Virus record (IMG/VR): IMGVR_UViG_3300005609_000008
Span: 1-60,854 of that record
Length of the DNA stretch: 60,854 nt
Direction: 5' to 3' (one strand)
DNA from: a virus
Made by a program: the position numbers and the translations under genes. The notes beneath the pieces are model-generated. The model saw nothing but the letters and a program-made list of their open reading frames with translations. It had not been told where the DNA came from and made no database searches. This document shows positions 1 to 60,854 of the stretch, piece after piece (position 1 is the first letter of the stretch; the number at the start of each line of letters is the position of its first letter).

Positions 1-31
1 ATTTTTATTTACACCAAATCTCAACAATAAA

Positions 32-1048
32 ATGCAACACAGACCTAGATTAGACGAAGAAGAATATGAGTTAATTAAAGATCATAGAGCATTAAAAAAA
101 GAAGCTGACGAAGTTGGAATACCTATAGAAGATATAAGTCATTATTGGCATAAAGGAAAACACTTCTCTATTCATGCTAAAAAAGGAAATATATCTATAC
201 ATAAATTAAGAGACGCAATAATAGAGGAGATGGATAAACACTCTCCTTCATATCCGAAAATAAAAAGAAAAAAAAATAATGATTCTCACTTACTAGTTAT
301 CGATCCTGCTGATATACATATAGGAAAACTAGCCTCATCATTTGAAACTGGAGAGGATTATAACTCACAAATAGCAGTTAAAAGAGTCAAGCAAGGGGTT
401 GAAGGAATAATAAATAAATCACAAGGGTTTAATATAGATCAGATTTTGTTTATTGGAGGTAATGATATATTACATGTTGATGTTCCTTCTCGAAAGACTA
501 CATCAGGCACACCACAAGATACAGATGGGATGTGGTATGACAATTTTCTTACTGCAAAAAAACTATACGTAGACATAATAGAAATATTATTAGACATAGC
601 AGATGTTCACTTTGTTTATAACCCTAGTAATCATGACTACGTTTCTGGATTTATGTTGTCAGACTCAATAAAATCTTGGTTCAGAAAATGCGATAACATA
701 ACCTTTGATTGTAGCATTGCACATAGAAAGGGATACAAGTATGGTAAAAATTTAATTGGAACTACTCATGGAGATGGAGCAAAGATTGCTGACCTTCCAC
801 TTATAATGGCTAATGAGTTTTCTAAATGGTGGGCAGAAACAAAACATAGGTATGTATACACCCACCACGTACATCACAAGAATGCAAAAGATTATCATGG
901 GATAACTGTTGAGTCTCTAAGGTCTCCTAGTGGAGCAGACTCTTGGCATCATAGGAATGGATATGGTGTTGGTGGAATAAAAGCAGTAGAAGGATTTATT
1001 CACTCAAAAGACCATGGACAAATAGCTAGATTAACTCATATATTTTAA
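32..1048 (+). CDS. Calcineurin-like metallophosphoesterase
   Basis: 338 aa. The metal-binding motifs of the calcineurin-like phosphoesterase superfamily appear in order: D-x-H around residues 94-96 (DIHIGK), GGND at 142-145, NHD at 200-202, H-G-D at 246-248 and a His-rich THHVHH at 277-282. The N-terminal 80 residues are charged and could be a separate DNA-binding or adaptor part. Phage enzymes of this superfamily include nucleases (SbcD/Mre11-like) and phosphatases; the sequence does not settle the substrate. It lies on the same strand as the replication genes at the other end of the window, and if the ends join it would be the next gene in that arm. The start is preceded by an A-rich stretch and no Shine-Dalgarno sequence, as is usual in Bacteroidetes. 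Confidence 0.8.
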   Translation: MQHRPRLDEEEYELIKDHRALKKEADEVGIPIEDISHYWHKGKHFSIHAKKGNISIHKLRDAIIEEMDKHSPSYPKIKRKKNNDSHLLVIDPADIHIGKLASSFETGEDYNSQIAVKRVKQGVEGIINKSQGFNIDQILFIGGNDILHVDVPSRKTTSGTPQDTDGMWYDNFLTAKKLYVDIIEILLDIADVHFVYNPSNHDYVSGFMLSDSIKSWFRKCDNITFDCSIAHRKGYKYGKNLIGTTHGDGAKIADLPLIMANEFSKWWAETKHRYVYTHHVHHKNAKDYHGITVESLRSPSGADSWHHRNGYGVGGIKAVEGFIHSKDHGQIARLTHIF

Positions 1049-1054
1049 AAGCAA

Positions 1055-1240
1055 ATGATTAACCCTTTAGATGAAAAAAGATTAAAACACATTAACCATC
1101 TAATGGATGACATCCACGATCAATCTAGTAGTGTATATGAAAGCTTAGTTGATAAAGATTTTAATCAAGCAGAACAAGACATTAATCAACTTATATCAAC
1201 ATTAAACAATATAAAGTCTAGTTTTAAAGACGAAATTTAG
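1055..1240 (+). CDS. Small hypothetical protein, helical
   Basis: 61 aa, starting 6 bases after the metallophosphoesterase stop, so probably co-transcribed with it. The sequence is charged and leucine-rich with heptad-like spacing (HLMDDIHDQ, INQLISTLNNI), suggesting a short coiled coil. No family recognised. It is the last plus-strand gene before the convergent minus-strand virion arm. Confidence 0.6.
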   Translation: MINPLDEKRLKHINHLMDDIHDQSSSVYESLVDKDFNQAEQDINQLISTLNNIKSSFKDEI

Positions 1241-1251
1241 AAAAATTTTAG

Positions 1252-1259
1252 TATCTTTG
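1252..1259 (+). promoter_or_regulatory. Bacteroidetes -7 promoter element TATCTTTG
   Basis: An exact TAnnTTTG box 12 bases after the stop of the 61-aa gene, with no plus-strand gene downstream before a terminator at 1354-1377. No clear -33 TTTG is seen. It could drive a short untranslated RNA. Confidence 0.45.
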
Positions 1260-1264
1260 AAGTC

Positions 1265-1377
1265 TCTAAAACATCAATTGAATAATTTTCGGTCAATTCT
1301 GTTTAGTTTATGTAACTTTCTAATTGTTTACAAAAACTGGTTAATAGCGAAAGAGCCTCTTAATTGAGGCTTTTTTA
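1265..1377 (+). ncRNA. Candidate small RNA between promoter and terminator
   Basis: A gene-free stretch of about 110 bases starts just after a TATCTTTG promoter box and ends in a strong intrinsic terminator. Neither strand has a convincing reading frame here, apart from the 3' edge of the minus-strand gene at 1375. The existence of the RNA is inferred from promoter-terminator pairing alone. Confidence 0.35.
1354..1377 (+). terminator. Rho-independent terminator
   Basis: A perfect 6-bp stem AGCCTC/GAGGCT with loop TTAATT, followed by a T tract. It ends the plus-strand arm at the convergent junction with the minus-strand virion arm. Confidence 0.85.
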
Positions 1378-1524
1378 TTTCCTTTTTCTTTTCCTTCTTT
1401 TTTTCTTAGATAGTTTAGACTTTTTAAATCCATCTGTCGCATAGTAAAGCTTTACTTGTTTGTCAGTAAACACTCTACCACTTGGACTTACATTTCTATT
1501 TCTACCTGCTTTTGTGAATGGCAT
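1375..1524 (-). CDS. Small basic phage protein
   Basis: 49 aa, read from ATG at 1524 to TAA at 1375. The first 33 residues contain a compact motif (SPSGRVFTDKQVKLYYATDG) and the rest is almost all Lys/Arg. It starts 5 bases downstream of the giant virion gene on the same strand, so it is probably the last gene of the late operon. It resembles the other tiny Lys/Arg-rich proteins at 38.8-42.1 kb. The basic tail suggests nucleic-acid binding; function unknown. Confidence 0.6.
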   Translation of the reverse strand: MPFTKAGRNRNVSPSGRVFTDKQVKLYYATDGFKKSKLSKKKRRKRKRK

Positions 1525-1529
1525 AATTT

Positions 1530-4500
1530 TTAGTTTGGTCCAAATGGAGATGAACCTTTTCTGTTGCTACTTGGTCCAAATGGAGATGATTGTTTTTTTC
1601 TTTTCTTAACTGGAGGCGTATAGTCATACATCTTATCCTTTTGTTGTTGTCTTAACTTACGTGCTTTTCGTTTTAACTCTTTCTCTGCCTGCCTTGTTTC
1701 ATATCCTGGAGAGTCAGGTCCAAACGTTATCTCCCATAAAGAAAAGTTATACCTCTTCATATCAGATTCACTGTCATAGCCTTGAAGCATCTCTTCTTTT
1801 CTTTTCTTTTTATTGGCAGCATCTTTCTTAGCCTTTCGTAACCCTTTATACATATCTGCTAATACTATCTTTCTTATGTCTTTGTAGAAAGGAATAAACC
1901 CTAGCACACCAAATGTTTCTAGTGGAAGCCTTATAAACCTTTCATCTTGTTGTCTTTCAATAGCATCAGGTTGCACCCTGTCTGATTCAAATAATTTATT
2001 TATTCCAAACTCAAGAGTTTTTATCATAGGACTGTATGCAGCAAATAAGTTTGGAGCTATATCTGCAAACTGAGGAGGTCTACCACTCTTTCCTTCTGGA
2101 ATAATAGTGTACTGTATGGCATCCCTATACTTGTCGTAATCTCCATCTCTAAGGAATTGACCATACGCTTCATTAAGATTTTCTAAACCAAGGTTTATAA
2201 TACTCTTGGTTGCATTACCAAAGTCTCTACCAAACAGTAAAGATGTAAAGGCTGACACCATTGCTTGCCCTAACATTTTATCAACAGACTTCATGCCTTG
2301 TTCGTCATCATCTTCAAACTGAAAGTTTGAGAAATCAAAGTCTTCATCATCATCATCTTCAGTTAAGTCTTTAATAGCTTCTGCTACAAGTGTACCCATA
2401 AATGTATATGCTATCATACGAGTTGTTACACCTGCAAGTAAAGCAGCACCCTGTCTTTTGTTGACTTGTCCGTTACCTACGGCAGCCATTATTCCTGTTC
2501 TAGCAGTTATGTATTCAAAGATTAAAAACCTAGTCATAAATCCATTAAAAGCATTAAACCCTCTTAATAACATTCCTTGATTTGGTTTTACAGTTCCTTT
2601 AAGGATACCCATAAAAGCATTATCGGTAGCTCCCATAGCTACTGATCTGTTGTCTGCTAGTGTCTTGGCATCATTCAATTCAGTAGCATACTTATTCATG
2701 TAAGCTTCGTCATTGGCTGCAATCTTATCAAAGTCTGGAGACTTACCAGTAAGTTGTTTGAATCTATTTTCAAATGCACCAAACCACATCGGTTGCATTA
2801 CTAACTTATCAGGTGCAGATATCAATGAATCAGCAGTGAACTCAACACCTTTAATCCATCTTTGACCAGTCTTGTTCCATAACTGTAGTATTGTATTTTT
2901 AACTCTACCTTTAGCTCTACTTGCAGTAACGCCTGCTGCTTGATTTAAAATTCCTGTATCCACAAATTTACCAGACAATCCTGTTGAGAACACCCTGTTT
3001 GTTTGTGTACTATTAAGGTTATTCATAACCTCTTTACCTTCAGGACTTGCTAAAAGTTTTCTATTTTTTATTCCTGAGATTATACCTTTTGGGTCTATAT
3101 AAATTCCTGCAAGTATGTTGCTTAAAAGTTCATATGAAGCTCTAGGAATTCCTGCAAGTATTGCTCTGTATCCTTGCTTTTGTATATAGTCTACTGCTTG
3201 ATCTGCAATGGTGTTTTGAGTTAATGCATTGCTTAATAGGTTTTCTATTGATTCTATAGAAGCATCACGAATGGCATTAAACTTTCTTCTATTACTTACA
3301 GACATGTTTCCATCTTCATCGGATAGATTTTTTTCTATCTGATTAAGTGTTCTTCTAGCAGTTCTAATTGGCTCTGTTAAATTAAAGTCCATTAAAGTAT
3401 ACTTAGCACCTCTTTGAACAGACGCATACACATCAAAGTTTAAAGGCGATACCTTACCTGTTCTTTCAATTAAACTCTTAGCCTTTGTGGATGGCTTTAA
3501 GTATTTATTAAACATATCAGATATTTGAGATGTCTCCGTTTCAATAATATCTGCTTTAGAAACATCAGGTATAACACTCAAGTGAGTATAATTTTTAAGA
3601 GGTGTAATCTTGTTTCCTCTAATTATATTAGCAGTATAAACTGCCTTGTCAGTCATAGACTTATTTATTTCCTCTAGTGTTCTTATTGAATTTCTTTCTG
3701 CAACATTAAAGGATTCATATAGTTGGTCAATATCAAAAGGCTTTGTTCCGTTAGCCGTATATTTATCAAGTATCTCCTGAAGCATTTTAGCATCAGTCTC
3801 GGTGTAACTTGTTGTCTCTGTCTTTATTCTTTTGATAGTGGCTTTCAAAAAGTCTTCAACACTATTCACTTGATTACTATCTGGGTTACTTAAAAACTCT
3901 TGCTGAATAAGATAAGACATCTGCTTATACTTAGACATAATAACCTTATTTGGGTTACGACCAAAAGATTTAAACACTGCCTGCTCTACTTTTTCTATTT
4001 TAGCCTGCACCTCTTTTATAGCCTTAGTGTATTTAGCTGAAGCTTCAGCAGACCTTTTAAATATAGAATTAAATATATCTTTAGTTTTAAAGTCTCCAAA
4101 GACTTGGTCAATATAAAAAGTAGGGTTACGTCTTATTAATTCTAAAGTAGGAGACTTGCCTGTTCTTCCAATTTTAGATTTAAGGTTTGCATAAATCTTA
4201 CTTAGTGGCAATAACTTACTTCTCTTTATTGCGTTAGTACCTACCTTAGCATCATTGATAGCATTCATTTTGCCTACCATTATTTGAGCATAGTGTGGCA
4301 GGTATCCGTTGTTTATGTTATCAATTACTTTGAATAAATTTTTCAGGTCATCCAAAGACAAGTCATTAATTGCATCAGTCTTTAAAAGTTTCTTAAACCT
4401 TTTAGCTAAGTCTCTTTCTAGCCTGCTTGGGAAAACCGATGGGTCAACTTCTTTTGTTGCCTTTACATCCTTAATAACCTCTTGTCTTTCTGCTTCAATT

Positions 4501-7500
4501 TCTGCTTTCTTTTCTTGTGTTTCTGCTTCAATTTCTGCTTCCGTTTTAGGTGTTGCAATCTCAGATTTAATCTGAGACTTGTATTTCTTCATCACCTCAT
4601 ACTCACGTTCATCTATAACCTCATTGTCAAGCATTTCTTTTATAGTTGCAGCATAGTCCACTCCATTGTCACCCATAACCTTTTCTGCATTTTTATACCT
4701 GTCTGCAAGCTCAATAGCCATAGAATACTCCTCGTCTAACTGCTGAAGAACATCCTCAGTTAGTTGTATAACTTGTTCCATTGGAGGTAGTGACAAAACA
4801 CTTTCTCTCTTTCCAAATATGTTAATCAACTCCATGTATTGATCTAACACAGAGTCAGGTATTAGAGATGGTTTTACAGAGAACAGTCTCTGTAGTTGGT
4901 CTACCAATCCTTCAGCGATACCTATCTTTGTGGACACATTCTTTCTAGCCTTACCTTTCTTGGCATTCGCTATCATCATTTTATTTCCGTAATCAGCGTC
5001 ATTGAATACCTTTGTCATATACTCCACAAACCTTTCTACAGTGATTGGGTTGTTAAAGTCATCAGGTACTTTGTTTATTACAGACACCATCTTACTTGGC
5101 GTAATCTTTCCTTCCTTTGTAAGCTCTCTTAGTGAGGCAACAATATCTTTCTTGACATCCTTGGCTCTTTTTTTCTGGTCGTTAAGAGCCTTAAATATTT
5201 TTCGTTGTTCGTCTGGAGTTATATTTAAAACATTCTTAATCTCTGTGATTGCCTTCTTTATAGATGACGTTCTCTTTCTTGTTGGTTTCTTACTAGGCTT
5301 TTTCTTTCCACTAGGCTTCTGCTTACGAATAGAAGGTGCGTCTGGGTTAAAAGTTTTATTAGTTCCATCGGCTAACTTAGATTGATTAGATTCAAAAGTA
5401 ACATAAGAGTCTGTAAATTTTTGTTCACCTGTAAACAAATCAAAATCAGAATGAGTTTTAGAAGAGTTTACTGTAGATACAAACCCCCCTGCATCTAACA
5501 ACTCCTTGATTCTATTGTTATCCTGAGAGGTTAACTCTGTGCCTTCATTATTTTCAATAACATACACATTACCTTGATTAGAACTGAATGTTATAAAAGG
5601 TCTAGATTCACTTTCACTTTGTAAAACTACATCCCCAACAAACACATTACCATTATTTCTTACATAAATTTTTGAAGATTGTTCGTCAATTATATAACTC
5701 ATTTTAGAGTCTTGAGAATCAAAAGCATTTTCATAGACCAACCCATCATACCCCTCGTTTTCTAACACACTTATTAAAGCATCACTTTGTTTGGTGACTA
5801 AAGTATTGGAATCATAATATTCATCTTCTGTTAGGTTTTCTTCTATATCATAAAATAAATTTTCTAAAGTTTCAAATTGTTCATCATTTATGATGTCATT
5901 CTTTATCAATTGTTGTATTAAAATAGGTGGGTCAAACCTATGGCTATCTTCAACACGAAGAGGATTTCTTATATTTAAAAAAACATTTATTTCTCTTTCA
6001 AATTGTTCACCTTTGGCTATAGATAAATCCTCCTTTATAGATGGTTCTCCAAAATGAAAACCTGTTTCTTTGTACTTAAATACATCAAAATAATTATTTG
6101 TAAAATGTGATACTGGTAATGGTTCTCCATTCTCATCGACAACCTTGCTTGAGTTTTCAGGGTCAGTCTCCCAATTACCAAACCAATTCTTAAATGCAGG
6201 TGTCCGAACTAATTTATATTGTTCAGGAGTTAAATTGCTTGGATTTCCATTTGGAGCTAAATCAATTTGCTTACGAGACTGAGGTGCGTCTTTTATTACT
6301 TTTTCTTGTTTGGTTCTAGGGTTAAACATTATTGGAAACCCTTCAGGATTTTTACCAAATGAAAGGTAATACCCTGTAGGAGTACCTCTTCGTCTTCCTT
6401 CTGTAATATATCTTGTTTCTACCCTAAGACCAAAACGTCTAGCAGCTCTTTGTAGTTCTCCAAGTGGCGTAGTTCTATATGGAATGTATCCATTCTTTTT
6501 CATATAAAATGTATCAGCCATCTTGTTAAGACGCTTCATATCAATCTGCTTACGTGATTGTGGAGCATCAGAAATATCTGCAGGAATTATAGATGTTTTC
6601 TGCTTACGAGACTGAGGTGCGTCTTTTTTTATTTCAGCTTTTACAGTAGCCACTTTAGGTCCTGATCCTGCACTACTTGATACGTTAGACGACTTAAAGT
6701 CTTTAGTATTTTCTCTTGTAGAAACTACTGCTCCTGACTTGTTAAATTTTGTATAAGAATCGGTAACCTCAGTGCTTTGATAAAAATTTGTAGGTTGAAC
6801 AATAGTTTTTATTTTGGCTTTTACAGTCCATGCAAAAGATGGGTGATAATCAGCGTCTCCCTTTTTTGGTCTTGAAGGAGTTTCAAAAGTAGTATTATCA
6901 AATTCAACAAGACCTATAATATCAAATTTTTGACTTCCTAAATTCATAGGGTCTTCTAATAACTCAGCAAATTGAATTTTATTTTTAACACCTAAAGCAG
7001 CTTGAACTTTTTTGTTTGAAGCTATTTTATCGTTTAATATTTTTCTTAAATCTGGTGAATAATTATTATCAATATCTAAAAGCTCTACTAATCTTTTAGG
7101 ATTTTCTATAAAATCATTTAAGTTGTTTGTGTTTTTTAATTTAGGAAGGTTACTTCCTTCTTTTGATTGTGCTTTTTTATATTTTTTATTAAATATATTT
7201 AATGCATTTTGACCATTCTTACTTTTTAAACCATCATTAAAACTTTCAATCAACTCTTGATTAGTTAGTATATTATTATCTAATAATTTTTCAGTTAACT
7301 GCTCAAATATATTTTGTTGAAACTGCCAAGAACCTTCTTTAGTTCCTACGTGTGGAGCAAATAAATTTGCATTTCCATCTATAGCATTTTTAATAAATCC
7401 TTCAGCTTGACCTTGAGTGTTAAAAGCAGCAACATTAGAAACTTCTCCTAATTTAGTTCCTGTTTTTTCCATCATATCAGCAACATAATTTTTACCTCCA

Positions 7501-10500
7501 TACAAGTCAAGTACAATACCAGCACCAATATTAGTTGGTCCAGCATTTGTAAAGTCATACATATTAGTTACAAAATTTTGCCCTCTATAATCTTGCAAGT
7601 CTTTTTGAATTATATTTTTTGCATAATCTCTAGTGTCATCTTTTATGTTTGGAGCTTTTTGTTTTCTGTCTTTAAAAGTAAAAGTAAAAGTACCTACTTG
7701 ACCAGAACCTCCTTGCTCTTCAACTTCGAGAATTTCAACATCCTGCTCTGTAATTTCTTGTCCTGCTTTTACCTTTGCAGAAACTACATTTAGCAAGTCA
7801 ATAACCTCAGCATCAGTAAACTTCTTAACTCCTAGTATCTTAGCTAGTTTGTTAACCCATCTCTGTACTAAGTTCTGAGTAGGTGCATCCATTTTTGGCA
7901 ACTCTGATGCTAGTAATCCAAACAACTCGGCAATACTCTCCTCACTCTCAAGTGCAGACTCATATTTATCAGAATGTTTCTTTAGTTTCTCTAGTAACTC
8001 TGGCGATGCAGTTTTTTTAACTGCCTTAAACATCCTGTCAGTGATGGCTTTAGCCTGCTTATTAGTGATTCCATTTCTTAGTAACAACGCATGGAACACC
8101 TCGTGTGCAACAGTGTTATCCTGTACCTTTGTTGCGTTTATGTGGATAGTCTTTGTTCTAGGATTATACTCCCCATTTGAAGACTTCTTTATCGTCTCTT
8201 CTCCTGTAGCTTTACGATAAGATGAGTCATCACTATGCAAAACTATTTTAATGTCCTTATCGAGCTTCTCTAAAGCTCTCCTAGCATTATCTATTTGCTT
8301 CTCTACTTTAGTAATTTTCTTTTCTACTTTAGTGACTTGCTTTCTAGGTTTCTGAGTAATCTTTTCTAAAGCCTTCTTAGCCTTTCTAATCTCTGATTTT
8401 TTTTGTTTTAAATCTTCTCTATAAGATTCAATGACACCATCCCTTTCATCTTTTAAATCCTCTTGTTCAGCTACCTTTTCTTCTATCGCTTCAATCTTTT
8501 GTTCCTTTGATAGCTTTTTATCTTTTCTTATTTTAGCCTTCTCTTCCTTAATTCTAGCAACCTCTTCTTTGTAGTTATCTTGTTCAATGGTTATCTCCTC
8601 TAAAATGGTTTCAGCACTCATCTGATCATTCTCAATCTCATTCTCAAGCCTTGATATTTCTGGGTCAGTCTGAGGCGTGGCAGGAGTTTTTAATTTGAAT
8701 CGTTTCGTGACATCTTTAACAAAGTCATTAAATTGATTATCAGTCATAGCAATCAAGTCTTCTACCTTCACTGATATTCCTCCCATTATAACTTCTCCGT
8801 TGTCTTCTCTAAAGTTTGGACTAAGTTCTACAACTTGATTTACTCTTTCATTTCCTTCAGGTGTCACCTCAACTTGTTCTTCTACTTTTACTTCTGCTTT
8901 AGGAGTAGGAGCAGGAGCAGGAGCAGGAGCAGGAGTAGGAGCAGGAGCAGGAGTAACTATCATATCAACCCCTACCTTTGTTCCATCACCAAAGGTTTCT
9001 GCATACGCAGGAGCATTTGCAATGATATCTTTAGCCATTGTTTTTGTACCTACCTCAATTATTTGTCCTGTAACTTTATTGACAACCCACCATTTATCAC
9101 TTGTCTTATTTCCTTCTTCATCAAATAAAGCCTGTTCTTGTCCTTTACGATTATCTAGTATTTCAAAATCTTTAGACCATGTTTTTTTATTGGTCTTGTT
9201 CATTTCGTAAACCACTTCATCATCAACCTCTACCTCAGCTTCAGGCGTTACATCCAAGCCTGCTGCTTTACGCTGCCTGTCAGACATTCTAGATTCTAAC
9301 TTAGGATTTATTACAGTCTTAATATCTACCTCTTCAGTGCTTTTAACATCTCCTTTTGTACTAACACTAACATATTCTTCGTTTGTGAGTGTGTTATCTT
9401 TTGAAATTGTTTCCCTAAAAAAAACAGCACCTTCTTCATCTGAAATTTGCACCTTCCTGCTACCATCAAGTTGAGTGGTTACTGTAGCAATGTTTGTTTC
9501 CCCATTACCATCTTCATAGGTAATATTTTGTTGCGATACAGGTACTTGAGAGTCGTTATATCTTTCTTCTTTTACCTCTGTCTCTTCTTTAGAAGTAACC
9601 TCTACCTCTGTATCCGTTTCTGTTTGCTGGTCTTTATTAAACAACTCAACTGCTCGTTCTAAATTTTGTTGCTCAGTTATTTCAAACTCCTCATCACCCT
9701 TTGCCTCAGACTCTTCTACTAACTCTTTACTAGCCTGCTCTATATATTTTAATTGCTCACTCTGTTCAAGTTCTCTAAAGGCATCTACCTCAGTGTTAAC
9801 CTCAGCTTCTAGCTGATTTTCTTGTAAATCTTTTATTTTAGATTTAAGTATACTAGCCTTTTCCTTAGCAACCTCAGTCTTGTTTCCTTCTAATTTACTA
9901 AGCTCTAGTTGTAGCTTTGTTATTTCAGCTAAAGTCTCAGGGTTAATATCAGGATTAGCCTCTAGTATTAATCTCTCAGTATTTAATTGTAATATTCTAT
10001 CAGAAAGTTTTTCTGCTCTACCTTCGTAATCGTTGTCAATCTTTATTTTTGTAGACTGTAGTTGGTCTAAAGTCATGGTCTCTATAAGGTTGTCTATAGT
10101 CTCTACGTCTACCTTCTTTCCGTTTACCCTATACTTTGGCTTCGAAAACCTTGCAGATATAACATCCTTTACCCCACCTGGTGCTTCAGCAATACCCTCT
10201 AATGCAATCTCAGAGATATCCATCTCTTGACCAATCACACCTCTAGCAGTAGCTTCACCTAAAGACCCACCTACAGATTCAATTCCTGACGCAGCTAAAA
10301 CAGATTTAATTTTTGTGCCTTTAGTTGCACCTTTACCAGCTTTACTAAGAATTTTACCTGCAACCTTACCACCTAACCTACCTGTAAACGCATCAATTAC
10401 ACCAATGGTTAGACCTCTAGCTAATGCTCTGTTTCGTAGACTCGTATATATTTTATCATCATTTAATGCCTCTCTAATTTTTTCAGGAGTAAGCTCTCCC

Positions 10501-11333
10501 TCAATCTCCTCTTGTAGTAACTCAGAGAATGTAGCACCCATTTCAAGAACTGATCCTGCTGCTGCAAATGCGTATGGAAGCGTTGCTGCTGCACCTGCTA
10601 TTGCTCCTGGTACTGCTCCAACACCACCTGCTAAAGCACCTGAACCTGCTCCTACTGCTGCACCTGAACCTATTACTGAACCTGCAGCTACTAAGGAATC
10701 TTTATTAGTTCCCATAGATGTTATAGAACTAATTATAACTTCAGGAATAACTTGTAATCCTGACTTAGCTAACCCCATAACAACCCCCATAAAACCTTTT
10801 CCATTTTCTTCGTAGGTCTTTTGGTAAGCCATCATCTCATCAGATGGACCTAGTTTCTGTGCCTCTTTATTGGCTTCAATAAAACTGTATATATCTTCAT
10901 CGGTAGCGTTTGCACCTCGTAGTAATATGTCTGATGCATCTTCAGCAACCTGACCTTGATAGTAACCTGTAGCAACACTACGAGCCATGTCATCTACAAA
11001 GTCTCCTAGTCCTATTCTTGTTACTGCATCAAAGCCTCTTAGTATGTCACCAAAAGTTCCTTCAAAAAAGTCCTGTTCAGTCTGTGGTTGTATAGCCGAA
11101 GAAATGTTTTCCGTAACCAATTCCCCATTTTGATCTTGAGCAATAAAACCTGATTCGTCTTTTTTTTTTTGAGAAAATGCAGCTTCAAATTCTTGTAAAT
11201 CGGCAAAAGCACCTGGCTTTATTATAGAAAACAAAGTAGCATTATCAACTTGGTTTGCAAAATCTTGAAACTCTTCAAAAGATGAAAAAGCTCCATCAAC
11301 AGTTAATCCAAATAAATCTTCAATTTCAAACAT
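1530..11333 (-). CDS. Giant polyvalent virion protein with zincin and ADP-ribosyltransferase-like domains
   Basis: 3267 aa, 16% of the window. Visible parts in order: a Gly/Ala-rich hydrophobic stretch at about residues 214-263, possibly membrane-penetrating; charged coiled coils around 430-580 and 880-1040; a Pro-Ala repeat at about 793-814; a zincin-like peptidase with HEVFH at 1077-1081 and a downstream EESIAELFG helix; an unassigned globular region at about 1225-1570; a segment at about 1690-1880 (FKNWFGNWE, SKVVDENGEPLPV, FHFG) matching the ADP-ribosyltransferase domains of phage polyvalent proteins; then over 1200 mostly helical residues with an acidic block near 2990-3005 and a tail repeating SSPFGP. 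DAPQSRKQ-type motifs separate several domains. As the last gene after the internal virion proteins, it is probably packaged and ejected (inference). No lytic transglycosylase domain is evident. Confidence 0.75.
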   Translation of the reverse strand: MFEIEDLFGLTVDGAFSSFEEFQDFANQVDNATLFSIIKPGAFADLQEFEAAFSQKKKDESGFIAQDQNGELVTENISSAIQPQTEQDFFEGTFGDILRGFDAVTRIGLGDFVDDMARSVATGYYQGQVAEDASDILLRGANATDEDIYSFIEANKEAQKLGPSDEMMAYQKTYEENGKGFMGVVMGLAKSGLQVIPEVIISSITSMGTNKDSLVAAGSVIGSGAAVGAGSGALAGGVGAVPGAIAGAAATLPYAFAAAGSVLEMGATFSELLQEEIEGELTPEKIREALNDDKIYTSLRNRALARGLTIGVIDAFTGRLGGKVAGKILSKAGKGATKGTKIKSVLAASGIESVGGSLGEATARGVIGQEMDISEIALEGIAEAPGGVKDVISARFSKPKYRVNGKKVDVETIDNLIETMTLDQLQSTKIKIDNDYEGRAEKLSDRILQLNTERLILEANPDINPETLAEITKLQLELSKLEGNKTEVAKEKASILKSKIKDLQENQLEAEVNTEVDAFRELEQSEQLKYIEQASKELVEESEAKGDEEFEITEQQNLERAVELFNKDQQTETDTEVEVTSKEETEVKEERYNDSQVPVSQQNITYEDGNGETNIATVTTQLDGSRKVQISDEEGAVFFRETISKDNTLTNEEYVSVSTKGDVKSTEEVDIKTVINPKLESRMSDRQRKAAGLDVTPEAEVEVDDEVVYEMNKTNKKTWSKDFEILDNRKGQEQALFDEEGNKTSDKWWVVNKVTGQIIEVGTKTMAKDIIANAPAYAETFGDGTKVGVDMIVTPAPAPTPAPAPAPAPTPKAEVKVEEQVEVTPEGNERVNQVVELSPNFREDNGEVIMGGISVKVEDLIAMTDNQFNDFVKDVTKRFKLKTPATPQTDPEISRLENEIENDQMSAETILEEITIEQDNYKEEVARIKEEKAKIRKDKKLSKEQKIEAIEEKVAEQEDLKDERDGVIESYREDLKQKKSEIRKAKKALEKITQKPRKQVTKVEKKITKVEKQIDNARRALEKLDKDIKIVLHSDDSSYRKATGEETIKKSSNGEYNPRTKTIHINATKVQDNTVAHEVFHALLLRNGITNKQAKAITDRMFKAVKKTASPELLEKLKKHSDKYESALESEESIAELFGLLASELPKMDAPTQNLVQRWVNKLAKILGVKKFTDAEVIDLLNVVSAKVKAGQEITEQDVEILEVEEQGGSGQVGTFTFTFKDRKQKAPNIKDDTRDYAKNIIQKDLQDYRGQNFVTNMYDFTNAGPTNIGAGIVLDLYGGKNYVADMMEKTGTKLGEVSNVAAFNTQGQAEGFIKNAIDGNANLFAPHVGTKEGSWQFQQNIFEQLTEKLLDNNILTNQELIESFNDGLKSKNGQNALNIFNKKYKKAQSKEGSNLPKLKNTNNLNDFIENPKRLVELLDIDNNYSPDLRKILNDKIASNKKVQAALGVKNKIQFAELLEDPMNLGSQKFDIIGLVEFDNTTFETPSRPKKGDADYHPSFAWTVKAKIKTIVQPTNFYQSTEVTDSYTKFNKSGAVVSTRENTKDFKSSNVSSSAGSGPKVATVKAEIKKDAPQSRKQKTSIIPADISDAPQSRKQIDMKRLNKMADTFYMKKNGYIPYRTTPLGELQRAARRFGLRVETRYITEGRRRGTPTGYYLSFGKNPEGFPIMFNPRTKQEKVIKDAPQSRKQIDLAPNGNPSNLTPEQYKLVRTPAFKNWFGNWETDPENSSKVVDENGEPLPVSHFTNNYFDVFKYKETGFHFGEPSIKEDLSIAKGEQFEREINVFLNIRNPLRVEDSHRFDPPILIQQLIKNDIINDEQFETLENLFYDIEENLTEDEYYDSNTLVTKQSDALISVLENEGYDGLVYENAFDSQDSKMSYIIDEQSSKIYVRNNGNVFVGDVVLQSESESRPFITFSSNQGNVYVIENNEGTELTSQDNNRIKELLDAGGFVSTVNSSKTHSDFDLFTGEQKFTDSYVTFESNQSKLADGTNKTFNPDAPSIRKQKPSGKKKPSKKPTRKRTSSIKKAITEIKNVLNITPDEQRKIFKALNDQKKRAKDVKKDIVASLRELTKEGKITPSKMVSVINKVPDDFNNPITVERFVEYMTKVFNDADYGNKMMIANAKKGKARKNVSTKIGIAEGLVDQLQRLFSVKPSLIPDSVLDQYMELINIFGKRESVLSLPPMEQVIQLTEDVLQQLDEEYSMAIELADRYKNAEKVMGDNGVDYAATIKEMLDNEVIDEREYEVMKKYKSQIKSEIATPKTEAEIEAETQEKKAEIEAERQEVIKDVKATKEVDPSVFPSRLERDLAKRFKKLLKTDAINDLSLDDLKNLFKVIDNINNGYLPHYAQIMVGKMNAINDAKVGTNAIKRSKLLPLSKIYANLKSKIGRTGKSPTLELIRRNPTFYIDQVFGDFKTKDIFNSIFKRSAEASAKYTKAIKEVQAKIEKVEQAVFKSFGRNPNKVIMSKYKQMSYLIQQEFLSNPDSNQVNSVEDFLKATIKRIKTETTSYTETDAKMLQEILDKYTANGTKPFDIDQLYESFNVAERNSIRTLEEINKSMTDKAVYTANIIRGNKITPLKNYTHLSVIPDVSKADIIETETSQISDMFNKYLKPSTKAKSLIERTGKVSPLNFDVYASVQRGAKYTLMDFNLTEPIRTARRTLNQIEKNLSDEDGNMSVSNRRKFNAIRDASIESIENLLSNALTQNTIADQAVDYIQKQGYRAILAGIPRASYELLSNILAGIYIDPKGIISGIKNRKLLASPEGKEVMNNLNSTQTNRVFSTGLSGKFVDTGILNQAAGVTASRAKGRVKNTILQLWNKTGQRWIKGVEFTADSLISAPDKLVMQPMWFGAFENRFKQLTGKSPDFDKIAANDEAYMNKYATELNDAKTLADNRSVAMGATDNAFMGILKGTVKPNQGMLLRGFNAFNGFMTRFLIFEYITARTGIMAAVGNGQVNKRQGAALLAGVTTRMIAYTFMGTLVAEAIKDLTEDDDDEDFDFSNFQFEDDDEQGMKSVDKMLGQAMVSAFTSLLFGRDFGNATKSIINLGLENLNEAYGQFLRDGDYDKYRDAIQYTIIPEGKSGRPPQFADIAPNLFAAYSPMIKTLEFGINKLFESDRVQPDAIERQQDERFIRLPLETFGVLGFIPFYKDIRKIVLADMYKGLRKAKKDAANKKKRKEEMLQGYDSESDMKRYNFSLWEITFGPDSPGYETRQAEKELKRKARKLRQQQKDKMYDYTPPVKKRKKQSSPFGPSSNRKGSSPFGPN

Positions 11334-11335
11334 AC

Positions 11336-13225
11336 TTATTCTTCTGTATTAAATATTTTTGTGGCTTCAGTTATATCTACATTTTCTTGAGCCATAATTT
11401 CGGCAATAGTTCTTTTTCTTTTATTGGATGAAGGTTTGCCCTTATTTTTTTTAAATTTCTGTATTTCTAATGTTTTCATAAACGCTTTAAGTTTACGTTT
11501 TTCCTTTTCTCCTTCAACATTACTAATACCCATAAAATCACCTTCTATTGTGACAGACCCCTCATAACCTGCAACATCAATAATAAACTTATCATTGTCT
11601 ATTGGTGTAATAGTTAATTCAAAGTCAGGGAAAGCTTCTTGAATTTTAGCTCTTAATCCTTTTTCTCCTTCATCTTCGCCATAAAAATCTAAATCTTTTA
11701 CGGCTAAATTTAATTTTTTATCTAATGCCTCCATGTCTAAACCTTCCTCTACAACATCATCTATACCTGTTTTTGAAATATATTCTAAGTCTAAATCTGA
11801 AAATTCAGCATCTTTCTTCCAATTACCTCTGTCTAGTATAGTCCTTATATTTTTTTGACCTGTTAATAATGGACTTGCAGATTCAATAAACTGCTCTTGA
11901 GTTTTACGAACTTTAATAGTTTTAGGGTTGCTATCACTCACAGGCTTATTTGCGTCAAAATCAGGATTAGTTTTATCAGCATAAAAACTAATTGTTTTTG
12001 TTTCAAGTTTTCCACTAGTCGGACTTACATATTGTACTGTTACACCATCTTTAGTTCTTTTAACCTCTCTTGTAGCAGGGTTTAAAGTGCTAAAATAATC
12101 AGTCAATGTTTGCATATCAGTCTCACCTCCAAACCATAATTTACCAACATTAGAGATAATTTTGTCTTGTTGTTGTCTCTCTTCTCTAGCATTTTTATCT
12201 GATTGACTTTCTGGTGTAGGTTCTTTTTGAGTTTCCTTACGACCTAGTTGTTTGTCTATGTGTCTTCTTAAAAACTCTTCAGCTTTAGCTTTTTGTTTTT
12301 TACCCATTTCACTTGTAACATCCATAATCATTTTACCTGATCCTGGTTGTGAAGGGTCTTCTATCATAAGTATAGAGTTTTCGTCTTGGTCTTTTTTATT
12401 AAAAACAGTATTATAACCACCAACATAATCTTTAAGAATACTAGCAACCCCATTTGGAATTTGTACTTGACTCTGAACCATATCATTTACCATAATATCA
12501 AAATCTTTCATCTGCCTAACATCATCGATAGTTCGGTATAATCCATCTGTTGTTAAATAGGTGTCTGCAAATTTAGCAACCTCAGCGTCTAAATCATCTA
12601 ATTGATACTTTAGTATTTCTTGAGATAAAGAAAAGTTTAACTGTTGCACTGTAGTAAAATTACCAGGAGTTCTATCCATAGTAACAACCTTTTTTCCATC
12701 AACATCTTTCTCTACTAATTTACCAATACTTACCTGACCATTTGTAGGGTTAATATAAGCCTCATGATTAGAAAAATTTGCGAATCCTTCAAGCCTAGCT
12801 AACATATCAGCATCTAGTTGAGACGTAGTTCCATTTTGAAACTTCTTCATTCTATCAGAGTATATGGCTTGGTATTTTTTTCCTAAATTAAAAAGTTGTG
12901 TAGTTCCTTGGGTAAGATTAGCACGACCAATGTTATAGTCTTTTAATTTTAACTGACCTGATTTTAATAGTTGGTCTTGCATTAAACGCATCTGTTGTGC
13001 GTTGTTTGCATATGTCATAGCGAACTCATTTAACCCTCTGTGGTCTCCTTGTGGAGCTTCTGAAAGGGTTGCACCTAATTCTGCAGTAGCATCATTAATA
13101 GCCTGTCTTTTAGACTCTCTAATAGCCTCAGCCTCTTTGAGAGAGTTTACCATATTAGAGGTAATCTCTGCCCAATTTACTTGATTGCTAGCATCCCTTT
13201 CTGCGTATTTATAATATGTTGCCAT
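11336..13225 (-). CDS. Probable internal virion protein
   Basis: 629 aa, ending 2 bases before the giant protein gene and transcribed just ahead of it. It is rich in Lys, Glu and Gln with long helical stretches (residues 30-120 and 320-350), and a basic Lys/Arg/Ser-rich stretch near the C-terminus. No enzyme motif was found. In podoviruses two or three internal or ejected proteins of increasing size follow the tail tube genes, and its position fits that pattern. Identity is inferred from context only. Confidence 0.6.
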   Translation of the reverse strand: MATYYKYAERDASNQVNWAEITSNMVNSLKEAEAIRESKRQAINDATAELGATLSEAPQGDHRGLNEFAMTYANNAQQMRLMQDQLLKSGQLKLKDYNIGRANLTQGTTQLFNLGKKYQAIYSDRMKKFQNGTTSQLDADMLARLEGFANFSNHEAYINPTNGQVSIGKLVEKDVDGKKVVTMDRTPGNFTTVQQLNFSLSQEILKYQLDDLDAEVAKFADTYLTTDGLYRTIDDVRQMKDFDIMVNDMVQSQVQIPNGVASILKDYVGGYNTVFNKKDQDENSILMIEDPSQPGSGKMIMDVTSEMGKKQKAKAEEFLRRHIDKQLGRKETQKEPTPESQSDKNAREERQQQDKIISNVGKLWFGGETDMQTLTDYFSTLNPATREVKRTKDGVTVQYVSPTSGKLETKTISFYADKTNPDFDANKPVSDSNPKTIKVRKTQEQFIESASPLLTGQKNIRTILDRGNWKKDAEFSDLDLEYISKTGIDDVVEEGLDMEALDKKLNLAVKDLDFYGEDEGEKGLRAKIQEAFPDFELTITPIDNDKFIIDVAGYEGSVTIEGDFMGISNVEGEKEKRKLKAFMKTLEIQKFKKNKGKPSSNKRKRTIAEIMAQENVDITEATKIFNTEE

Positions 13226-13243
13226 TTAAGTTATTGTTTTTTT

Positions 13244-14206
13244 CTAATAAAATCCATACATGCCATTCATTGGATCACCACTTTTTTTTCTTTTAACTTC
13301 TTCAATGATAACTTCGTCTTCTATAGGACCACCATAATTCATTTGACCACCATAGAGTATATTATTCAAATATGATTGTTGTTCTACACTACCTCTGTTT
13401 ATATAAGACTGAGGGTTGGCTAAGAATTGTTTTTCATCAAAAGAACTAAGTCCTTGCTTTCCTCCAAGTTTAGCAAACCTATTCATATCAAATCCTGAAT
13501 TAGTCTTCTGTAATTCCGTAAGCATAAATTTATTTTGCACTGCTTGTTTATCAACTCCTGTGCCTATTCCTAAAAATCCTTTTCCTGAATCCTGCCTAGC
13601 TTGTCTAACTGCTTGTCTTTGACCTTTATTAAAATCTCTAACACCTGCACTTTTTGAAAACAATGGTGCTGCTGCCATAAGTTCAGCACCAAAAGACGCT
13701 AATTGTTGAAACCCTTGTGTCTGTGCTGCAGTAGCAGCCTGACTAGCATCTGATGCTGCCATCTGTGCTCCTGCAACCTCACCTAAATCTAACTGAACAC
13801 CAACGTCACGAAGCCTTGAATCTTCTGCTGCTGCTGCTCTATCTAATGCAGTCAACTCTTGACCCATTGCAGTACGAATTCCTTGTTGACCTTTTTGTTG
13901 TGCTAGTTGTATTCGACCAACACCTGCTGCTGCACCACGTTCAGACTCTCTTGCTGCCTCAACACCCTGTGCTCCTGCAACTAGTAAAGCCTCACGTTCA
14001 AGTTCGTAAGGTTCTTTCTGTATGCCTAATGCGTCTATATAATTTACCTCAAGTTTTTTCCTAGCTGCTGCCATTGCTTTTTCGGCTTCACGCTTGGCTT
14101 TTTCTTCGGCTTTACGTTGTTGACCTGCCTGAAGAAAAGATGCACCCATTCCCCCTGCACTTAATGCTAAACTACCTATTAATAAACCTGTTGCTATTCC
14201 TGCCAT
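13244..14206 (-). CDS. Probable internal virion protein, Ala/Gly-rich with N-terminal hydrophobic helix
   Basis: 320 aa. Residues 3-25 form a hydrophobic, Gly-rich helix (GLLIGSLALSAGGMG), followed by a Lys/Glu/Ala-rich coiled coil to about residue 50 and a long Ala/Gln-rich amphipathic region. This resembles the smallest ejected protein of podoviruses (T7 gp14-like) in layout rather than in sequence. Its start lies inside the end of the upstream cupin gene (13-base overlap), indicating translational coupling. The C-terminal segment has Gly-rich and Tyr-rich ends. Confidence 0.55.
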   Translation of the reverse strand: MAGIATGLLIGSLALSAGGMGASFLQAGQQRKAEEKAKREAEKAMAAARKKLEVNYIDALGIQKEPYELEREALLVAGAQGVEAARESERGAAAGVGRIQLAQQKGQQGIRTAMGQELTALDRAAAAEDSRLRDVGVQLDLGEVAGAQMAASDASQAATAAQTQGFQQLASFGAELMAAAPLFSKSAGVRDFNKGQRQAVRQARQDSGKGFLGIGTGVDKQAVQNKFMLTELQKTNSGFDMNRFAKLGGKQGLSSFDEKQFLANPQSYINRGSVEQQSYLNNILYGGQMNYGGPIEDEVIIEEVKRKKSGDPMNGMYGFY

Positions 14207-14658
14207 AACTTTTCTTTTTTATTGTATTCTTCCATGGTTATTGAAAAAAAATTATTTTCTATGTCTTCCATGTTTTTAGTATTTGTTGGATTAGCTATTA
14301 TATTTATCCAAACACAATCCTCCACACATTTAATTAGCCTTTTAGTTCCCTTTAAAGAGTAAGACCAACAGGGAGCTATATGTTCTACAGTTTCGTTGTC
14401 AGCCTGCAATATAACTTTCCCAGACAATAAAAACCAAAAATGATTGGTATGGTGTATGGCACTTATGACTACACTACCTGCCTTCATTTTCATCTGACGC
14501 ATATATAATCCATCAGAAAAATTGTTTGTTATTGGAAAATGTTCATTGTTAACTAAATTTTTACCATCTCCAAATGTTTGTTCATTATCACTTTCTATAA
14601 GTATGTTTTGTAATACCTCTAGTTTTTTTATAAAATTAACTGATAATTCGCTATTCAT
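14194..14658 (-). CDS. Cupin-fold protein
   Basis: 154 aa. The central region (about 50-125) has the pattern of a single cupin barrel: a strand run MRQMKMKAGSVVIS, a His pair (IHHTNHFWFLLSG), the Gly of the G-x-V-x-L turn, then strands ending in WINII. The full metal-binding set is not obvious, so it may be structural. Small cupins occur in tail-gene clusters of phages. A TATCTTTG box 23 bases upstream suggests its own promoter, so it may lead an operon of cupin, internal proteins and the giant protein. Confidence 0.55.
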   Translation of the reverse strand: MNSELSVNFIKKLEVLQNILIESDNEQTFGDGKNLVNNEHFPITNNFSDGLYMRQMKMKAGSVVISAIHHTNHFWFLLSGKVILQADNETVEHIAPCWSYSLKGTKRLIKCVEDCVWINIIANPTNTKNMEDIENNFFSITMEEYNKKEKLWQE

Positions 14659-14680
14659 TTAATATAATATACTTTTACTT

Positions 14681-14688
14681 CAAAGATA
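14681..14688 (-). promoter_or_regulatory. Bacteroidetes -7 element TATCTTTG (minus strand)
   Basis: CAAAGATA on the plus strand, i.e. TATCTTTG on the minus strand, in the 36-base gap before the cupin gene start at 14658. No good -33 box was seen. It would drive the cupin gene, the internal virion proteins and the giant gene. Confidence 0.55.
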
Positions 14689-14694
14689 CTAATT

Positions 14695-15546
14695 TTATGG
14701 AAATGATTTCATAACCTCTGATCCAACTGCAAATAACTCTACTGCACCTGTATCATTATTGGTTAAAGTAAATACTGCATAGTGACCTAATATACCATGA
14801 GACTCTGCAGTACCATTCTTTATGAAAAAATAATAGCTTGGACTAGTAGGTGGTAAATTACCTATTGGAGTTCCAGCAGAATCTGTGATGGTGGTATCAA
14901 CTATCAAATAATTTTCTCCACTTTGAAGATTAACAACCTTATCTTTTACTTCTCCAATTAAAGTAACTTGATTTGTAAAGCCACTTTTGATGTATAAATA
15001 ATCACCAATACTTAATATTGTTCCAATGTTTACATATGGGTCTGTGCTAAAATTAATGATTACATTATTTGGAGATAAGGTATTTACTGTTGTGTTGTTC
15101 CCAATACCATTGGCAGACCTTAAAGGATATTGAGCTGCACTTGCAGGCTCTGAATTTTGTGCTCTAAGATATCCGAAATAGTTTCCTTCTTTAAGTTTAA
15201 ACTCGTCTTCATTAATAAAGTTCCCAATCTGCTGATCACTATCTGCAGTTGCACTCCACGATGCATCAGACTCTAACTCTAAAGTTTTAAATAATTTATT
15301 CTCTAAAGGTAAATCATTAAACACCGATGTTAGTATGGAAGAAAAATCTTCTCCATAATAATTATTTCTAGTTTCATTTGTGTTATGTCTATAAATATTA
15401 CCTCCCTTAAAAGTGTATAGGTAATTATTCATACCTTGAATCCAATCAGGATAGTAGGTATAAAAAGAAGGAAATCCTTTTACTCCATCATCATATGTTA
15501 AGGTATATTTTGATTCTAATGTTGGTATTGGTACAGGTCCAGCCAT
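14695..15546 (-). CDS. Structural protein, tail region
   Basis: 283 aa. Tyr/Asn-rich N-terminus (FPSFYTYYPDW, YNNY-type stretches with GGNIYRHNT), then beta-rich Ser/Thr/Gly segments typical of tail or baseplate proteins. The YTFKGGNIYRHN pattern resembles phrases in beta-propeller nozzle proteins. No enzyme motif. It sits 3 bases from its upstream neighbour in the tail operon. Identity is inferred from position. Confidence 0.5.
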   Translation of the reverse strand: MAGPVPIPTLESKYTLTYDDGVKGFPSFYTYYPDWIQGMNNYLYTFKGGNIYRHNTNETRNNYYGEDFSSILTSVFNDLPLENKLFKTLELESDASWSATADSDQQIGNFINEDEFKLKEGNYFGYLRAQNSEPASAAQYPLRSANGIGNNTTVNTLSPNNVIINFSTDPYVNIGTILSIGDYLYIKSGFTNQVTLIGEVKDKVVNLQSGENYLIVDTTITDSAGTPIGNLPPTSPSYYFFIKNGTAESHGILGHYAVFTLTNNDTGAVELFAVGSEVMKSFP

Positions 15547-15549
15547 AAT

Positions 15550-16257
15550 TTAAAGGTTTTGACAGTTATTAGATGCATCACATGCTAAAATATCAGTAAC
15601 AAGATTGCTTTGTATTTCCATTACCCTCCAACCATTAGCAGGAGCACTAGTAGACGAAGTTTCAAAATAATAGGCATACCATCCATCAACTAATCCTCCT
15701 ACAATTTCATCACCTAATGTTAAGCTATAGTAGTCATTACCACTAACTGTAGATTTCTGTATAACTATATTATAATTATTAGTACAAAAAGTACTACAAG
15801 GTATAGCTACTCCTGATAGGTATAATTGACTTGTTGGAGGACAAACAGGTCCAGGTTGCTGAATTTGTAAGTTACTTCCAGAATTTTCACGATAAATATT
15901 TGAACCTATTTCTTTGTAAAAACCATCAGCCATAGGAGTGGTTAAAGAATTAGTTTGAAATATTTGTGAAGCAGTTAGAAATGTATCACCTAAAGCCATA
16001 TAAGCAGTAACCTGTACACTTGATACACAAAATAAATCCAAAGCAGATGTTACATTATACTCAAGTGTTATAGGATTCTCAATGCAATTAGGACAAACTT
16101 GTTGAGGTAGAAGAACACAATTAACTTGTTCCCTAGAAATAGTTCCATCAGAATAAAATCCATCTGGAGCACATACAGTTAAATCAATATCTGTAAATAC
16201 TGCAGTGGATAATCCTAATGTAGGTCCGTTTAAATAATAATTTCCTGTTACTGCCAT
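15550..16257 (-). CDS. Cys-rich tail-associated structural protein
   Basis: 235 aa with about ten Cys, several in C-x2-C or C-x4-C spacing (VCPNC, CSTFC). Two repeated phrases, APDGFYSDG and MADGFYKEI, point to internal duplication of a small beta domain; a third variant is LVDGWYAYY near the C-terminus. The Cys pattern resembles the repeat modules at the C-terminus of the 2070-aa protein made just before it, so the two may interact or share ancestry. Function unknown. Confidence 0.5.
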   Translation of the reverse strand: MAVTGNYYLNGPTLGLSTAVFTDIDLTVCAPDGFYSDGTISREQVNCVLLPQQVCPNCIENPITLEYNVTSALDLFCVSSVQVTAYMALGDTFLTASQIFQTNSLTTPMADGFYKEIGSNIYRENSGSNLQIQQPGPVCPPTSQLYLSGVAIPCSTFCTNNYNIVIQKSTVSGNDYYSLTLGDEIVGGLVDGWYAYYFETSSTSAPANGWRVMEIQSNLVTDILACDASNNCQNL

Positions 16258-16258
16258 A

Positions 16259-16414
16259 TTAATTTTTTATTCCAAAATTTAATAATGTGAATATAAATTT
16301 CTTTTTTCCAAAATCAACGTTAAATTTAATAAAAGTTACTTTACCAATTCTAAGGATAAAATCTAATTTATCATTTTGTTTTGCGTTTGATTTCCAACTG
16401 TTAGTGTATTTCAT
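16259..16414 (-). CDS. Small hypothetical protein
   Basis: 51 aa, from ATG at 16414 to TAA at 16259, filling the gap between two tail genes with 1-11 base spacing. Mostly Lys, Phe, Ile and Asn (KFNVDFGKKKFIFTLL), beta-prone. It has no recognised family, but the tight packing supports its being a real gene. Confidence 0.5.
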   Translation of the reverse strand: MKYTNSWKSNAKQNDKLDFILRIGKVTFIKFNVDFGKKKFIFTLLNFGIKN

Positions 16415-16425
16415 AGTTATTTAAT

Positions 16426-19400
16426 TTAAAAACAAGTGCATGTAACGCTAATTACTGTAGCACCATCATTAGTAATAAGTTGTGATATACAAGCATTCCA
16501 AACCTCAGTAGGAATAAGTGTCTGAGAAACAGGTGTTCCAACACAATCAACATACTCAAGTGTTAAATTACTTCCAGTATTATTTTCCCATGTATATGAG
16601 TTACAAACACAAACTTGATTTGAAGTTAATGCAATTATATCATCAGTAGCAATGTTTACAGTAGTTCCTGTTATTGTCCACTTACAACCATCCCCACTTA
16701 GTAATTCTACTTTATCTCCAACTGAAACTGCAATAGAAGATGTCACTGTTCTAACTTCATTAGTAACACATTCTTGAATTGAATAGTTTGAAGGAACAGG
16801 GTTGCAATCACAAGTCACAAATTCTATATCTATTCCTATTTTTGGTTTAAGTGACGATGCACAAATAGTTTCAACTACTGGACTATTAACATCTATTTTT
16901 ACTAATAATCCATTACAATCTATATAATTAACAGATATACTACCTCCTATGGTGTTTGTAAGTGTATATTCATTACAAACGTCACTGCAATCTTCACCTG
17001 GATAAGTGTTTATTATGTTAGTATTAACAGTTCCAAACTCAGTAAATGATATTACTTTAAATTTACAATCAGGCTCGTTGTCAATTTGAACTATATCACT
17101 TACAGTGTAACTTGAATTATTTGCGATATATGTGGTAGGACTTGTAATACCTGGTGTTTCACATCTTTCTACAATTACCTTAGAAGGTTCACTACTAGGG
17201 CATTCACAACTTGTCCAAACTAAATCAAAATCAGGTTGTGGTGCTGCATCTTTAGCACATATATTTTTAAAATTTCCTACTTTAATATCTTCATTTATAA
17301 CTACACCATTACAATTAGTATATATAAAATCAACTGTTGAAGCATTATTAGTTACTGTATAAAAATTACATACTTCACTACAATCTGCAGCAGTGCTTAA
17401 TCCTGTAGAAGTAGCGTCTGCAGGACCAGCATTTGTTTCAGAAACAACAACATACGTACAGTCTGCATCTTCATTTATAGTAATTAAATCACCGATATTA
17501 AACAGACCACTATTTACTATAGTAACTTGATTAAAACCATTTGTACTCCAATCTATTACACATCTTTCAGCTATTAAGAATGGTGCAATAGGATCACACT
17601 CACAATCTTCAAGAGTAATAATAATTCCTGGTGTTGCAGAAATCTCTTGAGCACAAATAACCAAATCATCATTTGCTAGAACTGTAGCCGTTACTGAATC
17701 TCCATTACAATCTATGTAGTCAACATCTGTATCAACTCCATTAGTTTCTTCTAGTTGATATTCTTGACAAATATCTTCACATGTCGTACCTGAAGGTAAT
17801 ATAGCAGTAACAGTTGCAGTCGCTGCCGTTGGTGTTACTGCTCCAATTTCATAAGTACATGCATTAATAGTAACTAATTCCCCTGTAGTATATACGCCTT
17901 GAACTGTTTCAGTTTGCACAACCCCATCAGCTCTACATTGTGTAGCTATAAAAGTATCAGGTTCTGAACAACCACAACACGAATCCAAAGAATCTACAGT
18001 TGAGTAACATAACTCTGCAAAAACAGGAGACCTGTAATCATATATTAAATACAAGTAATCACCAGACGTTCCTGCAGGCATTATAAAGTCTCCCAAGTAT
18101 GTACTTGGTGCTCCTGAAGAATTTACTGGTAATTGAGTAGAAGCGTTTAACAATGTTTGTATTGATGCAGGTGTATTTGAATATAACGTTGCTGACCTTA
18201 AATATTTAAAATTCATAGGTGGTGTTACAAAAACAAAATCATCTGTCGGTGGTATCTTATTCGAAATAATCGAAACAATTGCTCCATCAGCAGGAACAAC
18301 TCCTGCACCTTGAACACCTGCAACTGTACTATATTGTGATACATTAGGTGAGTTTGGAGATGACAAAAATTCAATTTGTTCTTGGTGTAATGGAGAAATA
18401 AATGGTCCATCAACCCATCGATATTGATTATGAATAAATTGACCTGCATCTGAGTTATTAGTAACACAGACTTGTACAATACTTAATGCTTTGGCATCTA
18501 CACAACTAACTGTATAATCTATAACTGCTGACGCAGTTCCATCAAAAGTAAGGTTTAGAGTATCTGTTAAAACTAAATTTTTAATTACTGTGATTGTGTT
18601 TAGTCCATTAACTAAATTTACTACTTGAAGTGTTGTTCCATATTCAGCTTGTGCTTGAAGAGAACCACTAGTTAAATCAGAAACATTAAGTGTTATAGTT
18701 ACTTCACCCACTAAATCTCCTACATTAAAACAATAATTAATAGTTGTTCCGTTAAAATTTAATAGTTGATTAATCCCACATTCAACACAAGGCACATCAA
18801 TTGGAAGCAACTCATCATTAATAGAAAAAACATACTCATCCATATAAGGGTCGTACCCTCCTAGTTTTTGATTATTAGGAGATGATATAAATTTATCTCT
18901 AAACCATGAACGCATTCCTGCATCGGATATAACTGTAAGTTGTTCATTAGAATATGCACTACCTTTTAGTTGAATTAATGCTCCACGTTTTTGGTCAGAA
19001 AAATATTTATCAAATCCATATTGTGCAAAACTTTCAGGGTTAAAGCTTATCCCATACTCCTCTAGTCTAGCTATTTGAGTTCCAAGAACTTCTGGAACAG
19101 ATGTAATAGCTCCTCCTGGAACTGAATCAGATAATAAATTTTTACCTGCTAGTACATATGATATTTTATCTTCTTGTAATGTAAGTATGTCAGTAGCTCT
19201 AGCGAATAGTTTTTCAATAGGACCGAATGATTCTTCTGTTCTTTTAAAATTTAAAAGTCCAAGGTTAAACTCATTAAGTTTATTTACGTTACTTTCATCA
19301 TTGTATATACCACTATAAGTAATGTCTGCAAACCTATCAGCTTCTCTATAATCTTCTGCAGATGTAGTTGTTACTCTATTACCTAATAATAATGGTTTTC

Positions 19401-22400
19401 CCACTATTGAATCTCTAATCTTGTAACTTTCTACACCATTACCAAAAGAAAAACAATTAAAAAATGATGTGTCAATAATTGCAGGATTAGTTGCGTCTTG
19501 ATCTTGAACATTTCCAAGATGCACATCTTGATATGGAGTGTTAGTAATTGTTACATCTGCAGGGTCATCAGGTGGAGTAGATGGTGATATTATAGCAGAC
19601 CCACAATCTGTCCATGATGCTGCCGAATCTCCTGGCTGAAGAACAAGTTGAGATTGAATACCATCTAAAGTGTATACAAATGCAATTGGGTTAGATTCAC
19701 TAGAACCTACTTGAAACACAGTTTTACAACCTCCAGTGGCAATGTCAAATGTTTGAGCACCTTCATACCAAACATCTGGTAGTGCATCAGTAGGCTCTGT
19801 TTCAAATACAAGTGTAGATTCAGCTCTAAATATTTGCCATGTTGCAGTAGCTCTAGACCTTCTTTTCTTAGTTGATCCACAAGCTCTAGTACCTGACATT
19901 ATAAAACGTATCTCTTGAGTATTAGGGTGTTGAAACCATCTATAATAATTTGTTCCCAACGCAGGCGTAATTCCATATCTATTAAATGGATTTGAAGATG
20001 TTGCCGTAGTTGGTATGTACACATTCTCTACATCTCCACCAGTACCACCAACTTCTTGCGTTCCTGTATTTAAAACTGATTGAATATTATCTCCATTAAA
20101 CCACTCAATAATATCATCATAATCAGTAGATGCAATTAAACTAACATCTAAATTATATTTTCTACGTTCACATGCATTATTACCTTTTTGAGGTCCTCTT
20201 CTTTCGAATTCAAATGTCATTTGTATTCTACTACCTGCAGGAATAGTAAGGTTCTGATAATTACCTGCATCATCAGGCTCTGCAAATCCTTTATAGGCAA
20301 GTACAGGATAGTTATCATTTCCTCTTACTGTTATAGACTGCTTACCTGGTAATATAAAAGGGTCAGGTCCTGTAGCTGTAGAAAAATCTTGAGCTTTTAT
20401 TTTCATATAAGTCCCTGAAGGAATATTTATTTCTTTTCCATTTTCATCAGTTGGTAAAGGGTCAAGAAAATCTCTTTCTTGTGCTTGCTTATCTAAAATT
20501 GTAGCATAAGCACATCTTAACAAAGAACCAGTTGTGTCAGCTTTAACAATTAACCTGTCTCCTGTTTCTACTTTTCTTTGGTTTTCCCCTTCTAATAAAA
20601 AGTACGTGTCATTGGTAGCAGGGTCTGTAAAAAATATATTGGTATAAACTGTTTCGTAAGTTTCTGCATTAGGTTTTATTGCAAATCTATATTTAGTTGC
20701 CCAATACGGAGGTTTCTGTTGAGGTGGTATTGAAACCCTTATAAAATTTTTAAGGTCAGCAAAGCTACAAGGAACGTGTTCAGTATTTAATGGACTAACT
20801 AAAGCAGTTGAAGCTCTATTAAAATCATCCATATAAACTATACCTATTTCGTAATCTCTATTACTATGAAGACTTTTGGTATTACTAAGTTCTTGATAAG
20901 TAACTTCTGCATTACTCCATTTAAAATATTCATAGGCACTTTGAGTTGGAGTTGTAGTATTGTCTACTCTTCTCATAGCAATTAATCCTATAGAAATTTC
21001 ATTAGGAGAACTAGGAGAAGCAATAATTTGTAAAGGTTGATTTACTGCTGAAATACCACTTTCATATTTAGTCCAAGAAGTTGGAGAGCCACCATCTAAT
21101 ATATTAGGGATAACACAGTTAATATTGTCAGTAAATGTAACCCCATCACAAGAAGTTTCAACTAGTGGGTCAATATTAAAAATAGGTTTTATATTGCTAG
21201 CTATACCTATCTTTTCTTGAAAATCTAAACTACTAGCTAATTCGTATGCATTATTAAAATCTTGAGGCAACACATAACTGAATTGAACTTCTAATGAACC
21301 ACTTGTTTCAGTTGGAGTATTTCCACTAAAAGCACTATGTTCAATAGTTGCGTCAATACTTAAAAGACCACCTGCTTTTAAATCTACATCTAATTCAATT
21401 AGTAACATTGAATCTGAAATAACTACCGAACCATCAATACTGTATGTAATAGGAATAAAATTATCCTCTATTTCAGTAAGACCTATATTCTCGCTTATTA
21501 ATTCAGTAACATACTCAAATCGTACAGGGGAATTGTTTTTATCAACTAAATTATAATTCTCTATATAGTTACCATACATTAGTCTGTTACCCATAATTGT
21601 TTGAGCTTTAGCTAATAAAGGAACATTGTCATATAATCTAAGCAGTTCTGAGTCTGGGAGTATGGTAAATATTTTACTATTTCTAAAATTAAAAGTATAT
21701 TCGGTATTATCTGCTAAACCTAATTCAGATTTTTTTAATTTTTCAATTACTTTTATAAAAGTACCATCACTGTCTTTAAAAAGTAAATCAATTGCAGTAA
21801 CTAAAGGTCCTCCTGAATTATATGTTATAACGGCAGTATTAAACCTATTAATAGCACCTTCATTTAAAAAAGATTCTGCACTAAAATCAAAAGCTTTAGG
21901 CTGAAAAGCTGCATCTGTAAATTGTGAAACGGCAGAATATTCATCATCTTGGTATTCATATCTGTAAGCAAAAGATATAAACCTTTCTTCTAAAAAATTT
22001 TCTTGTCCACCACTAGTAACTGTTAACTCTATTTCTGGAGCTTTAGCAGGTGGTTTTTTGATAACTAACAAAGACTCTCTTAAAAGGCTTGCATTACCTC
22101 CACCATCAACCAAAGGACTTCCTAAAGGGTCTGGGTAACTTCTTAGTATATTAATAAACCTTGGAGGATTGTAATCATCAGTCCAAAATAATAATCCATC
22201 AATAACATTAATTCCAGTTATTAAATGTTTATCATCAAAGTTTAATACTGTTTGTGATGATGTACCTCCATCCGAAACACTTATTACTAAATAGGATAAA
22301 ATGCTTGTTACTACATTAAACGAGACAATTAAGTCTAACTTTCCTGAAGGACTTGTAGAACCAAACGCAGGGTCAGTTACAAACCAATACAAAGTATCAT

Positions 22401-22638
22401 TAGCACCATCGTCTACAGCACCAATACACTTTGCTTGGTTACTTAAAAGAACTCCTTCGTATGATAAGTTCGTAAGCTTAGTATTTCCTTTAGAATTTTC
22501 TACTGCTCCAATCTCGGTTGATTCAGATGATCCTAACCTAACATTTACTGCGTCAATATATTGTCCGTTTGGAACGAGTCTTTCGTCAACGGACTTATTC
22601 ATTTTACCTGCTACAAAGTTTCTTGAAAGTTTAGCCAT
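16426..22638 (-). CDS. Giant tail nozzle / stabilisation-like protein with C-terminal Cys-rich repeats
   Basis: 2070 aa. The N-terminus (FVAGKMNKSVDERLVPNGQY, DAVNVRLGSSES, GAVENSKGN) matches the start of P22 gp10-like stabilisation and T7 gp12-like nozzle proteins that close podovirus tails. Beta-propeller-like segments follow to about residue 1000. The last 550 residues are tandem modules of about 100-130 aa built on the pattern YxLxN...YIDCNG...V...IC..., each with four to six conserved Cys (YIDCNGDSV, YTNCNGVVI, YIDCNGLLV, YVDCVGTPV). This C-terminal extension is far longer than in classical podoviruses. It could project from the tail tip and bind the host surface (inference). Its gene follows two adaptor-like genes. 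Confidence 0.65.
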   Translation of the reverse strand: MAKLSRNFVAGKMNKSVDERLVPNGQYIDAVNVRLGSSESTEIGAVENSKGNTKLTNLSYEGVLLSNQAKCIGAVDDGANDTLYWFVTDPAFGSTSPSGKLDLIVSFNVVTSILSYLVISVSDGGTSSQTVLNFDDKHLITGINVIDGLLFWTDDYNPPRFINILRSYPDPLGSPLVDGGGNASLLRESLLVIKKPPAKAPEIELTVTSGGQENFLEERFISFAYRYEYQDDEYSAVSQFTDAAFQPKAFDFSAESFLNEGAINRFNTAVITYNSGGPLVTAIDLLFKDSDGTFIKVIEKLKKSELGLADNTEYTFNFRNSKIFTILPDSELLRLYDNVPLLAKAQTIMGNRLMYGNYIENYNLVDKNNSPVRFEYVTELISENIGLTEIEDNFIPITYSIDGSVVISDSMLLIELDVDLKAGGLLSIDATIEHSAFSGNTPTETSGSLEVQFSYVLPQDFNNAYELASSLDFQEKIGIASNIKPIFNIDPLVETSCDGVTFTDNINCVIPNILDGGSPTSWTKYESGISAVNQPLQIIASPSSPNEISIGLIAMRRVDNTTTPTQSAYEYFKWSNAEVTYQELSNTKSLHSNRDYEIGIVYMDDFNRASTALVSPLNTEHVPCSFADLKNFIRVSIPPQQKPPYWATKYRFAIKPNAETYETVYTNIFFTDPATNDTYFLLEGENQRKVETGDRLIVKADTTGSLLRCAYATILDKQAQERDFLDPLPTDENGKEINIPSGTYMKIKAQDFSTATGPDPFILPGKQSITVRGNDNYPVLAYKGFAEPDDAGNYQNLTIPAGSRIQMTFEFERRGPQKGNNACERRKYNLDVSLIASTDYDDIIEWFNGDNIQSVLNTGTQEVGGTGGDVENVYIPTTATSSNPFNRYGITPALGTNYYRWFQHPNTQEIRFIMSGTRACGSTKKRRSRATATWQIFRAESTLVFETEPTDALPDVWYEGAQTFDIATGGCKTVFQVGSSESNPIAFVYTLDGIQSQLVLQPGDSAASWTDCGSAIISPSTPPDDPADVTITNTPYQDVHLGNVQDQDATNPAIIDTSFFNCFSFGNGVESYKIRDSIVGKPLLLGNRVTTTSAEDYREADRFADITYSGIYNDESNVNKLNEFNLGLLNFKRTEESFGPIEKLFARATDILTLQEDKISYVLAGKNLLSDSVPGGAITSVPEVLGTQIARLEEYGISFNPESFAQYGFDKYFSDQKRGALIQLKGSAYSNEQLTVISDAGMRSWFRDKFISSPNNQKLGGYDPYMDEYVFSINDELLPIDVPCVECGINQLLNFNGTTINYCFNVGDLVGEVTITLNVSDLTSGSLQAQAEYGTTLQVVNLVNGLNTITVIKNLVLTDTLNLTFDGTASAVIDYTVSCVDAKALSIVQVCVTNNSDAGQFIHNQYRWVDGPFISPLHQEQIEFLSSPNSPNVSQYSTVAGVQGAGVVPADGAIVSIISNKIPPTDDFVFVTPPMNFKYLRSATLYSNTPASIQTLLNASTQLPVNSSGAPSTYLGDFIMPAGTSGDYLYLIYDYRSPVFAELCYSTVDSLDSCCGCSEPDTFIATQCRADGVVQTETVQGVYTTGELVTINACTYEIGAVTPTAATATVTAILPSGTTCEDICQEYQLEETNGVDTDVDYIDCNGDSVTATVLANDDLVICAQEISATPGIIITLEDCECDPIAPFLIAERCVIDWSTNGFNQVTIVNSGLFNIGDLITINEDADCTYVVVSETNAGPADATSTGLSTAADCSEVCNFYTVTNNASTVDFIYTNCNGVVINEDIKVGNFKNICAKDAAPQPDFDLVWTSCECPSSEPSKVIVERCETPGITSPTTYIANNSSYTVSDIVQIDNEPDCKFKVISFTEFGTVNTNIINTYPGEDCSDVCNEYTLTNTIGGSISVNYIDCNGLLVKIDVNSPVVETICASSLKPKIGIDIEFVTCDCNPVPSNYSIQECVTNEVRTVTSSIAVSVGDKVELLSGDGCKWTITGTTVNIATDDIIALTSNQVCVCNSYTWENNTGSNLTLEYVDCVGTPVSQTLIPTEVWNACISQLITNDGATVISVTCTCF

Positions 22639-22639
22639 A

Positions 22640-23563
22640 TTATTTTATCCACTTGTCTCTACCTCTCAGATTCATTAATAATCTTCCTGGGTGTATATTG
22701 CTTAATCTTATTTTTGCGTTCCTTAGAAGTGCTGATTTAGATTTTCTTGCTCTATTAACTATGTACTCCTGAACTCCTAATTTACTACCTAATATTTGAT
22801 AGCTAATATATGCATAAACATATTCTTCAAATAATTTATTTACAGTTATCTGAGTATCATCACCACCTTCCATACCATCAGAAACATATTCTAAAATACA
22901 ACTTTCATTAGCCATTGTAGAATCAAAGTTAATTACTCCTGATTTTTTATCAATTCTAAAAGTAGGATTAGCATTTGCAGTTTCTGTGTTAAGACCAAAC
23001 CTAGCACCAACTGCAAAGTCAAAGTACCAACATCCTTCATATTCATATCCTAAAAATCCATTATATGGACTTAAACTATTTAAATAAATACTTGGTTGTT
23101 GACCTGTAATTCTAGCAAAATCCAAAGGTGAGTATTGAGGTTGTATAGCATTTCCATCTTGGTCAAAAAGTATTCTAGCATCATTGGCTTGTAAATAAGC
23201 TCTAGCTGAATTTACTTGAATGTTTTCTACCATTGGTCTAATAACACCATCTTTATAGTAAGATATTCTAACCCAATTTACATAATCTGAAGGTAATATA
23301 AATCTAAGTTCTTCTGAAACAGTAAGTTGTAAAACCTTTATTTCTTTAAATGCATCATAGTTCAATTCTTGAATAGCTCTCTTTGCATGAAAAAGTATCT
23401 TGTATCTTTCTTCATTATTTATCAAAGAATGATTACCTGAATACATTAATTGATAGTTTACAACTATATCTTGCAATGATACATATTGGTATGATCCCCA
23501 ATTAGCATCTTCTGGAGCATTTCCCCCATTCTCGTAATATTGGTATTGACTAATGTATGACAT
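22640..23563 (-). CDS. Tail adaptor / tail tube A-like protein
   Basis: 307 aa. The mixed helical N-terminus (ERYKILFHAKRAIQELNYDA, LPSDYVNWVRISYY) resembles head-tail adaptor or T7 gp11-like proteins, and a helix-rich C-terminal part (KLFEEYVYAYISYQILGSK) is typical of such gatekeepers. It sits 1 base from the nozzle-like gene and 2 bases from another adaptor-like gene. Assigned from order plus weak sequence resemblance. Confidence 0.55.
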   Translation of the reverse strand: MSYISQYQYYENGGNAPEDANWGSYQYVSLQDIVVNYQLMYSGNHSLINNEERYKILFHAKRAIQELNYDAFKEIKVLQLTVSEELRFILPSDYVNWVRISYYKDGVIRPMVENIQVNSARAYLQANDARILFDQDGNAIQPQYSPLDFARITGQQPSIYLNSLSPYNGFLGYEYEGCWYFDFAVGARFGLNTETANANPTFRIDKKSGVINFDSTMANESCILEYVSDGMEGGDDTQITVNKLFEEYVYAYISYQILGSKLGVQEYIVNRARKSKSALLRNAKIRLSNIHPGRLLMNLRGRDKWIK

Positions 23564-23565
23564 AA

Positions 23566-24528
23566 TTATTTTTCGCTATTAATTTCAGAAGCTTCTTTTG
23601 CTCCTGCGTATTGTACAACTGATGCTTCACGTATTGATACTCCTGCATACTGTAAAATTTTCATTGTTAAATCCGTAGCATCATCTGGAAACAATTCAAA
23701 GTCTTGATAATCAGGTTGTGATTGGTCAAAGACTGGTTCATTATCATTACCTAAATCCACATAAGTCCACTTAGGAACTTTAGGATAGCGTATATATTGA
23801 CTCGTCACAACTGTTCCTAATGCAGGTGTTGGATATAATGTAGCAACATTTCCTTCGGTTGTGTAAGCAGGAAACATCAAAGATGGTGCAGTTAAAGGAG
23901 ACATATTTAATAAAGTAATTTTACTTTGCTCCACCCTTTCAACTTCCTTGATGGTGCTTCCTTTGTATATTTGATAAGCTAATGGAAACGTATTTATAAC
24001 ATTAGGTTCAATAGTTAGTTGTATACTACTATCAACACTCGTTACAGTAACATAAGTAGGAACTGAAGCTATGACTACAAAAACAATATCTCCAACCTGA
24101 ACACCTGATGATGTAAAGTTTGCATTTGAATCTATTATTTTATTTTGCCCACCAACATTTCCTGTTGTAGTTCCAGAAGCTACTAAAGTATTATTAATAA
24201 TTATCTTGTTAATTAAGTAATAATCTGAACCTGTCGTAGCTAATGAAGGTAAATTATACTGTGTATAATTTGGTGCTATTGGTGTTAATGGCGTAGTTAC
24301 AGAAAAGAAATCTATAACTTCTACATAACCTTTTTTTATATCAGCATATCCTGTTCCAGAAGTTCTTTGGTTTTCTTTATTAACCTGATAGTTATATGCA
24401 TAAAAATAATCCTCAAATAAATCCATTTGAGCTTGTTGTGCATATAGATTAAAATCTTGTGGAGAGATGTAGCCGTAATTATTTTTGTTCAATACGGCTA
24501 AAACTGTATTTCTAATATCGTTTATCAT
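23566..24528 (-). CDS. Structural protein, probable head-tail adaptor
   Basis: 320 aa. N-terminal helices (RNTVLAVLNKNNYGYISPQD) followed by a beta-rich middle containing a small barrel-like insertion (GDIVFVVIASVPTYVTVTSV), and a helical C-terminus. The phrase PQDFNLYAQQAQMDLFEDYF is typical of gp11/gp4-like adaptors in Bacteroidetes phages. It is the first gene after a terminator and has its own TATCTTTG promoter box 17 bases upstream, so it leads the tail operon. Confidence 0.5.
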   Translation of the reverse strand: MINDIRNTVLAVLNKNNYGYISPQDFNLYAQQAQMDLFEDYFYAYNYQVNKENQRTSGTGYADIKKGYVEVIDFFSVTTPLTPIAPNYTQYNLPSLATTGSDYYLINKIIINNTLVASGTTTGNVGGQNKIIDSNANFTSSGVQVGDIVFVVIASVPTYVTVTSVDSSIQLTIEPNVINTFPLAYQIYKGSTIKEVERVEQSKITLLNMSPLTAPSLMFPAYTTEGNVATLYPTPALGTVVTSQYIRYPKVPKWTYVDLGNDNEPVFDQSQPDYQDFELFPDDATDLTMKILQYAGVSIREASVVQYAGAKEASEINSEK

Positions 24529-24545
24529 CCTAACTATTATTTACA

Positions 24546-24553
24546 CAAAGATA
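24546..24553 (-). promoter_or_regulatory. Bacteroidetes -7 element TATCTTTG (minus strand)
   Basis: CAAAGATA on the plus strand, 17 bases ahead of the adaptor gene start (24528) and directly downstream of the terminator at 24557-24588. It restarts transcription of the tail genes. Confidence 0.6.
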
Positions 24554-24556
24554 ATC

Positions 24557-24588
24557 AAAAAAAAAAGAGGTCTTAAAAAAGACCCCCC
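24557..24588 (-). terminator. Rho-independent terminator after the 248-aa gene
   Basis: On the minus strand: GGGGTC, A/T loop, GACCTC, then about ten Ts. It lies 37 bases after the stop of the 248-aa gene. Confidence 0.8.
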
Positions 24589-24625
24589 TACTTAATAAAT
24601 CACAAAAAAAATTATTATTAACTAA

Positions 24626-25372
24626 TTACTCCATTAAGTTCTCTAATACTTTTAATGCCTCAATTCCATCGTCAGATTGGAAATATGATGACACTATATA
24701 AATTGGGTCTTCTCCAAAAGGTATTACACATAGTCGTGTTTTGTTAGTTTTGGTAGAAAACCACACTTCTTTATTTTTATTTCTATATTTAATAAGACCT
24801 TGTTCAAACAACTTATGTACAGTTGCTTGTAACTTTAATACAGGGTCGTTTATAACCGACATAAAATCTTCAGGTTCTCTCTTAGCATAAACCAAGATGT
24901 CTCTCTTCATTTCATCCGTACTAATTCTAGATGGGTCTTTTTGAAACAACACTCTTGTTAAAGTTTCTAATTGTGATATAGATAAAGAACGAGCTTCTAT
25001 CATTGCGTCAAGCTCTATGTTAATGTTTTCTACAACTTGTTGAGCATCTTTTGCATTATCTAATTCTTTAAACTTAACACCATTGTGGGGGTGAACATCT
25101 AAGAATTTTTGTAAAACTTGATTATTTTTAGTAACTCTTAAAAATCCATCTTCAAAAATAACAGGCTCTATAATTGCATTATCATCTTGTTCATCTACAA
25201 ATGGAGATGATTGATTTCTAGCATAACGTAATTCTCTGTTTATTCCTGTTTCAGGGTCAACCCAAAGTAATGGGAATCTTCTAGTGTGTCTAGTTGCAAG
25301 CATGAAAGATAAAGGTGCTGCATTTCTTGTTAATTTGTAGACTTTGTCTACTCTCTGTACTGTAGTTTTCAT
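24626..25372 (-). CDS. Hypothetical protein downstream of the major capsid gene
   Basis: 248 aa, flanked on both sides by intrinsic terminators, so it forms a separately terminated unit after the capsid gene. The N-terminal segment is basic (KVYKLTRNAAPLSFMLATRH). The middle is helical and the C-terminus (about 185-245) looks like a small winged-helix or mixed fold. It could be a head decoration or head-completion protein by position, or a regulator. Function not recognised. Confidence 0.55.
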   Translation of the reverse strand: MKTTVQRVDKVYKLTRNAAPLSFMLATRHTRRFPLLWVDPETGINRELRYARNQSSPFVDEQDDNAIIEPVIFEDGFLRVTKNNQVLQKFLDVHPHNGVKFKELDNAKDAQQVVENINIELDAMIEARSLSISQLETLTRVLFQKDPSRISTDEMKRDILVYAKREPEDFMSVINDPVLKLQATVHKLFEQGLIKYRNKNKEVWFSTKTNKTRLCVIPFGEDPIYIVSSYFQSDDGIEALKVLENLME

Positions 25373-25394
25373 TTGATATAATTTAATTTAATTT

Positions 25395-25424
25395 ATAAAA
25401 AAGGAGTCTCTTTAAAGAGACCCC
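25395..25424 (-). terminator. Rho-independent terminator after the major capsid gene
   Basis: On the minus strand: GGGGTCTC, loop TTTAAA, GAGACTCC, then a T run. The 8-bp stem has one G-U pair. It lies just after the capsid stop at 25444; partial read-through would set the ratio of capsid to the next gene. Confidence 0.85.
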
Positions 25425-25443
25425 CTTTCACTTGTTGGTATTC

Positions 25444-26901
25444 TTAATCTTGGAAGATGAAGAAGTTATTTGCACCTAAAGTACAAACTGCTCTTTCACT
25501 CAAGAAGTTTACTTCCATCGCATCTAAGTCAGATGTTCTTGCACCACCAGCAGAACCAGTAATCCAAGTTTTGTAACGTCTGTCTTCAGTTTCAGAAGCT
25601 CTGTATCGAACATGTAAGAATGGTCTCTTAGCGTTCTTTCCAAGAATTTGATCATAAACAGTTGTAGAACCTGCAGGCACTAACAATCCATTGATGCTTC
25701 CTGTACCATCAACTCCACCACGCATTGTTGGGTCGTTTAAGTATTTCCAGTCAGACTTGTAAAAGTCATAACCTCTACGGAATCCTGTAAATCCTAAGTT
25801 AAGTGCCATCTCCTCATCATTGTCAAAAAGACCATAAGAAGTTCCACCTGCTCCATAAGAGTTTTGAGCTGCTAACATATCATCGATGTCAAATCCAAAG
25901 TCTCTGTTCAAGAAAATTACATTCTCTTCAATAGAACCTTGCTTATCTAAACGTGAAATGATTGCATCAAAATCTGCTAAAGCATTAGGATTTCCACCTG
26001 CCCATACATTTCCTCTTTGTTGCACTACATAGAATACACCTTCAGAACCTTTGTTTCCAACTTGGTCAGAAGTAACTTGTGTAGCAACACCAGAACCTGC
26101 TTCAGCAGGAACTGCTTCAATCATTGCAGTTTCTAAATAGTCATCATAACGTAAACGAGTTTCGTGTTCAGACTTTAAGTACCATAAGTAACCTGAAGCT
26201 CCGTTTTCAGTAGTAACCTCAATCCATCCGATTTGAGCCATATCAGAACCTGATACTGCATACTTATCTTTGATGATAATTGGAGAGTTTTCGAAAATGA
26301 AATCGTCAGATTCTAATGAACCTTGCATTCCGTTTGTTCCTTTCTTAAATTCAGAACCATAGATGAAAACACTTGCATCAGCATTTCCTAATCCTGAACC
26401 ACCTGTATAACCACCTGCATCGTAGAATGCAACAGTGAATTGGTTGTTTGCAAGGTCAACTGCTATAACAATAGCTTTGAACTCACCTGATCCATCATTG
26501 TTTACAACAACAACTGTTTGACCAACTCTAATTGCAATTTGAACTGTTGCACCAGAACCTGGTTGTACAGTTGAACCTGCAGGGTTAAGAACGTCATTTA
26601 CTTGGAAAACTGCTTCTCCACCTGCTACTACTGCTGCAGTACCACAATCAACGTACTTGGTGTGTAATCTTCCTTGCTCTGCCCATTTAATAAGGTCTGA
26701 GTTAGAAGGCATTTCTGCTCCTACCATTCTAATGAATGAGGAGATTGTTCTGTTACCATATCTTTCGAATTCTTTTTCGTAAGTATCTGGTAAATACTGA
26801 TTCAAAAAGTTGAAGTCAGTAATATAATTTGACGCTAAAGGTGTTTGATGCGAACTTGGTTGCAAATCAAAACCTGGCGTAGCTTGGACTGATCCTGCCA
26901 T
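25444..26901 (-). CDS. Major capsid protein
   Basis: 485 aa. Identified by order (terminase, portal, acidic scaffold, then this gene) and by features of Bacteroidetes phage capsid proteins: an N-terminal arm with LPDTYEKEFERYGNRTISSF, a domain with Gly/Ala/Val-rich strands, and a C-terminal part with DRRYKTWITGSAGGA and ERAVCTLG. An HK97-like fold is expected but not provable by eye. It is followed by a strong terminator, as expected for the most abundant virion protein. The start is preceded by an A/T-only leader. Confidence 0.8.
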   Translation of the reverse strand: MAGSVQATPGFDLQPSSHQTPLASNYITDFNFLNQYLPDTYEKEFERYGNRTISSFIRMVGAEMPSNSDLIKWAEQGRLHTKYVDCGTAAVVAGGEAVFQVNDVLNPAGSTVQPGSGATVQIAIRVGQTVVVVNNDGSGEFKAIVIAVDLANNQFTVAFYDAGGYTGGSGLGNADASVFIYGSEFKKGTNGMQGSLESDDFIFENSPIIIKDKYAVSGSDMAQIGWIEVTTENGASGYLWYLKSEHETRLRYDDYLETAMIEAVPAEAGSGVATQVTSDQVGNKGSEGVFYVVQQRGNVWAGGNPNALADFDAIISRLDKQGSIEENVIFLNRDFGFDIDDMLAAQNSYGAGGTSYGLFDNDEEMALNLGFTGFRRGYDFYKSDWKYLNDPTMRGGVDGTGSINGLLVPAGSTTVYDQILGKNAKRPFLHVRYRASETEDRRYKTWITGSAGGARTSDLDAMEVNFLSERAVCTLGANNFFIFQD

Positions 26902-26923
26902 AATTTTTATTTTTTTAAATTAA

Positions 26924-27994
26924 TTATTTTCTTTTTATACTCTTAATTTTAAGTCCTCTACCACTATCTGTGCTTAAAGACTTAAATTGTGTTCCTCCCT
27001 TGCTTGTCACTTCAGGTGTTCTGCGTTCTGACATATTTATATTTTTTGTCTTACGCATTACGTCTTCTGTGGCATTAGCTTTACCTTGTTCGTAAAAAAA
27101 CTTAGCAAACTTTTCAGGATTCTGTGCAATTGCTACACTCCTATGAAAACCTTTAGAATCTTTTAAAAGACCACTATCATCTAAATACTTGGTTGCCCAA
27201 CCACCTGGATTTAATGCATTTTTTTTTAAATCTTCTAAACTACCTGGAGAAAATGTTATTGTTTCTTCACCTATATTAAACTCAAAACCTTTGAATTCAG
27301 GTGTAAATACTTCTAACGTCTTTGAGTCGTAAAACTCTTTCTTTCTAGTAGTCTCTTCTTCATGAGACTTCGCATCTGCAATGTATTGCTTATAGCCTTC
27401 CATTTCTTCATCAGAGACATTTGAAGTCTGCATTCCCCTTGACTCAAGTGGTTGCTTATACTTCTCTTGCATTTCTTTAAAGTAATCTTTTGCCTTAGCA
27501 ATAGCTTTTTTCTTCTTTAACTTAATTTTCTTTATGTCACCCTCATCATCTAAGTCTTCATCAAAAGAATAGTCATCCATTAAGGTTTCTATATCCTCTT
27601 CATCAAGACCATCTTCCGTAACACGTAAATAATCTCTAAGTAAAGAATCAGGATTGGTATCATCAAAATCTTTTTGTAATTCTACATAGTCTTTGATTCC
27701 TCTCCCTGTATCTTTTTTATATTTAAAGTAAGCAGCGACATCTTCAGGTAATTCTTCCTGAGTTTCTCTCTCACTCATTAATTCATCAAATGAATTAATT
27801 TCTTTATTATATCTTTTACCAATATATGAAAGAACGTCTTTCTCGTTTAATTCAGCAGGTTCTTCAGCTTTTGGCTCTTCAGCTTTAGGTTGGTCTTCTT
27901 GAAGACCTTCTTCATGCTTGTCTAAAAGCTCTTGTTCTACCTGTTGTGTAGATTTTTCTTCCCCTACTGTTACTTCTTTTACTTTGAATTCCAT
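26924..27994 (-). CDS. Scaffolding protein
   Basis: 356 aa, highly charged and helical, acidic N-terminal half (EEPKAEEPAELNEKD, DYSFDEDLDDEGD) and basic C-terminus (GLKIKSIKRK). This composition, and its place between portal and capsid genes, are the signature of podovirus scaffolding proteins; the basic end would bind the capsid subunits. A TATATTTG promoter box lies 21 bases before the start. No protease motif seen. Confidence 0.75.
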   Translation of the reverse strand: MEFKVKEVTVGEEKSTQQVEQELLDKHEEGLQEDQPKAEEPKAEEPAELNEKDVLSYIGKRYNKEINSFDELMSERETQEELPEDVAAYFKYKKDTGRGIKDYVELQKDFDDTNPDSLLRDYLRVTEDGLDEEDIETLMDDYSFDEDLDDEGDIKKIKLKKKKAIAKAKDYFKEMQEKYKQPLESRGMQTSNVSDEEMEGYKQYIADAKSHEEETTRKKEFYDSKTLEVFTPEFKGFEFNIGEETITFSPGSLEDLKKNALNPGGWATKYLDDSGLLKDSKGFHRSVAIAQNPEKFAKFFYEQGKANATEDVMRKTKNINMSERRTPEVTSKGGTQFKSLSTDSGRGLKIKSIKRK

Positions 27995-28014
27995 ATGATT
28001 AAATTTAATTATTA

Positions 28015-28022
28015 CAAATATA
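28015..28022 (-). promoter_or_regulatory. Bacteroidetes -7 element TATATTTG (minus strand)
   Basis: CAAATATA on the plus strand, in the 55-base gap between portal and scaffold genes; likely drives scaffold and capsid. Confidence 0.55.
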
Positions 28023-28049
28023 AGAAAAAAATAATACCGATTTTAGACA

Positions 28050-30485
28050 TTATCTAGGATTGAATTCAGCCAAGTCAAATCCATCTAGACTATCCTCATT
28101 TGATTCAAAATTTACTGGTGGTAAATTATTTTTTCTTTGTTGTATTAGTTTTGATTGTTCAGTATTAGCTTGACTAATTCTATTAGCTTTTGCTCCTTCT
28201 CTTTGTACCTCTCTTTGAGCTAATGATTGTTCCGATATATTTCTTAGTTGTATATTATAATTAAACTCTTCTTGCATTAATTTACTTTTAAGCATAGCCT
28301 CATTATTTTGCTTTTCAATCTCAAAAGCTATCTCAGCTTGTTTTAATTGCATCTTACCTTGCATCTCAGCTTGTTGCTTTTGCATTTCCATTTGAGACTT
28401 TATTTCTTGAGACTTTAAAGCTTGTTGAGCCTGCATAGCTTGAGCTTGCATAACTTGTTGTTGTTGCTGCTCTTGTAATGCTTTACGTTTTACTTTAAGT
28501 AATTGATTAGCAAGTTTGATATTTTTTATTTCTCGAATATCAATAGCATCTTCTAAATTAATGTCACCCTTAGATAAAGCCATTTGTATGTTAGCTTCTA
28601 ATTGAGCTCTTTGTTCTTCATCTGGAGCTACTTCAATAAAAATACCAAAGTCATAAATATACAAGTCTTTAATATCATTAAGTATACTCACGTTGTATTT
28701 ACCTATAGCATTAGCAAAATCATCTTTAAAATCTGCATATTGTAATATATCTGCCACCCTATAAGTTATAGCTTCTGCTAAAGTTCTATATATATATAAC
28801 GAACCTTCAAGTATATGTCTAGTTGCAACATTAGAATTTAAAGCTGCAAGTTTTTGTAAACCAACTAAAGAATTAGGATCAGGTGAAGAAGCATCTCTAG
28901 CTTCATTTAATCCTGTGACTTGTCTAATCATTCCTAAATAATGATTATAATTAGCAATAAGCATTTGTGTTTTACTAGAACCTGAACTAGATTGTAATTC
29001 TTTTATTGGTACTTTACCTTGGTTGTAATCTCCATCTTGTGTATAGCTTCTACCAATAACAGAACCTGTTTGAAAATATAATCTCAAAGCATCTTCTGGA
29101 TTATAAGCATTTCCTGTACCTAGGTCTACTTCATTCAATCCATCAGCATCAATATAAACCCCATCAGGAACAACTCTTGAAATTACTTGTTGTAGTTTTA
29201 AATGTGTTATTTGTATTAAATCTGCAAAAGGAATCATACGTCTAGTTAAAGACTCAATAACACCTTTGTACATTCTTGGTGCAACTGCTACATAGTTTGG
29301 TAATGCATGTTGTTGAGCTGATTTAGGTCTTACCATATTTTCTGCAAGTTCCCACTTTAAAAGAATATTTGTACCCATAACCATTACTCCTTCATACCAC
29401 ACATCAATGGTTTTTTCCATCTTTTCAAATCTTCCTTCTTCCATCATTTCTACAGGTGGATTAAATTGGTCATCTTTCTCTATAACCTTTGATCCTCCAT
29501 TTTCTAGTATTTTCTTTTTATAAACTACTTTTTTAGTGGTTTTATAATTAAAATACATTAATGTAACAGTGTCTCTATAAAAAATATCATTCTCATAGAA
29601 CTGAGCCACATTATAATAGTCATACCAACTCTGAGAGTATTTAGAAATTTCTTCTAAATCTTCTCTAGTTAAAGATTGGTCAATTTTCATCAACTCAGTA
29701 ATTGGGAGAGTTTTAATTTCTCCCCAATAAAAACAATCTTTAAAGTGTGGGTCTTCTGTATAACTGTAAACAATATTTGCAGGGTCTACATATTTAATTT
29801 CAACTCCTGCTCCTGGTAAAAATTCGTGTTTTGTACAACCAATACCTAAAACAGTTAAATCATAATCAACTCTTTTACGAACATCGTTATAATGGTTTTC
29901 AGCTAAAATTGTATTAATTGCTTCCTCTTCTGCAATCTCTATTGCAGGCTTATATTTAAGTTGCATGTATAAATTTAACTCTTCATCAGTTTGAGGAAGG
30001 TCATCAGGATTCATAATAAAAGGGTCAGCTCCTGTTTCTTTTTGTACAATTTGAAGTATATCTTTGGCTGCTGCTTGACCTTGTATCATATCTTGATACT
30101 TGCTTCTTTGAGCTTGAGACATAGCGTCTTCGGCATATGCTTTTACATCAAACAACCTGTCGTTCATTCCGTTAACAACAACATCTACAAATTTAGGTAT
30201 AATAGGTACAGGTGTCCAATCTAGATTCAAGTAACTTAAATCACCATCAACTGCAAGTTCATTTTTATATTTAGCAACCGACTGTTCACCTCTAGCATAA
30301 AGACGTAACCTGTAGAAATCTCTCCACTGATTATAGTATCTACATTGGTTGCCATCTTTCTTAAACCATTCGTATTGAATGGCTTGACCTATTTGTAAGC
30401 CAAATTCATCTGATGCTTTTTCACTATCAGAAACAAACTGACTTGGAAACCCAACAGAGGAAACATTTATTTTTACGTCTTTCAT
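28050..30485 (-). CDS. Portal protein
   Basis: 811 aa, next to the large terminase (0-base spacing). The core has the portal-like run of a YEW/FY motif, VNGMNDRLFDVKAYAED, a long helix before GIGCTKHEFLPGAG and YVDPANIVYSYTEDP, and the RQVTGLNEARDASSPDPNSL segment followed by a long helix. The C-terminal 130 residues are Gln/Met/Lys-rich coiled coil (QEQQQQQVMQAQ), which could form the barrel reaching into the head. It forms the dodecameric DNA gate on which terminase docks. Confidence 0.85.
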   Translation of the reverse strand: MKDVKINVSSVGFPSQFVSDSEKASDEFGLQIGQAIQYEWFKKDGNQCRYYNQWRDFYRLRLYARGEQSVAKYKNELAVDGDLSYLNLDWTPVPIIPKFVDVVVNGMNDRLFDVKAYAEDAMSQAQRSKYQDMIQGQAAAKDILQIVQKETGADPFIMNPDDLPQTDEELNLYMQLKYKPAIEIAEEEAINTILAENHYNDVRKRVDYDLTVLGIGCTKHEFLPGAGVEIKYVDPANIVYSYTEDPHFKDCFYWGEIKTLPITELMKIDQSLTREDLEEISKYSQSWYDYYNVAQFYENDIFYRDTVTLMYFNYKTTKKVVYKKKILENGGSKVIEKDDQFNPPVEMMEEGRFEKMEKTIDVWYEGVMVMGTNILLKWELAENMVRPKSAQQHALPNYVAVAPRMYKGVIESLTRRMIPFADLIQITHLKLQQVISRVVPDGVYIDADGLNEVDLGTGNAYNPEDALRLYFQTGSVIGRSYTQDGDYNQGKVPIKELQSSSGSSKTQMLIANYNHYLGMIRQVTGLNEARDASSPDPNSLVGLQKLAALNSNVATRHILEGSLYIYRTLAEAITYRVADILQYADFKDDFANAIGKYNVSILNDIKDLYIYDFGIFIEVAPDEEQRAQLEANIQMALSKGDINLEDAIDIREIKNIKLANQLLKVKRKALQEQQQQQVMQAQAMQAQQALKSQEIKSQMEMQKQQAEMQGKMQLKQAEIAFEIEKQNNEAMLKSKLMQEEFNYNIQLRNISEQSLAQREVQREGAKANRISQANTEQSKLIQQRKNNLPPVNFESNEDSLDGFDLAEFNPR

Positions 30486-32651
30486 TTATCTAATTATTTC
30501 ACTACGATTTCCTTTATTGTTATATCTAGCAAAGTTAACAATAATATTTGATTGTTTTTTTACAGGTTGATAAAGGTGTCTTTGACAAGCCATTACTGCT
30601 AAACCTGAACTAATAGATGCATCAAACTTAGTTCTATTGCTAATATCAAACTTTGCCCAATCTTCTAATGTTCTACTAAAAGGCATATAACCCATTTCAT
30701 CTTCTTTAACTAGTCCTACATATGTTTCAATATAAGACTCAATAGCTGCTGCGTGAGCTTGTTTTACTGCTTCACTTGAGTTAGGTATACCCCCAAGTTC
30801 TTTTTCTGTCTTAGAGAGCTTGTGTTTAAGTTTATCTGGTCGATTTATACTAAAGCTTCTATACCCTCTATTTTTAAAATGATATAATAACCTAGGTTTA
30901 TTATTCTCTACTAATATAGGCATTCCATAAAAAACACACGCCATCAATACTTCCTCAAAAAATATTTCGGCAGTTTGAGGTCTTGCTACATACTCTAAAA
31001 AAAACTGATTACTAGGAGCATCATCCATATTAAACTTTGTAATTCCATGCAATGCCCCATTAGATGCACCTCCTCCAACAGTTCCTGATATGTCATAACT
31101 ATCACACCCAAAAGCACCAAGATGCTCATTTAAAGGAAAAAAATCTCCCTTGTTATTTTTCTTGTACCTATTTTGCATATTCTTTTTAGGAAGCCATCCT
31201 ACTAAAAATCTTCCTCTAGTGTTAGGAGTCCATATTACTTCAGTATCCTTAATTCCATTCTTCCAAGAAAAAGAGCCACGAGTTGTATGGTGTTCTTGTA
31301 TAAGTGAATCATTGTAGTCTATTTGCTGATATATTCTTGTAAGATTAAACAATGATTGTTTGCTCTCATCCCTAAACGCATGCGATTCAGTACGAGGAAA
31401 TTGTCTGTAAAACTCATTTAATGCGTCAGGATCATTTTTTAAACTTTCAACTTCATTATTCCAATACTCTATAACATCATCCATAGGCATACCATACTCA
31501 TCTATATAACCCTCAAAGTTCCACTCCATAGGGATGAAAAGTGAATATAACCCACTTTTGGTTTGACCATTGTTACTTCGTTCATGTGGATTAGAATCGT
31601 AATACAGTTTCTTAAACTCTTCACCTCCTTTACTAAGAGAGTTAGATGTCGAACCCATCATACATTTACCAATTACTCTTCTACCCAATCTTAAACAAGT
31701 TTTTGTAACACGATAATTATTTAGTATATTGTTAGGCTTTAGCCATTTACCACTTTCATCATGAGCTAGTAATAAAAGTTTTTCCCCATCATAAGAGTTG
31801 TCATCTGTATTCTTCCAGTCAATGGTTGTGTCAAGACCTTCCATCTCTTCATTATCAACATTGTACATATTCTTTTTTGTAATCTTTGATGCAGGAATTC
31901 TAAAAGCTAATTCAGTTTTTGGTTTATCCATACCATCCTGAACAGGTTTAAAAAAGAACGGATAGTTTCTTACAATTGGGACAACCTTGTCTGTAAACAT
32001 TTTTTTGGCATCAGACCCAGACTTAGATAATATTCCTATACGAGAGTTTTTAGATATTGTTGCTACATTTGCACACTCTTCAGATGCCATATATGAAAAG
32101 CCTGAACGTCTGATTTTTAAATATATCATGCCAAAACATCTAGGGTCTGCTTTACAAGCCTCCCAAAAAATATAAAAAATTCTGTTAGCCTCTCTAAAAT
32201 CTGGATAACCAACATCAATCTTTGTCCATTGAAGATACATATAATGTGACCCAGTTATATATGTACTAATGTTCTTGTTTATAAACCAATAGCCTTGCTC
32301 TCTTTTATCAAACTCACTTTCAATATAGTCCACCCATTGAGCTTTAAAAGTATTAGGATGCTCATTCCATTGAAATATAGATTGTATTTTTAGAATTGTC
32401 TTTGGTGGTTCTTTTCTTTCCCACTTGTTGTTGTCTTTTTGAATAGACTCTGGAGCTTTAGGTAATCCAATCCTAAGTCCGTTAATTTCATATACCTCAC
32501 CTATCTCGCCTGTTTTAGAAATTATAACAACATCATATTTTTCATCATAGCCATATTTCCATGACCTATTTCTATTCTTTTTTTTAAGAATACCTTTAGG
32601 TATGTAGTTATCTATAACTCTGTATAAATTATGAAGATCTTCGTTCTGCAA
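30486..32651 (-). CDS. terL: Terminase large subunit
   Basis: 721 aa. ATPase part: a Walker A-like site at IYLKIRRSGFSYM (about residues 176-188) and a Walker B/coupling motif LLLLAHDES around residue 294-302, followed by the MGSTSN motif III. Nuclease part: GCDSYD (first acidic cluster) and FVRP-type helices further on. The P-loop lacks the usual Gly-Lys-Ser; the Lys is displaced upstream. It drives DNA packaging with the portal. Its start overlaps the end of the small-subunit candidate by 23 bases. Confidence 0.88.
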   Translation of the reverse strand: MQNEDLHNLYRVIDNYIPKGILKKKNRNRSWKYGYDEKYDVVIISKTGEIGEVYEINGLRIGLPKAPESIQKDNNKWERKEPPKTILKIQSIFQWNEHPNTFKAQWVDYIESEFDKREQGYWFINKNISTYITGSHYMYLQWTKIDVGYPDFREANRIFYIFWEACKADPRCFGMIYLKIRRSGFSYMASEECANVATISKNSRIGILSKSGSDAKKMFTDKVVPIVRNYPFFFKPVQDGMDKPKTELAFRIPASKITKKNMYNVDNEEMEGLDTTIDWKNTDDNSYDGEKLLLLAHDESGKWLKPNNILNNYRVTKTCLRLGRRVIGKCMMGSTSNSLSKGGEEFKKLYYDSNPHERSNNGQTKSGLYSLFIPMEWNFEGYIDEYGMPMDDVIEYWNNEVESLKNDPDALNEFYRQFPRTESHAFRDESKQSLFNLTRIYQQIDYNDSLIQEHHTTRGSFSWKNGIKDTEVIWTPNTRGRFLVGWLPKKNMQNRYKKNNKGDFFPLNEHLGAFGCDSYDISGTVGGGASNGALHGITKFNMDDAPSNQFFLEYVARPQTAEIFFEEVLMACVFYGMPILVENNKPRLLYHFKNRGYRSFSINRPDKLKHKLSKTEKELGGIPNSSEAVKQAHAAAIESYIETYVGLVKEDEMGYMPFSRTLEDWAKFDISNRTKFDASISSGLAVMACQRHLYQPVKKQSNIIVNFARYNNKGNRSEIIR

Positions 32652-32916
32652 ATCCTTGTTTAGTGTCTAGTTTACTTGGACCTCGTTCTTCGATTTCCAT
32701 TAAATTTTTTTCATTCTCTATCTTAGTTAGTATATCAAAAGCATCAAATATAGCTAACTTTTTAGTAGCTGCAGCATTCTTTAGTCTATCAGCAGCTAAC
32801 TCATCTTCAGGGTCTGGCTTAATTATATCTTCCTTAGCAACTTTAATTAGTTGCTCTACGGCTTTCATTCCTGCCTGAATAATATTCTTCTTTAAAGTTT
32901 GTGGGTCTAGTGCCAT
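32629..32916 (-). CDS. Terminase small subunit candidate
   Basis: 95 aa, directly ahead of and overlapping terL. Helical throughout: an N-terminal helix with VEQLIKVAKEDI and a central helix DRLKNAAATKKLAIFDAFDI followed by a charged tail. Size, helix content and position fit the DNA-recognition subunit, but no helix-turn-helix is certain. Confidence 0.6.
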   Translation of the reverse strand: MALDPQTLKKNIIQAGMKAVEQLIKVAKEDIIKPDPEDELAADRLKNAAATKKLAIFDAFDILTKIENEKNLMEIEERGPSKLDTKQGFAERRSS

Positions 32917-32968
32917 TTGGATTATATTTAATTCTTGGTCTTTTTTTTCTTTTAGGTTTGTCTTTCAT
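32843..32968 (-). CDS. Possible overlapping small basic protein
   Basis: 41 aa in a different frame, starting with an ATGA overlap on the stop of the upstream 187-aa gene and running 74 bases into the start of the terminase small-subunit candidate. The N-terminus is very basic (KDKPKRKKRPRIKY). The ATGA coupling favours translation, the long overlap argues against it. Alternatively it is just the leader of terS. Confidence 0.25.
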   Translation of the reverse strand: MKDKPKRKKRPRIKYNPNGTRPTNFKEEYYSGRNESRRATN

Positions 32969-33528
32969 AATTTAATTGTTATTTGATGATCAAACATTCG
33001 ATAAAGTTTTTCACCATCCACTTCAAACTCATACTCGCTTTCTGGTTTAAAACATATTTTGTCTCCTGGATTTACATTTTGTGAACGTAAATACTCATTG
33101 CTATATTTTATTTCACCCACCAATGGCTCTTCATTAGTGTTTTTATATAGATAATAATCTTCAGTAGGAACAGGTTTTGTAAAGCAATACCTTCCATTAG
33201 TATTCCACTCTTTACCATCATGATACATATAAAACTGATCAGGCTCAACAAAAAACAAATCATTCATAAAATAACTCCTGCCACTTTTTCTTCTACCCTG
33301 CATGTCATTGTAAAACTTAAAAACATTGTGATGAACTAAAAGTTTATCTCCTGGCTTTATAGGACCATCATAAACGATAGGTGTGGCTATCACCTCAGCA
33401 ATACGATTAGATGCTTTGTGATTTTCCTCGGAGGTGCTTGTTATAAAGTCTACTCCACCTATATTTTTTGTATTGTTATATCTTTTATTGTCTAAAGGAG
33501 TAGTTATAAATAGGTAAGGTGATTTCAT
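32965..33528 (-). CDS. Beta-rich head-cluster protein, possibly with tandem GroES-like barrels
   Basis: 187 aa. Two similar halves each contain a G-E/A-V-I...I-x-P-G-D-K pattern (EVIATPIVYDG then IKPGDKLLVHH; VGEIKYSNEYL then VNPGDKICFKP), reminiscent of the beta-barrel core of Cpn10/GroES-type proteins. The glycine-rich mobile loop is not evident. Its place just ahead of the terminase genes is consistent with a role in head assembly. The GroES relation is an inference from strand pattern and needs a structure model. Its start and the stop of the 76-aa upstream gene share one base. Confidence 0.5.
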   Translation of the reverse strand: MKSPYLFITTPLDNKRYNNTKNIGGVDFITSTSEENHKASNRIAEVIATPIVYDGPIKPGDKLLVHHNVFKFYNDMQGRRKSGRSYFMNDLFFVEPDQFYMYHDGKEWNTNGRYCFTKPVPTEDYYLYKNTNEEPLVGEIKYSNEYLRSQNVNPGDKICFKPESEYEFEVDGEKLYRMFDHQITIKL

Positions 33529-33758
33529 TAGAAGTTAATATTATATTCGACAGATACAGGCATATTAATAAACTGTTTCCACAAAACAATTTCTTTATTG
33601 TATGTAGATTCAATCCATACTTTAAAAGCATCTACATTTTCATCATATCTTATGTGATGTATTTTGTAAGTACCTTTTAATATTTCTTGCCCAACAACAT
33701 AGTGCATAGCCCCTCCTTTGTAATCAGGACCAACTGCTATCTTACGAATATCATTCAT
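33528..33758 (-). CDS. Small hypothetical protein, first gene of the head operon
   Basis: 76 aa with alternating hydrophobic residues (AMHYVVGQEILKGTYKIHHI, FKVWIES), so probably a small beta sheet. It is first after a terminator and a TATATTTG promoter box (33780-33787). It contains no motif I recognise. Tight coupling to the 187-aa gene suggests they work together. Confidence 0.6.
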   Translation of the reverse strand: MNDIRKIAVGPDYKGGAMHYVVGQEILKGTYKIHHIRYDENVDAFKVWIESTYNKEIVLWKQFINMPVSVEYNINF

Positions 33759-33779
33759 TTAATTAGATTTAATTTATAA

Positions 33780-33787
33780 CAAATATA
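33780..33787 (-). promoter_or_regulatory. Bacteroidetes -7 element TATATTTG (minus strand)
   Basis: CAAATATA on the plus strand, 22 bases from the head-operon start codon and directly after the T tract of the preceding terminator. A clear start point for head gene transcription. Confidence 0.65.
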
Positions 33788-33788
33788 A

Positions 33789-33823
33789 TGAAAAAAAAAT
33801 ACCCCTGAATTAACAGAGGTATT
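33789..33823 (-). terminator. Rho-independent terminator of the lysis/fibre operon
   Basis: On the minus strand: ATACCTCTG, loop TTAATT, CAGGGGTAT, then nine or more Ts (one mismatch in a 9-bp stem). It ends the transcript carrying lysis genes and the 306-aa gene. Confidence 0.8.
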
Positions 33824-33827
33824 CTAA

Positions 33828-33916
33828 GCGAAGAGGAGACCCTAATTGGAAACATCTCAAGGATGGCTTCCTAATTGCACACCTCTCAAAGACGTGATAT
33901 TAATTGAGCTCCTCGC
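33828..33916 (-). ncRNA. Candidate structured RNA upstream of the terminator
   Basis: The 89-base region between the stop of the 306-aa gene and the terminator is closed by an 8-bp stem on the minus strand (GCGAGGAG pairs with CTCTTCGC, one G-U). It encloses an imperfect 22-base direct repeat of the form CTTTGAGAGGTGTGCAATTAGG, with the second copy ending TTTCCAATTAGG. No reading frame fits. It could be a 3' UTR-derived small RNA or a packaging/recognition site. No known RNA family recognised. Confidence 0.45.
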
Positions 33917-33921
33917 ATATT

Positions 33922-34842
33922 TTAATTAAAAGACCTTTGAGCATTACCTGTTGACCCTTGAGTTATTGTGTAATTATTTACAACTTTAGGATTACTGCCA
34001 TCATATTGATATTTTAATGTTACGGCATTTGATAAATTTCCAAAAATATAAGGTAACTCATGGTTTGTATTTGTCCATGTAGGGTTTGGTATTCCTATAG
34101 CAAATTTCATTATAATTTGTGAGGTACGATAATCATTTGGATTATTATCATAATTCACATTATTAGCAGGTCTTGTAACTGAAAATCGTGTACCCCAATA
34201 ATCTAGTGTTGTTGTCGCAGGAAGTGATGTCACTTCTGTTGGATTTACGAGATCAAACAAAAATCCTAAAGGATTAAAAGGAACTTCAATATATGTAGTA
34301 GGTCTTAGCGAAGCAAAGTCAGTTATCAATGACCCTGTCTTAGCAATCTTTAATTCACTATTTATATCCCATTCTGTTGGAATAGGAAATAACACAAGAC
34401 CACCATTGGTAGTTTGAGCACTTGATGCCCAATTGCTACCTGGGAAATTAGCTCTCTGATATTCTCCATTGTTATGAGGAGGGTGAATAAAGTTTTGCTT
34501 TTTCATTATATACGAAGAACTACCACCAAAATCTATTAGTTTAGTTTTTGACTTTCTATATCTAAACATAAAAAGCCTAGGATTTTTAGTTAACCAATCT
34601 GTTTCAATTGGTTTTTGCATAGCAACAAAAGCTTTATCATTTTTTGTAGTTGCATCAACATATGGTCTTTTTAAAACATACATATAGGGTGTAGGAATAT
34701 CATCAGCTTGTCCTATGTAAGTTTTTAAACCATCGACAGTAATATTTTTAGTTACATCTGTGGGTGTCCCATTTGTTTGAGTGATAACTATCTTATCATC
34801 ACCTTGAGGTGCAACTGTATTATATGAACTAATTTTTGGCAT
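33922..34842 (-). CDS. Structural protein, fibre/tail region
   Basis: 306 aa. The N-terminus (APQGDDKIVITQTNGTPTDV, TKNITVDGL) is a motif often seen at the start of Bacteroidetes phage structural proteins that attach to the particle. The rest is rich in Asn, Pro, Tyr and Thr with beta strands (GGLVLFPIPTEWD), suggestive of a receptor-facing domain. It follows the holin gene with a 4-base gap. Function unassigned. Confidence 0.5.
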   Translation of the reverse strand: MPKISSYNTVAPQGDDKIVITQTNGTPTDVTKNITVDGLKTYIGQADDIPTPYMYVLKRPYVDATTKNDKAFVAMQKPIETDWLTKNPRLFMFRYRKSKTKLIDFGGSSSYIMKKQNFIHPPHNNGEYQRANFPGSNWASSAQTTNGGLVLFPIPTEWDINSELKIAKTGSLITDFASLRPTTYIEVPFNPLGFLFDLVNPTEVTSLPATTTLDYWGTRFSVTRPANNVNYDNNPNDYRTSQIIMKFAIGIPNPTWTNTNHELPYIFGNLSNAVTLKYQYDGSNPKVVNNYTITQGSTGNAQRSFN

Positions 34843-34846
34843 AATA

Positions 34847-35242
34847 TTATTTTTTTGTATCTGAATATGACTTCATCATTTTTTCTCCTGTTCTACCAAT
34901 AACATATCCTCCTATTCCTATTTGTAGCAAATTCCAAAACTCGTTTTCAAGCTCAGGTATTGTTAAATCAAACAAAGGAGCAAGAAACTTTACATAGATA
35001 ACTATAAACCCAAAAGCTAACATTAAAATTGGTCTCCAACTTCTTTGAATCCAATTTCCTTTCGCTTCGGCTACAATTATTTCTGTCTGCATTCTTTGCA
35101 GCTCTAATTGTTTTTCAATGAGAATTTGTTTAATAGCATTCTCAGCTAAAATTTTTTCTTCTTTAGAAGTAAATAGTTTATCAAGACCACCTATTATGTC
35201 CTTGACTACAGTACCTCCAAACCAATCTAATATTTTTTTCAT
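34847..35242 (-). CDS. Holin, 3TM family-like
   Basis: 131 aa. A Lys/Glu/Gln-rich helical N-terminal half (to residue 65) is followed by the segment WIQRSWRPILMLAFGFIVIY and hydrophobic helices KFLAPLFDL and LLQIGIGGYVIG. The WRP motif and the C-terminal GIGGYVIGRTGEK resemble the three-helix holin family first described for gene transfer agents. It lies one base from the endolysin, as in a lysis cassette. It would open the inner membrane to release the lysin. Confidence 0.75.
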   Translation of the reverse strand: MKKILDWFGGTVVKDIIGGLDKLFTSKEEKILAENAIKQILIEKQLELQRMQTEIIVAEAKGNWIQRSWRPILMLAFGFIVIYVKFLAPLFDLTIPELENEFWNLLQIGIGGYVIGRTGEKMMKSYSDTKK

Positions 35243-35243
35243 A

Positions 35244-35615
35244 CTAATACATCCACATTACTTGCTGAGATTTTTTAAAATCTAAGTCTACATGTATAAA
35301 AGTTTTAGCTACTCCTATTCTTTGAAATCCTATTTCTTGTAACAAATATACTAAATGAAATCTGTCAACGCTATTATCACATTTAATATCGGCAGCTAAT
35401 CCATACATATGACTTGAACCTGGTGACCCTTCTGTTTTGGGTTTCCCTCCAACTCTTGCATTATGATCTTCACTTCTATAGCCACTATTTATAATAATAG
35501 GCTTCCCAAACTTACCTCTAACCTCATCAAGCATTTCTAAAAAATTCTCATCCATTAAATTACCACTTCCTGGCATATCTGGAGAATCAAATTCTTTGTA
35601 GCTAAAGTGTGTCAT
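35244..35615 (-). CDS. Endolysin, peptidase M15 family
   Basis: 123 aa. Zinc-binding pattern of M15A D-Ala-D-Ala carboxypeptidase-like lysins: SSHMYGLAADI (H69 and D76) and FIHVD (H108 with D110), plus NSGYRS at 43-48. It should cut peptide cross-links of peptidoglycan. No signal peptide, so it depends on the holin encoded right after it. ATGA overlap with the small membrane protein gene before it. Confidence 0.85.
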   Translation of the reverse strand: MTHFSYKEFDSPDMPGSGNLMDENFLEMLDEVRGKFGKPIIINSGYRSEDHNARVGGKPKTEGSPGSSHMYGLAADIKCDNSVDRFHLVYLLQEIGFQRIGVAKTFIHVDLDFKKSQQVMWMY

Positions 35616-35767
35616 TTATTTTCTTTATAGTTGGCATAAATTCTTTGTGCCGTATACACTATAGAAATTATTAATAATATTATTTTTAGTATTGCTTCTA
35701 TTTCACTAAATGAAACAACTAAAGCAAGACCATTAAGTATAGTCAGTTTTATATCCGATAAGTTCAT
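35612..35767 (-). CDS. Small membrane protein, possible holin or antiholin
   Basis: 51 aa, from ATG at 35767 to TGA at 35612, with an ATGA overlap onto the endolysin. One strong membrane helix (residues about 19-41: EAILKIILLIISIVYTAQ) with a charged C-terminus (RIYANYKENK). With a three-helix holin also present, it may be a second holin or modulator. Position makes it part of the lysis cassette. Confidence 0.55.
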   Translation of the reverse strand: MNLSDIKLTILNGLALVVSFSEIEAILKIILLIISIVYTAQRIYANYKENK

Positions 35768-35863
35768 TTTACTAAACATGTTTGTATTGATAATTCATTT
35801 GAACGTCAATCAACCAAGAATTAGTTTGAACATAATAACTTTTAATACTTGATTTCATACAAA

Positions 35864-35871
35864 CAAAGTTA
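35864..35871 (-). promoter_or_regulatory. Bacteroidetes -7 element TAACTTTG (minus strand)
   Basis: CAAAGTTA on the plus strand, about 100 bases before the lysis cassette and after the stop of the 676-aa fibre gene (35893). The leader between them holds a 28-codon open frame (35772-35858) that may be a leader peptide, but this is weak. Confidence 0.5.
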
Positions 35872-35892
35872 AGTAAAAAATAATTAACCTAT

Positions 35893-37923
35893 CTATGGGG
35901 TGCAGGAGGTAAAATTAGGTTTTGGTTGTGTCCAAGTTGAAGAAGTTCCATCACTAAAAGATTGACAATTAGTAACATTTGGATTCACACTCCATCCACT
36001 TAAATCTTGATTCATTGCAGAAGGACTTGTAACTAAAAACATAAAAGACATATTTGTAACACTACTCACATCCCAAGAACTTATATCTTGATTAAAAACT
36101 TTGTTTTGTATAAACATAAATTGCATATTATTCACACTACTCACATCCCAAGAACTTATATCTTGATTAAAAGTAGTATTGGAAAACATTTGTGACATAT
36201 CATTTACACTACTCACATCCCAATTATCAAGAGGTTGATTAAAAATAGTAGCAAAACCAAACATATCTTTCATAGTAGTAACACTACTCACATCCCAAGA
36301 GTTTAAGCTAGAATTAAAAGCAGTATTACCATAAAACATTTGTCTCATATTTGTAACACTACTCACATCCCAACTACTAATGTTTTGATTAAATGAATCT
36401 GCATCTCTAAACATAGAATCCATATTTTCTACACTACTCACATCCCAAGAGTTTAAGCTAAAATTAAAAGCAGTAGCTTTATAAAACAAATAACCCATAT
36501 CCTCTACACTACTCACATCCCAACTACCAATGTTTTGGTTAAAAGCAGTATTGAATGCAAACATATAGTACATAGTAGTAACACTACTTACATCCCATCC
36601 ACTTATGTCTTGATTAAAAGGAGTGAATGAAAACATAGCACGCATATTTTCTACACTACTCACATCCCAACTACCAATGTTTTGATTAAAAGGAGCACCA
36701 CTAAACATCTCAAACATATCATTTACACTACTCACATCCCAACTACCAATGTCTTGATTGAAAGAAGTTGCCTGACCAAACATTCTACTCATAGTAGTAA
36801 CACTGCTAGTGTCCCAAGCACCAATATCTCCATTAAAAGTAGATTTAGACACAAAAGCATTAGACATATTAGTAACTAGACTTACATCCCAATCTTGTAT
36901 CTTTCCGTAAGGGACAAGATCATAGTCTCCATTAGGGTCTTGAGCTAGTATATCATTAATTGCAGTTTGAAATGTTGCATCAGTTAATTGACTGGGATTT
37001 ACAAAAGGTGGTTTGGATAATATCCAACTTGGTGTATTAGTATCAAAGTCAGTATAATTAGTAACTAGACTCACATCCCATCCACTTAAATCTTGGTTAA
37101 AACTTGTTGCATCTTTCCACATCTCTTTCATGTTGTTCACGTTGGAAGTGTCCCAAGAAGTAATGTTTCCGTTAAATGATATAGCATCTTCAAACATGCT
37201 AAACATATTTGTAACATTATCTACATCCCAACTGTTTAAAGATTTATTAAATGAAGTTGCATTCTGAAACATAAAACTCATATCAGTTACACTGCTCACA
37301 TCCCAATTGCTAAGAGGTTGGTTAAAAACAGAATTACTTCTAAACATATAACTTATAGTAATTACATTACTAACATCCCAATTATTTAAAGGTTGATTAA
37401 AAGCAGAATTTTGAAACATTTGTTGCATATTGATAACACTCCCAACGTTCCATGAACTTATGTCTTGGTTAAAAGAGGTAGTATTCAAAAACATACCATC
37501 CATAGTAGTAACATTACTTGTATTCCAATTTAAATCTTGGTTAAAAGATGATGCTCCTCTAAACATACTTTGCATAGTAGTAACACTACTTGTATCCCAA
37601 GAACCAATATCTTGATTAAAAGAAGTTGCACCTCTAAACATATCACTCATAGTAATCACACTAGACGTATCCCAAGAACTTATATCTCCATTAAAAGTAC
37701 TTTTAGATTGAAATGCACTCGACATATCTGTTACTTGGCTAACGTTCCAATTTTGAATCTTGCCATAAGGTGCTAAATCATAATCCCCATTGGGGTCTTG
37801 AGCTAATATATCTGTAATCGCTTGATTAAGTGTAGCGTCAGTTAGAGGCAGAGAACCACCTCCCCCTGCACCAATTGCTGAGGATGTTGAAGATCCTATA
37901 CCTACTGCAATGGATATATACAT
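35893..37923 (-). CDS. BspA-type leucine-rich-repeat fibre protein
   Basis: 676 aa. After about 25 residues with a Gly-rich N-terminal segment comes [20 protein letters not shown], then about 10 copies of a 24-25 residue repeat of the form W-D-V-S-S-V-T-x-M-x-x-M-F-x-x-x-x-x-F-N-Q-x-L-x-S. The lead-in then recurs ([20 protein letters not shown]), followed by about 13 more repeats. This is the BspA / DUF285-type repeat usual in bacterial surface proteins. In a phage, between lysis and fibre genes, it is best read as a receptor-binding or adhesin-like tail protein. It ends with a Cys-containing cap. The two halves are clearly a duplication. Confidence 0.8.
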
Positions 37924-37924
37924 A

Positions 37925-38191
37925 CTACCAAAGTGCTAATATGTCAGAAGCAGAAGTTCCTGTCAAATAAACTCTTACAACGTTTACTGGTAGAAAACCT
38001 CCGTTAGGAAATCCTGCAAAAGTTACGTCATCTCCACCTGCAGTTAATACTCTAAGGTTTCCTCCAGTCCCTACATATAAAACACATCCATTATTTCCTC
38101 TTCCATTTTGTGAAGAAATGCTAGGTATATCATCAGTATTAGATGGAATCACTGCAACTGCCCTGCTTGTTTGTAATTTCTGGTATGACAT
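37925..38191 (-). CDS. Small beta-rich structural protein, spike-base-like
   Basis: 88 aa. The arrangement [15 protein letters not shown] at the start and [20 protein letters not shown] followed by [20 protein letters not shown] matches a small phage protein type annotated as spike base (RCAP_rcc01079-like). It lies one base from the BspA-repeat gene and may anchor it to the tail (inference). Confidence 0.6.
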
Positions 38192-38201
38192 ATTTTAAAT
38201 A

Positions 38202-38786
38202 TTAAATTTTAGTAACAACAATTCCTACTACTGCTTCAAGAGTAGTTTCTGTAATGCTTCCTGCTAATTCAATTCCCCCCATAGCAAACATACTTCCTGC
38301 AGGAATAGTAAGGTTTTGAGAAGTTAAATCTTCCACAAATCCTGGTGCAGTATTGTTATCTGAATTAGTTAACTCAGTAACTAAAGCTCCTAATTGAGTC
38401 CATGTTCCTGGTGTGTTAGGGTCTGCTGCTAAATCTGAACTAGTGTAAAGATTAAATACATAATTAAAATCTGCACTTGCTCCAGTCATTGGTGCAGCAG
38501 CTTTAAAATATACAGACTGAATTTTTACTGCATATGGAAATATAATTGCAGAAGCTTGATTAGTTGGTGATTGGATTCCTCCCCACTCTACTGTGTCTCC
38601 GTTAAATGGATTGTTATTACCTGCTCCAAGGTTAATAATTTTTCCGTTATAAGATATTGTTACAAGTTCACTGAAATCTTCAGGAAATGTATAAGCATCT
38701 CTCATTGCGTTTGCTGAAGCTGATCCTAAATTCTCTGTTGGTACAAAGGATGCAACTCCATGAAATTTTGTTCCGTTTGGTATCAT
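38202..38786 (-). CDS. Tail fibre-associated structural protein
   Basis: 194 aa. The first 30 residues (IPNGTKFHGVASFVPTENLG) are clearly homologous to the start of the 429-aa fibre at 39689-40978, so both probably dock to the same place on the virion. The remainder is a beta-rich domain with Asn/Thr/Gly turns (NPFNGDTVEWGGIQSP). No enzymatic signature. Receptor-binding or collar role inferred. Confidence 0.55.
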   Translation of the reverse strand: MIPNGTKFHGVASFVPTENLGSASANAMRDAYTFPEDFSELVTISYNGKIINLGAGNNNPFNGDTVEWGGIQSPTNQASAIIFPYAVKIQSVYFKAAAPMTGASADFNYVFNLYTSSDLAADPNTPGTWTQLGALVTELTNSDNNTAPGFVEDLTSQNLTIPAGSMFAMGGIELAGSITETTLEAVVGIVVTKI

Positions 38787-38811
38787 TTTTATTTTTATTT
38801 TTAAAGTTTAA

Positions 38812-38976
38812 CTATTTACTGTAAGGAAACTTTCTGTTTAACGAATCTCTTCTTTCAGAACATCCACATGGTTTACCTGTTGCTTTAGCAACTTTGTCTA
38901 CTACTTTTTTAATACCAGTAGCAGTAGTAATTTTTTCAATGGTATCTCCTAATCCTCTAGATTTTTCGTTCAACAT
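38812..38976 (-). CDS. Small Cys-motif protein
   Basis: 54 aa, ATG at 38976, TAG at 38812. A Lys-rich helical half (IEKITTATGIKKVVDKVA) leads to a C-terminal motif KPCGCSERRDSLN. A C-x-C followed by Arg/Lys and LN recurs in small proteins of Bacteroidetes phages. It could bind a metal. It is part of a run of small genes with 2-40 base gaps. Confidence 0.6.
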   Translation of the reverse strand: MLNEKSRGLGDTIEKITTATGIKKVVDKVAKATGKPCGCSERRDSLNRKFPYSK

Positions 38977-38978
38977 AC

Positions 38979-39188
38979 TTATTTTCTTATTAATTTACTT
39001 AAATGTCCTTTTACACTTTTTGGGTAATGTTTTTCATACTTCATAGAATGATCTCCTCCGTATGCATGACCATAGTCTTTTTTAGACATTGCTTTACTTT
39101 CGTCTCTACGATCTTTTAATGACTGAGACTTCTTTCCGTTTTTTGCTCCTAGAGATTCATCTAGTCTAGCGTTGTAACCTTGTTTCAT
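38979..39188 (-). CDS. Small basic protein
   Basis: 69 aa, very hydrophilic: Lys, Asp, Ser, Gly and Tyr (YNARLDESLGAKNGKKSQ, YGHAYGGDHSMKYEKHY). No hydrophobic core, so probably extended or disordered, possibly a capsid-internal or DNA-binding protein. The gene ends two bases before the 54-aa gene. Confidence 0.6.
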   Translation of the reverse strand: MKQGYNARLDESLGAKNGKKSQSLKDRRDESKAMSKKDYGHAYGGDHSMKYEKHYPKSVKGHLSKLIRK

Positions 39189-39211
39189 GATATATTTATT
39201 TATTTAATTAA

Positions 39212-39373
39212 TTACTTGTTTCTTCTAGCTCTCTTCATACCTGCTGCTGCTTTTCTAGCCATTCCTTTTTTACCATACTTGTTTACGCCAGCAGTATAGG
39301 CTATTTTTTTAGCAGCCGTTTCAGACTTACCTTCCGACATTAGCTTCTTAACTAGTTGTTTAAATTTTCCCAT
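39212..39373 (-). CDS. Small basic protein
   Basis: 53 aa, ATG at 39373, TAA at 39212. Lys/Arg/Ala-rich (FKQLVKKLMSEGKSETAAK then KKGMARKAAAGMKRARRNK), predicted as two basic helices. Resembles DNA-condensing or core proteins in composition only. A TATATTTG box ends 5 bases before the ATG, which would give a very short leader. Confidence 0.6.
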   Translation of the reverse strand: MGKFKQLVKKLMSEGKSETAAKKIAYTAGVNKYGKKGMARKAAAGMKRARRNK

Positions 39374-39377
39374 GATA

Positions 39378-39385
39378 CAAATATA
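39378..39385 (-). promoter_or_regulatory. Possible TATATTTG promoter element (minus strand)
   Basis: CAAATATA on the plus strand between the 96-aa and 53-aa genes. So close to the start codon that the transcript would be almost leaderless; may be chance in A/T-rich DNA. Confidence 0.3.
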
Positions 39386-39676
39386 CTAATATTTTCCTTG
39401 TCTATTTTTTGGACTAGATTTTGTGCTTCCACCTTTACCTGACCATAAGTTTTTACATGCCCAATATCTTGCAGTTAATTTACTTTTTGCCGTACCACAT
39501 TTGTGCCTAGCCTTAAAACTTTTTCTAGCTGCTGCACTGTAGTTGTGCCCATAACCTTTAGCACCAAAATGAATTAGCTTTTCTTTACCACCCTCACACC
39601 CTTTAACCATTTTCTTTTTACCTGCTCGGTCAGAAGGTCTAGGTTTGTTGCAAGGCATTTTACTTTTATCTGCCAT
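39386..39676 (-). CDS. Conserved small phage protein, Cys/Lys-rich
   Basis: 96 aa. Motifs PCNKPRPSDR, VKGCEGGKEKLIHFGAKGYG, then SFKARHKCGTAKSKLTARYW with ACKNLW. The order C...CxGGxEK(L/I)I.FG...FRARHxC.TAK.KLTxRYWxCK is one I recognise from small proteins of marine phages, where function is unknown. The four Cys could bind zinc. Strongly basic overall. Confidence 0.7.
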   Translation of the reverse strand: MADKSKMPCNKPRPSDRAGKKKMVKGCEGGKEKLIHFGAKGYGHNYSAAARKSFKARHKCGTAKSKLTARYWACKNLWSGKGGSTKSSPKNRQGKY

Positions 39677-39688
39677 TACTTAGTGTTA

Positions 39689-40978
39689 TTATTTTGCTTG
39701 TATTACTATCCAATTAGTTCCATCCGACCAAATTGCAACTCCATTATATGGTTTGTTTATTTCATATGTTGCAGCACCATCAATAGTTTCACCAACAGGA
39801 GCAGCAATATCTACCTTATCATTTGCACTAATAGTAGAGTCGTTTACTATCCTTAAAAACCTATATGGTATTGCAGTTGCTGAAGGTAGTGTTAAAGTAA
39901 AAGTTCCTGAACCCCCTGACCATGTCAGGTCAATTATATTTTTAGTAGTAGTAATGACTGAGCTTCCACCTGGTGTTGCAGTTATAAACTCAGGAATTAA
40001 AGTTACTGTTTCCTTTAAAATTAATTCATCGGTTGAAGCGTCATACTCAAGCTTAGAGCCATCAGCAGCACCTTGTTGAATCCCAGGAATTCTAAACTTA
40101 TTTATATCTTGATTACCTATAGTTAGCTCACCAATCACATTAGGTGCACTAGGTTCAGCTTCATCTCCAATAATTATATTTTTTGAACCTGTCGTTAATG
40201 TTGACCCTACTCCATTACCTATTGCAGTGTTTCTAAAACCTGTGGTTAAATTATTTAAACTTTGAAATCCAATTGCAGTATTAAAGTTTGACGTTAATTT
40301 TGACTTTAAACTTTCACTACCAACTGCAGTGTTACCTGCTCCTGCTGATGCACTTGAAATAGCATCACGCCCAACTGCAGTATTATTAGAACCTCCAATA
40401 TTAAGATTTAAAGCCTCTGCTCCTATTACAGTATTTGAATTCCCTGTAGTGTTATCTTTTAGAGAGTTTAAACCTACTCCTGTATTTTGTGATGCAGTAG
40501 TAATTTCAGACATTACATTCTCTCCAAAACCTGCATTAGAGTTTCCAGTTGTATTGTCAAGATTCCCTGCATTTGTTCCTGCGAAAGTGTTATTATTTTG
40601 TTGAAATAAATCTAAGAACCCTGTTACTCTTAAATCACCACCTACTCTAAATCCATAACTTGTGGTTTCACATTTTTTATCGTTGTTATAATAAAACAAA
40701 ACTCCATTATTTGGTCTAAAAATAGCAATAACCTCACCTGTGGTTTTGCTTTTTATTGCTAAATCACCATCTGCAATAATTGAATCTCCACTTGTAAACT
40801 CAATATCGTTTCCTTCTGTTTCATTTCCATTATTTAAAACAGTAGAGAGATTTCCACCTGCTTGAATTTCTTCAATAGTATATGTGTCTCTTTGTTCGTT
40901 TGCCAAAGAAGACCCCTTGTTCTGTGTGTTTACGGATGGAGCTACTCCATGAAATTTTGTTCCGCTTGGTATTGCCAT
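39689..40978 (-). CDS. Tail fibre with YadA-like head repeats
   Basis: 429 aa. Attachment motif at the N-terminus (IPSGTKFHGVAPSVNTQNKG) shared with the 194-aa protein. The middle (about residues 145-285) has about seven repeats of the kind NTGVG-x-x-x-L and NTAIG-x-x-x-L (GNSNTVIGAEAL, SNNTAVGRDAI, GAGNTAVGSESL), the left-handed beta-roll repeat of YadA-like trimeric adhesin heads. A C-terminal beta domain (TLTLPSATAIPYRFLRIVND) closes it and may be a trimerisation or receptor domain. Likely a host-recognition fibre. Confidence 0.75.
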   Translation of the reverse strand: MAIPSGTKFHGVAPSVNTQNKGSSLANEQRDTYTIEEIQAGGNLSTVLNNGNETEGNDIEFTSGDSIIADGDLAIKSKTTGEVIAIFRPNNGVLFYYNNDKKCETTSYGFRVGGDLRVTGFLDLFQQNNNTFAGTNAGNLDNTTGNSNAGFGENVMSEITTASQNTGVGLNSLKDNTTGNSNTVIGAEALNLNIGGSNNTAVGRDAISSASAGAGNTAVGSESLKSKLTSNFNTAIGFQSLNNLTTGFRNTAIGNGVGSTLTTGSKNIIIGDEAEPSAPNVIGELTIGNQDINKFRIPGIQQGAADGSKLEYDASTDELILKETVTLIPEFITATPGGSSVITTTKNIIDLTWSGGSGTFTLTLPSATAIPYRFLRIVNDSTISANDKVDIAAPVGETIDGAATYEINKPYNGVAIWSDGTNWIVIQAK

Positions 40979-40984
40979 TTTTAT

Positions 40985-41227
40985 TTATTTTTTATATCTT
41001 TTAGTTACTCTTGCTCTTGGTGTATTTGCTACAACAGTTTTTTTAGAAGCTTTCTTTTTACGTGCTGTCCTTGCTCTTTCAGCTTTAGTCATAGACTTAG
41101 CTTTAGCTAAAGGTAAACAACGGTCAGGGTTCTTAGTGTCCTTGCTTGTACCACAAGCACCTTTGATAGAACCATCAAGTCCTATACGCACCCACTTCTC
41201 ATCTCTCCACTTCTTAAGCTCACCCAT
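40985..41227 (-). CDS. Small basic protein, DUF5872-like
   Basis: 80 aa. Pattern KWRDEKWVRIGLDGSIKGAC with G-T-S...RCLPLAKAKSMTKAERART resembles the small DUF5872-type proteins found in phages (K-W...W-V-D-I...G...CG...P-K-C-x-P...K-x-M-T-K-x-E-R). The tail is Lys/Arg-rich. Function unknown; its start lies within the end of the 101-aa gene (8-base overlap). Confidence 0.6.
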   Translation of the reverse strand: MGELKKWRDEKWVRIGLDGSIKGACGTSKDTKNPDRCLPLAKAKSMTKAERARTARKKKASKKTVVANTPRARVTKRYKK

Positions 41228-41525
41228 TAAATCGACTCTGTTGTTTGTTAAACCTTTTAGTCATTCTTTCTAACTTTTTAGCAGCTCTATTTTTTTTATT
41301 AATTGTTCTTTTTCTTCCAACAGGTTTTCTAGAAGTATTAACTGCAATTACCAAACTACCATCATCTTGTAAGGTTGCTGACTTCCGTTTTATATTTCCT
41401 CCGTTAGTAACTTTTTTTGAAATTCTATTTTCTGATTCAAATGTAGAACGACTCTTTCTTTTCTTTTTGTCATTTTTTACTTTTGTAACAGAAGCAGTAG
41501 TTACTATTGTTTTATCTTTTGGCAT
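41220..41525 (-). CDS. Basic hypothetical protein
   Basis: 101 aa, almost one third Lys/Arg (KNDKKKRKSRSTFESENR, then TSRKPVGRKRTINKKNRAAK). A short beta hairpin-like core (SATLQDDGSLVIAVNTS) lies between the basic arms. Composition suggests nucleic-acid binding or packaging inside the head. Not recognised. Confidence 0.6.
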   Translation of the reverse strand: MPKDKTIVTTASVTKVKNDKKKRKSRSTFESENRISKKVTNGGNIKRKSATLQDDGSLVIAVNTSRKPVGRKRTINKKNRAAKKLERMTKRFNKQQSRFNG

Positions 41526-41527
41526 AT

Positions 41528-41683
41528 TTATTTCTTTTTACCTTTAGCGTAGTTAGGGTCTTTACAATATTTACTGGCAGCCATGTTAGCATAGGCAGAT
41601 GGGTACTTGTCAAATGTTCTCCTTGCCCATGCAATACCTGCAGGACAAATCTTGTTTCCTTTTGTTCTACCTTTCTTTGCCAT
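41528..41683 (-). CDS. Small conserved phage protein, Cys-containing
   Basis: 51 aa, ATG at 41683, TAA at 41528. Sequence pattern KICPAGIAWARRTFDKYPSA followed by ANMAASKYCKDPNYAKGK. I recognise this pattern from small marine phage proteins without known function. Located 2 bases before the 101-aa gene. Two Cys and a basic end. Confidence 0.65.
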   Translation of the reverse strand: MAKKGRTKGNKICPAGIAWARRTFDKYPSAYANMAASKYCKDPNYAKGKKK

Positions 41684-41690
41684 AAAAAAT

Positions 41691-41828
41691 TTATTTACAA
41701 TTACATGTTTGATTTGGGCAGCTTAATATATTAAACATTATCTTAGATAGTAATGTATTCCAGCTACACTGAAATTTACACCATACCGACTGCATCCATT
41801 TCCCTATTGTTATAAATAATTTTCCCAT
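41691..41828 (-). CDS. Small Cys-rich hypothetical protein
   Basis: 45 aa. The start overlaps the stop of the 92-aa gene by one base (TAATG), the classic sign of coupled translation, and the stop is 8 bases before the next gene. Five Cys (WCKFQCSW, SCPNQTCNCK) and several Trp. A small folded or metal-binding peptide is possible. Support comes from gene packing only. Confidence 0.45.
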   Translation of the reverse strand: MGKLFITIGKWMQSVWCKFQCSWNTLLSKIMFNILSCPNQTCNCK

Positions 41829-42106
41829 TACTTTTTCTTTTTTGTAGTTGTTAATCCTTGAAGCCCTTGAAGCCCTTGAAGCCCAGCTATTTTAGTATAC
41901 TTGTCTGACACTCTTTTTCTATTAGCCTCTTTCCTCTTCTTTTTAGCTAAAGCTCTTTTTTCCTTTCTGTTTGCGATTGCCTCAGAGGTAAGCTTTTTGT
42001 TTTGTGACTTTAAATCAGCAATTGCATTAGCAGTGCTTTGCCTAAAAGTTGAGGTCTCGTTCTCTTTTTTTTTGGCAGCAGCAGCCTTTTTTTCTTCGTC
42101 AGTCAT
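41828..42106 (-). CDS. Basic hypothetical protein with GLQ repeats
   Basis: 92 aa, dominated by Lys, Ala and Glu (EEKKAAAAKKKENETS, NRKEKRALAKKKRKEANRKR), a single long charged helix. Near the C-terminus a 9-bp DNA repeat (CTTGAAGCC on the plus strand) gives AGLQGLQGLQGL. It is the first gene of the minus-strand virion arm and has a TAACTTTG promoter box 18 bases upstream. Confidence 0.6.
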   Translation of the reverse strand: MTDEEKKAAAAKKKENETSTFRQSTANAIADLKSQNKKLTSEAIANRKEKRALAKKKRKEANRKRVSDKYTKIAGLQGLQGLQGLTTTKKKK

Positions 42107-42123
42107 AATTTGTATCTTTACAA

Positions 42124-42131
42124 CAAAGTTA
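42124..42131 (-). promoter_or_regulatory. Bacteroidetes promoter for the virion arm (TAACTTTG)
   Basis: CAAAGTTA on the plus strand. On the minus strand a TTG lies 17 bases upstream of TAACTTTG, giving a plausible -33/-7 pair. Starts the run of small basic genes. A weaker TATCTTTA in the opposite direction lies just to the left and may serve the winged-helix gene. Confidence 0.6.
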
Positions 42132-42145
42132 CTAAATTAAATTTT

Positions 42146-42580
42146 ATGCAATCAGACTACTTAAAATATTGGAGGGTAGTGCGTCAGTTTATAAAAGCAA
42201 AACATGGACTAACACAAGCAGACCTTGACATCCTACTATTTTTAAAATCAGAACAATACTTTTCAAAAGATAAATTTAAAGAGTTCGATGAGTTAATCAG
42301 TTGGAATAAAAACAGATTTGAAAATCTAAGACAGGCAGGGTGGATTGAGGTCTTTAGAAAAAGAATGGGTAAAAGAAAAGCTCTATATCAACTTTCTACA
42401 AAAGGAAAAAGGGTCACCACATCAATATACAAATACCTCAATGGGAAGGAAATTCCTACAAGTAATGATGGCAACCCTATGTTTCTTAGAAACGTATCAT
42501 ACACCGATAAGGTGTATCGAAATTTTATAACAGAAATGAACGCTTTTACAAGACAACAACGACATCAGACTCAGAAATAA
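42146..42580 (+). CDS. Winged-helix DNA-binding protein
   Basis: 144 aa from ATG 42146; a longer frame from 42110 would start within the promoter gap and is less likely. The pattern GLTQADLDILLFLKSEQYFS, then NRFENLRQAGWIEVFRKR with KRKALYQLSTKGKRV, is a winged helix of the MarR/PadR kind: helix, recognition helix, beta wing. It is a lone plus-strand gene between two minus-strand units; its end overlaps the end of groES by 35 bases, tail to tail. A transcription regulator of the late arm or of the chaperonin is plausible. Confidence 0.65.
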   Translation: MQSDYLKYWRVVRQFIKAKHGLTQADLDILLFLKSEQYFSKDKFKEFDELISWNKNRFENLRQAGWIEVFRKRMGKRKALYQLSTKGKRVTTSIYKYLNGKEIPTSNDGNPMFLRNVSYTDKVYRNFITEMNAFTRQQRHQTQK

Positions 42581-42803
42581 CTGTGTGCTGCGTTCCGTTG
42601 ATTACCATCTTGTAGCCTGCCCTTGAGTCATAGTATATCTCATCAGCAGTGTTTACTACTGCCACATCTGTTCCAGGCATCACAACCACACCCTTCTTAT
42701 ACCTCAAGTCTTTTGTGTCTTCAGCAGTTAAAAGTATTCCTGACTCTGTACTGATCTCTTCTTTGATTTCATCAATCACGATATATTTTCCTATTGGCTT
42801 CAT
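42546..42803 (-). CDS. groES: GroES-like co-chaperonin
   Basis: 85 aa. Aligns by eye to Cpn10: first strand KPIGKYIVIDEI, mobile-loop region with ESGILLTAED in the place of the GGIVLT hydrophobic tripeptide, then KKGVVVMPGTDV, a GDxI-like strand pair (DEIYYDSRAGYKMVINGTQH) and the terminal ESDVVVVL that matches SESDILAIV. It caps the GroEL ring. The stop of groEL is inside its start (4-base ATGA overlap), but the order is groEL then groES, the reverse of most bacteria. Confidence 0.85.
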   Translation of the reverse strand: MKPIGKYIVIDEIKEEISTESGILLTAEDTKDLRYKKGVVVMPGTDVAVVNTADEIYYDSRAGYKMVINGTQHTVISESDVVVVL

Positions 42804-44422
42804 TCGGTCTCGTATGTTCTAGCCATTGTAATAATAGCATTGGTTGATAAAATAGTTACTGCAACAGACACTGCATTTTGAAGAGCTGACCTAGTTACCT
42901 TGGTAGGGTCAATGACACCCATCTCTATTAGGTCACCATATTCCTTAGTCTTTAAATCATATCCATAGTCAAATCCACTAAGGTAGTGGTCTTTGAGAAT
43001 ATCATCAGGTTCTAGACCTGCGTTTATAAGTATCTGTCTCCATGGAGCTTGCAGAGCATTGTACATAATATCTCTCGCTACCATAAGCTCCTTGGTTTCC
43101 TTTTTTTCATTTCTCTTGAAGTGAAAGGGTGCACATATTTTTGCTAGTGCCATTCCTGCTCCTGGAAGTATCCCTTCCTCTAAAGCTGAACGTACTGCAC
43201 ACACTGCATCGTCTACCCTGTCATATAACTCCTTCTGCTCAAGGTCTGTGTTACCTCCTACATGGATAACTCCTATCCCTCCTGTTAAGGAGGCGATTCG
43301 CTGGAGAATAAAATCCTTGTCCTGCTTTGCTTTGGTTACCTTATGTGCATCCCACAACTCAGATACCCTTTGGTCCACATCCTTGTTTTGGTCAGCCTCA
43401 CTTAAAATTACAGAAGAGTCTCTCCCAACTATCACCCTGGAAGCAAACCCTAAGTCTGTAAATTCAATGAGGCTTAAATCGTCACCTGTCTTCTCCGAAA
43501 AATATGTAGCTCCTACCGACAACGCTATGTCCTGCATCAGCTCATGCTGACGATATCCAAAGTTTGGTGGTGGAACTGTACATAAGTGTAACCCCCTCTT
43601 CTGAACGTTGGCAGCCAAAGTGGCTATCACATTGGTAGTACATGGCGATATAATTAATATTTTTTTCTTATCTTGTATGATTGGTTTCAACACATTCTCT
43701 ATCTGAAGTATGTTACTGATCTCTGCATCACATACTAGTATATGCACATCTTCCAATATACACTCGTCTTTCTTTTGGTGGTTGATAAACATCGGTGACG
43801 AATATCCCTTATCTATCTTAATACCTTTCGTGGTTTCATAAAAAGTCTCAGGTGTCGGTGAGTTCTCTACAGTGACTATGCCGTTCTTGCCAACATCGTT
43901 GTAGCAGTCAGAGATTATCTTTCCTATGACCCTGTCGTTATTGGCTGATATAGTTGCCACATCAACTAACCTCTTCTTTGTTACCTTCTTACTTTCTTTC
44001 TTTAAAGACTTTACCAACCCTTCAGTCTCACTTGCTAGATGTCTTAGAACTTCTGTCTTGTTTACATCACCAGTAATCTTTTGCAACCCCTCTTTAACTA
44101 ACGCCTCTGTTAACACTATAGCAGTAGTAGTCCCATCACCTGCTGAGGTAGCAGTTCTAGCTGACGCTTCTTTCATCATCTTTACGGCAAGATTACCTAC
44201 AGGGTCTGCCATGTCATAACTCTTGGCAACAGTGACACCATCCTTGGTGACTGTCATTCCATGCGTGTGATGAGGTGATTCAATTATTACTGTTTGACCC
44301 ATAGGTCCTAGTGTGCTCTTAACTGCACTCGATATCATAGAGATACCTTGAAGAAGTTTCTTTTGTGAGTCTACACCTATCGTAAGTTCTTTAGGTGAAT
44401 ACCCTCCCATTGGATTATTCAT
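42800..44422 (-). CDS. groEL: GroEL-like chaperonin (Cpn60)
   Basis: 540 aa from ATG 44422; a frame opening at 44488 adds 22 residues that would begin upstream of the TATCTTTG promoter, so the shorter start is chosen. ATPase motifs kept: TLGPMG near 38-42, KDGVTVAK with D61, GDGTTTA with D96, ISANND, and VDDAVCAVRSALEEG with the catalytic Asp before GAGMAL. The apical domain is divergent (KKDECILEDVHILVCDAEI). The C-terminus lacks the GGM tail and ends ARTYETE. It should form the folding chamber with the phage GroES, perhaps for capsid or very large virion proteins. Confidence 0.93.
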   Translation of the reverse strand: MNNPMGGYSPKELTIGVDSQKKLLQGISMISSAVKSTLGPMGQTVIIESPHHTHGMTVTKDGVTVAKSYDMADPVGNLAVKMMKEASARTATSAGDGTTTAIVLTEALVKEGLQKITGDVNKTEVLRHLASETEGLVKSLKKESKKVTKKRLVDVATISANNDRVIGKIISDCYNDVGKNGIVTVENSPTPETFYETTKGIKIDKGYSSPMFINHQKKDECILEDVHILVCDAEISNILQIENVLKPIIQDKKKILIISPCTTNVIATLAANVQKRGLHLCTVPPPNFGYRQHELMQDIALSVGATYFSEKTGDDLSLIEFTDLGFASRVIVGRDSSVILSEADQNKDVDQRVSELWDAHKVTKAKQDKDFILQRIASLTGGIGVIHVGGNTDLEQKELYDRVDDAVCAVRSALEEGILPGAGMALAKICAPFHFKRNEKKETKELMVARDIMYNALQAPWRQILINAGLEPDDILKDHYLSGFDYGYDLKTKEYGDLIEMGVIDPTKVTRSALQNAVSVAVTILSTNAIITMARTYETE

Positions 44423-44448
44423 TTGATTTGATTTAAATGTTATACATA

Positions 44449-44456
44449 CAAAGATA
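44449..44456 (-). promoter_or_regulatory. Bacteroidetes promoter of groEL-groES (TATCTTTG)
   Basis: CAAAGATA on the plus strand. On the minus strand TTTTG lies 17 bases upstream of TATCTTTG, a good -33/-7 match, and the ATG at 44422 follows by 27 bases. Confidence 0.75.
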
Positions 44457-44480
44457 CAATAATTATTCCATTTCAAAACT

Positions 44481-44680
44481 CGTGACAAGGTGACAAACTT
44501 TTTTCCCTATATATATATATATTTTTTCCTCCTTTTATAACTATCACTCCCTATACGACCCTTTTAAATTGTCACAAACTATCACCACTTTGATAATCAA
44601 ATAGTTAAGTATTTAAATTCGTCACCAAACTGTCATTTATTTGTCACAATACTATACTATTATCTATAAACCTGTCACAA
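44481..44680. repeat. Origin-like repeat block, copy 1
   Basis: Gene-free, A/T-rich. Contains GTGACAA and GGTGACAA, an alternating TA tract, CCCTATACGA, AAATTGTCACAAACT, further TGTCA/TTGTCACAA motifs and TGATAATCAAATAGTTAAG. The same elements in the same order and orientation recur at 55603-55776. Could be a replication origin with iterons, or an operator set shared by groEL and the primase. Confidence 0.6.
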
Positions 44681-44686
44681 TAAAAC

Positions 44687-44715
44687 AAAAAAAGAGGCAA
44701 CTATAAAGTCACCCC
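44687..44715 (-). terminator. Rho-independent terminator after the 63-aa gene
   Basis: On the minus strand GGGGTGAC, loop TTTATA, GTTGCCTC, followed by seven Ts; the 8-bp stem includes G-U pairs. It isolates the 63-aa gene from the groEL promoter region. Confidence 0.6.
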
Positions 44716-44735
44716 TTAAAACAAAACAGTAAATC

Positions 44736-44927
44736 TTACTTTAAAAATTTCTTAATTGCTTGTTTCATTTCTTTTCTGTCATCAGCAAGTTCAATACCCA
44801 ATGCAATATCTTGAGTTGTGCTTCTTTGCTTGTTAGCCTTGCGTAACATAGCAGCTTGTGATATACCAGAAATACCTACAGGGCGATCATTAATTAATCT
44901 CCCATCTTTCATTGTTAATCCATCCAT
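44736..44927 (-). CDS. Small hypothetical protein
   Basis: 63 aa, a single-gene transcription unit: TACCTTTG promoter box upstream (44959-44966) and terminator downstream (44687-44715). Polar with a basic C-terminal helix (DRKEMKQAIKKFLK) and an Ile/Ser/Gly-rich middle (PVGISGISQAAMLRKANKQR). It might be a small regulator between the two arms. Not recognised. Confidence 0.6.
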   Translation of the reverse strand: MDGLTMKDGRLINDRPVGISGISQAAMLRKANKQRSTTQDIALGIELADDRKEMKQAIKKFLK

Positions 44928-44958
44928 GGTTCTTAATTTTTAAATTATACGTATATCC

Positions 44959-44966
44959 CAAAGGTA
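44959..44966 (-). promoter_or_regulatory. Bacteroidetes -7 element TACCTTTG (minus strand)
   Basis: CAAAGGTA on the plus strand, 31 bases before the 63-aa gene. Confidence 0.5.
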
Positions 44967-45059
44967 CAAAATTTTATTAGATAGGTGTAGTGTTTGGGTT
45001 ATATGATATGATGAAGACGCACCCCCCCAGAGAAAACCGATTTTTTTTGCTCGACATTT

Positions 45060-45490
45060 CACGTTTTTTTTTCGTTGTTTCTGATTTTTTTGACTTTTAG
45101 TTGAGGTAGGATCAGCCCTTACCACCACTACGATTGTCGTAGGTTTTACCCTTGCATCAATCTGCGTGGAACTCCCAATCTAATGAAGGGGAACTACCTC
45201 CACATCCATAGGAACAGATACAAAAGAGAACTAAAGAACTTTAAACTCTTAAAGTATTGAGATGATTAGAGACATCTCATAACCTCTGTCCCTTCATCAT
45301 ATTGCCTAAACATTTCGAGATATTCAGCATCTCGCAATCCCTTTGTTAGCCTATGTTCAGATAGGTCAAAAACAAAAGACAATTACTCAGATGAATAAAT
45401 CACAAATATTAGACAGATATTAGACGAAAATTCACTATATTGTCGTGGGAATAGTCCTATAACACAAGTAAAAACATAAATACTTGAAAA
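45060..45490. other. Structured gene-free region between divergent arms
   Basis: About 430 bases without a convincing gene, noticeably less A/T-rich than neighbours. Hairpins: CTACGA/TCGTAG at 45128-45142 with a 3-base loop; GTGG...CCC...GGG...CCAC at 45166-45203; GAGATG/CATCTC at 45260-45279; CGAGAT/ATCTCG at 45316-45334. It lies between the leftward 63-aa gene and the rightward early operon, so it may hold early promoters, a long 5' leader, a small RNA or an origin. No perfect TAnnTTTG box was found on the plus strand. Confidence 0.5.
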
Positions 45491-45500
45491 TCACAGAATT

Positions 45501-45707
45501 ATGAAGAAAAACAAGATTACAATCGAAGTGGACAACCATCTTTCAAACAAGATAACGTTTGAGACTTGGTTGAAAAGTGACAATGTCATTGAACTATCGA
45601 AAGATGGAGTATCATTTTGGGCAAGTCAAGATGCTCAATACCGAAACAAGTTGTACACTAGGCAAGATGCTTGGAACTACTATCAGAAAGAATTTATTAA
45701 TCAGTAA
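45501..45707 (+). CDS. Small hypothetical early protein
   Basis: 68 aa, first gene of the rightward early operon; its start is preceded by ACAGAATTATG, a variant of the common leader. Begins with a beta-like strand (KKNKITIEVDN), then charged and aromatic residues (WLKSDNVIELSKDGVSFWAS). No family recognised. Confidence 0.55.
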   Translation: MKKNKITIEVDNHLSNKITFETWLKSDNVIELSKDGVSFWASQDAQYRNKLYTRQDAWNYYQKEFINQ

Positions 45708-45720
45708 ACCAATTAGAACT

Positions 45721-45894
45721 ATGAACAGAATACTCAAACACATTGTATTGCCGAGTGGATTACACGCATTACAGACAAGGCAAGATGGTAGTGATATCAT
45801 CAGAACAGAAATCTTCACTGAAGAAGAATACCAACACTTTACGTGGTGGAACAGAACTAAATTTAAACTTAACCTTTTAACCTTAAACAACTAG
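45721..45894 (+). CDS. Small hypothetical early protein
   Basis: 57 aa starting at the ATG after CCAATTAGAACT; a longer frame from 45577 overlaps the previous gene and is rejected. Contains a short beta-rich stretch (LKHIVLPSGLHALQTRQDGS) and an aromatic helix (YQHFTWWNRTKFKLNL). Not recognised. Confidence 0.55.
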   Translation: MNRILKHIVLPSGLHALQTRQDGSDIIRTEIFTEEEYQHFTWWNRTKFKLNLLTLNN

Positions 45895-45898
45895 AATT

Positions 45899-46162
45899 AT
45901 GAGAAACATTTATAACATTTACGGCTATGACCTAAAGAACGGATTTTGCTTTGAGAACATTGACTTTTCAAGCAAGAAAACTGCACTAGATTCACTTGCA
46001 TATCTCCGAGAATATTGGATGAAAAAGTTAGACTTATCTTCAGCAAATGTGCTGAACATTGGAACTACAGAAGATGAACAATTTGTGGTGGAGATTGATG
46101 ACAGAATCCGACTTACCATCACGAAGAAACCGATTTACACACAAGTATTAAAATACGTTTAA
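45899..46162 (+). CDS. Hypothetical early protein
   Basis: 87 aa with the common leader. Alternating strands and one helix (NIYGYDLKNGFCFENIDFSS; ALDSLAYLREYWMKKLDL; EQFVVEIDDRIRLTITKK), compatible with a small alpha/beta fold. No family recognised; position in the early operon suggests host takeover or regulation. Confidence 0.55.
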   Translation: MRNIYNIYGYDLKNGFCFENIDFSSKKTALDSLAYLREYWMKKLDLSSANVLNIGTTEDEQFVVEIDDRIRLTITKKPIYTQVLKYV

Positions 46163-46182
46163 CCATTAAAACAATTAGAATT

Positions 46183-46755
46183 ATGAGAACAATTAAGCAA
46201 TCAGTATTTAGAGAATTATCGAACAGATTTGGTGACAATGAGTTCACTAGAAAAGACATCCAAAAAGCCGTTTGGAATGCTCAAGGATTTAACGCAGATG
46301 AGTTCACCTACAGACAAGGTTACTACGGCATCAACATCAAGAATTGGAATGACTATGAACGTCTAATTGAAAGGCAATCAAGAGGTCGCTATGAGTTGAC
46401 CAAAGTCGGCAAGAAGTTCGCTACTTGCAGTTATGAAGATGGAGTTGCCTTGATACGTGAGAACAACAAGAACGTGCTTGAAAGACGCAAGGCTAAAAGA
46501 GAGGCTAATAGAAAGGCTCTACCACCTCATATCCTTCACGCAGACAAGTTCCAACATTTGAGTGGACTGACCATCACTAGAGTTCGTTATATGACTCCAA
46601 TTGAACTATCACATATGGATTGGCATCAGTCTCCAATTGTATTTGAGATGTCTGATGGCTCACTAATGTTTCCACAGATGGATGACGAAGGAAATGATGG
46701 TGGAGCAATGGCACGTATCAAGGATGGCAAATGGGATATTTGCTACACGATTTAG
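46183..46755 (+). CDS. Hypothetical phage protein with winged-helix-like N-terminus
   Basis: 190 aa. Residues 1-90 look like a winged helix (SVFRELSNRFGDNEFTRKDI; RYELTKVGKKFATCSYEDG). The C-terminal part carries a pattern that recurs in phage proteins of unknown function: GLTITRVRYMTPIEL, then PIVFEMSDGSLMFPQMDDEG with NDGGA. The conserved acidic cluster DDEGNDGG may bind a ligand. Possibly an early regulator; function unknown. Confidence 0.6.
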   Translation: MRTIKQSVFRELSNRFGDNEFTRKDIQKAVWNAQGFNADEFTYRQGYYGINIKNWNDYERLIERQSRGRYELTKVGKKFATCSYEDGVALIRENNKNVLERRKAKREANRKALPPHILHADKFQHLSGLTITRVRYMTPIELSHMDWHQSPIVFEMSDGSLMFPQMDDEGNDGGAMARIKDGKWDICYTI

Positions 46756-46762
46756 TCCTACA

Positions 46763-46834
46763 AAACACCAAATCCAGTATTCGCCTCACTATGAAAATAG
46801 TGGGGTTTTGGTGGTGAAAGCAATGACGTTTTCA
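46763..46834 (+). ncRNA. Repeated RNA element A, intergenic
   Basis: In the 98-base gap after the 190-aa gene: CACCAAA can pair with TTTGGTG around an inner hairpin CACTAT-GAAA-ATAGTG, then GGTTTTGGTGGT (46804-46815), then hairpin GAAAGC/GTTTTC, then the common leader. A second copy with the same architecture lies at 48062-48134. Confidence 0.5.
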
Positions 46835-46853
46835 CTTAAAAACAATTAGAAAA

Positions 46854-47081
46854 ATGAGTAAAAATTTAAACAACGACCAAAGGATCAAACGAGGTCACAA
46901 AGACGTAAAAGGTCTTGGAACACTAGCATCAACTATCCTAGTAATTGAGTTGCAACAACTCATCGAGCAGAGGGTAAAAGAGGTGCAAGAAATCACGAGT
47001 GGAACACGAGTAAATCCATTCGTATCAAACCAAGCCGTAGTGCAAGTATTAGAAACATTTATTAACCCAATTAACAATTAG
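46854..47081 (+). CDS. Small hypothetical early protein
   Basis: 75 aa, helical: LGTLASTILVIELQQLIEQR then VKEVQEITSG and VSNQAVVQVLETFINP. The last codons form the start of the next leader (ACAATTAG). Unrecognised. Confidence 0.55.
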   Translation: MSKNLNNDQRIKRGHKDVKGLGTLASTILVIELQQLIEQRVKEVQEITSGTRVNPFVSNQAVVQVLETFINPINN

Positions 47082-47086
47082 AAATT

Positions 47087-47482
47087 ATGACTACAGAACA
47101 AATTTTAGACCAACTACACGACAACACGATTCACGCAATCCAAGTCGAATTGCTTGAGATTCTTCAAGCCAATGACCTTGCAAATAATGACAAGGCATTA
47201 AACGAAACCGACTACGAGTTTATGAATATGCTACTAAAAAAGTTCTTCAACAAAACACACTATCAGAAGGCTTACTATCTGTTTGGAGATAGTGCAGTTC
47301 AGATATTTGATGATGAAGGAGTAGATGCCTTAATTGAGGCTTACGAAGACAACGAAGTTGGATACCTTACTTATTGCTTTGACCAAAGCAAAGATACACC
47401 TACAGACCTCTTGTATGAGGCTCAAGGGATGAACGACTTTTCCGTAATAACTGAAGAAGAATATAATAAATTAAATCAATAG
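47087..47482 (+). CDS. Hypothetical acidic early protein
   Basis: 131 aa, acidic and helical (IQVELLEILQANDLANNDK; VDALIEAYEDNEVGYLTY). Very acidic early phage proteins are sometimes DNA mimics that block host nucleases, but no such relation can be shown here. Packed in the leader-linked operon. Confidence 0.55.
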   Translation: MTTEQILDQLHDNTIHAIQVELLEILQANDLANNDKALNETDYEFMNMLLKKFFNKTHYQKAYYLFGDSAVQIFDDEGVDALIEAYEDNEVGYLTYCFDQSKDTPTDLLYEAQGMNDFSVITEEEYNKLNQ

Positions 47483-47487
47483 AAATT

Positions 47488-47796
47488 ATGACTACAAAAA
47501 TCAAATTAAGAGATGGATTTCCACAAGGATATCTACCACAAGGAATCACCTACAAGAACTACACAATGCTTGTAGCAATCGCTAACTATTCTGACAACGG
47601 CTCTTGTTGTGGAACTGCACACACTCTCATCGAAGAGGTTGCATCCATAGAACGCAAGAATCAACTTGTAGATGGGTTAGGAGGCTTTATGACTGCCGTT
47701 TGCAGAGGCACGTTTACAGAGGCTTGGAAAAGAGCAGACCACTCTAATCGCAAGGCACTAATCGAGGGACTAACCAATAACGAGATAGAGCTATGA
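47488..47796 (+). CDS. Hypothetical early protein
   Basis: 102 aa. A Cys pair in SDNGSCCGTAHTLIEEVA and a helix EAWKRADHSNRKALIEGLTN. No known family. Its stop overlaps the start of the 87-aa gene (ATGA), so the two are coupled. Confidence 0.55.
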   Translation: MTTKIKLRDGFPQGYLPQGITYKNYTMLVAIANYSDNGSCCGTAHTLIEEVASIERKNQLVDGLGGFMTAVCRGTFTEAWKRADHSNRKALIEGLTNNEIEL

Positions 47797-48056
47797 TACA
47801 GACAACAGAAGATTTTTGGAAGGCTACCACATGGAATGCTATAGAAGGGCTTACGATACCATTTGATGACGTTTATGCGATACTTGATGAGAATCGTGGT
47901 GAGGTAGAAGAACATAGCTTTATACTACGAGGTAATCCATACGAAAGGATGAGTTACAACGATAGACTCAGCTACACCCTTAACTTACTATCAAAACGTA
48001 AGTTTCTATTATACCTAGACAAGTATGGTAACATATATAATGGAGTAGTAATGTAG
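47793..48056 (+). CDS. Hypothetical early protein
   Basis: 87 aa, coupled by ATGA to the previous gene instead of the common leader. Trp/acid-rich start (TTEDFWKATTWNAIEGLTIP) and basic-aromatic end (LLSKRKFLLYLDKYGNIY). Followed by RNA element B. Unrecognised. Confidence 0.55.
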   Translation: MIQTTEDFWKATTWNAIEGLTIPFDDVYAILDENRGEVEEHSFILRGNPYERMSYNDRLSYTLNLLSKRKFLLYLDKYGNIYNGVVM

Positions 48057-48061
48057 AGGAA

Positions 48062-48134
48062 CAACCTCAACCTCATCAAATGCCTTGCACAGAAATGTGC
48101 GAGGTTTTGGTGGTACAAGGCGATATTGCCTTGC
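48062..48134 (+). ncRNA. Repeated RNA element B, intergenic
   Basis: Same build as the element at 46763-46834. AACCTC can pair with GAGGTT around an inner hairpin TGCAC-AGAAAT-GTGC(G). Then comes the conserved GAGGTTTTGGTGGT (48101-48114), a perfect hairpin CAAGGC/GCCTTG (48116-48133) and the common leader. Stem sequences differ between copies while pairing is kept, which favours RNA function. Confidence 0.5.
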
Positions 48135-48153
48135 ATTTAAAACAATTAGAACG

Positions 48154-48330
48154 ATGGCAAAAGCAATCACAGATTACACCTTAGATGGTGATGGAACACT
48201 GACAACATTTGTCGGTAAAGAAGTACACAATGTTATGTATAATGTAGACACCTTTTTTGAGGCTCAGATGCATATCAGTGAACAGAACAATGAACTATTT
48301 AACAAACATTTATTAATCAGAAACAATTAG
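48154..48330 (+). CDS. Small hypothetical early protein
   Basis: 58 aa from the ATG after ACAATTAGAACG; an in-frame extension to 48085 crosses RNA element B and is rejected. Sequence ITDYTLDGDGTLTTFVGKEV then helix VDTFFEAQMHISEQNNELF. Unrecognised. Confidence 0.55.
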   Translation: MAKAITDYTLDGDGTLTTFVGKEVHNVMYNVDTFFEAQMHISEQNNELFNKHLLIRNN

Positions 48331-48334
48331 AATT

Positions 48335-48673
48335 ATGAAGAATTATTACAGAGAATTAAGACACAATCCACCAACACTAGAGGTGGTAAAAAATCCAAAG
48401 AGAGTAACACTAAAAATGGTTGCGTGTATGTGCGACAATCGTTCAGAAATCAAGTTTATAAAGACAGAAGATTTTTGGAGGGTATGGTCAGTTCTTCCGA
48501 GTGGAATGGGCAACGCAATGAGCAACTATCAGTTCGGTTGTGGTGCAACTGGAGGTGGCTTTAAAGCTAGTGCTGACGACCTATGTTGGATGGCTCTAGA
48601 AGGCGATTGGGATGGAATCCTAAAGACCATTAATAGTGGAACTGCAGTAATAGAAAAAGTAAGAAGTTTATAA
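48335..48673 (+). CDS. Hypothetical early protein
   Basis: 112 aa. Distinct Gly-rich centre (SVLPSGMGNAMSNYQFGCGA, TGGGF) followed by an acid/Trp segment (DLCWMALEGDWDGI). Begins with the common leader. No known family. Confidence 0.55.
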   Translation: MKNYYRELRHNPPTLEVVKNPKRVTLKMVACMCDNRSEIKFIKTEDFWRVWSVLPSGMGNAMSNYQFGCGATGGGFKASADDLCWMALEGDWDGILKTINSGTAVIEKVRSL

Positions 48674-48693
48674 CCATTAAAACAATTAGAAAA

Positions 48694-48936
48694 ATGAAGA
48701 CACAAAATTTAACATATGTCAATGAAGAAAATGAACAAGTAGGTTTGTTTCTTCTCAATACTCTAGAAGGTAAAAAAATATGGAGTATGAGCCAAACAAG
48801 TGATGAATTAGAATCTCTAGTTAGGAAATACCACAGAAAGAATGGTATTACTAATTGGAAATTTGCAGACAACTATGACGAAGGTATAGATTGGGTTTGC
48901 TTTGGAGATTTATTTAACAATTTAAAAAACAATTAG
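48694..48936 (+). CDS. Small hypothetical early protein
   Basis: 80 aa. Alpha/beta pattern (NEQVGLFLLNTLEGKKIWSM; LESLVRKYHRKNGI), ending in NN followed by TAG of the next leader. Unrecognised. Confidence 0.55.
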   Translation: MKTQNLTYVNEENEQVGLFLLNTLEGKKIWSMSQTSDELESLVRKYHRKNGITNWKFADNYDEGIDWVCFGDLFNNLKNN

Positions 48937-48940
48937 AAAG

Positions 48941-49294
48941 ATGAAACAGATTATTAGAAAAAATGACATCCAATCAAGATTGGAATCAAGAGAATGTACA
49001 ATAGTAGAAGTAAACCACATATGGCATCAGCCATCAGACCGATGGATATACATCGAGAAACACGAAGATAATTGGATTGGCTTAAACTTTATGCAAGGCG
49101 ATGAGTACGAACTATTCAAGGAAGAATACTGCATTGAAGATAGGGCATTGAGTACGTTCTTTGATGAGATGAAAAATGATGAACTACCTTTTGATCTTCA
49201 ACTCGAAAAAGATGGAGATGTGGAATACATCGATAAAATCATATGGATATTTTATAAAGCAAAGGCAAGTATATTTAACTTTTCAAGCCTATGA
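48941..49294 (+). CDS. Hypothetical early protein
   Basis: 117 aa, rich in Trp, Asp and Glu (VNHIWHQPSDRWIYIEKHED; WIGLNFMQGDEYELFKEEY). Strong strand patterns in the first half suggest a small beta barrel. Its stop overlaps the start of the 49-aa gene (ATGA). Confidence 0.55.
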   Translation: MKQIIRKNDIQSRLESRECTIVEVNHIWHQPSDRWIYIEKHEDNWIGLNFMQGDEYELFKEEYCIEDRALSTFFDEMKNDELPFDLQLEKDGDVEYIDKIIWIFYKAKASIFNFSSL

Positions 49295-49440
49295 AAGCGA
49301 CCTTAAAATTTAAGACTGACAGAGGTACAGATTGGTATCTTACTAAAGAGTTTGCTGACAAGAAACATATGGATAATTTTATTGGATACATATGTAGGAC
49401 AAAGTTTGGATACTCTCTAGATGAGGTATTTCCAGAATAA
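49291..49440 (+). CDS. Small hypothetical early protein
   Basis: 49 aa, ATG at 49291 overlapping the previous stop, ending at TAA 49440. Lys/Thr-rich beta start (KATLKFKTDRGTDWYLTKEF) and helix KKHMDNFIGYICRTKFGYSL. Coupled to the 117-aa gene. Unrecognised. Confidence 0.5.
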   Translation: MKATLKFKTDRGTDWYLTKEFADKKHMDNFIGYICRTKFGYSLDEVFPE

Positions 49441-49445
49441 CAAAA

Positions 49446-49490
49446 GTGGGATGCGTAGACGCACTTGTATGGAGCAAAACCATATCCCAC
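49446..49490 (+). ncRNA. Three-way-junction RNA candidate
   Basis: In the 98-base gap after the 49-aa gene: outer stem GTGGGA/TCCCAC (49446-49451 with 49485-49490), inner hairpins GCG-TAGA-CGC and TATGG-AGCAAAA-CCATA. It is followed by CCC...GGG potential pairing and the sequence GGGCGATTTAAATTATG at the next start. Could be a 5' leader switch, RNA processing site or terminator-like element. Confidence 0.5.
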
Positions 49491-49538
49491 ATCTAACTAG
49501 GATAAAGTCCCTTCCGACTAAAATGGGCGATTTAAATT

Positions 49539-49781
49539 ATGAGTGAAATGGAACAAGAAAAAATCGTAAGCCTCAATGCAGACAAATCCTTGCGTAGAGC
49601 ATTGGACATCAAAGAGGCTAAAGACCTTTTAAAAAGAGAAGGATTAGAAATTATGAGTAAAAAAGAATTAATTAAAAAAATTGAATGGATTATAGAAGGT
49701 TTGGAAGTAGGAGATAATATTTTCAAAGTAGTCCAAGATATAGATAAATTAATAAAAGAAGAGAAAAACCAAAACAATTAG
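49539..49781 (+). CDS. Small hypothetical early protein, possible internal start
   Basis: 80 aa, charged and helical. At residue 39 an in-frame ATG (49653) is preceded by GATTAGAAATTATG, a near copy of the early leader, so a 42-aa product starting MSKKELIKK could also be made. The first half (ADKSLRRALDIKEAKDLLKR) and second half (WIIEGLEVGDNIFKVVQDI) look like separate helices. Confidence 0.5.
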   Translation: MSEMEQEKIVSLNADKSLRRALDIKEAKDLLKREGLEIMSKKELIKKIEWIIEGLEVGDNIFKVVQDIDKLIKEEKNQNN

Positions 49782-49785
49782 AATT

Positions 49786-50028
49786 ATGAGTGAAAAAATA
49801 TTAGTAAGCGATAGTAGATTTCTAGAATGTGTAGATGAAATGGCTACACAAATCACCGAAATGAATTTTGGTGAAGAAACTTACATAGAACTAAAAAGTG
49901 ATTTGGATAACCACGTTAGAATGTGTTTTACAGATGAGGCACAAGACTTTTATAATGACAAATTTGATGAGTATGAAACATTAATCAACAACACATTAAA
50001 TGTGTGGAATAAACAGAGAGAATTATGA
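49786..50028 (+). CDS. Small acidic hypothetical protein
   Basis: 80 aa, acidic (NFGEETYIELKSDLDNHVRM; YNDKFDEYETLINN). Common leader at the start, ATGA overlap with the next gene at the end. Unrecognised. Confidence 0.55.
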   Translation: MSEKILVSDSRFLECVDEMATQITEMNFGEETYIELKSDLDNHVRMCFTDEAQDFYNDKFDEYETLINNTLNVWNKQREL

Positions 50029-50270
50029 GTACAGAAAACACGTTCAACATCTACCATTATAGTGATGGGATGACAAGAAAGTACGGCAATGAAAACAACC
50101 TAGAAATAGAAGATGCCGTAGAAAATTTGATTTACTACGATATTGTAAGTAGTAAATATTCAGAAGAAGAACTGCAAGATAAACTTGAAGAAATGCAGTC
50201 TGATTTTTGGATTGGGAGTAGATGGTATGAAATTAAAATATCCAAAAACAACTCAAGACATGGAGAATAA
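50025..50270 (+). CDS. Small acidic hypothetical protein
   Basis: 81 aa (IYHYSDGMTRKYGNENNLEI; YSEEELQDKLEEMQSDFWIG). Its end overlaps the start of the first methyltransferase-like gene by 11 bases, so the two are probably coupled. Unrecognised. Confidence 0.5.
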   Translation: MSTENTFNIYHYSDGMTRKYGNENNLEIEDAVENLIYYDIVSSKYSEEELQDKLEEMQSDFWIGSRWYEIKISKNNSRHGE

Positions 50271-50913
50271 ACTATTAGAATTATTCGCAGGTTCTAGAAG
50301 TGTTGGCAAAGAGGCAGAGAAGTTAGGATACGAAGTATTTTCGTCTGACATCAATGAGTTCGATGGGATCGATTACGCAGTTGACATCAACAAGTTTGAT
50401 GTATCAAGAGTGCCATTCATCCCATCAGTCATATGGGCATCTCCACCTTGTACATATTTCTCTGTTGCTAGTATTGGCAAACATTGGAATAAAGACCACA
50501 CACCGAAGTCAGAGAACGCACTTAAAGGTGTGGAGTATGTTCAGTCTACCTTGAATATAATTGAACACTTTAGAAGGCTAAATCCAAACCTAAAGTTTTT
50601 CATAGAGAATCCTAGAGGAAAGCTACGTAAATTAAGTGTGGTCCAGGCGTTGCCAAGAACAACGATATGGTACTGCACCTATGGAGATTCTAGGGCAAAA
50701 CCCACAGACATTTGGAGCAACTTTATCTACGGATTGGATAATCCAAACGGATGGATTCCTAGAGCAGAATGTCACAATGGTAACAAGAATTGCCATCACG
50801 AGTCTGCACCGAGAGGAAGTCAAAGTGGAACTCAAGGTCGGAAGGGTAACTACGAAAGGTCGAAGATACCATCGGAACTATGCAAGGAAGTAATGTTAAA
50901 ATGTAAACTATGA
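50260..50913 (+). CDS. Cytosine-methyltransferase-like protein 1
   Basis: 217 aa from ATG 50260; an in-frame extension to 50185 would lie inside the previous gene. Motif I-like LLELFAGSRSVGKEAEKLGY (SAM binding), motif II Asp (FSSDINEFD), the catalytic-type loop SPPCTYFSVAS with C64, and motif VI-like ENPRG (116-120). The classical target-recognition domain and a clear motif VIII QxRxR are absent and the protein is short. It pairs with the next gene, which has the same layout. It may methylate phage DNA against host restriction; the exact substrate is open. Confidence 0.7.
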   Translation: MENKLLELFAGSRSVGKEAEKLGYEVFSSDINEFDGIDYAVDINKFDVSRVPFIPSVIWASPPCTYFSVASIGKHWNKDHTPKSENALKGVEYVQSTLNIIEHFRRLNPNLKFFIENPRGKLRKLSVVQALPRTTIWYCTYGDSRAKPTDIWSNFIYGLDNPNGWIPRAECHNGNKNCHHESAPRGSQSGTQGRKGNYERSKIPSELCKEVMLKCKL

Positions 50914-51551
50914 AGATACTAGTAGGATGTGAGGAATCACAAGCCGTAACCATAGAGTTACGCAAGTTAGGTCACGAGGCATTCAGTTGCGATGTGATGG
51001 AGAGTAGTGGAGGATATCCACAATGGCACATACAAGGCGATTTATTAAAGGAGTTGCACAAGGGTTGGGATATGCTTATTGCATTCCCACCTTGCACTCA
51101 TTTAGCCGTTAGTGGTGCTAGACACTTTGAGCAGAAGATTAAGGATGGTAGGCAACAACAAGGTATAGACTTTTTTATGGAGATGATTAACGCACCCATA
51201 GATAAGATATGCGTAGAAAATCCTATTGGAATTATGAGTACAAAGTACCGAAAGCCTAGCCAAATAATCCAACCTTGGATGTTTGGAGATAAGGCTCAAA
51301 AGAGTACGTGCCTATGGCTTAAAAACCTACCTCTACTTGTTCCAACGAATATTGTAGAAAAAGGCGAGTTCATAGAATTCGTTAGTAAAAAGGGAGTCAA
51401 GAAAAGACAACCGAAGTGGTACTTTGATGCACTAAAGAATTCAAAAAATGCATCGGAGAGATCAAAACTACGAAGTAAAACGTTCAAGGGAATAGCCAAA
51501 GCTATGGCTACCCAATTTACAATTATTAACCAAAAACAATTAGAATTATGA
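50910..51551 (+). CDS. Cytosine-methyltransferase-like protein 2
   Basis: 213 aa, ATGA overlap with protein 1. Same order of motifs: ILVGCEESQAVTIELRKLGH, Asp in FSCDV, FPPCTHLAVSG with C62, VENPIG at 102-107, then STCLWLKNLPLLVPT. This form is widespread in phages, usually annotated as DNA (cytosine) methyltransferase. The last residues (QLEL) are encoded by the start leader of the following gene read in another frame. Tandem copies may recognise different sites or form a heterodimer. Confidence 0.72.
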   Translation: MKILVGCEESQAVTIELRKLGHEAFSCDVMESSGGYPQWHIQGDLLKELHKGWDMLIAFPPCTHLAVSGARHFEQKIKDGRQQQGIDFFMEMINAPIDKICVENPIGIMSTKYRKPSQIIQPWMFGDKAQKSTCLWLKNLPLLVPTNIVEKGEFIEFVSKKGVKKRQPKWYFDALKNSKNASERSKLRSKTFKGIAKAMATQFTIINQKQLEL

Positions 51552-51754
51552 CAATCGAAAAATTATTAAGTGAGCCAATAGTGTTTGTTTACTCGGAAAC
51601 GGATGACGCATCAGCGACATACGAATTTAATTACGAAGAAGTAAAACAAGTTATTGAGGCACACAATGAAGATTTTGACACGAACTACAAAACCATCGCA
51701 GAATTTAATGATGGCGAAGAATATAGAAAAATAAATATTAACCTACCATTTTAA
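51548..51754 (+). CDS. Small acidic hypothetical protein
   Basis: 68 aa; starts at the ATG of the leader AACAATTAGAATTATG, which overlaps the end of methyltransferase-like gene 2. Acidic (YSETDDASATYEFNYEEVKQ). Unrecognised. Confidence 0.55.
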   Translation: MTIEKLLSEPIVFVYSETDDASATYEFNYEEVKQVIEAHNEDFDTNYKTIAEFNDGEEYRKININLPF

Positions 51755-51766
51755 ACAATTAGAATT

Positions 51767-51904
51767 ATGAAAGTAAAAAATGAAAGCCTAGAAAATAAAC
51801 TAAAATTTTGGAGGCAAAGCCTAAAAAACGCAATGATTAAGGGCGATTTAAATTATGCAATGCATTGCGATACAATTATTAATAAATTAAAACAAGAATT
51901 ATGA
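51767..51904 (+). CDS. Very small hypothetical protein
   Basis: 45 aa with a perfect copy of the leader, and an ATGA overlap onto the next gene. Basic and helical (NKLKFWRQSLKNAMIKGDLN). The two gene starts flanking it (51767, 51901) begin alike (ATGAAAGTAAAAA). Confidence 0.5.
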   Translation: MKVKNESLENKLKFWRQSLKNAMIKGDLNYAMHCDTIINKLKQEL

Positions 51905-52194
51905 AAGTAAAAATTGAAACAAGACAAGTGTATCACAAGTATGCACAAGTAGAAATAGAAGTATGCGAAGATGATTTCGACCACTTTAAATTAGATAATG
52001 GAAAGTGGACAACACTCCAAGACTATTTAATATCCCATGAAGACTTGTATACCGACAAGATTGACCAAGCTATATCTAAAGCAAAGTATGAATGTGGTAA
52101 TGGTATAGAGGAACACGATGGAATGAATGAGCCAGAATCAACATCAGAGTGGAGATATGAGTGTGATAAATTGCACGATGGAGGACATCTGTAG
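51901..52194 (+). CDS. Hypothetical early protein
   Basis: 97 aa. Beta start (KVKIETRQVYHKYAQVEIEV), helical middle, and acid/His-rich end (NGIEEHDGMNEPESTSEW). Last gene before a terminator, so it closes this transcription unit. Unrecognised. Confidence 0.55.
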   Translation: MKVKIETRQVYHKYAQVEIEVCEDDFDHFKLDNGKWTTLQDYLISHEDLYTDKIDQAISKAKYECGNGIEEHDGMNEPESTSEWRYECDKLHDGGHL

Positions 52195-52223
52195 CTAATC
52201 AAAACAACCATTTATTAATTAAG

Positions 52224-52251
52224 CCTATGCAATTATGTGTAGGTTTTTTTT
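52224..52251 (+). terminator. Rho-independent terminator of the early operon
   Basis: CCTATGC, loop AATTAT, GTGTAGG (7-bp stem with two G-U pairs), then eight Ts. Confidence 0.75.
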
Positions 52252-52282
52252 ATGTGTGCAGTAACCCTGCATAGTTGCATTC

Positions 52283-52290
52283 TATATTTG
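52283..52290 (+). promoter_or_regulatory. Bacteroidetes -7 element TATATTTG (plus strand)
   Basis: Directly after a terminator and 25 bases before the 59-aa gene; likely starts the next transcription unit. Confidence 0.65.
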
Positions 52291-52314
52291 TAGCATAATT
52301 TTAAAATATATATT

Positions 52315-52494
52315 ATGTACGAACTAGAACAAGTAGAAGAAGTTAAAAGAGTAAAAGCTGAAATACTCGAAATAAACTTATGGAGTTTTAAAACAGACAA
52401 GGGTTGGGTTAAAAAAGAATATTGTTTATATGCTCATCCTCCTTATGTGAGTCAAAAAATATGGGTTAGGGAAAATCAATTTTTTAAACTTTAA
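52315..52494 (+). CDS. Small hypothetical protein
   Basis: 59 aa, ATG 52315, TAA 52492-52494, first gene after a promoter. Begins with an acidic helix (YELEQVEEVKRVKAEILEIN) and ends SQKIWVRENQFFKL, faintly like the WVRE phrase of ASCH domains. Possibly a truncated or minimal member; not assigned. Confidence 0.5.
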   Translation: MYELEQVEEVKRVKAEILEINLWSFKTDKGWVKKEYCLYAHPPYVSQKIWVRENQFFKL

Positions 52495-52505
52495 AAAGCA
52501 GAATT

Positions 52506-52706
52506 ATGAATAGAACACAAAGAGAAGCGATAACGTTTTTAACGATGCAGTTTGGTGTGCTTGAGTTGTATGACTCACCAAATGGAATTATATTAGCCAG
52601 ACATCCTAGAGGTATTGAGTCGATAGGAACAAGGGGTGGAATAACAAGGCATTTAAATATCCACAAAAATAAGTTTTATAAAAATGGTTGTTGGGCTTAC
52701 AAGTAG
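52506..52706 (+). CDS. Small hypothetical protein
   Basis: 66 aa, leader variant GCAGAATTATG. Contains a helix with RTQREAITFLTMQFGVLELY, then IILARHPRGIESIGTRGG and a basic C-terminal segment. Could bind nucleic acid, not recognised. Confidence 0.55.
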   Translation: MNRTQREAITFLTMQFGVLELYDSPNGIILARHPRGIESIGTRGGITRHLNIHKNKFYKNGCWAYK

Positions 52707-52762
52707 GCTTTTTTATTGATATAATTCGCTGATTCTTTCTAGTTTTTGTGCAATAAATTTCT

Positions 52763-52770
52763 TATATTTG
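52763..52770 (+). promoter_or_regulatory. Bacteroidetes -7 element TATATTTG (plus strand)
   Basis: Found in the gap before the 50-aa gene; TTTTTG lies 14 bases upstream, a little close for a -33 box. Likely drives the replication-initiation cluster. The same CTTATATTTGTCTAA string occurs again at 53461 inside the 130-aa gene. Confidence 0.6.
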
Positions 52771-52788
52771 TCTAAATTTAATCAAATT

Positions 52789-52941
52789 ATGAAGACAATG
52801 AAACTTACTGTACACCTATATTATGGTGGAGCACACCCATCAGAAACTAAACACACCAATGATATAGATCAGGCTAGGAGATGGGTAGCCGATGCCGAAC
52901 ATGGCGAGATTATTAACTCTCAAAACATATCAGTAGAATGA
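52789..52941 (+). CDS. Small hypothetical protein
   Basis: 50 aa, first gene after a promoter; ATGA overlap with the DnaA-like gene. Sequence MKLTVHLYYGGAHPSETKHT then DQARRWVADAEHGEI. Unrecognised; coupling hints at a role with the following initiator-like protein. Confidence 0.5.
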   Translation: MKTMKLTVHLYYGGAHPSETKHTNDIDQARRWVADAEHGEIINSQNISVE

Positions 52942-53240
52942 AGTACACACTATTTAACAAGTTAGCCACAGAAGTATCGGTGGCATTTGGAATGGAAGAA
53001 AAATATTTATTCCAAAAAAATAAAAAAGCATCTATAGTAGACGCAAGATATTTATTATACTACCTATGTTTAGAAAACAAAATACAACTCACAAACATTC
53101 AAAAGTATATGGAGAACAGAGGATACCAAATACCTCACTCCACTATACACTACGGAATAAAAAGAGTTAATGAAAAGGTTTCTGAAGATAGAGATTATCA
53201 AATTGTTATAGATAGAATAAATACTTTATGTACAATTTAG
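52938..53240 (+). CDS. DnaA domain IV-like DNA-binding protein
   Basis: 100 aa. Residues about 30-80 match the helix-turn-helix of DnaA domain IV: VDARYLLYYLC, then a helix NIQKYMENRGY and the signature-like HSTIHYGIKRVNEK in place of DHTTVLHACRKI. No AAA+ domain is present, so it would bind DNA without ATP control. It may mark the phage origin or compete with host DnaA. The gene ends inside the start of the 130-aa gene. Confidence 0.7.
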   Translation: MKYTLFNKLATEVSVAFGMEEKYLFQKNKKASIVDARYLLYYLCLENKIQLTNIQKYMENRGYQIPHSTIHYGIKRVNEKVSEDRDYQIVIDRINTLCTI

Positions 53241-53620
53241 GTGAATTATTCTACCAAGCTGAAAAAGATTATCATTCAAAACCATTGCATGACAAAGTAG
53301 TTAATTCTTATATGTGTTATGGATTTAAAATTATAAAAGAATTAAATTCAAACCAGGTATCCATCGTAGATATGACAAAAGGTGGAGACTACTACCAAGA
53401 AATAAATATTGACGAGTATAGTTATTTTAAAACTTTAGGTTGGAAAAGAGCAATATATGTCTTATATTTGTCTAATTGTCGTACAAAGCTTTCACGATTG
53501 GAAACAAGAATACAGAATGCTTTGGTTAATAATGTTAGTATAAAGACAATCAGAAAACTTAAAGCTAGCAGGGAACAAATCTTACGAAACTTTAATAAAG
53601 TAAAAATCAAGTTAAATTAA
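53228..53620 (+). CDS. Hypothetical protein with helix-turn-helix-like C-terminus
   Basis: 130 aa. Beta-rich first half (SYMCYGFKIIKELNSNQVSI) and Lys/Arg-rich second half that ends in a possible helix-turn-helix (NNVSIKTIRKLKASREQILR). Overlaps the DnaA-like gene by 13 bases. A TATATTTG string within it (53463-53470) may be an internal promoter for the annealing-protein gene. Confidence 0.5.
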   Translation: MYNLGELFYQAEKDYHSKPLHDKVVNSYMCYGFKIIKELNSNQVSIVDMTKGGDYYQEINIDEYSYFKTLGWKRAIYVLYLSNCRTKLSRLETRIQNALVNNVSIKTIRKLKASREQILRNFNKVKIKLN

Positions 53621-53633
53621 ATTAAATACAATT

Positions 53634-54326
53634 ATGAAAGAAACAGAAAAATCAGTTTTTGAAACTCTGTCGGCTATCAATGTCAATGACAAGGTCGAGC
53701 AGAAAAATGGATTAACTTATCTCTCTTGGGCATGGGCATGGGCAGAGGTAAAGAAGAACTACCCTAGTGCAACGTACAAGGTAGTAAAAGACGAGGCTAC
53801 CAATTTACCTTTTGTTTACGATGTGCATATGGGTTATATGTGTAGCACAGAGGTTACCATCAAGGGCGAAACATTGGAAATGTGGTTGCCAGTTATGGAT
53901 GGAGCAAACAAGGCTATGAAGTTAGAGGCATACGAGTACACCACAAGGTATGGAAAGAAGTCTGTAAAGGGTGCTACAATGTTTGACATCAACAAGACTA
54001 TTATGAGATGTCTTGTGAAGAACTTAGCTATGTTTGGGTTAGGTCATTACATCTATGCTGGTGAAGACTTACCACAAGATGACAAGAGTGTAGCCGAGAA
54101 GTTAGCTACTCCAAAAAAGGCAGAGCCTAAAAAGACTGCACCAAAAAAATCAGAGCCTAAAAAGACTACTATAATTAAGCTAGATATTGGTGATGATAAT
54201 TGGGATAAGGTCTTGAATTATGTCATAGCCAATAAAGAGTTAGGATTAAAGAAGATCGGTGAGAACTTACTTACTAAGTATAGTATGACTGCAAAGGTTA
54301 AAAAAGAAATTGCTAAATCCTTATAA
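53634..54326 (+). CDS. Single-strand annealing protein, DUF1071-like
   Basis: 230 aa. The N-terminal 145 residues carry the DUF1071 hallmark LTYLSWAWAWAEVKKNYPSA and later FDINKTIMRCLVKNLAMFGL, in a Rad52-like annealing fold. A linker of Lys/Pro repeats (PKKAEPKKTAPKKSEPKK) joins it to a small C-terminal helical domain (residues about 180-230). It anneals complementary strands during recombination-dependent replication. The neighbouring exonuclease gene would supply single-stranded ends. Confidence 0.8.
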   Translation: MKETEKSVFETLSAINVNDKVEQKNGLTYLSWAWAWAEVKKNYPSATYKVVKDEATNLPFVYDVHMGYMCSTEVTIKGETLEMWLPVMDGANKAMKLEAYEYTTRYGKKSVKGATMFDINKTIMRCLVKNLAMFGLGHYIYAGEDLPQDDKSVAEKLATPKKAEPKKTAPKKSEPKKTTIIKLDIGDDNWDKVLNYVIANKELGLKKIGENLLTKYSMTAKVKKEIAKSL

Positions 54327-54329
54327 GCT

Positions 54330-55070
54330 ATGTCAGACACAATAATAAAACAACTTAAAGACGATAAGGAATATTACGGAGGGATAGGTAAGAACTATCT
54401 CTCCAATAGTGATATTGGAGCATTACTTTCAAACCCAAAAGAATTTGGGGTACAGAAAGATGACAATATAAATTTTGCAAAAGGAAGACTGTTTCATCAT
54501 TTAATTTTAGAGCCAGAGAAAGTTCAAAATTGGAGTGCAGTTGATGTGTCTAGCAGAAACACAAAGAAGTACAAAGAAATAATAGCTGAGTCTAATGAGC
54601 CATTTCTTTTGTTACAGAAAGAGTTTGACGAGATTACAGAACTCTCAAAAGTAATGACATCAAACCTAGATTTCTACGATATGATATATGCTGATGGTAA
54701 TCAGTTTGAAGTGCCTTCAATTGGAGAGATTGGAGGAGTAATGTGGAAAGGTAAAGCAGATATAGTTTGTGATGACTGCTTGATTGATATAAAAACTACA
54801 AGTGACATAAATAAATTCATTTATAGTGCATCAAACTACAACTACGATAGCCAAGCATACGTATACCATACATTGTTTGGTAAGCCACTTAAATTCCTAG
54901 TAATAGACAAGAGTAATGGTCAGCTAGGAGTCTTTGAAACAACGGCAGACTTTATTGAAAAAGGTGCAGTAAAAGTTCAGAAAGCAATTCAGGTATACAA
55001 TAAGTTTTTTCATGACGTAAAGGCTACGGATGATATAAACCAATACTATCGTCATGTGGAGCTTTTTTAA
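54330..55070 (+). CDS. PD-(D/E)XK exonuclease (RecB/Exo VIII-like)
   Basis: 246 aa. Motifs of the RecB/lambda-exonuclease-type nucleases in order: NFAKGRLFHHLILEPE (His 56-57), E128 in FEVPSIG, KADIV with D144, LIDIKTT with D153 and K155, then a Gln/Tyr motif SQAYVYHTLFGK. The product digests one strand of double-stranded ends to feed the annealing protein encoded just before it. Start 3 bases from the previous stop. Confidence 0.82.
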   Translation: MSDTIIKQLKDDKEYYGGIGKNYLSNSDIGALLSNPKEFGVQKDDNINFAKGRLFHHLILEPEKVQNWSAVDVSSRNTKKYKEIIAESNEPFLLLQKEFDEITELSKVMTSNLDFYDMIYADGNQFEVPSIGEIGGVMWKGKADIVCDDCLIDIKTTSDINKFIYSASNYNYDSQAYVYHTLFGKPLKFLVIDKSNGQLGVFETTADFIEKGAVKVQKAIQVYNKFFHDVKATDDINQYYRHVELF

Positions 55071-55200
55071 AAAACTAAAAAAATCTTCTAACATTATGTA
55101 CTTACAAGTTCCAAAAGTATGTAAGACCAGGAGGGATAAGAACTTACTTATCGAAGAAACATTAAAACATTTGGAACGTAACATTAAAATTAATCAATAA
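55054..55200 (+). CDS. Very small basic protein
   Basis: 48 aa, overlapping the nuclease end by 17 bases and stopping directly before the SSB-like start. Lys-rich (WSFFKKLKKSSNIMYLQVPK; CKTRRDKNLLIEETLKHLER). It may assist recombination. Support is from packing only. Confidence 0.45.
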   Translation: MWSFFKKLKKSSNIMYLQVPKVCKTRRDKNLLIEETLKHLERNIKINQ

Positions 55201-55548
55201 ATGGAATTATCAGTAATTGGAAAAATCACAAAAGTATTACCACCACAAAGTGGTACATCAAAAGCAGGAAATGCCTGGACTAAGCAACTTTTTTTAATTG
55301 ACAACGGAGAAACATACAACAACTTGTTTTGCTTTGAGTTGTTTAAAGACGAAAAGGTGCAACAATTTAATCAATATAACAATGTAGGAGATGTTGTCAA
55401 GGTTGAGTTTAACGTAAACTGCAACGAGTACAATGGGAAGTATTATACAAGCCTACAAGCATGGAAGGTATCTAAAGCTGATCTATCTAATATAGAGGTA
55501 AATGAGCCAGAGGTTGTAGGAGAAGAAGATGGTGAAGTGCCATTCTAA
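55201..55548 (+). CDS. SSB-like OB-fold protein, DUF3127-like
   Basis: 115 aa. OB-fold pattern: ELSVIGKITKVLPPQSG with SKAGNAWTKQLFLIDN, then FCFELFKDEK and VGDVVKVEFNVNCNEYNGKY, like DUF3127 proteins. The acidic C-terminus ends EEDGEVPF, like the protein-docking tip of SSB. It would coat single-stranded DNA during replication and recombination. Followed by a terminator. Confidence 0.78.
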   Translation: MELSVIGKITKVLPPQSGTSKAGNAWTKQLFLIDNGETYNNLFCFELFKDEKVQQFNQYNNVGDVVKVEFNVNCNEYNGKYYTSLQAWKVSKADLSNIEVNEPEVVGEEDGEVPF

Positions 55549-55569
55549 AACTATAATTAAAAATAAATA

Positions 55570-55594
55570 GGGAGATTTATGTCTCCCTTTTTTT
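55570..55594 (+). terminator. Rho-independent terminator after the SSB-like gene
   Basis: GGGAGA, loop TTTATG, TCTCCC, then seven Ts; a perfect 6-bp stem. Confidence 0.88.
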
Positions 55595-55602
55595 ACCTCT
55601 TG

Positions 55603-55776
55603 TGTGTGACGAATATGACAGAAAAAGAATCTCTATATATATATATACTTTTTATATATTTATTATTTTTATTCCCTATACGATAGTAATAAATTGTCAC
55701 AAACTGTCACAAAGCTAATAATCAATAAGTTACGAAAATAAAAACGACATAAAAACGACACAGAAATGACACAGAA
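55603..55776. repeat. Origin-like repeat block, copy 2
   Basis: Same elements and order as 44481-44680: GTGTGACGAATATGACA, TA tract (CTATATATATATATA), CCCTATACGA, AAATTGTCACAAACTGTCAC, then CTAATAATCAATAAGTTACG. It continues with three near-11-bp repeats (AAAAACGACAT, AAAAACGACAC, AGAAATGACAC) up to the primase start. Fits iterons plus an easily melted tract. Confidence 0.65.
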
Positions 55777-58183
55777 TATCACAATATTCAGAAATATAAA
55801 GGAAACAGATACTCCTTTCTATGTTAACATAGATAAAATACTTGATAGAATTAAGAATGGGAAGTCTAAAGACTTAGTTAAAAACATTAGAAAAGAAAAA
55901 GACAAGACCCATAGAAACGAACTTAAAAAGAAATTACCAGCAATATGTTTTTCAGGAAAATTTACCAACAGAAAAGACTCTTCATTAAATGAGCATAGTG
56001 GTTTTATATGTCTAGATTTTGATGGATATGAAAAGCAAAAAACTATGATATCTGAAAAACAAAAACTAACAAAAGATAAGTACACTTATTCTGTTTTTGT
56101 TTCACCAAGTGGTAATGGATTGAAAGTAATTGTTAAGATACCACAAGATGTAGAAAACCATATAAACTATTTTATAGCACTAGAAAAATACTACGAGTCA
56201 AAATACTTTGACAAGACTTGCAAGAATGTAAGTAGGGTTTGTTATGAGTCTTATGATCCATTACTATTTTTAAATAAGAACTCATCTGTATGGGATGAAG
56301 TTGCAGAAATTGAGTATAAAGAGTTTACCTCATCAGATTCACCAACAATACCTATCACAGATGAAAATAAAATAGTTGAAATACTAGTTAAATGGTGGAC
56401 AAAAAAGTACCCAATGACCGAAGGTCAGCGAAACCAAAATGTATACGTTTTAGCTATGGCATTTAATGATTATGGTGTTCAACCATCTTTAGCAGGATAT
56501 ATACTTAATCAGTATGCAACTAAAGATTTTAATCAGAAAGAAATTAAAAGAACAATAGATTCAGCTTACTCCAACAGACAAAACTTTGGAACTAAGTATT
56601 ACGAAGATGATGTAGCAATAAGTAAAATAAAACAACAACTAAGAAGAGGAGTACCAAAAAAAGAGATTCGTCAGCAATTTGAAGATACGGCTATTGGTGG
56701 CGATGTGGTTAATGCCGTTATACACAAAGTTGAAGATGAAAATAGCAAGTACATATTTTGGACTAAAAGTGATAAAGGAGTTGTTAAGATTGTTCACATA
56801 GAATTTAAAAGATTTTTAGAAGACAAAGGATTTTTTAAATTTTGCCCAGAGGGAAGTAAAAATTATGTGTTTGTAAAACGAGAAAGTAATTTAGTGGATC
56901 ACACATCAGAAAAAGAAATAAAAGATTTTGTTCTTTCTCATCTACTTACCCTTGATGATATTAGTATATACAATTACTTTGCAGATTCAGTTAGGTTTTT
57001 TAGGGAAGAGTTTTTAACACTACTAGAAACAATTGACATATTTTTTATTGAAGATACTAAGTATTCTGCTTATCTGTACTATAATAATTGTGCAGTTGAG
57101 ATTACTAAAAATTCTGTAAAAATAATGGAGTATTCAGACTTAGAGGGTTATGTTTGGAGAGACCATATTATTGATAGAAAATTTAAAATATGTGAAGTTG
57201 GTAATTGTACATATCAAACGTTTGTAAAAAATATTTGTGGAGGCGAACAAGAGCAGAAGAGAATTAAGACTATGGAAAGCACCATTGGATTTATGCTTCA
57301 TGCTCACAAAAATTTAAGCTATTGTCCTGCTATTATATTAAATGACGAGGTTATAACAGACACACCTGAAGGTGGAACTGGTAAAGGAATATTTATGAAG
57401 GCAATATCACATATGAAAAAGGTTGTGACTATCGATGGAAAGTCGTTTGCTTTTGAACGTTCCTTTGCATATCAGTTAGTATCAGCAGATACACAGATAC
57501 TTGTGTTTGATGATGTTAAGAAATACTTTGATTTTGAAAGATTGTTTTCTGTTGTTACTGAGGGCATGACCTTAGAGAAGAAAAATAAAGATGCCATCTC
57601 TATACCATTTTCTAAATCACCTAAGATTGCAATCACAACTAACTATGCAATTAAAGGGAGTGGTAATTCTTTTGCTCGTAGAAAGTGGGAGGTTGAACTT
57701 AGTCAACACTATAATAAAAATCGTACTCCATTAGATGAGTTTGGTAAATTGATGTTTGGAGATTGGGATGATGCAGAATGGTGTCAGTTTGATAACTACA
57801 TGATACAAAATCTACAACTATATCTTGGTAAGGGATTGTTAAAGTCTCATTCTGTAAACCAAGAGATAAGAAACTTAGGTGTTGAAACAAGCCATGAATT
57901 TTTAGAGTGGTGTGGTCTGATTGAAGGGGAGATGGATAATCTATTGGTTGCAAAAAATAGAAAAAGCTACAAGCAAACTTTATATGTAGAATTTACATCT
58001 GAGTACCCAGACTATGCACCGAAATCTAAGATGTCTATAACAAGAAACAGATTCTACAAGTGGCTCGTTGCATATGCTAATTACAAATTTGGTTGTGCTC
58101 CAGAGGAGGGTAGAGACCGAGATGGAAGATGGATTCGATTCAGAGGTAAAGAAGAACTAGAAGTGCAAGGTAAACTAATGTAA
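55766..58183 (+). CDS. Primase-helicase (BT4734-like AEP primase, SF3 helicase)
   Basis: 805 aa. N-terminal BT4734/VirE_N-like domain: TDTPFYVNIDKILDRIKNGK, the acidic pair in ICLDFDGY (83-88), SPSGNGLKVIVK and the Arg-Tyr segment SRVCYES, consistent with an archaeo-eukaryotic-type primase. Next a PriCT-like segment (EGQRNQNVYVLAMAFNDYG, then KRTIDSAYSNRQNF). C-terminal SF3 helicase: Walker A GGTGKG (K540), Walker B ILVFDD (D582-D583), sensor KIAITTNY (N626) and an Arg-rich RRKWEVEL. It synthesises primers and unwinds the origin. No phage polymerase is visible, so it would hand over to the host enzyme. The block in front of it is the origin-like repeat. Confidence 0.85.
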   Translation: MTQNITIFRNIKETDTPFYVNIDKILDRIKNGKSKDLVKNIRKEKDKTHRNELKKKLPAICFSGKFTNRKDSSLNEHSGFICLDFDGYEKQKTMISEKQKLTKDKYTYSVFVSPSGNGLKVIVKIPQDVENHINYFIALEKYYESKYFDKTCKNVSRVCYESYDPLLFLNKNSSVWDEVAEIEYKEFTSSDSPTIPITDENKIVEILVKWWTKKYPMTEGQRNQNVYVLAMAFNDYGVQPSLAGYILNQYATKDFNQKEIKRTIDSAYSNRQNFGTKYYEDDVAISKIKQQLRRGVPKKEIRQQFEDTAIGGDVVNAVIHKVEDENSKYIFWTKSDKGVVKIVHIEFKRFLEDKGFFKFCPEGSKNYVFVKRESNLVDHTSEKEIKDFVLSHLLTLDDISIYNYFADSVRFFREEFLTLLETIDIFFIEDTKYSAYLYYNNCAVEITKNSVKIMEYSDLEGYVWRDHIIDRKFKICEVGNCTYQTFVKNICGGEQEQKRIKTMESTIGFMLHAHKNLSYCPAIILNDEVITDTPEGGTGKGIFMKAISHMKKVVTIDGKSFAFERSFAYQLVSADTQILVFDDVKKYFDFERLFSVVTEGMTLEKKNKDAISIPFSKSPKIAITTNYAIKGSGNSFARRKWEVELSQHYNKNRTPLDEFGKLMFGDWDDAEWCQFDNYMIQNLQLYLGKGLLKSHSVNQEIRNLGVETSHEFLEWCGLIEGEMDNLLVAKNRKSYKQTLYVEFTSEYPDYAPKSKMSITRNRFYKWLVAYANYKFGCAPEEGRDRDGRWIRFRGKEELEVQGKLM

Positions 58184-58186
58184 GGT

Positions 58187-59428
58187 ATGATTGAATTTAG
58201 AGACTATCAAAAGAATATTATCGGTCAAGGAACTGAGATTCTAAAAGACAATGGATTCTTATATCTTGCAATGGAAGTCCGAACTGGAAAGACTTTAACA
58301 AGTCTAGGTATTGCAGATCAGATGAACGTGGAACACGTATTGTTTCTTACAAAAAAGAAAGCTATATCATCAATCGTTGGTGACTATGACCTTATGTGTC
58401 CAGCATCTTTTATATTGTTCACCATAAACTACGAGAGCATGCATAAGCTTCCACAAAATATTAAGTGGGATATTGTTATCATTGACGAGGCACATAGTTT
58501 AGGTGCGATACCTAAGCCTAACAAACGTGCTAGAGATGTAAAGACGTTAATCAAAAAAAACAAGAGTAAAGTAATTCTGATGTCAGGAACACCAACACCT
58601 GAGTCATACAGTCAAATGTATCACCAGGTGTATGGTATTCCAAATAATCCATTTAGAGAGCATGTAAGCTTCTATAAGTTTGCAAAGGACTATGTAGATG
58701 TTAGACAGAGAAAAATAAACTCTATGATGATTAATGACTATTCTAGAGGACTTGAAACTATAGTTGACAAGATGAATCCATACACGATTAGATTTACCCA
58801 AAAGGAAGCAGGATTCCGTAACGATATAGTAGAAGAAGTATTGGAGGTTGATATGAGTGAATTAACTTACAAGCTAACATCTAAACTAAAAAAAGATTTA
58901 GTTGTTGAAGGTAATGAAGATGTGATACTTGCTGATACACCAGTAAAACTTATGATGAAGCTTCACCAAATGTATAGTGGAACAGTTAAGTTTGAGAGTG
59001 GAAACTCTATGATATTAGATTTAAATAAAGCACAATTTATTTATGATAATTTTTGCGTTTCAAAGGTTGGAATATTTTATAAGTTTAAGGAGGAGCTGAA
59101 CGCATTAAAGATTGTTTATGGAGATCAGTTATGTACGGAGCTTGAAGAGTTTAATTCAACAGATAAAACTATAGCACTACAGATTGTTAGTGGTCGTGAG
59201 GGAATAAGCCTGCGTAATGCAGAGTTTTTAGTATACTACAACATAGACTTTAGTGCAACAAGTTATTGGCAGAGTCGTGACCGAATGACAACCAAAGATA
59301 GCCAAATAAGTAAAGTGTACTGGGTTTTTGCAAAGGATGGAATAGAGAAAGAAATATACAAATCAGTAGTTCAAAAGAAGGATTATACGCTTAAACACTT
59401 TAAAAAAGATTTATTAACTTTAAATTAA
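58187..59428 (+). CDS. SF2 DNA helicase (SNF2-like)
   Basis: 413 aa. Helicase motifs: Q-tip RDYQ, motif I EVRTGKT (32-36), motif II IIDEAH (D100-H103), motif III MSGTPTPES, motif V SGREGISL, motif VI YWQSRDRMTTKDS. Short and compact like the phage SNF2-type helicases that follow primase genes. It could remodel forks or clear DNA. It starts 3 bases after the primase stop, so is co-transcribed. Confidence 0.85.
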   Translation: MIEFRDYQKNIIGQGTEILKDNGFLYLAMEVRTGKTLTSLGIADQMNVEHVLFLTKKKAISSIVGDYDLMCPASFILFTINYESMHKLPQNIKWDIVIIDEAHSLGAIPKPNKRARDVKTLIKKNKSKVILMSGTPTPESYSQMYHQVYGIPNNPFREHVSFYKFAKDYVDVRQRKINSMMINDYSRGLETIVDKMNPYTIRFTQKEAGFRNDIVEEVLEVDMSELTYKLTSKLKKDLVVEGNEDVILADTPVKLMMKLHQMYSGTVKFESGNSMILDLNKAQFIYDNFCVSKVGIFYKFKEELNALKIVYGDQLCTELEEFNSTDKTIALQIVSGREGISLRNAEFLVYYNIDFSATSYWQSRDRMTTKDSQISKVYWVFAKDGIEKEIYKSVVQKKDYTLKHFKKDLLTLN

Positions 59429-59434
59429 ATTTTA

Positions 59435-59881
59435 ATGAGAACAAAAATTGGTTTATTTAGACAAGATGATTATAATAAATATAATGATGTATCGATAAAA
59501 AAAGTTTCTGATTATTTAATTAAAAAAGGTTTTATTGTACCTCAAAAAAATGAAGATTACGATATTGATATAATTGCATACAAGAATAATATTGAATATA
59601 GAATAGAGGTTGAGGTTAGAACTAAATTAAATTGGACTTCAGAAAAAGACTACCCATTTGATACAGTATCTTTTTTAGGTAGAAAAGAAAAGTATTCTAA
59701 ACCAAATATGTTTTGGTATTTTCTTGTTTCAAATGATATAAATAATTTTTTATTCTGTAGAAGCGATTACATATTTAACAAACAATACCAGATTAAAAAA
59801 CAAGTAGATACAAATAAAAGATATGGAATTGATATAGCATATCATGTTCCAAAACAATTATGTAAGTTTAGAACGTTTTAA
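59435..59881 (+). CDS. Probable PD-(D/E)XK nuclease
   Basis: 148 aa. DYDIDIIAYKNNIEYRIEVE gives D45 and E58-x-E60 in the spacing of a PD-(D/E)XK core; the usual Lys is replaced by Glu with Arg next to it (EVRTK). Rest alpha/beta with aromatic segments. Possible Holliday-junction or end nuclease. The stop and the next start overlap (TAATG). Confidence 0.5.
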   Translation: MRTKIGLFRQDDYNKYNDVSIKKVSDYLIKKGFIVPQKNEDYDIDIIAYKNNIEYRIEVEVRTKLNWTSEKDYPFDTVSFLGRKEKYSKPNMFWYFLVSNDINNFLFCRSDYIFNKQYQIKKQVDTNKRYGIDIAYHVPKQLCKFRTF

Positions 59882-60120
59882 TGACAGAACAACGTATACA
59901 AGGGAAGAGAATTAAAGAATTAGAATTAGAGGGTTACTATGTTATTAAGTTAATCAAGACCAATAAGAACGGTATCCCTGATCTAATTGCAGTTCACCCA
60001 GATGGGAAGATACTTTTTAGTGAGATAAAAAAAGAAGGTGGGAAGTTGTCGGAGTTACAAAAATATAGAATAAAAGAATTAGAAAAACATGGATTTAGAA
60101 CTGAAGTTTACAGAGGATAG
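59881..60120 (+). CDS. VRR-NUC domain nuclease
   Basis: 79 aa. The core GIPDLIAVHPDGKILFSEIK with KEGGKLSELQ shows D34, E48, K50 and Q60, the catalytic set of VRR-NUC proteins, which as single-domain phage proteins are linked with SNF2-type helicases. It would cut branched DNA. The helicase is two genes upstream. Confidence 0.85.
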   Translation: MTEQRIQGKRIKELELEGYYVIKLIKTNKNGIPDLIAVHPDGKILFSEIKKEGGKLSELQKYRIKELEKHGFRTEVYRG

Positions 60121-60463
60121 AGATATATTATTAAAAAACTATGGTGTGACATTTTATGTTGCAACATACTTAAATGAGTTGCCATTTAATCTTAGAGTTA
60201 AAGTTAATAATGCTCTTGAAAACTTAAATTATGATTTGTTTACACCATCAGATGAATATATTTTAATTGGTGGGGTTATAAAAGGAGAAAATCCTTTCTT
60301 TTTTTCTTTGGCTTTTTTGCGTGAAGAAGGAGAGTATCCATATTTTGTAGACATAAAACAAGATACTTTGGATGAATATTTAGATTACGTTAAAGCAAAA
60401 CAAACAATTGAAAATTATGAACATAAAAAAAACAATACAGAAAGCACAACAAATGCTAGATAA
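60089..60463 (+). CDS. Hypothetical protein
   Basis: 124 aa, start within the VRR-NUC gene end (32-base overlap); a later start is possible but no good one appears before residue 30. Alpha/beta profile (KNYGVTFYVATYLNELPFNL; PSDEYILIGGVIKGENPFFF). Ends overlapping a 40-aa frame. Unrecognised. Confidence 0.5.
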   Translation: MDLELKFTEDRDILLKNYGVTFYVATYLNELPFNLRVKVNNALENLNYDLFTPSDEYILIGGVIKGENPFFFSLAFLREEGEYPYFVDIKQDTLDEYLDYVKAKQTIENYEHKKNNTESTTNAR

Positions 60464-60539
60464 ATTACCGAAAGGTGATAAAAAAACTCAACTATTAAAA
60501 AAAATACTTAAATTAAAATCAAATGACAGACCCAATTGA
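60417..60539 (+). CDS. Very small basic protein
   Basis: 40 aa, ATG at 60417 after CAATTGAAAATT, which resembles the early leader. Lys/Gln/Leu-rich (NIKKTIQKAQQMLDKLPKGD then TQLLKKILKLKS), an amphipathic helix. Overlaps both neighbours (47 and 17 bases). Moderate support. Confidence 0.4.
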   Translation: MNIKKTIQKAQQMLDKLPKGDKKTQLLKKILKLKSNDRPN

Positions 60540-60831
60540 ACTATTAAATGAACGATTTAAAGAAATAACACAAGCTAAAGATTCAGCAAATGATAATGGA
60601 TTGTGTAAGGAAGATTTAAAAAAACTAAACAACATACATCATAAATACTATGTGTGTATGGAAATATTAAAAAGAGGGACTAACAAAGAGTTTATAGACC
60701 AGGGTGTATTATACAAAGCTTCTATAGATGTTTTTATTGATCAACAAAAAGAAATAAAAAAGCTCGAAAGCACTGTTAGAAGACTATATAGCGAGAGATA
60801 TAAGGATAAAAATCTTGTACAAAACATATAA
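60523..60831 (+). CDS. Hypothetical protein, coiled coil
   Basis: 102 aa, helical and charged (PIELLNERFKEITQAKDSAN; DQQKEIKKLESTVRRLYSER). Last gene of the window; if the ends join, the metallophosphoesterase gene follows after about 54 bases. Unrecognised. Confidence 0.55.
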   Translation: MTDPIELLNERFKEITQAKDSANDNGLCKEDLKKLNNIHHKYYVCMEILKRGTNKEFIDQGVLYKASIDVFIDQQKEIKKLESTVRRLYSERYKDKNLVQNI

Positions 60832-60854
60832 TATTTTTTTTTGTATTTTTATTT

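Follow-up and report, generated by a model that had tools for sequence, protein, structure and literature searches.

Polyvalent proteins have been described in phages and conjugative elements, and autoproteolysis by their zincin domains has been proposed (Iyer et al. 2017, PMC5512222); passages of the same paper on processing report that DdrB and DarA of phage P1 are processed. As portrayed in those passages, polyvalent proteins resemble the 3267-aa protein analysed here in having several enzymatic or other domains per chain – zincin and ART (ADP-ribosyltransferase-like) domains among them – in their late-gene context, and in the autoproteolysis proposed for them. They differ from it, as far as those passages go, in that the protein described here has repeated, protein-specific tags at its module borders that are linked to zincin clade. 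A search by terms of Iyer et al. (PMC5512222) and of the literature consulted found no description of such tags, which is no proof of absence. Polyvalent proteins and a suggested zincin autoproteolysis are known, and the border tags are, as far as term searches go, new here.

Here, we analyse a stretch of viral DNA of 60,854 nucleotides (positions 1 to 60,854 of IMG/VR record IMGVR_UViG_3300005609_000008, classed there as linear), referred to throughout as the window, and the giant protein that it encodes. That every module border carries the same short tag points to injected proteins being produced by the phage as a single chain that is later cut apart.

The giant gene, its surroundings and its domains

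The gene is a single open frame on the minus strand, exactly where an earlier note on this DNA had placed it (Table 1), and lies at the end of a head/tail block on the same strand that encodes terminase, portal, structural proteins and a crAss-type muzzle domain. It had been called the giant last late gene, and it does close the head/tail block, although a 49-codon ORF (1375-1524, minus strand) sits downstream. The muzzle protein domain (PF25729; E=2.3e-13, 50.8 bits against a cutoff of 27), a mark of Crassvirales, is predicted in the gene at 14695-15546. The block around the 3267-aa frame is crAss-like, and the phage is a Bacteroidota phage; its closest named relatives are Flavobacterium elemo phages, and a DNA-level search of phage records found none. 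Elsewhere the window has a GroEL-like gene (42546-44488, minus strand; phrog_5725, E=1.2e-130) beside an ORF for a putative GroES co-chaperonin of 85 aa, a DUF285-repeat protein (35893-37923, minus strand; E=4.6e-206, seven stretches), and a second giant gene of 2070 aa (16426-22638, minus strand) that matches the virion structural protein phrog_14478 (E=4e-226).

Table 1. Features of the 3267-aa protein and their positions in the window
Feature	Residues	Window position	Strand	Basis
Whole gene, 3267 aa		1530..11333	minus	Open frame, ATG at 11333
N-terminal backbone, conserved in related giants	77-418	10080..11105	minus	HMM search, 25 hits
Gly/Ala-rich segment, inside N-terminal backbone	212-250	10584-10700	minus	DUF6861 E=1.8e-5, below its cutoff
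Pro-Ala linker	794-811	8901..8954	minus	Sequence
Border motif RKQ (QKPRKQVTK), immediately before zincin	997-999	8337..8345	minus	N-end of model, pLDDT about 62 or lower
Zincin domain; HEVFH 1077-1081 (8091-8105), third ligand Glu1132	1000-1222	7668..8336	minus	Alignment, model, fold search
Border motif RKQ (FKDRKQKAP)	1223-1225	7659..7667	minus	At the start of domain 2; pLDDT there about 81
Domain 2	1226-1570	6624..7658	minus	Recurs right after zincin in giants; confident predicted fold
Border motif RKQ (DAPQSRKQKT)	1576-1578	6600..6608	minus	pLDDT below 50
Border motif RKQ (DAPQSRKQID)	1594-1596	6546..6554	minus	pLDDT below 50
Small module, homologous to modules in L023, L173, L182, L025 and L033	1597-1686	6276..6545	minus	HMM hits
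Border motif RKQ (DAPQSRKQIDLAPNG)	1687-1689	6267..6275	minus	Motif count
ART-PolyVal-like module; His1743, His1760, Asp1863	1690-2002	5328..6266	minus	PF18760 profile, model, BFVD
Border motif RKQ (DAPSIRKQKP)	2003-2005	5319..5327	minus	Motif count
C-terminal backbone, conserved in related giants	2006-3267	1533..5318	minus	phrog_32588 and HMM hits in other giants

Related giants share the N- and C-terminal regions, so that the chain consists of two conserved outer parts enclosing a variable set of modules, in the order RKQ, zincin, RKQ, domain 2, two RKQ copies, small module, RKQ, ART, RKQ, C-terminal region. The C-terminal backbone, matched by phrog_32588 (E=6.5e-115 over residues 2376-3222), bears out an end of some 1200 residues proposed in the earlier note – it spans about 1250 aa – and the Gly/Ala segment named there is likewise present, with a weak DUF6861 match. 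The Pro-Ala linker had been misplaced: it precedes the zincin rather than separating the ART from the C-terminal end. That note had left out the six RKQ border motifs, the domain of about 345 aa after the zincin and the module of about 90 aa before the ART. Its assignment to the polyvalent class holds, with both domains supported and a late-gene context: with its zincin, domain 2, small module and ART, the chain unites two or more distinct effector or enzymatic domains, and its gene follows late virion genes of the same strand, namely those for portal, terminase, structural proteins and the muzzle domain. From the gene order, and from the 'structural protein' annotation of the homologue in a Flavobacterium elemo phage, we infer that the 3267-aa protein is present in the virion; it would be packaged there and ejected.

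The HExxH motif (HEVFH) of the predicted zincin and the Glu of the next helix are invariant in 68 sequences, as expected of a zincin metallopeptidase, and the AlphaFold model has the expected order of strands and helices. A fold search of the PDB placed zinc peptidases – collagenases, IrrE, lethal factor, selecase, PPEP and jannalysin – at 24 of the top 50 listed matches, with a best E of 0.23 and none below 0.001. The zincin domain is supported; its fold match to solved zincins is weak. A sequence match to M78/IrrE (E=0.024) falls below the cutoff. No relatives of the zincin were confirmed in a search of bacterial and archaeal genomes. Domain 2 directly follows the zincin in 34 giants examined, some of them from the same virus, and its confidently modelled fold had no clear match in a PDB search; the small module had no match in Pfam.

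The ART-PolyVal profile (PF18760) scored 22.7 bits in the whole protein (cutoff 31.2) and 35.3 bits when the segment was scanned alone, and it matched 51 of 51 relatives of the module. With 44 BFVD hits to the AlphaFold model at E<=0.001, many named ART-PolyVal, the profile match above the curated cutoff and the predicted structure place the module in this family, and the segment proposed in the earlier note (about 1690-1880) is upheld in longer form. Numerous other phage giants contain relatives of the zincin and of the ART, so that the domain composition seen here is more than chance. The predicted homology rests on profile and fold, and a PDB fold search with the model, which has a low-confidence insertion at about 1875-1970, gave no ART hits. 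The active site of this fold is given as H, Y and D in the relevant passage of Iyer et al. (2017, PMC5512222). The corresponding positions here are His1743, His1760 and Asp1863, so that the H-Y-D triad is incomplete; the first and last are widely conserved in the family (49/51 and 47/51), and the strand-2 Tyr position is Y in 27, F in 15 and H in 5. Because this Tyr is His and HGT is changed to HFT, ADP-ribosylation by the module is doubtful, and we refer to it as ART-PolyVal-like, not as an active ART. Two weak similarities were seen: ART profile A7 to PDB 6vr4 chain A, a 2194-aa phage RNA polymerase (ART leader region to residues 48-164; E=0.069, not significant alone), and the ART model to PDB 9k3a chain B, a pre-ejectosome protein of cyanophage A4 (E=0.045, probability 0.51).

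Border tags in the window protein and in other giants

The tripeptide RKQ occurs six times in the 3267-aa protein against 0.62 expected, each time at a module border (6/6), and is absent from the other window proteins, where 1.70 were expected. Three of the four borders within the zincin/domain-2 model fall in low-confidence or terminal parts. Three copies read DAPQSRKQ (copies 1-3) and flank non-homologous modules; the five residues D, A, P, Q and S of copy 2 are all encoded by other synonymous codons than in copy 1, and such differences make the peptide, rather than the DNA, look conserved. Codon sharing of RKQ over all six sites (0.51) equals chance (0.52). Over all proteins tested, tag codon identity is above chance (0.62 vs 0.49), so that some tags have been copied recently; in some proteins the copies are nearly identical in DNA (codon identity 1.00 in L105, 0.89 in L009). 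The motif was found by exploration in a first set of giants, and sites at homologous borders are non-independent events. It would be the repeated recognition peptide at domain borders expected of a self-processing polyprotein, and thereby a candidate cleavage site.

Other giants have other border tags: RSSQQ in L073, APRQQ in L081, PTTRxRKQ in L009, ILFQE in L088, KFSL (KFSLK) in L098, EKAQ in L023, GKTG in L033, RE[QD] in L048, KFQ in L079 and DITF in L105. Tags before and after the ART are more alike within a protein than between proteins (28 modules, z=5.8, 0/20000 permutations), also when tandem arrays are removed (25 modules, z=4.1, 1/20000 permutations). Candidates that were set aside include QSTE in the L016-L022 group (one copy lies inside domain 2), SI.LP in L005 (which belongs to a 44-aa repeat), and PVAET/TPTAE in L083-L087 (repeats, likely linker sequence). 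The five 44-residue repeats of L005 with SI.LP occupy residues 425-607, upstream of the shared C-terminal region. Borders in the ART proteins L012, L031, L032, L051 and L053 read IR[FY]xxGG, possibly a separate Gly-Gly tag class, and no HExxH was seen in L012, L031, L032 and L051.

Modules shared by otherwise dissimilar giants amount to swaps made in nature, and all comparisons of them use the sequences as found, none altered. The window protein and that of L009 share 92% identity in the ART and about 20% elsewhere, yet the tags upstream of the two ARTs differ (KDAPQSRKQ in the window, EEPTTRSRKQ in L009). Domain 2 is about 80-95% identical to that of L016, the zincins about 38%; the end tag of the small module depends on the host protein, being SRKQ, EKAQ, RQQ or GKTG. 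Such shared modules carry different upstream tags, each of the recipient's type.

Tag type and zincin clade

Where the zincin is of family A, the tags end chiefly in [RK]xQ or RIQ; family B is accompanied by ILFQ, ILYQ, IYLQ or VYLQ tags and family C by IRFSK. With ART identity removed, tag similarity is associated with a shared zincin clade (partial r=0.354, 0/5000 label permutations; 23 modules, L034 entered twice), and tag type tracks zincin clade more than ART similarity.

A second set of 41 non-redundant zincin-A giants unlike the first was drawn from a scan for zincin-A relatives. RKQ occurs 58 times in these against 17.6 expected (permutations of RKQ 11-23 times) and RQQ 25 times against 6.6; RKQ numbers 15 against 19.3 expected in first-set giants with other or no zincin, and 12 against 8.2 in controls. 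Counted from HExxH, R[KQ]Q lies once at -60 to +120, 12 times at +120 to +200, once at +200 to +400 and 46 times at +400 to +700 (the last count adding the printed bins +400..+700 and +700..+1000), compared with 2, 3, 2 and 24 for permuted tripeptides; it flanks the zincin itself, just before and just after. Of 83 R[KQ]Q, 18 lie in border windows, against 6 of 112 permuted forms (p=8e-4), and the choice between RKQ and RQQ tends to be consistent within a protein (0.82 vs 0.62, 0/5000); the windows for these two tests were set after a first look, and second-set sites share ancestry, so that p-values overstate independence.

Comparison of zincin-end with ART-end tags gave no signal (n=11). Blind detection of repeated k-mers reached p<=1e-8 in 6/56 giants of the first set (2/1120 shuffles), in 0/41 of the second, where shuffles were not beaten at strict cutoffs, and in 2/61 controls, some of which may be polyvalent-like. 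Borders of the DIR[YF]S type also occur in some giants whose examined stretch shows no zincin; there, the cutting would be the work of a different protease, or the motif would serve a different function.

A proposed virion-borne polyprotein, its rivals and known systems

The reading that we favour, at a probability of roughly one half, is that the gene encodes a virion-borne polyprotein cut at lineage-specific border sites, most likely by its own zincin. The conserved N- and C-terminal parts would probably serve packaging or ejection, and the cassette between them – zincin, domain 2, small module and ART – is variable. Each border would carry a lineage-specific recognition peptide, here x-R-K-Q, at which a sequence-specific protease, most likely the zincin within the chain, would cut during head maturation or after ejection, freeing the modules as separate proteins to be delivered into the host. 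The present analysis establishes the domains, the border motif with its enrichment, position and protein specificity, and the tie of the motif to zincin clade; cleavage at the motif, the zincin as the enzyme, the time of cutting and delivery into the host are proposals built on these. Self-processing, a role absent from the earlier note, is the likelier job of the zincin.

The least improbable of the alternatives, though still unlikely, is that the tags are cleavage sites for a different protease of phage or host, like the prohead proteases of T4 and giant phages. Such enzymes are reported to process ejected head proteins in SPN3US, and border tags persist in giants with no zincin detectable in the stretch examined; but a scan of part of the window proteins brought up no recognisable protease, tag type goes with zincin clade, and R[KQ]Q also stands directly before and after the zincin. 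Slightly less probable again is that the tags are short docking or packaging signals, one to each module, by which a portal, scaffold or chaperone is bound, and that no cutting takes place. Protein-specific repeated peptides in disordered linkers would suit a docking motif equally, and a passage of PMC5512222 reports N4 vRNAP as packaged uncut. Docking leaves the association with zincin clade unaccounted for, as it does the placing of tags at borders, where they frequently flank a module on either side, instead of a single tag in each protein.

That an ordinary polyvalent protein is delivered whole, its zincin and ART acting on host targets and the border motif being incidental, we hold to be improbable. 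It was in essence the reading of the earlier note and is the established model for such proteins, with T4 Alt as the precedent given in a passage of PMC5512222; however, the ART active site is atypical, and the RKQ borders, the zincin-clade link, the second-set enrichment and the RKQ/RQQ consistency go unexplained. Least probable of all would be neutral seams left by module shuffling. The nearly identical DNA copies in L105 and L009 are what seams would leave, yet the tag codons of the window gene differ as much as independent codons do, shared modules bear recipient-type tags, and the excess of RKQ seen in many zincin-A giants is missing from giants that have another zincin or none.

If the polyprotein reading is true, the tags show where modules start and end in giant proteins without annotation, and the zincins form a family of orthogonal sequence-specific proteases, each with its own targets. 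A general guess about zincin autoprocessing in polyvalent proteins becomes a set of exact candidate cleavage sites in many phages, including a cultured Flavobacterium elemo phage. More tentatively, and at somewhat worse than even odds, a broad phage group may package its ejected effectors as self-cleaving polyproteins, an analogue of those of eukaryotic viruses, in which the cleavage code drifts by lineage with the embedded zincin and moved modules adopt the border code of the recipient.

Among known systems, the virion RNA polymerase of coliphage N4 is likewise a giant with a zincin domain and is ejected; unlike the window protein it carries an RNA polymerase, and a passage of PMC5512222 reports it as packaged unprocessed. 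The cargo proteins of Crassvirales (gp45-gp50 of phi-crAss001, PMC10172136) are large; that paper reports their storage in the virion and proposes that they are ejected. The window phage resembles this group in having the C-terminal domain of a crAss-type muzzle protein. A term search of the phi-crAss001 paper found no occurrence of protease, zincin or cleav, and no RNA polymerase gene was noticed among the window proteins scanned. Closest is the giant 'structural protein' of a Flavobacterium elemo phage with a 60-kb genome (MT497075; 3667 aa, L002), whose zincin is 34% identical to that of the window protein over 207 aa and whose C-terminal end matches distantly, at about 22%. Its module content differs, and no match to the window ART-PolyVal module was seen there. 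It too has R-x-Q tags at successive borders: SRFQ at about 1655, after the zincin, TRQQ at about 2051, after the next domain, and VRMQ at about 2274, after the next module.
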